A DNA stretch of 64,000 bases from Sipunculus nudus (Eukaryota; Annelida; Sipuncula; Golfingiida; Sipunculidae). Below, one piece after another: positions 1-64,000 of this stretch. Positions within the stretch are counted from its first letter, which is position 1. Each line of letters opens with the position of its first letter. The DNA lies in the NCBI GenBank assembly GCA_026874595.1, contig CM049312.1, forward strand, positions 64,200,929 to 64,264,928, given 5' to 3'. The notes below the pieces were generated by a model. It was not told where the DNA came from. It ran no database searches and was given only the letters and a program-made list of their open reading frames with translations. The translations under genes and the position numbers were made by a program.

Positions 1-1700
1 GTATAATTTATTACATACGAGTGCGTATTATGGTACTCATAATATGCAGCGATATAAAAACAGACTGGACTAACCAGTAAATACTTGGTCTCGCTGGACT
101 ATGAAAGGGACAGTGGTACTTTATTTAATATTTAATAAGATTCACCGATTTCCAAAAGAACGTTATATCTTCTTATTTGATGGAGTGTGATAAAAGCATG
201 TACTGACTTGTCCTGTCAAAGTCATCATAGGAGAAACCTGGCACGAGGGTCGTTGCTTTTGTACCAGTCTCATCGATGTGCAGGGACAGCTGGGTCAGCC
301 TAAAACACAAGAATCATATATTCTGAAATGCATGAATTATGAGAGACCTTTCTTAACTTTAATAAGGAGACTGACAGGTTTTAGCTAGGACTCTTTTTTT
401 ACAAACATTAGCGTCTGGTTTCCATGTAAATTCAATGTAAACTTAGCGTTGCAAGTTCGCTTCAGACATTTTCATGCTTGACATGGTTGTAACTTCTCTG
501 ACGCTGTCACTTGGCCAGGTGTGATTCTCTTTGTAAAATTATTACGTATCCTGTCTTTGTCTCCTTGTACAAAAGACCTTTGATTAGTGGGTATCACACG
601 TTCCAAATCTGAACTGCGCCTATTCACTACAACTCGGTATTTTATCATTATATAAGACCTTACCCATTACGGAACGGGCTTGATCGTGTGCAAGTAAAAA
701 CTACCACATGTATCACGATAATGTTTTGAAATGTCGGGCACATAACTGGGACATATATCAACACGTAGCTATCAAGCGTACAGCCGTGATATGCAACCAT
801 TTCATTTATTCTGATGTAGGGAGCTTCCTCAACCGATCTTTCCAAGGGCGGGTAAGGGGGTGGGGGATGGGGTGGGGGTAGAGCTTTTTTATGAAATCCA
901 GGGAAAAAGAGCATCACACGTTTGATACCGAATATAGCGTCTGATTTGATTAGAGTATACTTGTTTAAATGTTCCAGATTGCACCACTAAGGCAGAAATT
1001 TCTCATATTTTCTGTTATCAATATATGCAAACTCTACATAGCTAGGCGGTTGTCCGGTGCTTGGTCTGGAACTCACGCCATTTCAAGGGCAATTTCTGTC
1101 GCTCCCCTGGTTTAAATCACGAGCGCAGCTGATAACTAAAATGCGTTTCCATACAGATGTCTAACCCATCGGTAGTATCATAAGAATAAATTGTTATATT
1201 ACATACCTTTCTCAGTTTTGTATGAATTATGTTCACCTGTAATATCTTATCGTTTGCAAAGACTCTAGACCTTCCAATAGTTACCTCATATTCAATCAAT
1301 GGTCATTTCATGTGAGACCCCCCCCCCCCACCCCCATCCGAAATTGAAAATCTCCCATCGGCCTATGTTTACATCAGGCCTACTAAAGTTTTCCAGACAT
1401 AGATTTTCCTTAAGCGTCATGATGAAATAAAATATGCCAGGTAAAATAATACAAACCGTGTAAGTATATAATGTTCTTTTTCACTTTAGCTCTAAATATA
1501 TGAAAAGAATATGAACAAGCTCCATCAGTCTGAGCATTAGTAGCAATGAGTTGAAAGTTCTTGGATGTATTTATGGTAGTCTTATAAGGCCTGTATAGAA
1601 GGCCTAAGTTTGTGTATATACATATATAATCGTGTTGATATATTAGCTGCAAGTATATATATATTCACGTATCAGAAGTGACTCGTCATCTTGGATTGTG
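1..1700. other. AT-rich sequence without a recognisable gene
   Basis: No open frame here has recognisable protein character. There is a C-run at about 1319-1331 and short (TA)n tracts at about 1613-1665. Positions about 182-243 resemble 59087-59150 (shared words around GTCAAAGTCATCATA), so both are copies of a dispersed repeat. Nothing else is seen. Confidence 0.5.
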
Positions 1701-2620
1701 TCATTCATCAAAGGACTTGAAAAAGTGAGACAGGGCACAAATTGTATCTGTGTGGCCTAGAATTTCTAATGTAACACTTTAAAATGTCCTAGGAATCCTG
1801 AAATTAGGTCACTATGACCTATATTTTGTGACCTACAGGAGAAAGATGTCATGTAAGCACCTTGACAGTCAGATTGGGCAAAAATTGTATCCATTAGGCC
1901 TTCATTATCATTAGAATATCATTAGAATCTTCTAACATAAAATTCAATAAGGTCCAAGGCAAATGTCCTTTGAAACCTGAAATTAGGTCATGGTGACCTA
2001 TATTCTGTGACCCATGGCTATGAGCACCCAGGCAGACGAGGCACATATTGTATCAATTGGGCCTCGAATTTTCTGACAAAACATTCAGGGAGGTCCTATG
2101 CAAATGTCCTAGGGAACCTAAAATTAGGTCACTGAAACATATTTTGTACTCATGAACCGAAAACATGATTTTGAGCACCCAGACAGTCCGATGCGTCACA
2201 AATTGTATCAATTAGGCCGAAAATGGTTTTGGGCTTCCAGACAATCAGACGGGGCACACATTGCATTCATTGGGCCTAGAATCGTCTATCATGACATCCA
2301 AGTTCGTCCTGGGGAAATATCCTTGGAAACATGAAATTAGATCATGGTGTCCTCTATTCTGCAGCCTTTAAGAAAAATATGTCATATTAGCACAAATCGT
2401 GTCTGTTAAGTCCAGAGTTTTCTAACATAAACGCATAAACACCAGGGAGATTCTAAGCACATCTTTTTTGATACCTGAAATTAGGTCACAAATTGCATGC
2501 ATTAGGCCTTTTATCTTCTAAAGAAACATCAAGGGAGGTTAAAGTCAAATCTCTTTGGAAACCAGATATTGTCATGGTGAACCGGCTATATTCTATGCGC
2601 TTGTCAAGAATATAAAGGCG
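1700..2620. repeat. Degenerate tandem repeat, ~130-165 bp unit, block 1
   Basis: Units recur with the order GGCACAAATTGTATC, TTAGGCCTAGAATTTTCT, then GAAATTAGGTCACTGTGACC and TATATTCTGTGACC. Copies of the AATTGTAT word occur near 1739, 1876, 2047 and 2200, with weaker ones near 2260, 2394 and 2484. Divergence between units is high, so the array is old. Short open frames in it (for example 2152-2334) are repeat artefacts. A second block lies at about 3780-4370, and one isolated unit-like stretch at about 8490-8780. Confidence 0.7.
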
Positions 2621-2974
2621 TGTTGGTTAGATAATATTCATTTTAATCTGTTTATTCATATAATTTATGTTATTTTTTTGTATGTGGTTAATATTTCTAT
2701 TTAGTATGTCTGTTCCCGATAATGGGCTTGTGTACAGCTGTTCAGTGTAGTCCAGCATGTAACAGGCACCATATGGTCAAGTACCACACCATTAATTAAG
2801 GCAGTGGACAGTACTGTCCCAGTGACAGAATACATTAAGCTTGATTTGTTGCTACTCTTATATGAAAGGGATTTTGGGTGGGGTGACATTTCCTTAAGAT
2901 GGTGTTTCCTTTGAACTTAGTTAATGTTTCTATAGATAAATGGTTGGGATAACGCCTGGGAACCAGAGGGTTCC

Positions 2975-3075
2975 TTCTTTCTTATTGGTTAGTCTTTAGT
3001 GATTCAAGGCGGGCATAAACTTGCCAATCAAAAGGTAAATAATCTATAAAAGACCACGATCATCCAGAAGGGAAG
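2975..3075 (+). promoter_or_regulatory. Candidate core promoter (CCAAT-like boxes and TATA box)
   Basis: ATTGGTTAG near 2984 and GCCAATC near 3024 are CCAAT-type boxes on opposite strands. A canonical TATAAAAG follows near 3046, and plausible initiation sequence lies about 25-30 bp downstream. No gene follows: the next sequence is a 67-bp tandem repeat and a (TA)n tract. It may be the promoter of a lost gene, of an LTR, or chance. Confidence 0.3.
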
Positions 3076-3243
3076 CGCTCACATTTAGACCACCACCAGC
3101 AAAAATTCAAGAGTGATATGAGTGGCCACAGGAAGCTAAAATGGACCTAAGTAATTATAACGTGAAACCAAGCTAAAAGGAATAAAATACATCAGAAGTG
3201 ATACGGTGCAACAAACAGGAATATTTATATATATATATGTGTG

Positions 3244-3246
<3 letters not shown>

Positions 3247-3291
<45 letters not shown>
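3247..3291. repeat. (TA)n microsatellite
   Basis: Uninterrupted AT dinucleotide run, preceded by a shorter (TA)n-GTGTG stretch from about 3228. The Tyr/Ile-repeat open frame on the minus strand here is a translation of the microsatellite, not a gene. Confidence 0.95.
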
Positions 3292-3295
<4 letters not shown>

Positions 3296-3310
3296 CTATT
3301 GTGTGTGAGA

Positions 3311-3490
3311 CTGGAATAACTTTTATATTTGACTCTCAAATGGACTTACTCATGAAAGGAAATATACAAGTGCTAAACTGGAATAACTTTTATATTTGAC
3401 TCACAGATGGATTTACTCATGGATGGAGATATACAAGTGCTAAACTGAAAAACTTTTATATTTGAATCATATACGGATTTACCCAGGGGA
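3311..3490. repeat. 67-bp tandem repeat, about 2.5 units
   Basis: CTGGAATAACTTTTATATTT starts at 3311 and 3378, and a variant (CTGAAAAACTTTTATATTT) at 3445, giving a constant 67-bp period. Each unit also carries GGATTTACTCATGGA-like and ATATACAAGTGCTAAA words. The third unit is cut off near 3490. Confidence 0.85.
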
Positions 3491-3779
3491 GAAACACAAA
3501 CAATGGACATTCGACAATAAGGTTAGCCTGGTTAGGGTAAAAGAATAGATATGGACTTAGTGATGATACATTCATATGTGCATTTTACAGTTTAATAGTT
3601 TTAAATGTATTATTATCTCTGGTTGTCAGTATAATTATATACTTATATAATCACAATCCTGGGTTGTTCTTTCTCAAATGTGGAGTGTGCTGTACAATCG
3701 GAAGCCCAAAAACTTGTTCAGTGTCCTCTTTAATCGATTTGATTAATAAATCTAGAGCAACACTTGACAGCGTTATGAG

Positions 3780-4370
3780 CCAAACAATTATAAATTTGAA
3801 CATCCAGACGGACCAGGTACAAATTGTATTTAATCTGAAATTAGGTAACTTCATTCATATATGTCAAATGCAGTCAGATAGGACACAAATTGTATCCTTA
3901 AGCCCTAAATTCTCCAACACAAAATCCTGGGAGATCTTGGCAATTCCCACTGGAAACCTGCACGTTACAGGCCAAAAACATGATTTGAGTACCTTTAACG
4001 TCAGATGGGTACAAATTGAATGCAATTAGCCTAAGTCCTAAGCAAATCTCGTGTAAAATTTTAAATTAGGTCATGGAAACCTGTATTCTGCAAGCTACTG
4101 GCCAGAAATATGATTTTGAGCAGTCAGACAGGGCACATATTGTATCCATTAGCCCGAGACTTTTCTAAAATGACATTCAGGAAAAGCCTTGGCAATTCTC
4201 CTTGAAAACCTGAAATTGGGTCATAGTGACCTATATTCTGCGAGCTATGGACGGATATATGATTTTGAGCACCAAGACAGACAGGGTATACATTGTATCC
4301 ATTTTCTTGAGAACTCTGTGAAATCCAGGGGTTTCATGGGTAGGTCTCCTATGAATCCTGATTTTTTTTT
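3780..4370. repeat. Degenerate tandem repeat, ~130-165 bp unit, block 2
   Basis: Same unit as the block at 1.7-2.6 kb: GGACCAGGTACAAATTGTAT near 3808, then ACAAATTGTATCC near 3885, ACAAATTGAATGC near 4010, CATATTGTATCC near 4135 and ACATTGTATCC near 4286, each followed by the GAAATTAGGTCA / CCTATATTCTG section. The two blocks were probably one array split by the 2.64-3.78 kb sequence. The 121-residue plus-strand frame at 3664-4029 is made of this repeat and is not a gene. Confidence 0.65.
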
Positions 4371-4428
4371 TTTTTATTTTCTGTACATTTTTCAACATAG
4401 TAACATAACCCATAGGCTATTCTTACAG

Positions 4429-4431
<3 letters not shown>

Positions 4432-4473
<42 letters not shown>
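4432..4473. repeat. (TA)n microsatellite
   Basis: Pure AT dinucleotide run of about 42 bp. Confidence 0.95.
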
Positions 4474-4475
<2 letters not shown>

Positions 4476-4555
4476 GTACAAGGAAGTACATAACATTATA
4501 TGCACTGAATAAAAATATGAAACATATACAGAAAGAAGGAATGAAAAATGAAAGT

Positions 4556-6192
4556 TCAGGCTATACCTTTTACAAAATCGGTTAATAATAAATCAGTTAG
4601 CGTTTTAACCTTATCGGGGGTCAAATGTGAGGTATATATTCCATCTTTGCATTCTATCAATTCTGACAGTAAATTTAAATTAATGGATGTTGTTACCATC
4701 ATCAACTGTCTCTTAAGTCTCTTTATATTTCTAATGTCGCGCTGTATCCTATGGTAGTGCATCTGACTTTCCAGATATCGTAAGTTGCCTCCAAGTACAA
4801 CAATTGAGATATAATTAGCTCTCCTTGTCAGAAATTTTACAAAGTCATTTGCAATATCCTTCATGTACAGAAATAAATTTATAAAACATGAGCACATTTA
4901 TACAAACGGTGTGTTCCTCTATGATATGGTCAGACTGTAGAATAGATCTTCCATCTGATTTGCCAGTTTTTAAATGATTTACAGCCATCCTTACGTCGGA
5001 TACTACAATGTTGAGAGTGTCCTTTTGTGATGTGTTTTTGAATGCTTGATTAACAATATTATTTAGATTCTCCGCTTCACCTGGAAGGCTACTATATAAG
5101 TGTCTGTATTTTTCATCGAAGTGATTCGCAATATCTGTACTAGTAAATTTATTATCAACAGTCCTTGTCTGTGAAGGGCAACCAGATTTCATCTTCTTTA
5201 CTTTGCTCCATAAGTCTCTGTCACGACTATTATTTATCATGTCTGCCATACGTTGCTTACGTAGGTTATTCTCTTGTCTTTGGCAGTTTCCCAATATTCT
5301 GGAATATTCTGCCCTGGTCATACGTCTAATAACAGCCACATGTCCTGTATTTGTGCGACCATTCTGTATCCTTAGCCAGTGCCAGAAGGACTATCCTTTG
5401 ATTGGGTTTACTGTCTCCGACTAGCATGGTATTTGTTTGTATTCTTCATGGTAGCCACTTGGAACATGCATCTACACATTTTTGAACGATGTCTGCACGT
5501 AGCTAATCTATATGTTTTGTGTGTCTGTTATGAACAGGTATTGTTGGAACAAAAAATCACTAGAATTATTTGTTTTTTTCTAAATTTATATCGACTGTGT
5601 TTTTGTATCCCTGAATCGCACCCTCAGTTGCGTTAAACCATTCAACCTGATCACGTTTAGGGTAACTATCACAATTAACTCAGTATTTTTCAACACGAAT
5701 ATCACATTTCCTAACCACCGGATTATGATTAGAGGCATTCGATGGGTAAACTTTAATTTCCATATGACAAACTGATTTATAAATATCACATGAGCAGATG
5801 AAGTAATCAAGGAAGGAAGTACCCTCTCCTTCACAATTCCTGTAAGTCTTAACAGCCACACCCTGCGGGCTATTCTAAGCCAAATGTAGATTGTTATTAG
5901 GACAGAAGTGGGTTAAGTACCTTGTATGACTATTATGCCGGAAAAGGTCCACATTACAGTCACAAGCAATAATAATGGGATTTGCAATATAAATTTCGAG
6001 TGCTTGCTGAAGCTTATTTATATTGTCAAGAAATTCCTTATTAGCATCAGTTTTGGAATGGTTATCACACGTTAAGTATATACAAATTAATATTACAGTA
6101 GAATCATCTGACAGTCTCAGAGATACTGCGCATAAGCGATTTGACCCATTATAAAAAAAAGATTTAACATTAATAAAAGAAATGAGCACCAA
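4556..6192 (-). mobile_element. Decayed LINE (non-LTR retrotransposon), endonuclease plus start of RT
   Basis: Read on the minus strand, 6192-5875 encodes an AP-endonuclease-like segment (IIIACDCNVDL, resembling the usual GDFN strand). A frame-shifted continuation carries SNHNPVV near 5700-5740, where active elements usually have SDHxPV. Then 5339-4845 encodes the linker and start of a reverse transcriptase (HLKTGKSDG followed by SDHII), as in CR1-like and related elements. The RT palm with its YADD box is not found downstream. The 4897-4556 frame is not recognisable and may be unrelated. Frames shift at least twice, so the copy is dead. Clade assignment is uncertain. Confidence 0.75.
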
Positions 6193-6199
6193 GTCAAAT

Positions 6200-7440
6200 T
6201 TAGCTGACCGTCATGGCCCATGGGCCACTGGTTTTGTATTTTCGAAGCTCACACGGCATCATGTATAAAATTTATACATACTGAATATTTGGGCGTTTTC
6301 ATTAGAGAATCAATTTCCTATTTATGCATCCATGTCCATTCAACAGATATTTTATCCTCCTCGAGGGATGGTCACCACGTTACGTTTTCAAAAGTAATTC
6401 TAAAAAAAATATTGTCACGGCTTCAATTGAAATTATAATATCTATTTGCCCCTAAGCCGTTTAATTCGGATGGCCACCGTAATGGTATCACGACATTGTA
6501 TCAATCATGCCACTCTATTTTCACAACATATTCAAGTAAATAGTTCAAAAGCGCACACGCGGCGACACTTTCACAATTTTTCAGTTTTAATCCCGGGAGG
6601 TGCGTCTAAGAACAAAGTGACATGACATACCACGTGAAGCTTGTCGTTTTATTTTTGGGCAAAAGTAACCGTAAACCATGACATCATATAAACCGTATTG
6701 CTTGTCTAACCTACTGTGGTGCGTTGCCTCACGGAGAACATGAAGTATATGTATTATCAAAAATATGGGCCCGGCTGATCTGAGTATATGTGTATATGAT
6801 ATCACTGATATGAAACTTGAATGACGTGTTTTTCTACGCATGCCAGGCCTTTATATCCGAGTGATAACTTGCGTGTCCTGTTAATAATACGTTATCTTTA
6901 CCAACCGTAAGAAGAAAACCATAACGAGATAATAACACGCATGTTAGAACGAATTATTTTAGGGTTCGGGGAAAAAGCATACTCTTCTTAGTGTTCAAGA
7001 CTTCCAAACAAAATGCCGCATCAATAAAAAGAATAAAAATTTGTCCGCCATTCCAATAAACGTTTTCATTATTTTGCAAACTATTGAATACGAATGTTTG
7101 CCGTCCAGATTGATTTCCTGAATTGCATTCTTCCCTGGGCATTTTCCTTAGTTGAACCTGATAGGTGGCGCTGTCTGCTTTATTTAAGCATAATGACTGT
7201 TTTCTTAGAATGTCCCTTTTAGAATTCCCTTTTGACAATCTTTAAAAAGTGTTTAAAAAGCGCTATGCAAAAACAATGTTATGTATAGCACCAATCTTCC
7301 TGTAAAAATACAGGCATAGGTAATTATGCCAATTATTTAGCAAAGCGGGTTGGATTTATTCAGTGTTCAACAGGTATGTGCTGTGTATTTGTATGTGTGA
7401 CCTATATTTCAATTTATCATTTTCCAAGTAATTTATATAT
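6200..7440. other. Intergenic sequence, nothing recognised
   Basis: No recognisable coding region, RNA gene or repeat array on either strand. Several short open frames have no domain character. Confidence 0.45.
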
Positions 7441-7469
7441 TAGTATTTTCAGGAATTCCCTTTTAGTTA

Positions 7470-7650
7470 ATCAGGAGTCGCTGCGGCAGATGCAGAAGAT
7501 AGAAGATACAATCACCTGTAGCATCTGTCAGGAGAGGAAGAAAGACGTAGTGTTTCAATGTGGGCACACCGCATACAATTCTTGTGCAAAGAAATTGGCA
7601 GATTGCTACATGTGAAGAAAACGTATCTCTCTATATAAGTTATTTGTTTA
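7470..7650 (+). pseudogene. Broken RING-finger exon, Mind bomb-type E3 ligase C-terminus
   Basis: The frame reads a short helical lead-in (SLRQMQKIEDTITC), then CSIC at 7516-7527 and a CGHTAYNSC block. RING fingers of this type bind two zinc ions and recruit a ubiquitin E2. Two ligands are lost. Where CGHxxC is expected, the Cys is Tyr (TAC, 7574-7576). The final Cys pair is cut by TGA at 7613-7615, after which the same frame continues with RKRIS-like residues, as expected after a RING. No ankyrin or MIB/HERC2 exons lie upstream in the window. It is most likely a processed or exon-duplicated fragment. A possible splice acceptor (TTTTCAG) lies near 7452. XIAP-like RING fingers are the main alternative. 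Confidence 0.6.
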
Positions 7651-7910
7651 TAAGAAATTAGATAATCCCGATCGTTATCGTTTCCGTCAACCAACAAGAG
7701 TTCATTTGAACATTGGCTTATACTAGATAGGAAGAGGATACCTGTTTTACCCTGTAAGATAGCCCGATGTTTCACTAATTTTCTTTATAGTCGATAATTT
7801 TGGAATGAAAAAAGCATCACTGATCATACATTTGAGATATCAGAAATGGTACCACGCTTATATTTTCTTAAATACCTATGCCCAAATATTAACAAACCAA
7901 TGCATGTATG

Positions 7911-7957
<47 letters not shown>

Positions 7958-9130
7958 CAAATATAATATTTTAGGACTTGAGCACTTTGTTATACTGGGG
8001 CAGTTTTCCAGAGGAAACTTTGCGCGGGAGGAAATTTTAACCGGGCTCTTTGTTTCAGGGGTCTGTGTGTGTGGTGAGTAGGCGGGTGGGCATCTCCGTT
8101 TTGCCTTGCTCAAAGTAATCGTCCATATAACATTTTCTTAGCGTACAATGCTCAGAGCACGGTCCTGTTTCTCCTTAACATGATGTAGTTACATCGTATT
8201 GATTCATGTAAGTTGCCGATATTTCGAAATTATGTGTGACTGTGTGACAATTTATTTTTTTCTGTTCTTGCTCCTAGTTCAGTAGAACCTTGATCGAGGA
8301 ATGTCTCGATTTCAAGATCTGAACTGGTCACATACACTGTGATTCGTTTCTTGTTACCCCACGGATATGAATATGCTTGCGCTTCTACTACTAAATGTCT
8401 TATAATGTTATTTTGGTTTTTAGTTTAGATAAAATGGAAGAATGGAAAAGAGCCCAATACGTTACATCCAGTTATTGTATATTATATCTGTACCTAGAAA
8501 CCTTTAATTGAAGACCCATTGAGGTAAAAAATATCTTTGGAAACTGGAAGTTTGGTCACTGCGACGTATATACTCAGAGCTAGAATAATTAAACTTTGAT
8601 ACAAAAAATATATATTGATCATGAAGTGTTTCCTTATTTCCTGAAGACTGGTGGTGCCCCTAGTTTTTTTTTTTTTTTTTCTAATTTTTTCACTATTTTT
8701 GAGACCTTCAAATGAAACTGACCTGGAAACTTCTAACTGTGCATTCAGGTAAGTTTTAGGCAAATCTCTTTGGATCCTGAAATAAAATGTAATGCTGTGT
8801 GAATATTTGTCTTATAGATGGCTGCTGCTGCCTGGAGTTACGGTTGCCATTTTCAATTGCACATTTGAAAATGAATGTAAGACAACACATTTCTCAGTAG
8901 TATGCAGTCAAAAAATGTTTGAACTTCTTGAAGCACTATATTAAAATAACTACAAACGGGATAAAAGTTATATTGGAAATAAAACAAAAATTACAGTCAA
9001 GCCAACATCACACTTCATGTAGAGTGAATAGTGGGAAATGAGCTTTAACCTTAGCTCTTTTATCATTTTTATTTCCCTTGAAGTAGCCATGAAAGATAAC
9101 AAAACTTTTAAAACTGGTTAAACCAGCATT
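7640..9130. other. Intergenic sequence with microsatellite and one lone repeat unit
   Basis: Contains the (TA)n tract below and, at about 8490-8780, a single unit resembling the 130-165 bp tandem repeat of the first 4.4 kb (words such as AAATCTCTTTGGATCCTGAAA). No gene is recognised. Confidence 0.45.
7915..7957. repeat. (TA)n microsatellite
   Basis: Pure AT dinucleotide run after two TGTATGTA units. Confidence 0.95.
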
Positions 9131-9136
9131 TTTTAA

Positions 9137-11317
9137 TTAAAAAAGCAGAAATATACTTAAATATTTACAGAAGACAATTACCACTCGTGTCCATGCAAAA
9201 GACTGAATGTAATAAGTGTGTCTTTTACTTTCATTGTGTTCTTCTATATTTTGATGTATTTGCCCATAGTTCATGAAATTATTTTCCAAATTTGGATATA
9301 TATATTTATATATAAGCCACTTTTGAGCATACTTGTTACATATATCAATCATATTTTGTAGTCCGTCAGGGGATAAGGACATTAAAACAATGTCAGTAGC
9401 CTGCTCGGGGAACCAGAATTTAAATTATTATATTATAAATTATAAATTATTATATTATAAAGTTCCATATCCGGATTGACGAAGTTCAACTAATAGCTCG
9501 TTAATGTACTGCGAATAAAGCCAGGGGGAAAGTACACCACCCGGCCTAACAGACTGTCACACTGGAAACCATTTACTCATTTCACCACCGTAACAGACCA
9601 CACTTTCAATAGCTGTATATGCATTCATTATTAGTTTCCACATTTTTCATCGAAATCCAAAATCATACAATTTAATGAACAACCTTGAATGCCAAACCCA
9701 ATTGAATGCCTTGGAACTGTCAAGGAAACAAGAATAAACTTAAGATCCTCGCTCATAAGAAAAACTAACGGTCTCCTGAAGTACGGGTGAATCGCGCTCG
9801 GGCCTTTTTGGAATGCGCACTGCATAGGGTCAGGAAAATCATCCACCTGAATATGTGTTAATAAATACAGTTTTATTCTGGACAGAATGATAAACTCTAA
9901 CAGCTTATAAAGACAGAGAAGAAGGGTTATACCCCTGTAGTTATCTGGGTTTGAATGACTTTTTTGCCGGAATTTTGAGGGAAGTAATAACAACGCCTCT
10001 TTTCATACCACGCGGTATTACTTCTTTATGAAGAATACAGTTAAAAAGCAATGTAAAAAAAGTTTTACCCCATAATTGAAATGTTCATAAGCCATCGTAT
10101 CTTCCTGCCTTTTCTGCTTTCAGAGATTTTATTTTATTTTATCTTCCTCTGCAATTTTACTGTCCATTATTGGACAGAAAAAATTCGTTACATTCGGCTT
10201 TGCGTTTATGCAGTGCCTCCTCAATTTTCTCTCTAAACATGTTATCAAAGGGGTGTCATTATGGGTATAAAGCGAATGAAAATAGTCTGCCCAAGCATTA
10301 GCTGAATCTACAGGATTCCTATATGTAATATCCCCAAACTTAATTGGGGTAATTAGATCGCGACCTCGTTTGGCATGCCGGGCTCGTCGAATATGCGACC
10401 ATTATTTATCTCTGTCAACATCTGAACCTTGGTCAATGTTTCATACAGTTCCAAATCCTTATTTAAAAGGTACTGCCACATTTGTCGCCGAAAAGCCCTT
10501 TTAGCAGATTTGTATTTTACTTATAAATCATGTTCCATGCCCCTGGGGCAACCTTCACGTATCCAACAATGGCGTAAGGTAGTCATTTCTGACCATTTTG
10601 GCTTTATATGAAGAGAGTAACGTTTGCGCCGAACTACCCCTGTTCCTGCTATAGGTAACGCTGAAGTTAAATTGTCATAATATAAATTAAGATCTGCCTC
10701 TGAACAGTTCACTACATCGGGTTTTTCAATACGTTGGAGTCGTGTATTAAGAATATCATTATACTGACATCTGATTGACGAATCTCTCAGCTTTTTCCAA
10801 TCGAGCTTGTAATATCGCCACTTTTTCCTGGGGAGGGGGGTACACATATATTTAGTACACGTTACCACGGGCAAATGATCAGAAGTGTTAATAGTTTCAT
10901 CGTCTATAATTTTGCAATTAAATTCATTGACTCTCGACGTTGGAACTATAACGTGATCAATTAATGACCTATTATAGCCATTGTCATATGGGTTAGTGGA
11001 GTTAATTCATTATCTCTTAGAAACCTTTCAATGAGTTGTGACCTTGATGTGGAAGTTCTTTAATATCTAGGACCACTTACTTCACAGTTCAGGTCTCCGC
11101 AGAACATGACGTCACATGACACAGAATATTCCTGATAAATACTTTTCAGCTTATCAACATATTCTCTGAACAACTGTAATGGATAGTTTACGCTCGGCAA
11201 ATATAAACCAAACAAAAACAAAGGAAACGATCCCTGTCTGAAAATGGAAACGATTATCACGCGATCATCAGATATATCAGCAATCCGGGACACCTGTAAA
11301 GAAAGCGATTTTTCCAC
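9137..11317 (-). mobile_element. Decayed LINE, endonuclease and reverse transcriptase remnants
   Basis: On the minus strand the order is 5' endonuclease (11317-11060, ending CDVMFCGDLNCEVSG), a middle linker (10874-10521), then RT at 9993-9631 (NPDNYRGITLL, AFQKGPSAIHP). Further on, GGVLSPWLYSQYINELL lies near 9490-9560, and near 9400-9385 the active-site box reads QATDIVLM where YADDIVLM is expected, so a catalytic Asp is lost. It then continues LSPDGLQNMIDICNKYA. The gene is in at least five frame-shifted pieces. The element may extend to about 11.5 kb at its 5' side. This copy is inactive; CR1- or RTE-like clades are both possible. Confidence 0.8.
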
Positions 11318-11519
11318 AGTACTGCAAAACCACCCTTTCCTCTCCTGTATGGATCAAGCGGATTGAGAGATGCATCTGATACAGCATGAACAACGTATTT
11401 ATCGTGGTGTATTTAAGAAACTAAGATTAGCTGAAAACAGCCAGTGCTCGGCAATAAAACATATATCTATACTAAATCGGTCAAGTATAAAATAGCCCTT
11501 TTATAATTTTACAGTCAGA

Positions 11520-12920
11520 ATAAATCAGTGCAACTCTTCAAGGACTGTATATATACTACCACAGTGCAGACATTACCAGTTACCCTGCTGCCTCATTGCC
11601 GAATAACTCCTATGTTATGCAACATGTCACCTAGCAATCTCTGGCATGCACCATTAGAAATTACAATCATACCCTGGGGTGTAGGCCAGAAGTCCCCCTG
11701 GGCAGAAACCCCCACTTTTAAAAAGCCCCCCAGGTAAAAAGCCCCCTACCTTAATTATAAAGAGGACAAAACGATTCCTTATTAATCAGTTAAATGGTTT
11801 ATCATTGAAGATTATTTATGTAGAAGTGGATTTTTACGTAAAAAATAAAGTTCTAATACCTTTTTCTCGTAGAATAATAATGATGATAATTAAGACGACT
11901 GGCATAGGAAATACCTTCTGTTGAAATTGCTGTATCTATGCTGAGTTTAGGGCCAGAGTATATAACATATGATATAGGTCATATTAATTCTAATGATCCG
12001 TACGGATCAGCTGTCAATTGAATTAGGTGTTTATGAAGTTCATTGCGTTACAGTCTCTGACTGTAAATAGTATATTACACTGTTAAGGTGTGCCTTATAC
12101 CTCAAGACATTCCCCTTGTCACTGACCCATTGGGCCAGATAATCATTTTCCTCTAAAATTGGGTAGTCAATATGAAGTTTAACAACCCCAAATCTGCTTC
12201 TATATACTCTGGTCACCTTTGCGAAATCAATTTATTTGACATCTTTCCCCAACACTCCAATATCATCTGACTTCTCAATCATCCCTCTTGTTGTCTTGTT
12301 AATGCCCTGTAAAAGAAAAGAAGCTTTTGATATGTCATGGGATTGGGACAAATGCATATCAAAACCTGCATAGCATTAAGATCAGTAAATGTTAGAACTT
12401 CCACAAATAAATATAAAACTAAGAAAAAATAATTCTTTATGCAAAGTGGGACATGCTTTAACTTGAATGCAATGAAATAGCAATAGAAATAAATGTCCGA
12501 TGTCAAAAATCCTTTCATTACAAGGAGAATATATTTTAAACAGTGTTTGAGAAAAATTATTAATGCAATTTTATTAAAATGTAAGACTTCACATGAAAGA
12601 ATAGAGATACACATACCTGTTCTTCATAATTATCACGTGTTGATGTGTTTTCATCTTCGCCAGATGAATCTCTGTGGCTGTCCATTTCGTAGCTAGTACT
12701 GGGTGGCAATATATTTTCTTATTCTTCATCCTCTATGACATTTATTGCCGTGGGTGATGCTGGCAGTGGGTAAATCCAATGTGTTGGCTCATGCTGTTTT
12801 TTCTTTGTCTGAAAAGTTTAGACAGATATATAGGACACCCTTTTTAACATTGCAGCAAATTAATTTTTATACAAGTAATAAAAAAAATATACATCATCAA
12901 CCATTGGTCACTGTAAGAAT
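11520..12920. other. Intergenic sequence, nothing recognised
   Basis: C-rich direct words near 11690-11750 (AAAAAGCCCCCCAGG and AAAAAGCCCCCTACC) are a small local repeat. No domain is recognisable in the short open frames at 12279-12948. Confidence 0.45.
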
Positions 12921-12925
12921 AGTCA

Positions 12926-13155
12926 CCGGAAATAAAGTAACAACTTAAGGTAGGAAATAAAGTCACATAAAAGTCACAAACTTTGGTGGCATTCGGAATT
13001 TTTTTCCAATCAATTTATTGGTTTCCCTATTGAAGGGAAGACAATTTTTCCTACACAAACTTGTGACTTTATTTCCTATCACAGTTTATGACTTTTAATT
13101 TCTTACCCACAAAGTCTATTACTTTATTCCCCGTGACTTTTTTCTTGTGACTTTA
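12926..13155. repeat. Small imperfect inverted repeat (fold-back, MITE-like)
   Basis: Left arm words GGAAATAAAGTAACAACTT and GGAAATAAAGTCACATAAAAG (12928-12985) reappear inverted at 13065-13140 as CTTGTGACTTTATTTCC and TCTATTACTTTATTCC. Each arm holds the motif AATAAAGTCAC twice. The arms are imperfect and no clear target-site duplication is seen. Confidence 0.5.
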
Positions 13156-13625
13156 TCCTATAGAACCAATTAATAACCTCAGCAAAAAAGGATAAGCAAC
13201 CACTATCCCAGCAGGCAGGCATATTCAACCTCTGTGAGACTTGTTACAAGAAGTGGTCCAGCTAGACCCTACTGATTAGTTAACGGAGTTCTTTTTTCAG
13301 TAAAAAAAAAGTCTTAGTTTATCAAGCTGATACTTCTTATAATTGAGAAAAGTGCATGGATTAAAACAAAACTCAATTTAGCCAAAATGAAACATAACAT
13401 TCTTGATATCTCATGATCCCAGTTGAAGGCTCTAGAAAATATATACCAACAGAGAAATTATCAGAATTAATTTTTTTGGTTTACTATTGCAAATTTAAAA
13501 GTTTTAATTTGACAAGCACACATGAACAACATATTGTTTTACACTTGATTCCACTCTTAACTTAAATACATAGGTGTACCACACTATCTACAATCTTTAG
13601 CGTGATCAACTTTCCAATTACTAGG

Positions 13626-15070
13626 TCAATACTTTTGCTCCTGAAAAGAAGCAAGTTTTAACAATATGGCCGAATGATCCGAATCCACAGCCGTTATGAT
13701 ATCATTTTCTATTACGTATGGCTGTAAAGAAAGTGAACCTCCTTTGAACTTTCTTTGAATCAAAGGATTAATCATTCCTTCTCTATGAATTTCTTTTAAC
13801 TGATGTGGTACGAATATGCCAACTATCATGTATATTAAATTGATCACATATTCCATTAATAACAGATATATAACATTTCGTTTTAGTGTCATGCAGCCTC
13901 CATCAGCGTCAATAGATGAAAAACAAAAAAATTAAAACCCCCTCCCCGTATAATGTTTACTTTATCTTCCAAGTTCAATTCTTTTAATATCTTGGTGACC
14001 GTTTGATAACATTTAACCTGTTCTGATTCATAATTAGGCCCTATATATATTGATCAGAAAAAAAATCGTTTTCTTGTATCATACAATGAGTTCAACACTG
14101 AGTAACAAATCTTCCATCAGTATCTACAATACTGTTCAGTCAAGAAAATTCTATTTTATTTACAATTAAAATCAATGTTCCTCGGCTCTTACTTGACCCA
14201 TGCCTAAAAATAAGAATGACCACGACACTGGTTACTCCATGACAAAGTACATTTACTGTCACTGTGCGTTTCCTATAAAAATAATATACCCTTGTCACAT
14301 CCGTGTTTACGTGCCCAGTTGTCAACTTTTCTTTATCTATTGTATTCTTTGACACCTCTTGTATTCAATGAATCACTGTTAAAGTGAATGTACTGTATAC
14401 TTTGCACTAGCAAACATAAAAAAAACAAGGTATAATGAAGATAAAAATCAGTGAATTAATATAGTTTGGTGTCATTGCTGTTCGCACAACACGGTGAAGA
14501 TCATGAGCATAGTTTGGTGTAGCGTTAATATAAACAACAAACAAAGAAACACATACCAAACATGTTGAAGAAAGTATCCTCTTTCACATTCTTTTGTAGT
14601 AGAACTTTAGCAATTAGGCCTGCTTTTCCCTCAATTCATGAATGTAATCTGTCACTCACAGTGCTTCGGTACTTAATTCTGTGCACTTCCCCCTCGGAGT
14701 CACTGAAAAACACATGCAGAATCCATGTCCAGGTTTGTATAGCCCTTAAGTCCTGCTTTCCCAATTTGAAAAGCGCTTGCATGTTAGGACATAATCCTCA
14801 AAGATCAATGTGTTTGTGCTTTTCAACCTTTTCCTCACCTTTAACACCTGTGTTCTATTATCCCGGTCCTTGAACCTGACTACAATAGGCCTTGCTTTAT
14901 TTTGGGTATTCTTTTTTTCAAAACTCTGTATGAGTAGGCGTCAATATCTTTCACATTCAGGGTTATTCCAAGGCTATTTTGAACAGATCTTTTGTGATTT
15001 TACGACAGTCCTCTTAGGTTTGTTGTTCCTAATACCTAACATTTTTATATTTTCTCTTCTGGAGTATTGA
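13626..15070 (-). mobile_element. Decayed L1/Tx1-like LINE, ORF1 and ORF2 endonuclease remnants
   Basis: Read on the minus strand, sequence near 14880-14850 encodes KARPIVVRFKDRD, matching the RPIVVRF strand of L1-type ORF1 RNA-binding proteins. Downstream at 13892-13626 a frame ends with DIITAVDSDHSAILLKL, where DSDHSAI matches the C-terminal catalytic stretch of L1-type endonucleases. ORF1-then-endonuclease order on one strand supports a single 5' piece of an L1-like element. Stops and shifts break all frames and no reverse transcriptase follows below 13.6 kb, so it is 3'-truncated or interrupted. Confidence 0.7.
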
Positions 15071-15079
15071 TCGTTTTGT

Positions 15080-16060
15080 TTCACGCAGTTTTTCTCAACT
15101 TTTAACATTCCCTTTATCTGTATATCGTCTTTTGAACAGCTCTCATTGGATCATAAAATTAAAATGTTGTACCTAATTTACATATTTATCCCTGTCAGTG
15201 TGTACAATCTGAGCAAATGGGCTCAAAGCTCTTGAAAAGTATGATAAAAATGGTAATTTCTCTCCAATTTCCATCCATTTCTATATAAAAATATGTTTAC
15301 AATGTTTTATAAAAATTTATAAACATTTCTTAATTTTGATACGTGGCTGTTTTCTGTGCATATTCATCTTTGTAAGCTGAATATGTCTTTGGAGATAAGT
15401 AGCGCGTCACCCATAATTTTATTTTTTTGTGCAAGTTCAGAACTGAGATTGACAATTGACATTCATTAGAACATTCACGCATCTCACATTGGACCATGGA
15501 ACTGATACTGCAACTGTGTCTGTAATTCATAATTCAAAGTTTGAACCAATTCAGGTGCAGGACAAATTCAGGTGGTACTAAAAATCCAGTAGTGGCAGTG
15601 ATTGCCGGTTTAAATTATTTGCTATGATAATGCCAGAAAGGCACTTACTGCTCAGTGCTTCATTACTCACTCAAGTCGTTAAAGTTCCTCTCTAAATTGC
15701 AGCCCTGTTCTTGGTGAGAAGTATTGCCTTTTGCTCTGTTGGCTTCCCTGTACTTTTGCATTGCCATATTTTTTTTACCGAGTCTTTTCCTGAGCTATAC
15801 TTTGACTGTTGTTTCTTCTCGTGGAAGGAAAGCCAAATTCTTCAGCATAAAACACCCTTAAACTAAATTACAGCAGCATGAAAACATGGGACAGATCATA
15901 TCAGCGCACAACAGATCTGTATTGAATAACATAAATTACAGAAAATTAAACAGAACACATGTAAATGCAGAAATAGACAACAATGCTCGCTACAAGGAAA
16001 CTGCCTCATTGGTTAAATAGAATATTAAGCCACTGTGATACGCAGCGTATGCGAATAGCA
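15080..16060. other. AT-rich sequence, possible 5' part of the L1-like element
   Basis: It lies upstream (minus strand) of the ORF1 remnant and may hold its 5' end, but no motif proves this. No independent gene is recognised. Confidence 0.3.
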
Positions 16061-16065
16061 AGGCG

Positions 16066-16068
<3 letters not shown>

Positions 16069-16107
<39 letters not shown>
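16069..16107. repeat. (TA)n microsatellite
   Basis: Pure AT dinucleotide run. Confidence 0.95.
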
Positions 16108-16109
<2 letters not shown>

Positions 16110-16188
16110 TCGGTTTATTCAGCACTATATATACATATCCTGGAGTGCTCCAATCCGGATTTCCTCCGAAGCATAAAATGGGACACTC

Positions 16189-17811
16189 TTGGTTTACCAT
16201 ATGATTAAGAAGAATTGTAGGCGTGTGAGTCTATTACAAAGTATCTCTAAAGTTTTTGAAAAGATTAAAAATGAACAGATGCAGGAATTTCAAAACTATG
16301 TAGTTAGTCCGGAGATATCTGCACATGGAAAAGGACATTGTACTGACAGTGTCCTATTATACCTTACTGAAATTTGGGAAAGAAGCATTAGATAAAAAGA
16401 ACAGAAAGTAAGAGCAGTTCTAGTGGACCGAAGTAAAGCTTTTGATTGTTTACCATTCGACTTATTAGTGGCAAAATTGAAAGCATATGGTTTGTCAGAT
16501 AAAGCTATCCTCTTTATAAATAATTATATAAGAAATAGGAAACAGGTAGTAAACATTGGGGTAGTCGTAGCAAGTTGAGTAATATGGTCAAAGGTACTCC
16601 ACAGGGCTCAGTTATTGGTCCGACACACCAACTTCTTTATGAATGATTTAATGGATATCTTAAGCAAAGGTAAAAAAGATAACTATGCTGATGACAACAC
16701 ACTTTATGTAAATGCAAACAATGAGCATGAACTTGTAAAATCTCTCACTAATGAAACAAAATTAGCTATTCCATGGTTTAATCAAAACAACATACAGGCA
16801 AATCCAGAAAAAAATCAACTTATTTATTTTGGGAAAAATAGAAAATATATGCTTAGATAATTTTGTTATAAAACCATCACAATCTTTAACCCTTCTGTGG
16901 GAACAAATTGTTAGAAATTTAAGTTTCACAGAACATATATCCAACATAATCAAAAAAGGTGCAAAAGTACTGTATGCGCTCAAGAGAGTGAGAAACTGCA
17001 TAGACTCAGACTGTGTCTTACATTGCTTAGATGTTATATACTGAGTCACAAGATGTATTGTTGTACTGTATGGCACTTTACTTAGAAAGAAAAATACAAA
17101 ATTAATAGAAAAAAATGCAGGAGCGAGGTTAACGATATGTCTTTAAAGACTACGAAGGTACATATGATTACCTCCTGTTAAAATAAAATTTATCTTCTCT
17201 AGAAACAGCCAGAAGAAGAACAGTGCTCATCACAGTGTTTTAAATTCTTCATGGTCTAAGCCAAGATTGTATCTAAATGATTTACTATGCAAAACAAATA
17301 GACATTATGATTTAAGACATAGTGAAAACAAACTCCTACTAAAGCATAAAATCACAGAAATATGGGGCATCATAACTCCTCAACATCAAGGTGTGACAGA
17401 GTGAAACTCTCTAGCATGAAGTACTCAAGACCCATTCAGAACTCAATGCATTTAAAAGATTCTGTATAAAGTATTTTCTAATCATTTTTACTCCTTATCA
17501 CACCCCAGTGGTTTTATTATTCCAATATATTATTTTATTGGGTTATCATTTTTGATCATTTTATGATTGTATTGTTATTTTAAAATCAGTTACACCATAC
17601 TATGTTCACGAGTGATGAACTGATACTACAGTGAAATCTGTAAACACCATACTTGTTATCTTGTATCCTGACTCTTATGTTTTGATGTATTGGTTTTCAT
17701 AACATGTATTATGTATGTAATCGGTGACAAAAGCTCTGTGAGCTTATGTTGTATTTGTTGATCATAGAAATCCCACTTTAAATAAAACTTTTCTTATCTT
17801 ATCTTACACAA
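16189..17811 (+). mobile_element. 5'-truncated LINE with RT remnant and 3' tail
   Basis: The plus strand encodes reverse transcriptase pieces in order: a fingers segment (RRVSLLQSISKVFEKI, 16200-16270), VLVDRSKAFDCLPFDLLVAKL (16420-16480), KGTPQGSVIGP (about 16585-16620), then after a frame shift YADDNTL (about 16685-16708) and the thumb. The YADD box survives, but stops and shifts break the gene. The 3' untranslated part ends in AATAAAACTTTTCTTATCTTATCTTAC-like sequence near 17780-17811. Short terminal TTATC repeats like these are typical of CR1/L2-type LINE tails, which suggests that the 3' end is native and the 5' side (near the 16.1-kb microsatellite) is truncated. Confidence 0.8.
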
Positions 17812-18436
17812 TATATAATATAAAATAATATGGTAAATATGATATATATGGTATATACAGTTCATATAACGTGCACATTACAAATAACTGCTCGATTTTT
17901 TACAGCAGTAATGAACATATTACATGGTATAAATACACGAGAAAACTCATTAATCTTCATACAAATGGGCCCATTTAAAGAAACCACATTGGAAATACCA
18001 TTGCGTATTACAATGAATACAAATATTCATGCGTATACAAGAAACGTAAATTACCCAGTAGCGTTTCAAATGGAATATGGAATATAAACGCTTTACACGT
18101 TATACTGAAACTAAAATAATGAAAGTACAGAATAGTTTAAATGTTAGGGTTTATTATAGTTTAAGAGTTCAATAAAAACACAGTCCTCACCTGCCAAGCA
18201 CAAAATGTACACTGATCAGTTCTCGGTGTCATAAGACTGAGGATTGGCAGGGCGCGGGTCGGGGGGGGGGGGGGGGGTGTTTGCCCGAATGAAAACAATA
18301 CAAAACAGTAAAAAAAAAACGGTTCTCGACTTGGAATCAGTATGGGACAAAGCAACCAAGGCAATTAATAACGGCAAGACAATTCATGACCTGATATTAT
18401 ACGATAACATTATGACGTCGAATTTTTCGGATTCAG

Positions 18437-18438
<2 letters not shown>
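17811..18438. other. Intergenic sequence with G-run
   Basis: A G homopolymer lies at about 18261-18278. The open frame at 18244-18510 runs from this G-run into a (TA)n tract and is not credible as a gene. Confidence 0.45.

Positions 18439-18501
<63 letters not shown>
18438..18501. repeat. (TA)n microsatellite
   Basis: Uninterrupted AT dinucleotide run of about 62 bp. Confidence 0.95.
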
Positions 18502-18503
<2 letters not shown>

Positions 18504-18593
18504 CTATTGAAATGCTCTGCTCAGTCATAAACCACTCTGCCATTAGTATTTGCAAAAAAAAAACAAAATACTATGTATGTACAACTTTATATA

Positions 18594-18594
18594 T

Positions 18595-18651
<57 letters not shown>
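18594..18651. repeat. (CA)n(TA)n compound microsatellite
   Basis: A CA run followed by a TA run that ends exactly where the first Helitron-like element starts, as expected if the element landed in an AT-rich target or the tract grew from its flank. Confidence 0.95.
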
Positions 18652-18652
<1 letters not shown>

Positions 18653-19473
18653 TAGCTGAAAGACCCGGTATACCGGGCTTATTACCGGGGTTGGGGGGAG
18701 ATTTATTTACTCCATTCAGGTTTTCGATGATATTTGACTGGATTCTATCGTTGGACGTATAAAGATTAGGTTGATGTGAGTAACACATGAAAGATTTATT
18801 AAGTGTACGTAGCAAGGAAACTGTTCCTGAAGAAAGAAACAGAAATATGCATACCCCGTATGTAGCAGAAGCGGACCCGATGGGACTCCATGCTGAGGGT
18901 CCGCATTCATTTTCAACCGCCGCAACCATTTTTTTTCATCATATCAGACATATTTTGAGCCCTGGGACCCCAGACACCACTCCGCCCCACCCCATTCCAC
19001 CCCACCCCACGCCTGTTCGTGAAATTGGGACCTTGAATAAGTTTTGTCATTATTCCTCCTTGGTTGAACTCTCCATTTCATGAAGCGAGAAACATGTGTT
19101 TTTCTCTTTTACCGACCACGCACGTGGGTGAGAGCCTGGTTCAACTCAAAGGGCCGACAGGCTCAAATCCCTCACTGAAAGCAAGCGTTATTCATATGAA
19201 GAATAGAAGTGTTTGAGGTTGAAAGACCACGATGCATGCGTTCCGGTCATTGCCGAAGACAGTTCGGCTGTGCTCGGTTTTCCCTTTGTGCAAGTCAGTG
19301 AAAACGGAAAAATCACTCAAAATTATACGCACATTAAAAATTATTTATTCTCATATCGCCTATGTCACTGCGGGCATAATCACCTTTAAAATGATGTAAG
19401 GCACACTATTGTACACACCGCGGTTTAAGAGAACTTTGCGAACAGACGTGAACCGAATTCTATAAGTATTAGA
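18652..19473 (-). mobile_element. Non-autonomous Helitron-like element, copy 1 (822 bp)
   Basis: On the minus strand the element starts TCTAATACTTATAG at 19473 and ends with a perfect hairpin-forming palindrome CCCGGTATACCGGG, then TCTTTCAGCTAG finishing at 18652. The flanks are A before TC and T after CTAG. That is the canonical Helitron architecture: 5' TC, 3' CTRR, a hairpin about 10-12 nt before the end, and insertion between A and T without duplication. No Rep/helicase coding remains, so it depends on another element. Relative to copy 2 it lacks about 200 bp near its 3' side but has extra sequence near 19130-19170. Confidence 0.65.
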
Positions 19474-19484
19474 TATATTATATA

Positions 19485-20437
19485 CTGGCTGATAAACCCG
19501 GTATACCGGGCTTTTTACCGGGGTTTGGGAGATATATTTACTAAGATATTGAATGTTGGCTCATTTTTTTATTATTAAAGTTAAAAGAAAATATAGATTT
19601 TTAGTGGGGCACTCTCGGAATACGATATGTACAAATATTTTTACTGTTATTTTGTGGCGCTGTGCTCGTGGCAAAAATCATACCACGGTATGTTTACCTT
19701 GAAGACCTGGTCAGTGATGGTTTAAATTGCAAACCGGATGAGACGCGGAGGCAAACAGTTTTTCGTTGATATTTGACTGGTTTCTATCGTTGGACGTATA
19801 TAGAATAGGTTGATGTGAGGAACACATGAAAGATTAATTATATGTACGTTGCAAGGAAACTGTTCCTGAAGAAGGAAACAGAAATATGCATACATCATAA
19901 GCAGCAGAAGCGGACCCAGCGGGACTCCATGCAGTTGGTCCGTATCCCATTTTCAGCCACCGCAACCTTTTCTTCATCGTATCAGACAAATTTTGAGGCC
20001 TGAAACCCCCGCCACCACCCCAGCCCTGTTCCTTAAATTGGGACCTTGAATTAGGTTTAGTCATTAATCCTCCTGGGTTGAACTCTCCATTTCATAAAGC
20101 GAGAAACATGTGTTTTTCTCTTTTACTGACCACGCACGTGGGTCAAATCCCTCATTGACAGCAAGCGTTATTCATGTGAACAATAGTCCTTAGTGTTAGA
20201 GGTTAAGTGACTACGATTCCTGTGATTGCCGAAGGCAGTTCGGCTGTGCTCGGTAAAAAGACGGAAAAATCACCCAAAATTATATGTATGTTACAAATTA
20301 TATATTTTCATATCGCCTATGTCACTGCGGGGATAATAACCTTTAAAATGGTGTATGGCATAATATTGTACACAACGCGGTTTTAGAGAACATTGCGAAC
20401 AGACGTGAACCGAATTCCTTTTATAAGTATTAGCAGA
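19485..20437 (-). mobile_element. Non-autonomous Helitron-like element, copy 2 (953 bp)
   Basis: It shares most of its length with copy 1 (for example AGGAAACTGTTCCTGAAGAA and GAGAAACATGTGTTTTTCTC). The minus strand begins TCTGCTAATACTTATAAAAG at 20437. It ends CCCGGTATACCGGG, TTTATCAG, CCAG at 19485, so the terminal CTAG of copy 1 is CCAG here (one substitution). Only an 11-bp TA-rich spacer (19474-19484) separates the copies, and both point the same way. Confidence 0.6.
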
Positions 20438-20439
20438 TT

Positions 20440-20937
20440 ATATATATAGTGGTGTCAAGATAAATATGTTGCATCATTAATCCTTTTAATTACTTTTTCT
20501 GTTCACTGGTCATGACAAATTTTATTGTGAAGAACGGTTGTATTGAACTAATGCAACCATACCAAACTTCAATATGAAACCGTTCAGCACTGACATTTAT
20601 GTTCAAATGGTCCAAACAGATCATTAAACACTACATGTACTTTGTACAGGAGCCAAAGTGATCGTCATTCAATATAGTATACTATTTTCTGAAGTCCTAC
20701 AGTATATCGTATTGTGTCAAATGAAATCATAAGTATATCTAATTGCTAATGTTAAATAAATATGAGTTTATGTTCAGTCGGTTTAAAAGAACATTGTATT
20801 TGGTTAATTTGATTTGTCATATTGGTTCAACAAGAACGTTGAATTATGTTTCTGTACTTTTTGTTACAGGGTTTTCTTTTTTTTATGGTCAGTTTTCTAA
20901 AACAAAGTTAAACCTATCAAGGTGTTGTCCTAAAACC

Positions 20938-21000
<63 letters not shown>

Positions 21001-22560
21001 TGTCACATTGATATTAAGCCGTCTGTCATTCTAATTATTCAATATGCTTCATTTCATTAGATTATATTTAATCATATGTATAGTTAGAAAAATCTGCCTT
21101 TCATCATGTATAATAATTTGGTAGTCAGCATAATTTGGTAGCTTAATTTATTCAAAATATTGGGGGGGGGGGGGGTTATATCTCTCTATGTATAGTATTT
21201 CTATTTTGGACCCGATGTATTGCGCCTTCTGTCCTCTTCGTTCCTATACCACTACTTTTATGTCAACAGAGAGTAGGGGACCTGTGGCGTCGATTTATCA
21301 AGGGGGATGATTTGTATAGGCGTGATTGGTGAGAGGGACAACTGTTTTTTTATTAATATTAAAATATCTGTTTTCCAGATATTAATAATAATAATAATAA
21401 TAATGATAATAATAATAAATTAAAATATACATTATATATATATATTACAATATTGTTTTTAATATTTAACTCACTCTCTTTCACAATTTTAAAAATTATA
21501 AAGATGAAAGACTCTCGTAAAGCCAGCAGTTAAGGAGTTAAAACGAAATGATCATCTAATTCATACTCATCTGAAAGAATGGCACCTGAACGTATACCGA
21601 TTGGTTATTTAGACAAATATTTTATAGAAGTTTATAAATATTGAAATATCTTTTTTCCACTTAATAATAATAATTAATAATAATCAATATAATCATAATT
21701 ACGATATATTACAATTTACATATAACACATACACCCTCACATATAAATATATATTAAATTGTTTGTGTGACCCATGCATTTCAAATAAATTACCGCTAAC
21801 TAAGTATGATTTTATAAATATGAGGTACATATACGCCCCCTATATGGATTGTTTTCAGAAAATAGGCCTATTAATTCTGAAACCAGGCTCAATTGTAAAT
21901 ATTTATAGTAAAATGAGAATGGGGATATCGAATAAAAATTTGTAATTCTATATATTAATATAATTTCTTTCCAAAATGTAACCCCCCCCCCCCCCCCCCG
22001 TATCCACGACTGTGTAGAGCTGTAGAGGACGAATGGAGCGAAATTGCAGTGGCGCACCAGCTCGTATGCTTTTTCCCGCCGTCTGCACCCATACAGTGTT
22101 ATGACTTGCAAGTCGGTTCAACTAGGGAACTTTCTCATTTGAATAACCCCTGGTGGACAGAAGAAGAATTAGCCTGACTGGGAGCGCAATAACCCGCACC
22201 TGCTGGGTCTGAAGTAGTCGGTACCCTGCTATATTATGGCCCTCAGCCAAGCCTGGAGCAGCGGTGCCAATATAGAGCGGGGTACCAGTCTAGGTCTAAA
22301 GTTCATTTCCCGGATACCAACAGGGCCAGGGCGCAGAAGAGCGGGTAGTTCGAAGTGGTGTCAGTCAAGAAAACACGGTTATTAAGGTGTATGTATTTCC
22401 CTTACTTGACTATAAAAGTCAGACTTCTCAATAAGTCACCCTGGAGTATATAGCTGTAGGTTTGTTGCGGATCCACTCTTGACGGAGAGGAGCGGATCGG
22501 AATCACACGTCTTGGGACGAGACAAGGCACTGTCACAATCGCCAGCTCACAAGCTGTAGG
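20440..22560. other. Intergenic sequence with simple repeats
   Basis: Holds a G-run (about 21163-21176), ATA/ATT triplet runs at about 21380-21420 and 21660-21690, and a C-run (about 21979-21999). The stretch 22140-22560 is noticeably richer in GC but contains no domain or RNA gene that I recognise. Confidence 0.45.
20943..20998. repeat. (TA)n microsatellite
   Basis: Pure AT dinucleotide run of about 56 bp. Confidence 0.95.
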
Positions 22561-22682
22561 TATGTTTCACATTAGTCCATCTCTAGCCATGACAACATGA
22601 CACTCAGGCCTTCGGAAATAAACTGATAGGCCCATCGTCTTCAGTATATCTAAAATCGACGTTTGGGGTGACAAGCTGTCGC

Positions 22683-22788
22683 TAGTCCATCTCTGGACCC
22701 TTGTGTCCTATGTTAGACCTGATGGACGGACACGTACGTGTCCGTCCATCAGGTCTAACATAGGACACAAGGGTCCAGAGATGGACTA
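22683..22788. repeat. Perfect 106-bp palindrome (53-bp arms, no spacer)
   Basis: Every base from 22683 pairs with its partner up to 22788 around a centre at CACGTACGTG (22731-22740). The arm contains CTGGACCCTTGTGTCCTATG and TTAGACCTGATGGACGG. A second, shortened version lies at about 23487-23537, where the arm reaches GACCTGATG and folds back at once as CATCAGGTC. Such perfect arms imply recent formation or repair-driven homogenisation. Confidence 0.9.
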
Positions 22789-23371
22789 AAGTCCGTTCCA
22801 GCACCCCTGTCCACCTGTTTTTTCGCAATACCAATGGCATAAAGAGGCAAAAGCGTAATTTTTGGTACCTTACTTACTCAAAATATAAATATTATTCACT
22901 TTACGGCCTGGTTGACATATCCAATATATATCCGTGGTTCATGGCGTCCCTAATAAGTGGCCATTGTTTATCCTCCTTGGATATGGAGATAAAGTAATAT
23001 GACGTAACAGTGAAGCGCGTGCACGCGGAGAATACAATTCTTGCTGTAAACAGGGGTCGGCAGCTCTTGATTATTGGTTCCGTCAATGTTGGTGCTTCTT
23101 TAGTACGTCACGTCTTTATGACGTCATCACTAATCCCTGATATGCCCATTTCACAGATTAGTGGCAAGATGTCGCTAAAGAATAGACTAGTTACTCATAA
23201 AATGGTTTTAAATTGTTTATAGGAAAATAACAGAAGGTAGGCTATTATTTCCATATTAGGTAATTACGCTTTTTCCTCTTTCTTCCCCAAGGTCAAACAG
23301 CTCTGGCGTTCTTTGATTCACAGATAAATAATCGCGAAAAAACAGGTGGACAGGGGTACTGGAACGGACTA
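22789..23371. mobile_element. 583-bp TIR element (MITE-like), possible TA target duplication
   Basis: The left end AGTCCGTTCCAGCACCCCTG, continuing CCACCTGTTTTTTCGC to about 22827, is repeated inverted at about 23333-23370 with one mismatch in the first ~37 bp. TA lies immediately outside both ends (22787-22788 and 23372-23373), as in Tc1/mariner-type insertions. There is no transposase frame; the short frames inside (22901-23222) show no such domain. The left TA is also the last two bases of the perfect palindrome. Confidence 0.65.
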
Positions 23372-23446
23372 TAGTTTCACATAGGCCCTACACCACAATT
23401 CAGGGACACAGCTAGTATTTATGGGGGGGGGGCACTCTGCTCGGAA

Positions 23447-23595
23447 TAGGGGTGAGCAGGGTGGGATGAGGGTTAATTAGCCCATTCTGGACCCTTGTGT
23501 CCTATGTTAGACCTGATGAACGTCCATCAGGTCTAACAGTAACAGTAACAATACATGTAGCCCTCATCCCGTCCGGTCCACCCCTACCCACATGT
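23447..23595. repeat. Shortened second palindrome with imperfect outer arms
   Basis: The core GTTAGACCTGATG / CATCAGGTCTAAC is inverted with a few central bases. It is flanked by GGTGGGATGAGGG on the left (about 23459) and CCCTCATCCCGTCC on the right (about 23561), which are themselves inverted. The left part repeats the arm of the 106-bp palindrome (TGGACCCTTGTGTCCTATG). Confidence 0.6.
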
Positions 23596-23609
23596 ACATA
23601 CATGTCATA

Positions 23610-24900
23610 AGTAATCTTAGCTAGCCTATAGTCGTGGTCCGTTGTCCGTCCGTTAACAGGGCATGTTTTGAAAATGATGAATCTACGAATCCAGAATTTT
23701 GCATACAGTTAGATGTCCCATACGGAAAATTGGGTCACTAGGACTATGTTCCTTTGAGATATTCACTTATAATTAAGGAAAACCTCTGTTTTCCATAAAA
23801 AAAGCCATTGTTACATTTCAAGGAAGCCTAATATCAAAACCACTGATCTGTTTTTGATCATATATAGTATGCTGATTCTGCCATAAAATTTCTATATAAA
23901 TACCAAAAATTAGGTCAGCATTGCGTATTCTTTTGAAGTTATTGTCCCAAATGTAATGCATTAAAAAAAATCAGGAAATATATTTTATCACTTCACATGA
24001 GAATTGCTTGAGCTGGAGACTTTTTTTCCAGGGATATGTTTACTTCTAGCCCACTTAGTATGCTGTAACAGTCTTCATCTGTGATATGTAACCTGCTCCA
24101 GACAACTTACCTTGGCTCAGTTTTGCAACTACTGGCAGGCATCCACTCTGCCCTGCACATCCCTCCCCCCTGGTTTGTTTATAAACTAGATGAATGTTAA
24201 TTTTTTCAGTATTTTAGGCTATGCTACATTTTAGATTTTGTTTTGTACAACCAGGGTTACAATGATAAAAGTGCACATTTAATTGTGTCCACAAAGTGGT
24301 GTAATGCTATGAAAGCGTGGGTGGTCATCAGATTAGTAATCCCTACTTCAGAAGAGTAAAAACTTCACCAGGTGTGAAATTGAATATTAATTCCACTAAT
24401 AAATAATAGCTCAGATAGTAATTAGCACAATGATATTGTTTGTCTCTCATTCAACCAACAATGTGTATACTTCAAGTTCATTTGAAAAGATGTTTTAATT
24501 TTATCCTTTTATCAAGTGTAGAAGCTGCTGATTCCTTTGCATTTGTTCTGCCACTCGCCAGATGAGTGTTTATACATGACAAGTAAACACTTGAACACAT
24601 GACTGATAAGGAGATTCTGGAGGAGCTATTTTTGGCTCAGACTGCAGAATTTAGTCTTTTAATAGAATCCTTTTCAGTTTAAAGATGTACTAGTAATATA
24701 TCTTAAGGTTTATGTTAATAAATCTTTAATTTATCTTCAAAAAGCCAATAAGTTGTATGAACATGAAACCATGGGTATAATGGAAGTATATTTATGAATG
24801 TATATAGAAATGTATATTTTATAGAATACCTTTAAACCTATAAAAAGTCAAAGGGTGGTCATGAAACTGGCTGTAGTGTTAACCCATCTGAAAAGCCCTC
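23610..24900 (+). repeat. Dispersed repeat family A, partial copy
   Basis: Begins CTATAGTCGTGGTCCGTTGTCC, continues with CATACAGTTAGATGTCC, AAATTGGGTCACTAGGACT and TAATATCAAAACCACTGATC, and ends with a section shared with 37560-38060 (CACATTTAATTGTGTCCACAAAGTGG is present in both in near-identical form). It has no 5' hairpin end and no 3' GACCCATRGGTCCCTTG end, so both termini are missing. Confidence 0.65.
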
Positions 24901-25113
24901 ACATTGAAAGCAGAGTCACGTTGTCTTTGTTTTGAATTGGTAAGCTTAACTTCCTGTTGAGGTAAAGATTGGGATAACATGGGGAATAGAGAGGACCTGA
25001 AACTGCGAATTGCACAATGCACTCTGTGGCCAGTGAGCTCAAAATGCAGGATTCAAAATGCTCAATTCTTGAGCACAAAAGAAATAGGGGCACCTATATG
25101 GGGATTAAAGTTA

Positions 25114-25530
25114 GGTAATCGTGCAAAATAACGGACCCATCTTAAATGGTCTCACAAAAAAGTGTGACCACATTTCAATGAAAAAACTGTTTCTTGTAAA
25201 AGTTGAAGATCCGGTGCATCTAATGATACAATATTTTTGTATGTTTGATATAAATATATTTTGCTACAAACTGTCGAAAAAGGGTAGTTTGCTGAAAATA
25301 ACCAAAATGACGTTGTGTCAATGACGTTCTCAGCCGACGTCATGAATCCACAGTACTGTACGTGCATACCATGTTAAACAAAAGGATGATGTCTAACAAA
25401 AATTACAGTCAACATACCTTTTTATGCATAGATAGAGAGACAATTTTACCTCTAAATATCCATATTTCCCAAGATTTAATAAAAGTTGACGACGTCGTTC
25501 CGCCAAAAACATAAACATGCAACTGTTGTC
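25114..25530 (-). pseudogene. Inverted duplicate of the protease gene's promoter, first exon and start of intron 1
   Basis: Read on the minus strand this matches 35050-35468. Shared words include CGCCA-AA-TAAACA-like sequence, GAAATATGGATATTTAGAG then GTAAAATT (25450 boundary), GGATTCATGACGTCGGCT, TATTTTCAGCAAACTA, TGAAATGTGGTCACACTT and, at the outer end, GTTATTTTGCACGATTACC. The 16-nt coding part of exon 1 keeps its length and its donor, but the start ATG is ATA (25465-25463), so no protein can begin there. Matching sequence stops abruptly at 25114. Downstream protease exons are not present to its left. Confidence 0.75.
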
Positions 25531-25828
25531 TGTGAATGTATTTGACTGATCACGTTAACTCTTGCTCTATTCAGCTTTGTCTCTATGTACGTTTTATATG
25601 TCAAATAAATATAAATTATGTAATAAACAATCATTTTTGTGGACAGAGTATAAAGACTACATTTAAGACATGTCATTTATCTTATTTTTTTTTTTGGTCC
25701 TGTTAGACTACTTTATGTAAGGACAATCAGATGGGAACATCCCCTCCCCATGAGTAACAGACTGGTAGCCCTTAAAATCGAGACGAATTCGGGGGAAACA
25801 CGGGACCATGTTGGGCATATCATCCATA

Positions 25829-26560
25829 TGTGACCACATTTTATAATATTATATATATATATATAATACAAACTTGTATGGCTGGTCAAATAAAATGTGG
25901 TCACACCTTATTTTTGTTAATATTTATTGGTAATAAATGTGGTCACGCCATATGTGACCATATTTTATAATATTATATATAATACAAACATATATGGCTG
26001 TTCAAATAAAATGTGGTCACACCTTATTTTTGTCAATATTCTTTGGTGAAAAATGTGGTCACAACTTATTTTTAGCAAAATTTATTTTAAAAAATGTGGT
26101 CGCACATTTATATAAATTATAATACAAACTTATATGGCTGGTCAAAGTGTGGTCACACCTTATTTTTGTTAATATTTATTGGTCACGCCATATGTGACCA
26201 TATTTTATAATATTATATATATAATACAAACATATATGGCAGTTCAAATAAAATGTGGTCACACCTTATTTTTGTCAATATTTATTTTAAAAATGTGGTC
26301 ACACCATATGTGACCACATTCTAAAAATTATATATTTATTACAAACTTATTTGGCTTGTCAAATAAAAAGTGGTCACACCTTATTTTTGTTATTAATTAT
26401 TGGTAAAAATGTAGTCACACCTTATGTGACCACATTTTGTAATATTCTATATATAATACAACCTTATATGGCTGGTCAAATAAAATGTGGTCACACCTTA
26501 TTTTTGTCAATATTTATTGTGAAAAATGTGGTCACCCCATATGTGACAACATTTTATGAG
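25829..26560. repeat. Tandem array with TGTGGTCAC/GTGACCACA palindromes, array 1
   Basis: Units contain AAATGTGGTCACACCTTATT, TTTGTTAATATTTATTGG, ATATGTGACCACATTTTATA, ATATATAATACAAACTTATA and TGGCTGGTCAAATAAAATG. About 13 exact GTGGTCAC or GTGACCAC words occur, several facing each other (TGTGGTCACACCATATGTGACCACA-like). Units are about 110-190 bp and imperfect. The same unit recurs in the array at 34.07-34.93 kb, in the same orientation. Confidence 0.85.
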
Positions 26561-29240
26561 CAAACCTGTGAGCTTATGCGATGGTGTGGCGGCGTCCGTC
26601 GGCCGTTGTCTGTACGTTAACCCATACTATCTTAAAACGGCAAGAGGTAGCATCACGAAATTTTATGCAAAATATTAGTCACCTAAAAAAACTTTATCGG
26701 ATTTTGCTTACTTTTCAGCTAACTGCATTTTCTTAGATTTTATAGGGAAAAAGCTAAAAAAGCTTTAAAAATCTACTTCTCCAAAACTGTTCAGCCAAAT
26801 TGTCCAATATTTCACAGAAATGATTCCTGGAATAATCTTTCTCAAGTTTGTTCGAATAGTTTAAGTTCGGGGATTTTTGGCCAAGTAACAGGAAGTTGAA
26901 CTTAGTCATCTGTCCATAAAAGCATACTAAAATTACAATCTCAGAAAAGGCTGGAGCTATCATCACCAAATTTTATGCCAATGTTGTTCACAAGAGACAT
27001 ATCTGAAATTGAGGTATTGGTGGCGCCACCTGCATCGACCTTTTTGTATGGGGGTCATCGGTGCCCGTATCATACTGACGGCTACAAAAAACTTCTTCTC
27101 TGAAACCATATGACCAAATAGTTTAATATCACACAGAAATGATCCTAGGGTAGTGCTTTCTGAAATTTGTTCAAATGGTCTAAGTTCAGTGACTTTTGGC
27201 TGAGTTATGGGAAGCTGAATTTAGTCATATGCTGTAACAGCCCATTTTAGCTCAGTGGCTACAAAGATCTTCTCCTCAAAAACCACTGGGCCAAATTCTT
27301 AAATCTCACACATTAATTATCCTTAGATGTTGATAATTCAAGTTTGTTCAAATGGTTTTGGTTCAGTGATTTTTGGCTGAGTTATGGGAAGCTTAACTTA
27401 GCCATTTTGCTTTATTTTCCCATTTGAGTTATAAACCTGTAAATTTTTAGCGAACCTGTGAGCTTATGCGATGGTGCGGCGTCCTGCGTCGTACATTGTG
27501 CGTTGTCTGTACGTTAACCATAGCTATCTCAAAAACGGCAGGAGCTAGCATCACCAAATTTTTTGCAAATAATCAGTCTTTCAAAAAACTATATTGGATT
27601 TTGTTAATTTTTTTTCTAACTGCATTTCAATAGATTTTATAGGGAAAAAGCTTAAAAAGCTATAAAAATCTTCTTCTCCGAAACTGTCCAGCCAAATTGT
27701 CCAATATTTCACAGAAATGATCCCTGGAACAATCTTTCTCAAGTTTGTTCGAATGGTTTCAGTTTGGAGATTTTTGGCCGAGTTACTGGAGGTTGAACTT
27801 TGTTAACTGTGCAAAAAAGCATATTAACATTTAAATCTCAGAAAAGGCTGGAGCTATCATCACCAAATTTTATGCCAATGTTGGTCAAATAGGTCATATC
27901 TGAAATTCAGGTATTGGTGGCGCCACTTGCATTGGCCTTTTTTGTACGGGGTCATCAGTGCCTGTATCACATTGAGGGCTACAAAAAACTTCTTCTCTGA
28001 AACCATATGGCCAAAATGTTTATTATCACACAGAAATTATTCTAGGGTAGTGCTTTCTGAAGTTTGTTCAAATGGTCTCTTTTCAGTGACTTTTGGCTAA
28101 GTTATGGGAAACTGAATTTAGTCATATGCCATAACAGCCCATTTTAGCTCAGTGGCTACAAAGATCTTCTTCTCAAAAACCACTGGGCCAAATTCTTAAA
28201 TCTCACACATTAATTATCCTTAGATGTTGATAATTCAAGTTTGTTCAAATGGTTTTGGTTCAGTGATTTTTGGCTGAGTTATGGGAAGCTTAACTTAGCC
28301 ATTTTGCTTTATTTTCCCATTTGAGTTATAAACCTGTAAATTTTTAGCGAACCTGTGAGCTTATGCGATGGTGCGGCGTCCTGCGTCGTACATCGTGCGT
28401 TGTCTGTACGTTAACCATAGCTATCTCAAAAACGGCAGGAGCTAGCATCACCAAATTTTTTGCAAATAATCAGTCTTTCAAAAAACTATATTGGATTTTG
28501 TTAATTTTTTTTCTAACTGCATTTCAATAGATTTTATAGGGAAAAAGCTTAAAAAGCTATAAAAATCTTCTTCTCCGAAACTGTCCAGCCAAATTGTCCA
28601 ATATTTCACAGAAATGATCCCTGGAACAATCTTTCTCAAGTTTGTTCGAATGGTTTCAGTTTGGAGATTTTTGGCCGAGTTACTGGAGGTTGAACTTTGT
28701 TAACTGTGCAAAAAAGCATATTAACATTTAAATCTCAGAAAAGGCTGGAGCTATCATCACCAAATTTTATGCCAATGTTGGTCAAATAGGTCATATCTGA
28801 AATTCAGGTATTGGTGGCGCCACCTGCATTGGCCTTTTTTGTACGGGGTCATCAGTGCCTGTATCACATTGAGGGCTACAAAAAACTTCTTCTCTGAAAC
28901 CATATGGCCAAAATGTTTATTATCACACAGAAATTATTCTAGGGTAGTGCTTTCTGAAGTTTGTTCAAATGGTCTCTTTTCAGTGACTTTTGGCTAAGTT
29001 ATGGGAAACTGAATTTAGTCATATGCCATAACAGCCCATTTTAGCTCAGTGGCTACAAAGATCTTCTTCTCAAAAACCACTGGGCCAAATTCTTAAATCT
29101 CACACATTTATAATCCTCAGATGTTGATAATTCAAGTTTGTTCAAATGGTTTTGGTTCAGTGCTTTTTGGCTGAGTTACGGGAAGCTGAACTTAGCCAGT
29201 TTGCTGTATCTTCCTATATGAGGTATAAACCTGTGAAACG
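26561..29240. repeat. Three-unit ~897-bp tandem repeat (dispersed family B)
   Basis: Units start at CAAACCTGTGAGCTTATGCG (26561) and CGAACCTGTGAGCTTATGCG (27451 and 28348). Periods are 890 and 897 bp. Units 2 and 3 are nearly identical, differing at scattered single bases such as CATTGTGCG versus CATCGTGCG. Unit 1 is clearly more diverged. Each begins with a GTCCGTCG-like section and contains CAGGAGCTAGCATCACCAAA and TTTTTGGCTGAGTTATGGGA. A fourth, older copy lies at 41074-41900. No coding potential is seen. Confidence 0.9.
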
Positions 29241-29750
29241 TTTTTTGACTGATGCCACTGAAGCCAGTTTTGTAAATATTTTACAAGAATAATCCCTACA
29301 ATAATTCTTATAATAATTGTCATTAATGGTTCCACATGAATGATTTTTGGCTGAATTATGGAAGTTGAATTGAGTCATTTTACCATATATGTTAGCTGTG
29401 TGATGCTGTTACATCTAGCCTGGCACCAGTTTATCAGCATCTATTACATCATACCACTGGACATTTAGATTTCAGGTTATCTTTGGTTAATATTGAAAAG
29501 AGAGTTTTTTTAAAAGCTTTTAAAAAATTTAGATTTATGATTTAAGTTATTCATCATACCAGGCAATGTTACAATCATGGATATTCGGCTCTCTGTGGCT
29601 ATACAAAGACAACTCGTGGATTATAAATTATTGGTATCACTACTCAACTTAATTCAAGAATTTGCCATCAATGAGATATATCTGTATTTTAATTTTGCAT
29701 ATTCAGTATGCATCCATAATAATTTTACATATATTCCTGAATTCTTTTTT

Positions 29751-32375
29751 AGCTCAGCTGACTATAAGTCATCTGAGCTATAGTCGTGGTCCATTGTCCG
29801 TCGTCTGTCCGTCCGTCCGTCGGTCCGTCCGTCCGTAGATGTGGCACGTTTTGAAACCGTAAGACCTAGGAATCCAAAATTCGGCATAATGTTAGATGTC
29901 CCCAAGATCTCCTACCAAGCCGAAAACTGGGTCTTTTTGACTTCGTTCCTTTGAGAAATTAAGGAAAAACCTCAATTTTTTATTAAAAACCTATTTTCAC
30001 ACTTCAGGACTGCCCAATATCAAAACCACTCATCTGTTTTTCCTCATATTCACCATAAATATTCCTCTATATAGTTCCTATGTACATTCAAGAAATTATG
30101 TCTGTATTATATAATTAAAAAAAGTTATGGACCCAAACATAATGCATTTTGTAAAAAATCAGGAAAGATATTTGATCACTTAACACAAAACTTGTTAAAG
30201 CTATGGACCTTTTTTCCAGTAATATAACTTTAATTAATCAAAATTAAATTGTATACCCAAAATTAAATGAAAATCTTTAAATTTTTTAAAATATTAATAA
30301 AAATAAAAAATTGGTACCTTAAATTTTGCCCAACTGTGACCATGGCACGTTTTTTTCCTGTAAGTACTGTGGATTTAATTTTCACAGCATGTTTTTGTTG
30401 CCTTTTCAGCTGTTAACACCAAAAATTTGAAACTAGTTGATCAAAAACTGTAGATTTTATTCAAGTTTTCAAGCACCATGTAACATATTGTTTACATCAA
30501 GCTAGTGTTATGCAGTTTGCAAGAGCTCAGCTCCCCAGCTTCAGCTCTTAGTTCCTTAAATTCGGCATACAGCTAGATGTCTCCAAAATTCTTTACCATG
30601 CCAAGAATTTGGTCACTAGGACTTAATACCTTCAAGATATTAATGAAAAACTTCATTTTTCCATTAAAAACCCATTGTTACACTTCAAGACTGCCTAATA
30701 TCAAAACCACTGATCTGACTTTAATCATAAATAATATACATATTTTTCATTCTCTATGCACATGCCAGAATGATGTCAGTATTGCGTAATTGTTTTAAGT
30801 TGTGGGCCCAAACATAATGCACTTTGTAAAAAATCAAGAAATGTATTTTCTCCTTTAACAAGGGGATTGCTGAAGCAAGAGATTTTTTGTCAGGGATGTA
30901 ACATTATTTAATCAAGATTCAATTGAATACCCAAAATTAGTTATGAATTTTTCAAATTTTATAAGTTATTAGTATAAATGTAAAATTAGTAACTTAAATT
31001 TTGCCCAACTTTGACCATGGCACGTTTGTTTCCTGTGAGCACTGTTGATATAATTTTCATATCATGCACACATAAGGATTTGAGCTTTTAAGTTTAGAAA
31101 GCTGAAAGAAATTGGCCAAAAATTTTAGCTTTTATTAATGTTTTTATGAGACCCTGTCAGACTTTGTCTCTCTCCAGCCCCTCTTGAGTCACCTGTATGT
31201 TGACCTTGTTGAACTTTCAGCAAATTATGCATGCTTGAGGCGAGGCATACATGGGAATCCAGGCAGCTTATGGCCAGCCACAGTTGATCCAGGTGTCCAA
31301 CCCAACTCATCTAGTAGTTTAACCAACTACATAACAATAAACAATAAATTAATAAATTTTTATTGGTTTTTAATAAAAAATTAAAGAAAAATAGAAAATT
31401 AATTTGTTAGTTTATAATAACAGGAAATTAACTTGCAGTTACTGATGATATAAGAATCTTGTATCGATGGATAGAATGTCACGTATTCCAAATAACACCA
31501 TGCAGTCACCTATGGTATTTTTCAGTTCAATTTTAATGATAAAGAAGTAAATCATATCATTCATTACTAATCATTAGGGATCATATGATGGAAATTAATG
31601 ATAGACAAAGATGCAGTTGATAATATTAATCTAGATTCCTACTGTGTCTAGTGTGTACATTGATGTGAAATTAGTCCAAAATGAATTTATTACAGTTATT
31701 TTTAATATAAATAAAAGCCATAAAACCAGGTACTTATGATCATTATTTAAATGTGTGAATTTTGTATATTCTGGATTCTCAACATCATTGTTTGGTGAAA
31801 ACTGAATAAATACCAGACATGGTGCGAATACTTTGTAATTGTATTTAAATACGAATATGATTATGTACTCCATTATAAAATTTCTTGTATAAAGAATGGG
31901 AATTCAGGTAAAAATGAAAGTAAATGAATACCAGTGCAAATACTTTCAAAATGTATTCATGAATGCATTCATGAATATATTCTTTAATATTATTTTAATA
32001 ATCATTTCAGTTATATTTCATTTTAAAAAATCACATGATTCTCTTATTATTTTTAATAAAAATTATATTTGGGACAATATTTGTAATTTTTTTAATTAAA
32101 AGTTAAACCCTTATATTATATATTCTGCTTATAAGTTATATGGCCAAGTCAAAATCTGTGTGACAATAGTACTCCATTTGTTAATAAAATAAATGAAATC
32201 AATCATCTTCCCTGTCTCCAAAGGTGCTATCAAAATCATACATAAGCTAAATAACAACAACTCATAATACAGCTTATATTTATTACCACACAAAACCAGC
32301 ATGTGCCTAATTTCTAAATAATATTTTTTTATCATATATAACAGCTGAGCGTCGTGACCCATAGGTCCCTTGTTT
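29751..32375 (+). repeat. Dispersed repeat family A, near full-length copy 1
   Basis: Starts AGCTCAGCTGACTATAAGTC, continuing TGAGCTATAG, so the 5' end itself folds into a hairpin (AGCTCAG...CTGAGCT). GTCCGTCCGTCC runs follow. It ends AACAGCTGAGCGTCGTGACC then CATAGGTCCCTTGTTT. The same termini bound copies at 36171-40801, 47466-49814 and 56671-58214. GCTCAGCTG at the start and CAGCTGAGC at the end are inverted. There is no open reading frame of note; the 29.24-29.75 kb gap before it is plain AT-rich sequence. Class unknown. Confidence 0.7.
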
Positions 32376-32389
32376 ATAAAAAAAAGTCA

Positions 32390-34060
32390 GCTGAAAAGCA
32401 TTTTGTATTGGGAAAATAAATTTCAAAGTTATTTCAAGTAGGGACCACTTTTGTGTACAGATAGCAGCACTTGGTATACCATTGGCAGATTGCCAGTGCC
32501 TTGATGTTGGCCATTAGCCAAGATGATGTCAGCTCTATTAATAGTTTTGGCACAGTGCCAGGATTAGAAGAAGTGCAGCCAGGTATAGGTCAAGAGTTCA
32601 CTCAGTGCAGAAGCTTCAGGCAGCAATTTGTCACAGGTCACTTGGGGGCAACTGCCTTACTCACCTTAGCCTTGTCAGCCCAGTGCATCAAACTCTGGGG
32701 AAGTTTGATGTATTGGACTGATATTTTGACCTGTCTATGCTTCATTTACAAGACAGGTGGTGCCACCTACATTGACTTTTGCAGTGTATGCGCCTGCTTA
32801 TTTCTAAAGAGGAATTTGAAACATCAACCTAAAATTGGGCATGTTTATACATATCGGGTAGCTTTATAGTGTACAAGACTGGTGGCGCCACCTACAATAA
32901 TTTTTGCACAGTGTATGTCCCTGCTTTTATTTTACTGGAGGGGTTTGACATATCAGTCTGACATTGGGCATATGTATATATCTCTTTGTTGTATATAAGA
33001 CTGGTGGTGCCAGCTACAATCATTGTATCCGCCAAAACAGGGTTTTGTGGATACTATGTTTTCAGTTGGACGCAGACGCTGCTGCCATCACCGCATAGGT
33101 TTCCAGAGAACTCCTCCATAACCACTGGTCAGAATTTTTTAAAATTCAGAAATATGTCGGTCACATGTGAACTGCTGCGCCCTCATTTTTGGTTGACCTC
33201 TGACCTTTCCTCTCTGCCCAGGGTCCATTTGTGCGTCTTTTTCCACAAATAAACCCACATATCTCAGGAACTAAAGGGATAAGGCTAAAGATTTTGCACA
33301 AATGTAGCCCTTGGAAAGCTTTATAACATACACTTAAAATGGTGGCGCCACCTGCAACCATTTTTGCACAGCATCTGTCTGTTCATCTGCCTTGGGATAA
33401 AAACACTCATATCTCTGCATTGGTTGGACTTATCCACCTGAAATTTTGCATAAATCCTGGACAGCTTCCTTGATTTTATGACAGGTGGCGCCACCTACAT
33501 TCATGTTTAAGCTGCAGACATCCAAGCTCATATCTCGGGAACTGTTTGACCAGTTGGGCCAAAATTTTGCATGTTTATAGATCTATCATAGCTATTTATC
33601 ATACGAAAAACTGGTGGCGCCACCTGCAATCATTTTTGCACAGCGTCCTTCAGTTTGTTTGCCATGGGATAAAATCACTCGTATCTCGGTAGTGGTATGA
33701 CATATCTGTCTAAAATTTTGCATGTTTATACATCTTGGATAGCTTTCTGGATTTTGTGGCAGGTGGCGCCACCTCCATTCAGATTTACGCTGCAGACATC
33801 CAAGCTCATATCTCAGGAACCATTTGACCGATTAGGCAAAAATTTTGCATGTTAATTAATCTCGCATAGCTCTTAATCATACACAAAATTGGTGGGGCCA
33901 CCTGCCACCTTTTATGCACAAGTCCTTTTGTTTTTCTGCCGTGGGCTAAAATCACTCATATCTCAGTAGTGGTTTGACTTATCTGCCTAAAATTTCGCAT
34001 ATGTATACAACTTGGACAGCTTTCTGGAATTTATGGTAGAGGGCGCAACCTACATACACA
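32390..34060. repeat. GGTGGCGCCACC palindrome array, array 1
   Basis: After a unique-looking lead (32460-32740, shared with 42420-42600) comes a run of alternating ~130-150 bp half-units. One carries GGTGGCGCCACCTGCAACCA then TTTTTGCACAG and GGGATAAAATCACTCATATC; the other carries GGTGGCGCCACCTACATTCA then CTGCAGACATCCAAGCTCAT and ATATCTCAGGAACC. Exact GGTGGCGCCACC occurs near 32881, 33341, 33485, 33612 and 33762, with a variant near 33891. ORFs inside (32471-32869, 32986-33252) are repeat artefacts. Confidence 0.8.
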
Positions 34061-34065
34061 TTTCA

Positions 34066-34186
34066 TAATATTCTCTATATAATACAAACTTATATGGCTG
34101 GTCAAGTAAAATGTGGTCACAACTTATTTTTGGCAAAGTTTATTGAAAAAAAATGTGGTCACACCATGTGACCACATTTTATAATA

Positions 34187-34217
<31 letters not shown>

Positions 34218-34930
34218 ATACAAACTTATATGGCTTGTCAAATAAAATATGGTCACACCTTATTTTTGTTAATATTTATTGATAAAAAATGTGGTCATAC
34301 TTATGTGACCACATTTTATAATATTCTATATATAATACAAACTTATTAGGCTGGTCAAATAAAATGTGGTCACACCTTATTTTTGTCAATATTTATTGTG
34401 AAAAATGTGGTCACCCCATATGTGACAACATTTGATAATATTATATATATAATACAAACTTATTAGGCTGGTCAAATAAAATGTGGTCACACCTTATTTT
34501 TGTCAATATTCTTTGGTGAAAAATGTGGTCACACCATATGTGACCACATTTTATAATATTCTTTATATAATACAAACTTATATGGCTGGTAAAGTAAAAT
34601 GTGGTCACAACTTATTTTTTTAAAATGTGGTCACACCATATGTTACCACATTTTGTAATATATTATATATAATACAAACCTATATGGCTGGTCAATAAAT
34701 TGTGGTCACAACTTATTTTTTTATTGGTTAAAAATATGGTCTCTTGGTTTGAAAAAAATTCAGGATTAAATTTAGAAAAAATAAGGGATATGATGATGTA
34801 AGAATATATTTAAATGTGGTCACAACACCTTTTTTTACTATTTCTAACTACTAAATGTGGTCACACAATTTATAAAAAAGAGATCTCACCTTAATATTGT
34901 CATTAATTATAACTAATAAATGTTGTCACA
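34066..34930. repeat. Tandem array with TGTGGTCAC/GTGACCACA palindromes, array 2
   Basis: Same unit and orientation as array 1. About 14 GTGGTCAC/GTGACCAC words occur, including complete facing pairs near 34157 and 34525. A short (TA)n run lies at about 34192-34216. Units decay towards 34.9 kb, after which the sequence passes into the promoter segment of the protease gene. Confidence 0.85.
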
Positions 34931-34999
34931 CTTAATAATTATTTTATTAAAAATAAGGATATTATTATGTTAGTACATAACAAAAAATGTTGTAACATA

Positions 35000-35124
35000 A
35001 TGCGGACGAACATGTTTCTCCTGTGTCTCTCTTGATTTTAAGTGCATGACTTGTCACGTGACACTCGACATTTGTTTACGTTCTGGCGGCAGGGCATCGT
35101 CACCTTGAACGTACATCAAGTGAA
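35000..35124 (+). promoter_or_regulatory. Probable promoter and 5' UTR of the protease gene
   Basis: A GTCACGTGAC palindrome with an E-box (CACGTG, 35055-35060) is followed by TTGTTTAC (forkhead-like) and a short relatively GC-rich stretch, GGCGGCAGGGCATCGTCACC, just before the first coding exon. There is no TATA box at a fitting distance. The segment is conserved in the inverted copy at 25.45-25.53 kb, where the E-box is not conserved. The transcription start is not determinable from sequence. Confidence 0.4.
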
Positions 35125-35140
35125 ATGTGGATAAAAAGAG
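35125..35140 (+). CDS. Protease gene, coding part of exon 1
   Basis: ATG TGG ATA AAA AGA G, then the donor GTAAAA at 35141. Joining to the next exon completes a Glu codon and stays open into MERLSK. The donor is weaker than the GTAAGT at exon 2. The inverted copy conserves length and donor but not the ATG. Confidence 0.6.
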
Positions 35141-38100
35141 GTAAAAAATTATAAACATATATGGGTAATATTATATATTGACTGTAAATTTTATATGACA
35201 TCATCTAAATGTTAAACATGGTATATATGTATATTAATGTGGATTCATGACGTCGGCTCAGAATGTCTTTGACACGACATCATTTTGGGTATTTTCAGCA
35301 AACTACTCTTTTTTTTTTGTAGCAAAATAAATATATATAAATAACATACAAAAATATGATATCATTAGATGCGCCGGATCGTCAACTTTATCATGCAAAA
35401 AAAATTTTAGTGAAATGTGGTCACACTTATTTGTGAGAGAGAGAAATATGTTATTTTGCACGATTACCATTAATTATGCAGCTAAAAAGAGCATAATCCA
35501 GCAAAATAAAACAAGCTTTTCCTAGAAGAGCGCACCATGATACGTGTGCCAAACTATGACGGCGATATCAAAACAGAAGCAGATATACCAACTTGTCAAG
35601 AAAAAATTGCATGTTAATTGTATAGATTTTATGCACAAATTCTATTACATTGTCAAATTTCAGAAAAAGAACATATGGAGAGGCTGTCAAAATCAAACAA
35701 GAAGAGAGTCCTTCCAGACAGGTTTGTTGGCTCAGCCAAACGGGTTTCAGCTGCACCTCCATCCTCCAAAGAAAACATCCCTAAGAAACGTAGAATTGGT
35801 AAGTATATCTGGTGAGAGTGGAAAAAGTTTATTAATATTGGCCTATTGGCTGTCTCAGGTTAAGAATTTTGTTTTGTCTGTCACCAGCTAGAGTTTGCTT
35901 TTTGTAATTCAATTAACCATGGAGATAAAAAGATGGTGTAAGCACTTGAATCATGGAGCATATCTGATGTTGCTTGCGACCTTGATAAGCCAGAGAAAAC
36001 ATACACTTAGATGTGAAAGCTCTTTGATCTGGCTACCTTCACTTGCCTAATGCTCTATATCTAGAGTTATCCCTGATACATCATGTTGTCCTTGCCAAGG
36101 ATACCACATGGTAAGCTATGAATCTTACCCTAACTATTGACCATCACTGGTGGCGCCACAAGGATTTTTTAGCTCAGCTGACTATAAGTCATCTGAGCTA
36201 TAGTCGTGGTCCATTGTCCGTCGTCCGTCCGTCTGTCGTGCCGTCCGTCTGTCCAGATGTCCGTCCGTAAGACTGGCACATTTCGACACCATTGGACCTA
36301 CAAATCTGAAATTCGACATACAGTTAGATGTCCCCAAAATCTCCCACCATGCCGAAAATTGGGTCAATAGGACTTCGTTCATTCGAGATATTAAGGAAAA
36401 ACCTCAATTTTTTATTAGAAATCTATTTTCACACTTCAGGACTGCCTAATATCAAAACCACTCATCAGGTTTTCTTCATATTTACCATAAATATTCCTCT
36501 ATATAGTTTCTATGTACATGCCAGATATTAAGTCAGTATTGTATAATTTAAAAAAGTTATGGGCCCAAACATAATGGACTCTGTAAAAAAATCAGGAAGA
36601 TATTTGGTCACTTAAGACCCAAAAGTGTTAAAGGTAGGGACTTTTTTCCAGTAATACAACTTTTATTAATCAAAATTTAATTGTATACCAAAAATTAGAT
36701 CAAAATCTGTTAAATTTTTTTTTAATATTGGCAAAAATATAAAATTGGTACCTTAAATTTTGCCCAACTTTGGCCACGGCACGTTTTTTTTCCTGTAAGT
36801 ACTGTGGATTTAATTTTTACAGCATGTATACATTAGGATTTAATCTGTTTAAATCTGAAATTTTAAAATAAAAGCTGCAAAAATTAGGTTATTTATTGAA
36901 TTTTTTTTAGGCTCTTGTTGTATTCCCTTACATAGTCAAGCAGTCCACTTAGATGACTGTAGGTCATTCAGTGCACATCTCTATGCTCCCCAGGCTGTTG
37001 GCATAATTTTAGATGTCCCCAAAATCTCCTACCATACCGAAAATTGGGTCATCAGGACTTCATTCCTTCGAGATATTAAGGGAAAAAAACTCTGTTTTCC
37101 ATAAAAAAAGCCACACTTCAAGGCTGCCTAATATCAAAACCACTGATCTGTTTTTGATCGTATTTAGTATTCACATTTTTTCATACATTTCTATGAACAT
37201 ACCAAAAATTAGGTCAGTATTGGGTATTATTTTGAAGTTATGGGCCAAAACATAATGCAATTTTTTAAAAAATCAGGAAATATATTTACTCACCTTACAT
37301 GAGCATTGCTGGACCTAGAGGATTTTTTTTCAGGAATATAACTTTATTTAATCAAGATTCAATTAATTGTTTACCCAAAATTAGATCTGAATTTTGCAAA
37401 TTTTTCAAGTTATTAGCATAAATAAAAAATCAATACCTTAAATTTTGTCCAACTTTGGCACTGTTGATTTAATTTTCACAGCATATATACATAAGGATTT
37501 AATCTTTTAAAATCTGAAATTTCAAAGAAATTGATTGGAAAGAATGGCTTTAATTCTTGTTTCCATACACCATGTCAAGTGTTGTTTACATCTAGCCCAC
37601 CTAGTAGTACAGCCTTCACTTGCATTATGTAACCCACCCCATGCAGCTTGCCTTGGGTCAGCTTGGCCACTACCAGCAGGCTTCCCCTCTGCCCTGCACC
37701 CCCCCCCCCCTCCAAGATGGTGCATAAACTAGATGAATGTTATTATCTTCTGTATTTGATTCATTCTTATTCTAAGCTATGCTACATTTTAGATTTTGTA
37801 TTGTACCACCAGGGTTACAATGATTAAAGTGTACATTTAATTGTGTCCACAAAGTGGTGTATTGCTATGAAAGTGTGGATGTTCATCAGATAAGTAATTC
37901 CTTACTTCAGAGGAGGAAAAACTTCACCAGGTGTGAAATTGACTATTAATTCCAGTAATAAATTAAAACTGGGATAGTAATTAGCACAATGATATTGTTT
38001 GTCCCTCATTCAACCAACAGTGTGTATACTTTATTTGAAAAGATGTTTTATTTTATCAAATTTACTGAATCTTTTATTTTATTTTGGTGAATAAAATTAA

Positions 38101-41100
38101 GCATGTACTGAAAACTCCAATGTGCAAAACTTTTTAATAGTGATTCAAGGAATATTCTTGTTGATGCCATGTTGTGGCTTATTTTCTTTTAAATCAGTTT
38201 AAACATTTATGATTTAAAAATAATAAAATATATTTGTACCCATAATATGACCCAATATGAGCTACACTCTCAATATATGATGATTGCAGCTTTTGCAACA
38301 ATTCTAATATTATAACTTATAGTTTCAGTTTTTTACTCTGTATATATAATGATTGCAATTTTTGCAACAATTCTAATATTTTAACTTACATTTTCAGGTT
38401 TTTTTTATTAAAAATTTATAAAACCTGTAAATAAAAAAATGATTCAGATAAAAACTTCTTAATGGAAAAAGTGGATATGCTTAAAAAAAATAGGATTATA
38501 TATAAACTTAAATGCATTATTCCCTTGAAAGTGAAATAAAGTTATTAGTCCATTCTGTCCACTTGCCTGTCCATCTGTAAATTTTCATATGCATCACAGT
38601 ATCTCAAAACTTTTACTGTTTTTCTTCATGACAGTCTTGTCAGAGTATTAGTTTGCAATCATATATTTAGAACTTTACTATAACCAAGTAGGAGGGCCCC
38701 TTTTCTCATAGCTTTTCATATTCTTATATAAATGAAAAACATTACAATAGAATATTTCTACATCCACCTTCGTGCTGCCCTCACTTCTCCCTTCTCCAAA
38801 CCCCATCCCAAAGTCAGCCTCAGTAAGCAAGAACAAGATGAATCAGATACATTCATACTTTAATATTTTGTATAACTATTCGTCCATAGGTACCTATGTA
38901 CATGCCAGAAATTATGTCAATATTGTGTAATATGTAGACATAGTAGGCATCACAATAATGTACCTTGTCAAGACTAAAGAGATATTGTGTCATACAGCAC
39001 CTAGTTATAAAAATTAATACTTTTGTAATGGACTTATATAAGTCTACTTGCATATGTGAAATGTGTTTTCTTTTTCCTCTTTCATGTTTTCATGTATACT
39101 AAAAAATTCAAATTTTCATTTAAGAATATGAATCCTGTATATTTATATTCAGTTTAAAGTGTCTTAGTTCATGTTAAGGCCATAAAATGTACACTATTTT
39201 TAAAATCTAACAACATTTTTTTGCTGATTGTAAACACATTTTTTAATTGATCACTCATTTTCATATCATATTGAAAGATGTATACTATTTTAAGGAGCCA
39301 ATTACAATAAATCTGTTTTTAATTAAAAAATATTAATCTAAACAAATGAAACACTATTTACATTACTCCATAAAAGTTTGAGGAATCATTTATGATAAAT
39401 ATGGTGATTTTTATATATCTCTATTTGATGTTGTGTATACAGTAATGTAATCTAGAAAAAATCTTCTTAATGACACAAATCATTTATTTCAGGTAAGTAA
39501 GTCCTAAGGACTGTATTCATAATTGTCTGATGAGTAAAATGTAAGTCATGTTTTGTAAGCTGTATATAAAGTTACATACATTTGTAAATTTCAGTGAGTT
39601 TTATTTGATATATATTTCATCCATTAAGCAGGTACTCTTCAGCTTTAAATTAAATATGTGCATGTTGTATGTCTATTATACTATCATTTCCTTGCTGGGT
39701 ATACAGCTAGTAAATAGTAAATACACATCCTGTGTGATGAAAAACAACATAACAATAAACAATAAATTAATAATTTTGTATTGTTTTTTTATAACAAATT
39801 TAAGAAAAATTAATAGAAAAGGAATTTGTTAGGTGATGAGTAACAGAAAATTAACTTGCAGTTACTAATGATGTAAGAATCTTGTATGGATGGATAGAAT
39901 GTCAATGTCAATGTTATTCCAAATAACACCATGCAGTCACCTATGGTATTTTTCAGTGAAATTTTAATGATAAAAAAATAAATCATATTATTTATTACTA
40001 ATCATTAGGGATCATATGAAGGAAACTAATGATAGACAAAGATGCAGTTGATAATATTAATCTAGATTCCTACTGTGTCTAGTGTGTAGATTGATGTGAA
40101 AGTAGTCCAAAGTGAATATATTACATTTATTTTTTTTAACAAAATAAAAGCCATAAAACCAGGTACTTATGATCATCATTTAAATTTGTGAATTTTGTAT
40201 ATTCTGGATTCTCAACATCATTGTTTGGCTAAAACTGAATAAATACTAGACATGGTGTGAATGCTTTGCAAATGTATTTAATACAAATATGAATATGTAC
40301 TGCATTAAAAAATTTTATTGCATAAGAATGGGAATTCAGGTAAAAATGAAAGTATTTGAATACCAGTGTAGATACTTTCAAAATGTATTCATGAATGCAT
40401 TCATGATTATATTCTATAATATTATTTTAATAATCATTTCAGATTTTAAAAAATCATATGATTTTCTTATTATTTTTTTAAATAAAAATTATATTGGCAC
40501 AATATTTGTTATTAAATTTTAATAAATAGTTAAACTCTTTCATTATATGTGCTGCTTATAAGTTATATGGCCAAGTCAAAATCTGTGTGACAATAGCACT
40601 CCATTTGTTTATAAAATAAATGAAATCAATCCTCTTCCCTGTCTCCAAAGATACTATCAAAATCATACATAAGCTAAACACCAACAACTCATAATAAAGC
40701 TTATATTTATTACCACACAAAACAAGCATGTGCCTCTTTCCCAAATCATATTTTTTATCATACATAACAGCTGAGCGGCGTGACCCATGGGTCCCTTGTT
40801 TCTATTTTTTATGATTTTTGCCCCTCTGCTTGGCAGATCTGGGGACATTGATTTGGGTTTGTCTATCTATTCATCTATCTGTCTGTCCCTTGGTCTGTCC
40901 CTCTGTCAAGTTTTAGTTTCCGTGCAACAACTTTTCTAAATATTATCCAATTTCATTCAAATTCGGGTCAGTGATTGCTCTCGTGCATACCTTGGTTTGG
41001 CTTGGTTTTGGAGTGTCTGTCTAAAAATTCTTTATCACCAGCTCAATAACAAATAAACATTTCCCTTTTGTTAGCAAACCTCTGAGCTTATGCGATGGCA

Positions 41101-44100
41101 CAGCACCGTCCGTCTGCTGTTGTCCGTCATCTGTATGTTAACTTATGCCATCTCAAAAACAGCTGGAGCTGGCATCACCAAATATTATGCAAAAATCAGT
41201 CATCTAAAAAATCTGATTTTGAGTATTTTTTTTTTTTTTGATATCTGCTTTTACTTTGATTTTATAAGAAAAAATCTAAAAAACCTTTAAAAATCTTCTC
41301 CAAAACTGTCCAGCCTAATTCTTCAATATTCACAGAAACAATCTCTGAAACCATCTCTATCAAGTTTGTTCTAACGATCTCAGTCTGGTTAATTTTAGCT
41401 GAGTTACAGGAATCTGAACTTAGTCATTTTGTTAAAAAAGGATACTAAAATTACAATATCAGAAACTGCCGGAACAATCACCAAATTTTATGCAATTGTT
41501 GGTCACATGACTTATTTTTTAAATTGAGGTATTGGTGGTGCCACCTGCATCAACCTTTATGTAGAGGGTCATCCATAATCAGTACATTAACTCACAATCC
41601 CCAAATTTTATGCAAAATTCTGTTATACAAAGGTTGTTGGATTGAGCTTTTTGTGATGCCACCTACATTCACTTACATTTTACATCTTACATTCTTCTCT
41701 GAAATCAATCCGTCAAATTGTTTGGGTTTGGTGTATTTTGCCCGAGAAAGTTGAATTAGAACTTATTCATTTGGCAAAGTAAGCATACTAACATAACAAT
41801 CTCAGAAACAACAGGAGCTAGCATCACCAAGTTTTGTGCAAATGTCTGTCACATAACTGATATTGGAAATTGCAATTTTTTGTGGCACAACCTACATAGA
41901 CCTGTTTTTTACGGGCAAAATTCCTGATTATTTTAGCCTCTTACAACTTAAAAATTATATGATTGAGAAAATTTTATGATGAGATTGCCAAGCTGAATCT
42001 GTAAATTTTTCAGTGAATTATCCAAGGGTAGAGGTCTTTGAATTGTATGAAATAAATTGGGATCATTGATTTTTGGTAGAGTCATAGATAGCTGAAGTTG
42101 GTCTTGTGGCCATTAGTATGCCTATTTTGAACTGAGGGCTGAAATATTCCATCTTCTGTTACATTGCACAAAAATGATTCTGAAGAGGCCTATGTTCCTG
42201 TTTCCTGAAATGATTTTTGGCAGAATTATGGGACCTTTAATAATGAAAGGACTTAATCTCTTTTTACTCTAAACATTTAACAAAAAAATCTTATGATCAT
42301 GTCAGCTTGAAAAAAATATTGTAGCCAAAGTCTTTCATTATGTGCAAACAGATTTACCAACAGGCCATAATTGTGTCTGTACTATAAATAGCTTCAGACT
42401 GCTGACTATTTCAGATTATGCAACAGGTCAAAGTTCACTCAGTGCAGCCGATTACAGGTCAAAAGTTAACTCAGTGCAGCTAGGTGCTGAGCAAGAGTTC
42501 ACCCAGTGCAGTAGCCGCAGGTAGCAATTTATTCTAGTCCACTCGGGGCAACTGCCTTTCTCACCTAAGCCTGGTCAGCTCACCGCACCTGACTCAACAG
42601 AGGTTTGATGTTATGGCCTGATATTTTGACCTGTCTATGCATCTTAGATGGCTTTCTCATATACAGACTGATGGCCCCACCTACAATAATTTTTGCACAG
42701 TGTATGTCCCTGCTTATTTTTCAGGAGGGATTTTATATATAAGCCTGAAATTCGAAATATGTATACACCTCAGATAGCTTCATCATATGCAAGACAGGTG
42801 GCGCCACTTACAATAATATTTGAAGTGTATGCTCCTGCTTATTCCTCAGGTGTGATTTGACATATCAGCCTGAAATTATACATGTAGAATAATTTAGTTG
42901 TATATAAGACTTGTGGTGCCACCTAAAATTGTTCCATGCATCTGTACACAAAGCAGACATGGGGTAATCATTATTGATTGTAATCAATTACATTTTTGTT
43001 TGTAATTATAATTGTAATTGATTACATTTATTTTTAAAGCAAAGTATTTGAAATCATAATCAGTTACTCTCTCAATGTAATTTTTATCACAATCATTAGA
43101 TATGTTTACACTGATTACTCTTGTATTTCTGATTTTAAACAGCTACAGTTAAGGTTTCCCTAAAACTGTACTTTCATGCTGTTGCTTCACCTGTTGTGAC
43201 ATCTGACGGCCATTAAATTATACTTAATTAGTAGATGTATCTGATGGAGATAGCTCGATTGTGTGTGTGAGCATTCTGAGATTAAATAGGAGAGGAATAA
43301 ATGAAAATAAATGTTTTAAATTTCATATCTGTCATGTTCAGTGTGGTCGTCATACCTTAATTAAAGACCATGGTGAAGTGCTCACTGTAACAACTTTTAG
43401 CTATTCTTATTTGTGCAATCTGTATTGCAAAAATGAGCAGTTAGATGAGCCAGGTATTATTCACCTACCAGTCACCTCCTGAGCAAATCATCTAATTAGT
43501 ATATGAGCCAAGTTATAAGATTAGACCTAGTCATGATTAATTGTAACTGCCAAAACAAAGTTTTGCAGATACTATGTTTTTGACCGGGTCCCAACGACGC
43601 TGCTATGTTTCTGGAATAGATCTCTGAGACCACTGGACAGATTTTTCCAAAATATTACACGGTTATCGGGTCACATGTTAACTGGTGCCAAAATATTTTG
43701 CGTTGACCTCTGACCTTTCCTTTCTCCAGTGAGTCCATCTGTGCCTCTGTTTTGACACATTAACCCGCATATCTTTGGACTTGTTTGACCAATCAGGAAA
43801 ATATTTTTGCACAAATGTAACCCTTGGATAGGTTTATAACATGCATAAAAATTGTGACGCCACCTGCAATCATTTTCGCACAGCTTCCATCTGTTTGTCT
43901 GCTGTGGGATAAAATCACTCATTTCTCAGCAGTGGTTTGACTAATCTACCTAAAATTTTGCATGTTTATACATCTTGGATAACATTCTCAATTTTGTGGC
44001 AGGTTGCTCCACCTACTTTCACGTTCAGACTGCAGACATCTAGGCTTATATCTCAGGACTGGTTTGACGTTCTCCTCCTGAAATTTTGCATGTGTATAGA

Positions 44101-47100
44101 TCTCAAATGGCTCGTTATCAAACGCAAAACTGGTGGTGCCACCTGCAACCAAAATTTGCACAGTGTCCGTCTGTTTGTCTGCCATGGGATAAAATCAAGC
44201 ATATCTTGGCGGTGGTTTGACTAATCTGCCAAAAATTTTGCAATTGTATACAACTTGGATAACTTTCTGGACTTTGTGGCAGGTGGCGCCTCCAACATAC
44301 ACATTTTGGCTGCAGACAGCCATGCTAATATGCAACAATATAAACAATGTGGTCGTTGAGCTGAGCAGACGTGTGTGTAATGCTTCTGCGCAGCGCCACC
44401 TGTCATAAGTGTATTCTCAGAGCAGTCTTATACCTCAAACTCAATGGATTAGATAATATTGGAACATGGGCTAGGTCCTCACAGTGCAAGCAGGAATTGA
44501 CATTATTTTGTGATTCTGAAGCAATATATAGTGACTTGCAGTATGATGATTGCCTACTCAAGTACCTGAAGGACGTTTAAATTAAGCCGAAAAACCCAGG
44601 TAGGCAGAATATACTTCATGTCGTACTTTTGGATGTGTTATGAGTGAGCTGAACAAACTTCCATGTGATTCCCCATCAAGGCTGTACAATAAACGTAATA
44701 GAAACTCAGACAGTTCCTTGTCACCTGACACTCCTAAACTGCAGGAAAAGAAATCTAAACCTGCCATGCTTGAACTGGAGCAGCAACCAAATAGAGCAGC
44801 TCTGGAAACTATAAATCCGGATGCTCCTCTAACAGTTGGACTGCTTGCTGAGTTTCTGCAGCTACAAGCAGACTACTTAAACAGTAGGCTAGAGCTGAAA
44901 TTAGCTGACCAACAGAAATTGATAAGTGACCAACAGGCTGAGATCATTAGAGTGAAAGGTCAGTTAGAATCATGCGAGAACGAACTGGTAAAGGTAAATA
45001 CAGAATTGAAGCTCTTTCACAGTGCTCTGGATGAGCAGGAGTACAGCCACCGTAACTCTGTAAGAAAATCTTGACATTGAAACATGGGAGACCTTTTCAA
45101 ATCATTTAAGGCTGAATCTGTGGGACAATGATTATTTTCGAATTCATCGAGTTGGCAAGCCAGACATAGCATCGGACGCCAAACCTCGACCAATTTAAGT
45201 GAAACTGACAAATCACAACGCAAGAACAATTAAAGTGAATGCTGGGGGATGTATATTAATGTTATCTTGCATTGGGTCAAAGTTTTTTTTTATTAAATGT
45301 GATCATCATTTATGGGAGGTTGTAGTTTGCAATTCTAGGGTTGGATTGTGACAATATTAAGATTCGTAATCATTGCTGTAATCATGATTACCTTTTTAAG
45401 TAATCATAAAGTAATCGTAATCAATTACATGATATCATTTTGGTAATCTTAATTATTGTATCGGCTAAAATTTGTACATCCTGGATAGCTTTCTTGATTT
45501 TATGACAGGTGGCGCCCCTTACTTTCACCTTCACACTGCAGACATCCATGCTTATATCTCTGGACTGGATGACGTATCTTCCTGAAAATTTGCACGTGTA
45601 TAGATCTCACATAGCTCTTTATCATACACAAAACTGGTAGCGCCACCTGCAACCATTTTTGCACAGCGTCCGTCTGTTTGTCTGCCGTGAGATAAAATCA
45701 CTCATATCTCGGCAGTGGTTTGACATATCTGCCTAAAATTTTGCAGGTTTATACATCCTAGACAGCTTTCATGAATTATGACAGGTAGCGCCACATACAT
45801 TCTAGTTTACACTGCAGACATCAAAGCTCATATCTCAGGAACCATTTGACCGATTGGGCCAAAATTTTGCATGTGTATAGATCTCACATAGCTTTTTATC
45901 ATACACAAAACTGGAAGGGCCACCTGCAACCATTTTTGCACAGCATCCGCCTGTTTGTCTGCAGTGGGATAAAATCACTCATATCTCAGCAGTGGTTTGA
46001 CATATCTGCTTAAAATTTTGCAGGTTTATACATCCTGAACAGCTTTCTTGATTTTATGACAGGTGGCACCACCTACATTCTAGTTTATGCTGCAGATATC
46101 CAAGCTCATATCTCGGGAACCGTTTGACTGATTGGGCCAAAATTTTGTATGTGTATAGATCATACACAAAACTGGAATGGCCACCTGCAACCATTTTTGC
46201 ACAGCATCCGCCTGTTTGTCTGCAGTGGGATAAAATCACTCATCTCAGTAGTGGTTTGATTTATATGCCTTAAATTTTGCATGTTTATACATCTTGGATA
46301 GCTTTCTGGACGTTTTGGCAGGTGGCACCACCTACATTTATGTTAATGCTGCAGACATTCAGGCTTATATCTCAGGACTGGTTGGACATATCCCCCTGAA
46401 ATTTTGCATGTGTATAGATCTCAAATACCTCTTAATCATACACAAAATTGGTGGTGCCACCTGCCACCATTTTTGCACAAGTCCTGTTTGTCTGCTGTTG
46501 GATAAAATCACTCATATATATGTAGTGGTTTGACTTATCTTCCTAAAATTTTGCATATGTATACAACTAGGACAACTTTCTGGATTTTGTGGTAGGTGGT
46601 GCAACCTACATACACATTTTGACATCCATTCTAATATGCAACACACCTCATTCTATTTCCACTCCATCCATGCCCAACTTCATCTGTTCCACTCTGATTT
46701 TGGCAGATACACTTGTCGCTTGTCTACTACCCGTATTCTAGTTTACTTTTAAATTAATTATTACATATATCAAGTAATCACCCCATGTCTGGTACATAGA
46801 TGAAAAGTGGTTTAAAGTATCTGCCTTAAATGTTTTATGTCCATACATCTTTGATGGCCTTTTCATACACAAGACTGGTGGTGCCACCTACAATCATTTT
46901 TTTGTTGTGTGCACCCATGCCAGTATTTCAGCAGTGACCTTTGTATAATTGGTGAATGTACTTGGGTTCAAAATGTTCAGTGCTTGCATTGTACATATAC
47001 ATGTCAAACTTAAAAGTGAAAAGTAAAGGGCCAGCTTTGAAGCATTATACCTGATTTATAGCCCATTGCACAGGTTTGCATTAGCCTGTAGGCCTTGTTA

Positions 47101-50100
47101 CCAATTCACAACAAAAATGATAACATGTGTAGACATCTTCAGGGGACAATGATATCTAAAACACAGGCACTATGACATGTGGAGACATCTTCAGGGGAAA
47201 ATCAAAACTAAAACATATTGCGAAAGCAAGCATGAAGATCACAGGAAGCTAAAATAACAAAATAAAGAAGCAAGGGACATAGCTTAAAAAGATTTGCTTG
47301 TTTTTCTGTTTTGACACCGTCAAATGAAAGCCATTATGTCAGTTTCTCAGCTGTGGTTTAATCCAGTGTCCTGAAACCTGATGTGTTTATCGATTATGAT
47401 TGGTTTTTTCAGTTCCTGAAGTCTGGTGGTGCCACATGTATTTTTTTCCTTTTAGATGCATTTTTAGCTGAGCTGACTTTCAGTCATGCTGGGCTAAAGC
47501 GATGGGTCTTTGTCCGTAGTCCTTCCGTCTGTCCAGCCGGACTGCCGGACCTCCATCCCTCACAGGGCACAAATCGTAACCGTAGGGTCTAGGGCCATGA
47601 ACCCAATGCAGTCTTAGAGGTTCTAAAAAGATCTCCTTGCAAACCTGAAATTAGGTCACTGCGACCTATATTCTCGAAGTTATGGGTTGTGTTTGCACCC
47701 CCCAGAAATAATTCTTTTAGCCAAAATGTTCATCCCAAACCTTCCATCTTTCACATACAGCTCACCTACCAACAGGGGAAGAACCATAATTATTTTGAGG
47801 TCAAAGGTCAAGGTCACAGAACTAACTTCTGTGAAAAGCCTGTGGATGCATTTTAAGCCAAACCTTTCATCCCAATTGTTTGATCTTTCACATATAGCTC
47901 ACCTACTAAGTGGGAGAAGAATCCTATAGATGTTGAGGTCACAAGGTCAAAGTCAGGGTCACAGGATCCACTTCTATGAAAAGGTTGTTGACACATTTCA
48001 AGCTAGACCTTTCATTCCAAACCTTTCAGCGCTGATATTGCTTCTCTGCCAACAGGGGAAAAGACCAGAACTTTGATTTTGAGGTCAAAGGTCAAGTTCA
48101 CAGCACCCTCTTCTTGCATGGAGTCATTTTCAGGCAAACTTTTCAATCTATACTTTCCATCTGTCATATATGGCTTACCTACCAATAGGGGACGAAGCCT
48201 ATTGATGTTGAGTTCAAAAGGTCAAAGGTCAAGGTCACAATATTGTTCTAAGTACTTGTGAACATATTTCAAGTGAAACTGTTCAACCCAGACCTTCAGT
48301 CTTTCACATATGCCACATCTATGCATCACTGAATGTGATTCAAACTTCATATTTATGGGTCTTTTTGCATGAAGAAATAACTAATTGATTTTGAGGTCAG
48401 CTGGTCCAGAGGTTAAAGGTTGCAGGTCTAAGTTATTCACTAACTGGTTGCCAAGTAATTACACCCCGCCAGATGTAAGTGGTTAGTAGTTACCCATCAT
48501 TTAGAAAGAATCCAGTTGATATGTGGGCAAAAGGCCAAGGTCATAGGTCAGGGATGTTCACAATAACTTATTTTGTAGACCATCTCTATTTTTCTTGTAC
48601 ATATAACCATTGTTTATGGTACATCTCACTGTGTGGCTGTAATTGTGAGTGATGCTGGTGACATATGACTCTCTTTTGTATCAGCCTGTTAAGTGATAAG
48701 GCTGAGTGATAAATACCTCGTTACTGCATAACAAAAACACTGTTGTCGGAATGCTTCAGCCAGGCATTAAGACTGTGAGAGTATAGTATTAAGGTTTAGC
48801 CACTGATTAATAAAATGATGGGAACATTTTGCAGTTTATTTTATGGAATCATAGCAATAAAGTTAGTTTCCTAGATATCTGAATATTTTTATATAAATCA
48901 CCAGATATAATGCAAATGTTTGTTCTCATAATATGTGGATGTGTACCTGGATTTAGGATGGCTTTTTTTTATTACAAGACCTTTATTCATGCTTCCTGCA
49001 TTTCTTTTCTTTCAGGTTTTGCAGTTTATCTACCCAGCTGATCCCATTGAAAAGCAGAGTGATAATAAAAAATATTGGACTGACACTTTTTACATTTGCA
49101 TATCTATAAATCTGAATATGAGGGCCTGAAAATGCCTTTTGAATTGTTTTGGACATTCATTACTGTAACATCCTTTGGAGAATTTGCTACAAGTTTGGTC
49201 TCTTATTGGAGGATGTGTGATATCAAATGTCAGACTTGTCAGAAATCCATTAGTTCTGCCAGTTAGCCACCTTGGAAATCCTTTTGTCAGTGCAGTTTCA
49301 GTGATTTTTAGCTCAGCTGACTTTTAGTCATGCTGTGCTATAGCGATGGGTCTTTGTCTGTCGTCCTTCCATCTGTCCGTCCATCCGGCCGGCCGTCCGG
49401 CCGTTAGCAGGGCACAAATTGTAACTGTAAGGGCTAGATGCATGAACCCTATGCAGTCTTAGAGGTTCTAAAAAGATCTCCTTGCAGATCTGAAATAAGG
49501 TCACTGTGACCTATATTCTCTGAGTTACGGGGTGTGTTTGCACCTCCCAGAATGAATTCTTATAGCCAAAATAATCATCCCAAACCTTCAATGTCAATAG
49601 AGGAACAAACCTTTTGATATTTAGTTCTTAGGGTCAAAGGTCAATGTCACAGGACCAGCTTCTTGAAAAAAGTTGTGGATGCATTTCAAGTCAGACTTTT
49701 CATCCCAAACCTTCCATCTTCCAAGTACGGTCAGATACCATATGGTATACCATCAGGCTTTAAATACAGGTCATGCTTGTCAGCTGAGCGTCATGACCCA
49801 TGGGTCACTTGTTTCCTTTATTTTGAGACTGCCAAATTCTACTGATACTTTCAGCTTCTCAACTGTGGTTTCATCTGTGTTCTGAAACCTTGTGGTGATA
49901 ATTAGGGCCTGGCTTGAATAGAGCCCCTTTTGTTCGACGCAGCAATAAAAAGAAACTGTAATTTGAAAATCTGCACTTGGGCGCTACCTTCAGCCCTAGT
50001 TACACTCATTTGACACATCCCAGTTCCGCCAAGAGAAACTATTCCTGCTCTTCACACAGCCTAATAATCTACAGTCCCCAGGCTATATGACAACCCACTT

Positions 50101-53100
50101 CCCTGATAAGCTTGGCAAGCCCAATATGGAAAGCAAAGCTATCTGATAATCTCATTCTACACATCAAACCATGCCTCATAGTGTACTGGATTTGCAGTCA
50201 GTCCACCCAGCCACTGGGATAAAAATACAAGTTATTGTGACCAGTTGAGTTTCATTTTATCTACTCAATGATCTGCATTGTATGCCTAACTGGTATTCTT
50301 CATAGACATGTAAATACACTGGATTTCAATTACACTGACATGTATTATAACAATGTGAAGAAGACATACTTTCCCAAGACGGCCTAAAGAAAATGTACCT
50401 GGGTGGATCTCCACCAGTGGTTTTCTAGCTTGATACTATTCAGCTTTGTGACACATGCACAAGCAGGTTTCTTATCTCTTTGTATTCTTGTAATACCTGT
50501 GTTGCCGTTTACACCATAGTACCGTTAAATGTCTTATCGTATGCATTCATGGCATTATTTCTGATCAGCACTATTTACTTTCAAGCAAAAAATGTGAGAT
50601 CACCAACAAAGAAGAAAACAGTTCCACTTAATGATGAAAATGCACCACCTAAAAACAGCATGGCTGAAGCAGCAAAGGGTGAGCCAGAAGAAGGTCAGAG
50701 GGAAAATGCCCAGTCATTGAAAGCATCAACATTACAGAAGAAAACTACTGGTAAATACAGGATATCTGTATAAGAGAAAAGTCATAGTTGAAATAATTTG
50801 CATCCCTTGTTAGCCCTTAGGCTGATGGGCTAACTTTTTATATAACCGTTAACTTTTACCTTGTGAGCGGGATATCTTGAAAAGGATTCACCGTCAGAAT
50901 TTTATTTCCTTGGTAAAGATGTATATAGACAAAATCTCAGTCAAGTTCGAAGATGGGTGACCTTGACCGATTTCTCTACATTTTAAAGCTGATTATAGAA
51001 AAACACTTAGATGCTTATTACTCAGGAACCATTTGGTGGATTTTCACAAAACTTACTATGATTATTGGGACTGATAATCTGTACCTGCTACACAAGTTTG
51101 GTGGCGCCATCTACAATATCTGATTTTAATGAATTTTTATCGGATTTTTCAACTTTGGGCTTGTGAGCAGGATATCTCTAAAAGGATTCACCGTAGGAAT
51201 TTAAATTTTTTCGGTGAAGATGTATATTGACAAAATCTTGGTCAAGTTTGAAGATGGGTGACCTTGACCTACTTTTCTACGTTTTAGAGCTGATTATAGA
51301 AAAAACATTTAGAAGCTTATTTCTCAGGAACCATTGGGTGGATTTTCACAATACTTACTATGATCATAGGGACTGATGGTCTGTAATACTGCACAAGTTT
51401 GGGGGGGGGGGCAACCTGCAATTTCTGATTTTTAATGAATTTTTCTTGGATTTTTCAATTTTGGCCTTGTGAGCAGGATATTTCTAAAAGGATTTTATTT
51501 CCTTGGTAAAGATGTATATAGACAAAATCTCAGTCAAGTTCGAAGATGGGTGACCTTGACCGATTTCTCTACATTTTAAAGCTGATTATAGAAAAACACT
51601 TAGATGCTTATTACTCAGGAACCATTTGGTGGATTTTCACAAAACTTACTATGATTATTGGGACTGATAATCTGTACCTGCTACACAAGTTTGGTGGCGC
51701 CATCTACAATATCTGATTTTAATGAATTTTTATCGGATTTTTCAACTTTGGGCTTGTGAGCAGGATATCTCTAAAAGGATTCACCGTAGGAATTTAAATT
51801 TTTTCGGTGAAGATGTATATTGACAAAATCTTGGTCAAGTTTGAAGATGGGTGACCTTGACCTACTTTTCTACGTTTTAGAGCTGATTATAGAAAAAACA
51901 TTTAGAAGCTTATTTCTCAGGAACCATTGGGTGGATTTTCACAATACTTACTATGATCATAGGGACTGATGGTCTGTAATACTGCACAAGTTTGGGGGGG
52001 GGCAACCTGCAATTTCTGATTTTTAATGAATTTTTCTTGGATTTTTCAATTTTGGCCTTGTGAGCAGGATATTTCTAAAAGGATTCACAATAGGAATTTT
52101 ATTTCTTTGGTGAAGATGCATATCAACAAAATCTCAGTCATGTTCAAAGATGGGTGACCTTGACCTGCTTTTCAAGGTCACAGAGCTTATAATAGGATAA
52201 AACTTAAAAGCTTATTTTCAGGAAGCATTTGATGGATTGTTATGAGTCATGGTACATACCTCTCCATTTTAAATATATAACTGAGACATGTACAGATATA
52301 CATACATGTGAGAACAGATATTTAGTACTTGTCACTTTTACCAGCTCTAAACACTGTTCCTTTGGCTTAGGGCTTTTGTCAGCTTCTGCTGATATTCTAG
52401 TTTAAAATGCCAGCAGCATTCAATATGTCGATATAAAATATTCATTGTTTTCCAATTACTTTTTTTTGTGTATGCAGATGTTATCATTGATTGTTTTCAA
52501 TCAAATTTTTTTTTTGTGATGAATTTAGGTTATCAATGAAAATAAAATAAAAACGAACAAAAAGTGAAAAGTCACGGTTTTCTCATGGGGTGGGCTACTG
52601 ACAACCCTGCTACTAGCATTGCACAAATTGCAAAAGTTCATGCTAGAACCTTCTTATTTATTAATGTGACTGGTCTGCATAGGTTTAAAACCTTATATTA
52701 GTGGCAGTTCTTTTTATAATGTGGCAGTTCTTGCCTCCTTTGTTCTAACCCATTTGAATTATTCTTGATCCATTTACAGTAAAACCTGGGTGTGTAATGT
52801 TAAAGGTGAATACGCTCCTTTGTAAATTATTAAACAAGCAGGCTTATGCAAAACATTTGTTATCATAAATACAGTATGCTTGTCCATGGGCCATTTTCTG
52901 TTTGCATGCCCACTGTTTGGACATTTATCCAGAATAGCACATTGGATTTTCAAAACATTTTCCTGAAAAGAAATTTTTTCCTTCAGAAACCTTAATTTTA
53001 TATATATTCAACAGTATTATTAACAGTAGTAACATATATTCAAAGTTCTGTTTATTGTTTTGTTTATGGCTTTTTTAGGACACCACAAAAGTCGAAGAGG

Positions 53101-53962
53101 AGTACTTATGAACAGGGAAAACGGAGTACCATCAATCCCAACAGCAAACAGTGTAGAATCATGGAAATCTGATTCAGTTGTACATGGGGCTATTTTTCAC
53201 AAAATTGACAATTGTCAGTTTTCTGTTTGTTCTATCTTTTGGCATGATGAACATAAAGGTACAGGATTTTATATCAGACAAAGACCATGTACTTCAGCTT
53301 GCAGCTTGGTGTGCAATTGCAAATTAGTTTGTACTTGCTTTCACGTGATTCAAGATTACCTCAATATGCTTCAAGATTCCAATTTAAAGCTAAAGGAAGG
53401 TTTGGAAGTTAAATTCCATGACCAGGAAGGACGAATTGTTAAATCCATTGGTGTCAGAGATGTGTTGGCATATTGTTCACAGTTAGATTATGCTGTGCTA
53501 AGTTTAAAGGATTTTGCTTCTCACGTAGAACCTTTCATAGATTTTGCAAATCCACCTGTCTCTGAAAAATATATTCATATGATTGGATTTCCTGAAAAAC
53601 CGGAGAGAATGGTTGAAACCAATCTGAAAGTTATCAATGTTGGATTATTCTTGGAAGAACATTTTGATATGTTTGATGATGAGGAAGAGTTGGAAATAAA
53701 AGACAAGCACCACCTGGTTTATCATTGTGACTTTGCACATGGTTCGAGTGGATCTCCAATAGTTGATAACATTGGAAGGATTGTGGGCATCCATAAAAAA
53801 GGATATAACAACACTGATGGCCGTCCAGGTTATCGGGTTAAACTGGGAGTAAAGATGGTGCCTGTTTTGTTGCTTGCAAATGAGAGGTTTGGGCTGTTTA
53901 CTGATGGGCGAGATAGACTTCTTGAACTTTACAATGAACTATTACCTGGGACTTTGTTGTAA
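35125..53962 (+). CDS. FAM111-like trypsin-fold serine protease, four-exon gene (399 aa)
   Basis: Coding exons are 35125-35140, 35664-35798, 50586-50750 and 53079-53962. All three introns have GT..AG ends and are phase 1. Lengths of 16+135+165+884 nt sum to exactly 400 codons including TAA. Residues 1-105 are basic and low-complexity: KEN at about residues 43-45 followed by PKKRR, then RSPTKKK and ENAPP. Residues about 139-385 form a chymotrypsin-like domain: GTGF, TCFHV (His194), LDYAVLSL (Asp242) and HGSSGSP (Ser329), with IVGIHKKGY after it. Motif spacing and the C-rich first barrel resemble FAM111A/B, nuclear proteases that clear DNA-protein crosslinks in vertebrates. Vertebrate proteins are ~600-730 aa with ubiquitin-like folds before the protease; these are absent here. 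No signal peptide or membrane segment is seen, so intracellular, probably nuclear (inference). An alternative is a bacterial-like or orphan trypsin-2 family member. Start choice: the exon-1 ATG is in frame; Met at 35675 is the fallback. Confidence 0.8.
35664..35798 (+). CDS. Protease gene, exon 2
   Basis: Acceptor TGTCAAATTTCAG before 35664; donor GTAAGTA after 35798. Encodes 45 residues rich in Lys/Arg/Ser (SKSNKKRVLPDRF, SSKENIPKKRR). The KEN triplet followed by a basic cluster could be an APC/C degron beside a nuclear localisation signal. Confidence 0.8.
36171..40801 (+). repeat. Dispersed repeat family A, copy 2 (long, probably composite)
   Basis: It has the same 5' hairpin start (AGCTCAGCTGACTATAAGTC) and 3' end (GTGACCCATGGGTCCCTTG) as copy 1 but is about 2 kb longer. 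A second internal start-like section at about 36990-37250 (TTTTAGATGTCCCCAAAATC repeated) suggests two fused or nested copies. The 39740-40801 part parallels 31320-32375 closely, including a run with TACCAGTGTAGATACTTTCA-type sequence. Confidence 0.7.
41074..41900. repeat. Dispersed repeat family B, diverged single copy
   Basis: Starts GCAAACCTCTGAGCTTATGC and follows the order of the 897-bp unit (ACAGCTGGAGCTGGCATCAC, then CTCAAGTTTGTTC-like and GCTGAGTTACAGGAA words) with many substitutions and small gaps. Confidence 0.7.
42952..46793. mobile_element. hAT-like structure with CAGACATGGGGT termini
   Basis: Left end CAGACATGGGGTAATCATTA (42952) and right end AAGTAATCACCCCATGTCTG (ending 46793) are inverted. 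Subterminal TAATC/GATTA words are dense, for example TTGTAATCAATTAC at the left, and again at 45365-45470. hAT elements typically start CAG and have 8-bp duplications. The flanks ACACAAAG and GTACATAG agree at 5 of 8 positions, so any duplication is decayed. No transposase is seen; much of the interior is array sequence. Confidence 0.45.
44640..45240 (+). mobile_element. LINE ORF1 fragment (coiled coil plus RNA-binding C-terminus)
   Basis: A 144-residue frame (44640-45074) starts with a Ser/Asn-rich head, has a heptad-rich segment (LELKLADQQKLISDQQAEI, roughly residues 80-125), and ends LDEQEYSHRNSVRKS just before a stop. LDxxEQYSRRN is the usual junction of LINE ORF1 coiled coils with their RNA-binding domain. 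Past the stop, another frame reads HRVGKP and KPRPI followed by a stop and VKLTNHNAR, matching the ORF1 C-terminal fold. So ORF1 is split by a frame shift and at least one stop. No endonuclease or RT follows. The frame at 44371-44580 just upstream may be part of the same element but is not recognisable. Confidence 0.6.
46960..47460. other. Intronic sequence with short duplication
   Basis: GTGTAGACATCTTCAGGGGA near 47127 and GTGGAGACATCTTCAGGGGA near 47179 are a short direct repeat. No other feature is seen. Confidence 0.4.
47466..49814 (+). repeat. Dispersed repeat family A-like copies rich in AGGTCA words
   Basis: Starts AGCTGAGCTGACTTTCAGTC, contains GATGGGTCTTTGTCCGTAGT, and has a second start AGCTCAGCTGACTTTTAGTC at about 49310. 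The shared end CAGCTGAGCGTCATGACCCA then TGGGTCACTTG finishes at 49814, so two nested or tandem copies share one end. The body carries repeated GAGGTCAAAGGTCAAGGTCA words (47797, 48081, 48211, 49624, with variants). Confidence 0.7.
50586..50750 (+). CDS. Protease gene, exon 3
   Basis: Acceptor TTTACTTTCAAG before 50586; donor GTAAATA after 50750. Encodes 55 residues, hydrophilic and Lys/Glu-rich (NVRSPTKKKTVPLNDENAPP, then GEPEEGQRENAQS). It is probably disordered. RSPTKKK fits the CDK consensus (S-P-x-K). Confidence 0.75.
50751..53078 (+). other. Intron 3 of the protease gene (2.3 kb)
   Basis: GTAAATA donor to TGGCTTTTTTAG acceptor. The first two thirds are the 593-bp tandem duplication; 52200-53078 is AT-rich with no named feature. 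Confidence 0.7.
50860..52200. repeat. 593-bp near-identical tandem duplication built on a ~300-bp dimer
   Basis: TTTATTTCCTTGGTAAAGAT occurs at 50901 and 51494 (period 593), and the intervening sequence is almost the same in both units, apart from the length of the G-run near 51403 and 51997. Inside each unit two ~300-bp halves are related (GGGTGACCTTGACC and GATTATAGAAAAA in each). A third, diverged partial half runs to about 52200. One half carries GGTGGCGCCATC, linking it to the palindrome arrays. Confidence 0.9.
53079..53962 (+). CDS. Protease gene, terminal exon 4 (serine protease domain)
   Basis: Acceptor GGCTTTTTTAG before 53079; stop TAA at 53960-53962. Encodes residues 106-399 (Gly106 is split by the intron). 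Barrel 1: FSVCSIF, GTGFYI, Cys-rich CSLVCNCKLVCTCFHVI with His194, and LDYAVLSL with Asp242. Barrel 2: IHMIGFP, an acidic loop DMFDDEEELE (residues about 302-311), CDFAHGSSGSPI with nucleophile Ser329 and oxyanion glycine 327, then GRIVGIHKKGYN. All three triad residues are present and the frame is intact, so an active enzyme is expected. The six or so closely spaced Cys around 180-193 are unusual for an intracellular trypsin-like fold. Confidence 0.9.
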
Positions 53963-55560
53963 AGTAACATACAGGCTACACTTTTACAGGCTATACTTTG
54001 CTTAATTGCATGTAGATATATTAGGCAGAAGATCCAGTCAAGTGTCATCAACATCCTAGCCTAACCTCAAGAACACCGCATGTCAACTCTGCTGTTAAAG
54101 GTATAATACAGTTGCTGTGGCCTTTTTATTAAAACGTAAACTTGGCTGCTGTTTTTATTTACACTGTGCCTAAGAAGATCATAGACTCACTCTTCCAACC
54201 AAAACGACAGTCTTCCTCAGTATATTGTGATTGTGCCTTAAAGCTTGCCGAAAAGACTGTTTTTGATTAAAAAAAACGTGCTGTGAAATCCCAACCAGGA
54301 TCATCATTGTTTTAGACCAGCCACAAAAAAAATATTGTGGACAAGCCAGCTTCTAGCCTGTGTCAGCAAATACTACTGGTAACATTGCTGACAGATCATC
54401 GCGTGCTCGCGTTGTAATGTCTGACAAGATCTTCGCAATTTCCCTGCAACCGCTTGAAGAAGACACTGTTCTATCGCCATCTTCTGCTTAAGAAAAAGAT
54501 TTACCAAGTCGGCAGAGAAGACCACAGAAGACCTAATGAATACAAGGTTTCCTGATGTAATGAATCCAACAAAAGACTGATGTTTTAAAGGCCCAATGTG
54601 AATTTGGGGCATTTCAGAACATTTGCATGTGTATGTTGTAAGACGAAAAATAAAAAAAAATGTATATATGTTGTACTCTCATGTCGTTCTCATTGATGAT
54701 GTCACAGTTATAAAATGATATATTTTATTGTCTCTATTATATTTATATGGTAAGGAATAATTTCACAATACCACGGACGATTGTGTAGAAGTGTGATTGT
54801 TAGGTTTGATACAGTTATGTCTATATCAGATGTTAAATTGTATGTCACATGAATGTTTGTATTGATTTAGATACAATATTTTTTTGGAGTAGATACAACG
54901 CAACATCACGAGCATGTTAGCATTGATATATATTGAGAATTGCTCATGTGCCGCTCCATACATAATCAGCAGTTATCATAATGCACTCTTTCCTATAAAT
55001 TTAAGTGAATGAAGACACATTGTCCAAACAGGAGCCCAAATATCTTGTATCTATGGAACACTGTTCAACACTCAAACACCAGGCAGAGTTAGGGGTTAAA
55101 CAAAAGTAAAGTAGTGGGAGGCGTTCCAATCAAGAGTCGATCACATTCTAAATTGATCGCCAAAAATCACAATGCGATGCTAATTTTTTATTGTCTGTAA
55201 ATAAGACTGCAGGTCGAACAATAAATGAATGTTTATTCAGAGTAATATATTCTTGGGTAAAATGACGACATGCAGAATTATGTCAAATGTCATATCACCA
55301 TTACAACTTACTCCAAAACAGCTTTTTTCTCTGATGTAACTAGGGCCAATGAATATGTATCTATGAAGTCATTCTAAAATCTGTATTAAAAGCCTTGCAT
55401 GGTGCACGGTTCTCTCAGAGAGAATCGGCGATTGCGCAAGACAGAGAGAGGAGACAACCTTCTGCTATAACAACATTGTTAACTGATCTGGAATAAAGGA
55501 CGAGTCTGCCGACCTTGTCTTGTGTCTCTCTCATCTTGTATCACAAGTGAACACACAAAC
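53963..55560 (+). other. 3' UTR/flank of the protease gene
   Basis: Possible polyadenylation signals AATAAA lie at 54649, 55220 and 55492. The first would give a 3' UTR of about 700 nt. The 55380-55570 stretch (TCTCAGAGAGAATCGGCGAT, AATAAAGGACGAG, TTGTGTCTCTCTCATC, ending CTTGTTACACAG) resembles the R-U5 part of a solo LTR, but no paired TG start or target duplication was found. Confidence 0.4.
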
Positions 55561-55569
55561 ACCTTGTTA

Positions 55570-56580
55570 CACAGTTGCAATTTGTGGGTGATTGTAATAA
55601 TAAATATTATGCTTATGGCATACGATTGCAGTTTGTCTATTCAAGAATGAACGTGTGTGTCAAGTGCGTGAAAACATCCTTGCATTGAAAGAAAAACCAA
55701 TGCTCGGAAATATGCCGGATGTATATAAAAAAGCATGAATAGTGAATTAATTGACTGTTGCAGGCATTTTTCGAACCCATGCATATCGGACTAATCACTT
55801 CAAGAGGTCTTGTAAAGAGCTATATATAGCGGCACTGTCGTTGCCACTCTTATACATTGATAGTCAACTTTTGCGACTATCTGGTTCTGAGTATACACTT
55901 AATATACAATACTTTGTCAATTCAGCCAGTGCTATTACGCTTAGACGAAGGAAAGCATCATAAATTATCATTGAATGTTAAGACTTATTTATCATGGAAA
56001 AAATCTTCAGTCTTCAGTTGAACAAGGAATTGTTTTTGTAGTTGACAAAAGTAAACATATTGAAAAGGTGGACTTGAGAATCCACATGGTATACATATTA
56101 AGGAAGTTCTTTACTGAATATGTATAACATGTTAACATAACATATTGTAGCCAAAGGATTAATTGCAAAAGTTTTGATGTTTCTGTGGCGGTACAAAACG
56201 CATAATATTATGACTGAATAAGACTACTTAAATACCGATGTTCATATTAATGAATGTGTACCATTACCGTGCCATGAGCAACTGATATTGGTATTACTGA
56301 TCTACAGTTTTTCCTAGCAGAGAGTTCGAGGCCCTTCTTGTTCATAGACATAAAACTTGTTAACATTGGCTCCAAAGGTTTACTTACGTAAACGTGTCTT
56401 TTAAAACTGTTAACTTTCCCCTTTTCGCCTAAGGCCCTTTTCCATACGCGTGGACACGAGCGCTGAAAAAAACGCACTGAATTGTGCTTTTCCATGGGCG
56501 CGGAAACTGGCGTTTCCGCTGAAACCCCTCCGCATAAAGTGTTTTCACAAGGGATTCCCAGTCCTCAAGCATTCCCGGTA
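55570..56580. other. Intergenic sequence, nothing firm
   Basis: GCCCTTTTCCATACGCGTGG (about 56432) and GTGCTTTTCCATGGGCGCGG (about 56485) are related, GC-rich words of a kind seen in MITEs, but no terminal repeats could be paired. No gene is recognised. Confidence 0.35.
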
Positions 56581-56589
56581 ACATGTCGA

Positions 56590-58214
56590 GCATGTATCTG
56601 ATAAATACAGTTCAGTGTATTCATGCATTCATTTAAAATTATCGATTCATTTGCTTGAACGTGTAGTTTTTAGGTCAGCTGACTGAAAGTCAACTGAGGT
56701 ATAGTTTGGCGCTTTGTCCGTCGCCCGTTAGCAGGGTACAAACTGCTGGTCCTAAAAACTTCTAAGGGTATATCCGAAGAGGTCAATAAAAAATCTCATT
56801 GGAAACATGGCATTAGGTCAGTGCGACCTATATCCTCCGAGCTATGGGGTTCGTAAATACCCCCCCCCCCCCCAGAATAATTAAAAATGCGATACAAAAG
56901 CTCCATTATCTTGATAATTAATGCATGGATTGCCCTAAATTTTGCCTTGAATATTGACAAAGATTAGTGTTGTCAGTTTCCGAAACTGGTGGTGCCACCT
57001 GTATTTTTTTTTCTCGTTTTCACAATTTAATTTCTGTTAATAAGACCGTCAAATGACAGCAATTATATAAGTTTCTGAGCTGTGGTTTATTTCATCTAGT
57101 GTCCTGAAGCCTGGTGTGTTTATTAATTATAATTGGTTTCTCCAGTTCCTGAAGACTGGTGGTGCCACCTGTAATTTTCCATTTTTGATACAATTATCCT
57201 TTATTCTGAGACTTTTAAATTATATTAATGCTATCAGATTCACAACTGTGGTTTCATCTATGTCCTGAAACTGTTGTTTATTAGGGCCCGACTTGAATAA
57301 TCCGTCGCCCTATATTAATTATCCTGTCCGTCCGTCTGTTCGTCTTTCTGTATGTCCGTCAAATTTGTTTCCTGATGATAACTTTGGTTTGGATTGACAA
57401 GGAGCATGTATCTGATAAATACAGTTCAGTGTATTCATGCATTCATTTAAAATTATCGATTCATTTGCTTGAACGTGTAGTTTTTAGGTCAGCTGACTGA
57501 AAGTCAACTGAGGTATAGTTTGGCGCTTTGTCCGTCGCCCGTTAGCAGGGAACAAACCGCTGGTCCTAAAAACTTCTAACTGGACATAATGGCCCACCTC
57601 TAACAAAAGAAATCTATAGATTTTGGGGTCAAAGGTAAAGGTCACAGGACCCACATACTTCGAAAGATTGTGGGTGCATTCAAAGCCAAACTTTTCATCC
57701 CAAAACTTCCATCTTGCACATATAGCTGACCTGCTAATAGGGAAAGAATCTGATTGGTTTCGTGGTGACAAGGTCAAAGGTCACGGTGACAGGGGCTATC
57801 TGTCAACAAATTTGTTTCCAGATGATAACTCCAGTTTGGATTGACAAATTCTTTCAAACTTGACTTATATTTGACCCACCAGTAATATAAGAACCTTTTT
57901 GATTTTTGGGTCCAAGGTCACACGTCCCCCTTCTTTTTTCAAGATTGTGGACGTATTTTCAGGCAAAATTTTCATCCAAAAAGTTCCTTCTTCCATGTGC
58001 CGCCGTCAATAGAACAAGGTTCCTTATAATTTTGGGGTCACTAGGTCAAGGTCACAGGGCCCATCCATTTACAAATAAGCTTATGGATGTTAACTCCAGT
58101 TAAGGTAGACATGTGGGCTTCAAACTGGTCACAGGATCCATATTCTGAAAAAGCTCGTAAATCTATCCTTTAAGACAAATTTAGCTGAGCGTCGAGACCC
58201 ATGGGTCCCTCGTT
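56590..58214 (+). repeat. Dispersed repeat family A-like copy with a duplicated 5' section
   Basis: About 180 bp, from CATGTATCTGATAAATACAG through AGGTCAGCTGACTGAAAGTC to TGGTCCTAAAAACTTCTAA, occurs at 56591 and again at 57405 (period 814) almost without change. After the second copy the repeat runs on with GGTCAAAGGTAAAGGTCACA and GACAAGGTCAAAGGTCACGG, and ends TTTAGCTGAGCGTCGAGACC then CATGGGTCCCTCG near 58214. GGTGGTGCCACCTGTA half-palindromes occur at about 56990 and 57163. Confidence 0.7.
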
Positions 58215-58219
58215 ATTAC

Positions 58220-59140
58220 GTTGGTGTGGTATTGACATAAGGGCGGGGGTCATGTACGAGAAGGTTGACTACCGCAGTCGGTAGTCGGATATTTCTCTCT
58301 CACACGTACATATATATGTATACAAATATAATCGTTTATGTCCACATCCAGGGCAGCAACTTAGTATGATTTGATAAAAAGGTGCGGTTACAAGCACACA
58401 GCCTTTGCGTCCTTAACCGCCACGAGAATGCTTACTTGCGCGCGTTTCCGCGAACATGGAAAGCAGACACATGATTTACACTGGTGCGATTTCGTGAGAA
58501 CGGCTGTCAAGGCGTTTGCAAAAGTTTGTTCGGTGGTAGCAACCGTCCTTGCCAAATGTATCATTGTATATTATCCGCCTCCTTGTTCCTCAAATCGCCC
58601 AAGCTGGCCATTGTGTTAAAACACTTGTTCCTATGTTACGGGTCCTGGGGAAGGAATTAGCTGCAATTTTTCACTTGTTGGTGAGCAGCAATTATATCAA
58701 ACCCGAAACACAGTAGTAATGATGTTACATATCAACATTATAACATATTGAACGGAGTCCCTTAGAATGCACCTGTTTCATAATGCAACGCATGCGGTCC
58801 CTCGATGGAAAGTATTTCCTTGTACAGGTGCAACCGATATCAAAGGTAAAGTCCCATTCACCATTTCTTGTGTATGATAACATATATGTAGTTTTGCAGT
58901 AGGAAAGACCAGTAAGATATGATGCATTTTCACCGGTGGGTAATCCATGCCGCAAATTCTTGCAATTTTTTGGTTAGTATAAACTTGCAAAATGTGTTAG
59001 TTTAGCTCTGGGTATGTTAACATAGAGAAGTGTGCAGATGATTATAAAGTGACATCAATTTTACAGTTTTTTTCCAATATAAAAAGTAGCATGATAAAAG
59101 TGAATACTGACCTGTCCTTTCAAAGTCATCATAAGAAAAG
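58220..59140. other. Intergenic sequence, nothing firm
   Basis: A perfect 8-bp stem hairpin GACTACCG-CAGT-CGGTAGTC lies at about 58266-58285. The 58371-58619 open frame is in more GC-rich sequence and has no recognisable domain. Confidence 0.4.
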
Positions 59141-59149
59141 CCTGGTATC

Positions 59150-59240
59150 AGGACTAGGGCTGTATCAATACATCGATATATCGATACGAATCAATAGGCA
59201 ATGTCGATACGATTACCGATACGCTTTGCATATTGTATAG
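59150..59240. mobile_element. Possible hAT-type terminal remnant
   Basis: AGGGCTGTATCAATACATCG then ATATATCGATACGAATCAAT and CGATACGATTACCGATACG show the GTATCGATA-dense subterminal pattern common in hAT elements. The other end was not found. Confidence 0.3.
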
Positions 59241-59387
59241 GTTGTATTGAGGAAAAACAGTGACCGCTAACAAATACAAGACTTATTACAAGGGATACAA
59301 GTCTAACTTAAACTATAACGTAAACTACTGATAAAGCAATAACCACGTTGTATGTGTTATTTTGGCTGTAAAGACTTAAGCAAGACA

Positions 59388-59468
59388 ACGGGGGGGGGGG
59401 GGGGGGGGGGGGACATATTTATCGAGACAGGAAGGGGGGGGGGGGGACATATTTATCGAGACAGGAGT
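59388..59468. repeat. Duplicated G-run unit
   Basis: A long G homopolymer followed by GACATATTTATCGAGACAGG is repeated once with a shorter G-run, then the sequence leaves the unit. The length of the G-runs may be affected by assembly error. Confidence 0.85.
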
Positions 59469-59469
59469 C

Positions 59470-61370
59470 TTTGTGTTAAATTTTAACCTAATTTCAGGAG
59501 TCCAACTTGAACTGTCAAGGACCTATCTGGATATTATATAAGAATTGCGTAGGTTAAATGGTTATGCCTTCTTATCAGACGAACCTTATCTTGTTTTAAA
59601 ATGGAGGAAAATGCTTTAAAATCGAAAAAAGTACAAGTAGCCCCTTTAGTACTCAGAACCTGATGAAGCGGCCCATGATCAATATTTAGGAAAGAATCAT
59701 AGCTATCCATGTATTAAATATCGAGAAACAGGAGCCTTTGTATCAATTTTGTTATTGTTATGGAGTGCTCAAACTGGCCGCCTAATGTGGGATATAGGCC
59801 TATAATTTGCAGTGACCTTAATTCAGGTTTTCAAAGAAATGAATTAAGAACGAAATTTCCAGGTCAAGCGGTTGTGATTTCCACACTGTCAAACAAAGCT
59901 TCTTTCATCTAACTGTTGTAAAAATAGAGTGAAAATGTGTAAAAATTCGAAAAATATGGTTGGCTCCACCAATCTTCAGGATCCGATAAAACTATCCAAA
60001 ATCAATATTCAAGGCAAGATCCAGGGCAATCCTTGCATTGATGATCAAGATACAGGTGATTTTGTATCAATGTTTTTAATTATTCTGAGGTGTCCAAACA
60101 GGTCGTATAACTCGGCGAATACAGGACACAGTGACCTAATATCAGGTTTCCCTACGGAGAACTTTGAAGTACTTCTGATGATGCCAAGTCATAAGTTGCT
60201 AGGTTTAACGGTTACGATTTGTGCTCCGTTAACGGACAGAGGACCGGACAACCGGACAATGAGTGATCGCTATAGCTCAGATGGCTAAAAACAACACATT
60301 CGTTCATCAGCGGTATAACAAATGCCCAAATACAGGTACAAGTTTGTACATGTACATTGTAATATAAACACAGATAAATAGAAGAAGAGTCAGAGTTCCT
60401 GAAGTATTTGAGTTGATCCCTGATATAATTAAGTTCCACGCAAGCAAGTTTCATTGGCGAATAAAGTAATGTTTGGAGTTTATAGACATATACTGCGTTG
60501 ATCTTGGTATGACATCGTGCGAGTTAGCCAGCTTGCACGTAATAATATGGCCCTTGGTGTCAAGCGTGGCTAAACATCTCAAAATTATAACTTCTGCACA
60601 ATATAATTCCATGCAATACCGGTCTATAGCACCAAATGTATTACCATCCAGTTGAATTTTATTTTCGGAATGTTTATGTAACAATATCTCATGTGTCTAT
60701 TGACATCTAAAACTGCGTCTATAGTTATATTGTAATAAAAGCCTTCATTTGGGAGACAAGGAGAGACCTTGTATTCTTTCAGTTACCAGGTATATTTTCC
60801 ATAATTTACACCATAATGTAAACTGATTACCACTCTAAACCTCTCTTAAAATAAACGTTTTGTCAGGATGTATATGATTTTCGTGTATGTATCTGTTTTT
60901 GGGCAGGCCTATATAAATATGTGTATGTATTCACATATGTATATGTGTATGTTTTCACATATGTATAACAATGATTAGATGATGTGTTTCAATTGGACAG
61001 TAACCTAAAATCAAGATCGGATCAAGTGATACTTTATTTATTTTCTTTGTTTCGCAGATCAATGTATCATGGCAAGATTAGTTCATATATATATGGGCCT
61101 AACTAGGATGATTAAATATTAAAAATAGTGAATCAATACATATATTGTCATCTCTTCAGTGCTTCATCTGAGAAAAGGCTGCATAATAAATGTGGGAATT
61201 CTAAACAAAACAGCTTTACTTATTAATTTAATACTAGGTCACACATTTGACTTGTAAATTTTCAAACAAAATATCTTCAGAAGAGGCTCAAGTGCATTAA
61301 CATCCCGCGTTACGTCAAGTGTCAATTTTGACAGTTGCAAATATTTAGTAAAGGAAAAATAATATAAATA
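59470..61370. other. Intergenic sequence, nothing firm
   Basis: Family A-like words occur at about 59600-60290 (AGTGACCTAATATCAGGTTTCC, GGACCGGACAACCGGACAAT then CTATAGCTCAGATGGCTAA), which look like a reverse-oriented, decayed copy of the dispersed repeat. ATATGTGTATGT/TTCACATATGTAT words repeat at 60915-60965. No gene is recognised. Confidence 0.4.
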
Positions 61371-61377
61371 TAACCAT

Positions 61378-62032
61378 ATGCTTCGATATGATTCGATACT
61401 TCATTTCCTGGGAGAAGAAGTATTTGAACTTGGGATCTTTAATGTAGAGTGCCCCCTTAAACCAGGTGATAAAACAACTGTGCATTTTCTCCATACAACA
61501 CTCGGAGAGTACATTATAGCACTTGCTATTTCTTTAGGCGAATCTGAAATAATGGAGAAAGTTATCAGTTTAAGCAGCACCGTTTTCGGACTGATAAGAA
61601 TGAAAAATGTGTTAGAATTTCTCCCGGGCCTTGACGCAACAACAGCAAATCTCATAATGCAGCGGATATGGTCCGATTTTGATCCTACTGATTTTCTGGA
61701 TGAGCTGAGTGAAGTTGGAGATTATGCATCAAGTCTTGGAGTTTGGTTACAATTTCATCCCCATCGTAAAAGAACTATATTTGATACTTTTGCTAAATTT
61801 TTCCCTATGTTCGGCTGTCGAATAGAAATGGCACATTATGCTGTGATATGTGACTTTATGTTACATATATAAATTTTGATTATATCAGAGTTCCCAGAAA
61901 CTGAAGTAGCAGAATTCCCTGTGACTGTTCTTAGCCTTGACACCAGTTGTGTTGACACAGACTTGTCGCATAAACTTTTCTGTTTACCTAAAATTCAAGT
62001 TAAGCCAAAAATAGTTGTCACCAGAAATCGGT
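61378..62032 (+). pseudogene. NLR-like (NACHT-LRR) gene remnant
   Basis: The frame from 61378 encodes 164 residues with the NLR signature of the helical region after the NACHT ATPase: VFELGIF near residues 15-21 and TTVHFLHTTLGEYIIAL near 33-49 (family pattern FxHxxfqEyxaA). After TAA at 61870-61872 the same frame stays open with EFPVTVLSLDTSCVDTDL and KLFCLPKI, which reads like a leucine-rich repeat, up to TGA at about 62030. One stop thus separates two parts of one protein. Upstream, an in-frame TAA lies at 61360 with no splice acceptor between it and the ATG, and no NACHT P-loop exon was found. It is probably a fragment of an intracellular pattern receptor of the kind expanded in bivalves. 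Confidence 0.55.
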
Positions 62033-62135
62033 GACAATATGTACGGTGTTTTGTATCATAGTTTAACGAAGTCTGGTCACCAGAAATCGGTGACAATATG
62101 TACGGTGTTTTGTATCATAGTTTAACGAAGTCTGT
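62018..62135. repeat. 59-bp exact tandem duplication
   Basis: GTCACCAGAAATCGGTGACA, continuing to GTTTAACGAAGTCTG, occurs twice in direct succession with a 59-bp period. GTCACC and GGTGAC within each unit are inverted and can form a short hairpin. The repeat starts inside the last codons of the NLR-like frame. Confidence 0.9.
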
Positions 62136-62184
62136 TCTCTATTGATATTGACGTGAAGCGTCATCCTAAAGCGTTGACGGGTCT

Positions 62185-64000
62185 TGATTGTATATATATA
62201 TATTGTGTATTCTTGTATGGAATCCCATCGGCTATCAGCTGATTTATCCGTGTCACGCATCGTGTGTAATTGTTACATTTGGTATGTGGGTCGCCATGGT
62301 GACGCTAACAGTCAAACTAGGTCACATATATCCTTATATGGGACACTTGAGAAATAAGCCAATCAGAGAACCGGATCGCCGTATTGTGACGACGATTGTG
62401 ACGTCAGAGTTCAGGGAGAGACGCTGGAAGCTGCCTTCAGTTGGGTCTTGAAGCTTGAGGTGGCAGCACGCACGCACGAACATTGAAACGCCAGGGACGG
62501 CATAGAAGCAAGCTTCTGCATGAGGCAAGGACCCAGCTCATAAGAACTCAGCCGTGCTGCCGAAAGAGCTTCGTATTGGCGATATAGAGAGAGCGCGTTT
62601 GTCACCTGCCGGCCTAGTTCAGCTTGACCTAGATATATAACCGCCGTAAGCCGAGAAACCATTGCTACACGAGCAAGGTCAAGGACTCTAAGCTCTACGT
62701 AAACAAAGGGCGCTATTGCATGCATGTGAACGTGAACCTACCCGGGTCGCTGACAAGCAAGATCAGTTGAAGATCGCTAAACTCAGAAAGACTATATGCT
62801 GCTAACCACACGCTAGATTCTACTCAAAACAGTAACCAGAGATCTCTGAAGGAACTGGACTTTATTGGTTTTTATACAAACCACGGACTCAGTAAATATC
62901 CTGTATTTTTAATGTGAAGAACTGTCGTATTGACACATCAACGCACACACTCACACTTGTGTCTCTGTAAGTATTGTCTTGAATTATATTTGTGAATTTA
63001 ACCTGATGTCTCATAGTTTCTATTGATCTGGGTGTATGATTGTCTGGTATTTTTATACACGTCCTTAAAAGAACCTGGAAATGTCACCTGTAATGACCGG
63101 GATCTAATTTCTTGATTAATGAAATCAAGTGGCGAGCGTTAACCCATCCTATTGTTTTATAGGATATATCCGTTGTAAAGTTTTCACGTTAAGTTAGGGG
63201 TGACATTGTATGGCGAGCGTGCCAGGATATAATTAGCCTTAAAAAAAACTGGCTAATTACAGTAAGTTTCAGAAGTTTTGAACTGAGAAAACAGTACTGA
63301 AACCAGACATTCATATACTCAAACTAGAGTTGATCTGAATTAATAATTGGAAATGACACCAAACTGATGTTGTAGTGTATACTTGCACAATGAAATTACC
63401 CCACTGTTAGGAGTTAATATTTATTCAGTGAGAATATTACCTGAAGCACACCATTGTTTCAAGATCGGCATATACCTTGTAGATTTGGCTAGAACACATG
63501 CATGTTTTGTGAGTAATGCTAGTTCAGTGATACCTGGACATCATTATTGGGTTGATATAAATCCAGATTAGAGTGAAAATTTTTGATGTTGTTAGATACG
63601 CCCTGGTATAATTTTTTCTACACTAGTTTGTGATTGGTCACGTGGTAGGGTCTCTTTACAGGTAAGTTTACCCCTCCCGATTGGCATGGTAATCATAGGT
63701 GCATGGTGTTTATTGATATCTTGATATCCATCCGTCCATCCGTCTGACCCTTCGTCCGACCTTCCGTCCGTCCGTCCGTATAAGTAGATTTTGATGCGTA
63801 GAGCTACCGTAGTGTAATTGTACGGATACCGCCGGTTCGTTAGGTTGGCTTTAACAGTACGTATTTACGGATTTTTAAGAGCGGATATTACTAGATACTG
63901 GAATCTTACTAGGTTAGAGCGTTACCATGGAGACGTTAGAGTCACTTGTTAGATGCGGACAGGCCTTGGGGCTTAAGGACCAGGCTTTACAAGATTATGT
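62185..64000 (+). mobile_element. Possible 5' part of an LTR retrotransposon, cut by the window end
   Basis: A possible LTR at 62185-63127 (TGATTG... to ...AAATCA) contains a TATA-like ATATATAA near 62631. Two bases after it comes TGGCGAGCGTTAACCC (63130), a primer-binding-site-like TGG start. TGGCGAGCG recurs near 63214. A leader with a TCCGTCCGTCCG-rich piece (63730-63780) leads to ATG at 63927 in a strong ACCATGG context; its frame is open to the window end (24 codons) and resembles the N-terminus of Gypsy-type Gag proteins. The second LTR lies outside the window if present. An alternative is an ordinary gene: CTCTGTAAGTATT near 62967 would serve as a splice donor. Confidence 0.35.

Follow-up and report, generated by a model that had tools for sequence, protein, structure and literature searches.

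The window analysed here, a 64,000-nucleotide stretch of Sipunculus nudus DNA (C7:64,200,929-64,264,928 of a 1.43-Gb assembly of 153 contigs), holds an open frame for a FAM111-type serine protease. The reading we favour, and hold to be rather probable, is that this is an intact gene whose product is probably nuclear and whose N-terminal tail, derived from an exon of a repair gene, likely places the protease on chromatin or damaged DNA. In mechanistic terms, a chymotrypsin-fold protease of the FAM111 type, contained in one terminal exon that appears to have been duplicated many times in this genome, would have been joined to two symmetric phase 1-1 exons encoding a basic and probably disordered tail. 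That tail, coming in part from a Ku-binding exon, would most likely be what puts the protease in place, and there the domain may act in the way proposed for FAM111A, by cleaving proteins that are flexible or crosslinked to DNA. The features concerned are listed below, with positions counted along the window.

35125..35140, plus strand: proposed and doubtful exon 1, 16 nt, encoding MWIKR plus 1 nt; an ORF join with donor GTAAAA
35664..35798, plus strand: exon 2, 135 nt, phase 1-1; its NKKRVLPDRFVGSAKRV is akin to the exon that holds the Ku-binding motif in an APLF-like C3 gene
35675..35677, plus strand: alternative start ATG, in frame within exon 2 (MERLSK...), giving a 390-aa product
35705..35722, plus strand: motif core RVLPDR, which is R-x-x-P-x-W except for Arg (AGG) at the Trp position
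50586..50750, plus strand: exon 3, 165 nt, phase 1-1, Lys/Glu/Pro-rich
53079..53962, plus strand: terminal exon 4, 884 nt, with the FAM111-type serine protease domain and the stop codon
53300..53353, plus strand: a row of three 18-nt units (CSLVCN / CKLVCT / CFHVIQ) belonging to a Cys-rich insert of about 13 residues
54649..54654, plus strand: candidate polyadenylation signal AATAAA

The relationship of exon 2 to a repair gene emerged from searches of the genome in both directions. With exons 2-3 as the query, a single place besides the gene itself was returned at E<=10 (C3:10,885,228, E=0.07), and the C3 exon, searched against the full 1.43 Gb at the same threshold, returned only itself and window exon 2, at an E of 4.6e-4 to which three residues translated from the conserved splice donor contribute. 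The two exons align without a gap over 44 aa (z=12.3, fitted p ~1e-7); the C3 exon reads MAMPLNKKRVLPSWMVGAAKRV... and ends with G before GTAAGTAT, and exon 2 ends at the identical phase-1 GTAAGTAT donor. Met codons lie just upstream of NKKRVLP in the C3 exon also. The similarity is not confined to the NKKRVLP core, as none of 20,000 shuffles scored as well as the flank outside it taken alone. Judged by this alignment, exon 2 shares ancestry with the Ku-binding-motif exon of the C3 gene.

The C3 exon contains KKRVLPSWM, in agreement with the Ku-binding core R-x-x-P-x-W, and 5.8 kb further downstream the same strand encodes a PBZ zinc finger whose match is above cut-off. A Ku-binding motif together with a PBZ finger is the make-up of APLF, and on these two elements the gene (C3:10885234-10891269, the first exon lying in L077) looks APLF-like. 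None of the 19 matches in an FHA search of the genome fell near C3:10.88 Mb, and a PF15325 search, which considered the gene as MRI/CYREN, gave no match, its controls being equally without one. According to the accessible part of PMC4831024, motifs of the APLF type with the core R-x-x-P-x-W occur in APLF, WRN and MRI, and changing the Trp to Ala greatly reduced or ablated Ku binding. Whilst the C3 exon has this core intact (RVLPSW), exon 2 of the window departs from it (RVLPDR). Given that the essential Trp is an Arg in the window copy, direct binding of Ku in the manner of APLF is not expected of the window protein; there may be another or residual contact, or plain decay of the motif. We found no report of a Ku-binding motif in a FAM111 protein in the literature searched, which took in few subscription papers.

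Exons 1-3 encode 96-105 residues, and the first 106 residues of the product are basic (27 K/R against 12 D/E); neither exon 3 nor the basic tail as a whole has a Pfam match, and the tail encoded by exons 2-3 is probably disordered. It is quite conceivable, to a degree just short of even, that the exon-2 motif is a decayed relic within the gene of a FAM111-like protease, and that the tail has no partner in repair, being just a disordered leader of a generic, nuclear-localising kind. This account overlaps with the one we prefer, so the two likelihoods are not parts of one whole. It draws on the loss of the essential Trp, considered with the Trp-to-Ala effect on Ku binding in the accessible part of PMC4831024, on the basic tail that matches nothing in Pfam, and on seven family loci in which a search covering a few kb upstream found no convincing match to exons 2-3 (best E=3.4). 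Against it stand the extension of similarity into the flank of the core and the fact that exon 2 has kept both its open frame and its splice donor, suggesting that the exon stays in use. In the account we prefer, the tail would have a targeting role and the protein a probably nuclear site.

The protease itself belongs to a sizeable family in this genome. Queried with the window protease, the genome gave at least 35 places, and with an array protein at least 40. Most striking in number is a tandem array at C17:15.43-15.62 Mb (15427951-15618053) with at least 27 copies at a period of about 7.3 kb, 21 of the 27 being uninterrupted over the full query and the rest having stops or shortened frames. 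The variation count left out one array copy and took in 26 loci, 20 of which keep the full open frame; over these loci of about 3.5 kb the mean difference is 0.37%, that is more than 99% DNA identity on average. Since the copies differ so little, the array is, by this measure, young or homogenised. Next to it, at C17:15.64 Mb, lies a half-identical neighbour, and two further FAM111-like genes are found at C17:38.86 and 39.09 Mb. A copy at C15:37.81 Mb, 44% identical over the aligned part, has the catalytic His replaced by Pro and its match interrupted by a stop, another at C15:19.21 Mb is also broken, and a C-terminal piece of the protease lies at C7:64.55 Mb. In all five members read by eye (the window gene, L031, L033, L034 and L036), a candidate phase-1 AG acceptor precedes the protease exon, which suggests that the domain may behave as one movable exon; L034 has a second candidate acceptor, in phase 0, about 24 nt upstream.

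This multiplication of copies could speak for an expanded intracellular defence family, whose members multiply under virus pressure and of which the window gene would be a single-copy member, a reading that we regard as possible but rather unlikely. The array with its diverged neighbour, the two other C17 genes, the two broken C15 copies and the C7 fragment would all suit it, as would the antiviral role of FAM111A, which restricts some viruses in human cells (accessible part of PMC9798293). Yet 11 of the 13 codons that vary among the 20 intact array copies do so nonsynonymously, which, with 743 N and 202 S sites, is a near neutral ratio. Models of prokaryotic defence proteases did match the window exon (RT-Protease_XI, E=1.4e-10; LmuA, 3.7e-10), but two DegP controls matched both models and two trypsin-like controls matched LmuA, so these matches are unspecific and we rejected the link. 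In NCBIfam no match went below E=0.1, and in PHROGs the window exon reached no E below 0.027.

Other origins were tried and likewise rejected. Neither of two scans of viral contigs turned up a relative, and a tblastn search of 50,697 phage records ended in four weak partial matches (best E=0.2). A scan of prokaryotic genome contigs gave four weak Bradyrhizobium loci with 23-28% identity in the best segment, and a Pfam scan of one of these four found Trypsin_2 only. At two Bradyrhizobium loci (L073 and L075), a Trypsin_2-type stretch (LTCWHVI; the Pfam scan covered L075) belongs to an open frame of some 700 residues whose long C-terminal part matches nothing in Pfam; the adjoining frame is subtilisin-like by eye. 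Within the S. nudus assembly, sixteen smaller contigs (in the C61-C90 range, plus C117; loci L040-L069) bear bacterial-looking DegP/HtrA-type genes, many of which score identically between contigs; GC is 0.35-0.37 in four loci checked and 0.52 in the C117 locus. These contigs look like symbiont or contaminant genomes within the animal assembly.

The structure of the window gene needs careful interpretation at its 5' end. The initial annotation had joined four exons with uniform phase-1 junctions into 400 codons, and the join itself is sound: all borders are GT/AG, all junctions are in phase 1, and the 1200 nt encode 399 aa and a stop. The terminal exon is a 309-codon open frame, which together with its Trypsin_2 match is more than chance would give. 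The part that does not hold up well is exon 1 and, with it, the start of the 399-residue product, which is doubtful because exon 1 is only 16 nt long and its ATG sits in a repeated word, AGTGAAATGTGG. This word recurs 290 nt downstream and has five matches in the window at <=1 mismatch, against 0.54 expected; exon 1 is perhaps 5' UTR or no exon at all. Given the in-frame ATG at 35675, the product may have 390 rather than 399 aa, and we consider a start at this ATG at least as likely as the 399-aa start, and perhaps likelier. For the remainder, the gene seems intact as read from the DNA, and we infer that it is spliced as drawn. Between exon 1 and exon 4 we counted 377 stop-free phase-1/phase-1 AG..GT segments of 60-400 nt; by a combined splice and codon score, built from splice matrices that we approximated ourselves and a codon table whose training set was four paralogues plus exon 4 itself, exon 3 ranked second and exon 2 fourth, with ranks 1, 3, 5 and 6 all taken by nested variants of these two.

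That the true product might be the terminal exon alone, begun at an internal Met, or that exon joined to other upstream exons, with exons 2-3 belonging elsewhere, seems to us improbable. Intron 2 is long (14.8 kb) and spans tandem repeats, and the paralogue loci examined match only the protease exon, both of which would fit such a product, but no other compatible segment scores as high as exons 2 and 3 with their nested variants, and exon 4 is preceded by a good phase-1 acceptor, of which there are candidates in four paralogues too.

The surroundings of the gene are rich in repeats. Long tandem repeats lie at window positions 45471-46611 in intron 2 (period ~277 bp) and 50851-52238 in intron 3 (~301 bp), and upstream of the gene at 25824-26557 (~116 bp), 33336-34063 (~278 bp) and 34210-34723 (~117/102 bp), the 116/117-bp units containing AAATGTGGTCACA and its reverse complement. 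Retrotransposon-like pieces are seen by eye at 16579-16860 on the plus strand and at 4845-6210 and 9631-11006 on the minus strand; at 16579-16857 there is some likeness to reverse transcriptase, but the match is weak (E=0.004) and does not pass the cut-off, and the minus-strand frames scanned have no significant Pfam match. Downstream of the gene there is a 169-codon open frame (61363-61872, plus strand), whose VHFLHTTLGEYIIA we take to recall NACHT-type proteins; this frame has no significant match in Pfam (best E=0.14) or the PDB (best E=1).

Turning to the protease domain, Trypsin_2 is the sole Pfam family above its cut-off in the terminal exon (E=3.5e-12). Compared with 177,635 distinct PDB sequences, the window exon matched human FAM111A best (E=3.1e-5), with flavivirus proteases next (0.023) and HtrA chains matching weakly (E from 0.12). 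FAM111A was also the best match of the array paralogue (1.6e-14, next family 0.0092) and of the C17:38.86 Mb paralogue (1.3e-10, next family 3.8e-6), and a profile of five members (A2) matched it at 3.8e-26 over chain residues 3-255 of 270, SplB-type proteases being the next family at 1.5e-9. Closeness to FAM111A is thus judged by sequence searches among PDB entries, a collection that holds few intracellular animal relatives. As for controls from the same assembly, a trypsin-like one (L071) had no FAM111A among the best 60 of its 161 matches, which reached E=0.031, and a bacterial DegP (L041) matched DegP/DegQ chains first, the best 60 of its 170 matches reaching E=3e-41, a range too narrow to place FAM111A. 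The least probable of the readings considered, that of a generic Trypsin_2/HtrA-type protease with no special relation to FAM111, could appeal to Trypsin_2 as the only Pfam family and to the weak HtrA matches, but the five-member profile puts FAM111A 54 bits ahead of the next family among PDB sequences, where a nearer family without a solved structure is possible, and Pfam scans at E<=1 found no PDZ domain in the product.

Several statements of the initial annotation on this domain can now be judged. The complete triad it described is confirmed as His194, Asp242 and Ser329 (399-aa numbering), aligned with His385/Asp439/Ser541 of FAM111A as numbered in the accessible part of PMC10920703, and its assignment to a FAM111-like protease is upheld by the profile search among PDB sequences. 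It was also right that a ubiquitin-like region is missing at the sequence level: no UBL was matched by the whole product in Pfam or by its first 156 residues among PDB sequences, where the single match had E=0.1. Its remark that FAM111 is known mainly from vertebrates has to be corrected, as FAM111A-like proteins without UBLs from a coral and a lancelet are already published (accessible part of PMC9798293); that text sees a need for further functional annotation of relatives without UBLs. There, two N-terminal UBLs are found in the vertebrates of the tree and missing in its two invertebrates, and the PIP box is placed within mammals, after the marsupial branch. The PIP-box pattern Q..[ILMV]..[FYW][FYW] is absent from the window product. 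With neither UBL nor PIP box, the product would be classed as a FAM111-type protease by its domain and not as a FAM111A orthologue by vertebrate criteria.

Directly before the catalytic His is the Cys-rich insert of about 13 residues, also seen in the C15:37.81 Mb paralogue. The alpha-1 helix dimer interface of FAM111A includes Val347 and Val351 (accessible part of PMC10920703); in an ungapped register we read these two as Phe and Asp, with a hydrophobic stretch preceding SVCSIFW. AlphaFold2, run on the protease domain as a single sequence with no alignment, gave a pLDDT of only 41.

As to how FAM111 proteases acquired a role at replicating or damaged DNA, the accessible part of PMC9798293 suggests that virus restriction may have come first and a replication role later. 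A UBL-less member whose tail comes from the Ku-binding exon of a repair gene would, if true, make a repair-first alternative testable, and the defence idea can be tested alongside on the sister gene, which this genome carries in an array of at least 27 copies. One could go further and propose, as a speculation that we think unlikely in this full form, that proteases of the FAM111 type arose among invertebrates as a mobile exon in phase 1 that was repeatedly joined to various address tags, and that in this lineage it captured the Ku-binding exon of an APLF-like gene, for delivery to DNA ends via the end-joining machinery, either ahead of the mammalian PCNA tag (the PIP box) or alongside it. Two things are added to the initial annotation: the kinship between exon 2 and an exon of an APLF-like gene, and a genome-wide family with a tandem array.

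Among known systems, HtrA/DegP (S1C) and exported trypsins share the chymotrypsin-type fold and triad with the window protein, which differs in having no PDZ match, a basic N-terminus that by eye is not a hydrophobic leader, and a weaker match to them. APLF-type Ku-binding motifs (APLF, WRN, MRI) are comparable through the homology of exon 2 to the C3 exon with KKRVLPSWM upstream of a PBZ finger, whereas RVLPDR in the window protein is without the required Trp and the rest of that protein is a protease. The FAM111A-like proteins without UBLs from Paramuricea clavata and Branchiostoma belcheri, compared by their description in the accessible part of PMC9798293, are similarly non-vertebrate Trypsin_2 proteases. 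With the vertebrate intracellular S1 proteases FAM111A and FAM111B, the comparison being made with FAM111A rather than FAM111B, the alignment spans almost all of the crystallised FAM111A protease domain, and the triad, LDYAvL, H(M/I)IG, G(S/A)SGSP and the His of the S1 region (GIHKKGY vs AMHAAGF) are held in common. The window protein differs from FAM111A in having no UBL match or PIP-box pattern, a Cys-rich stretch inserted ahead of the catalytic His, a basic tail with an exon akin to the APLF exon for the Ku-binding motif and perhaps, on the plain-register reading, other residues in place of the dimer-helix valines.
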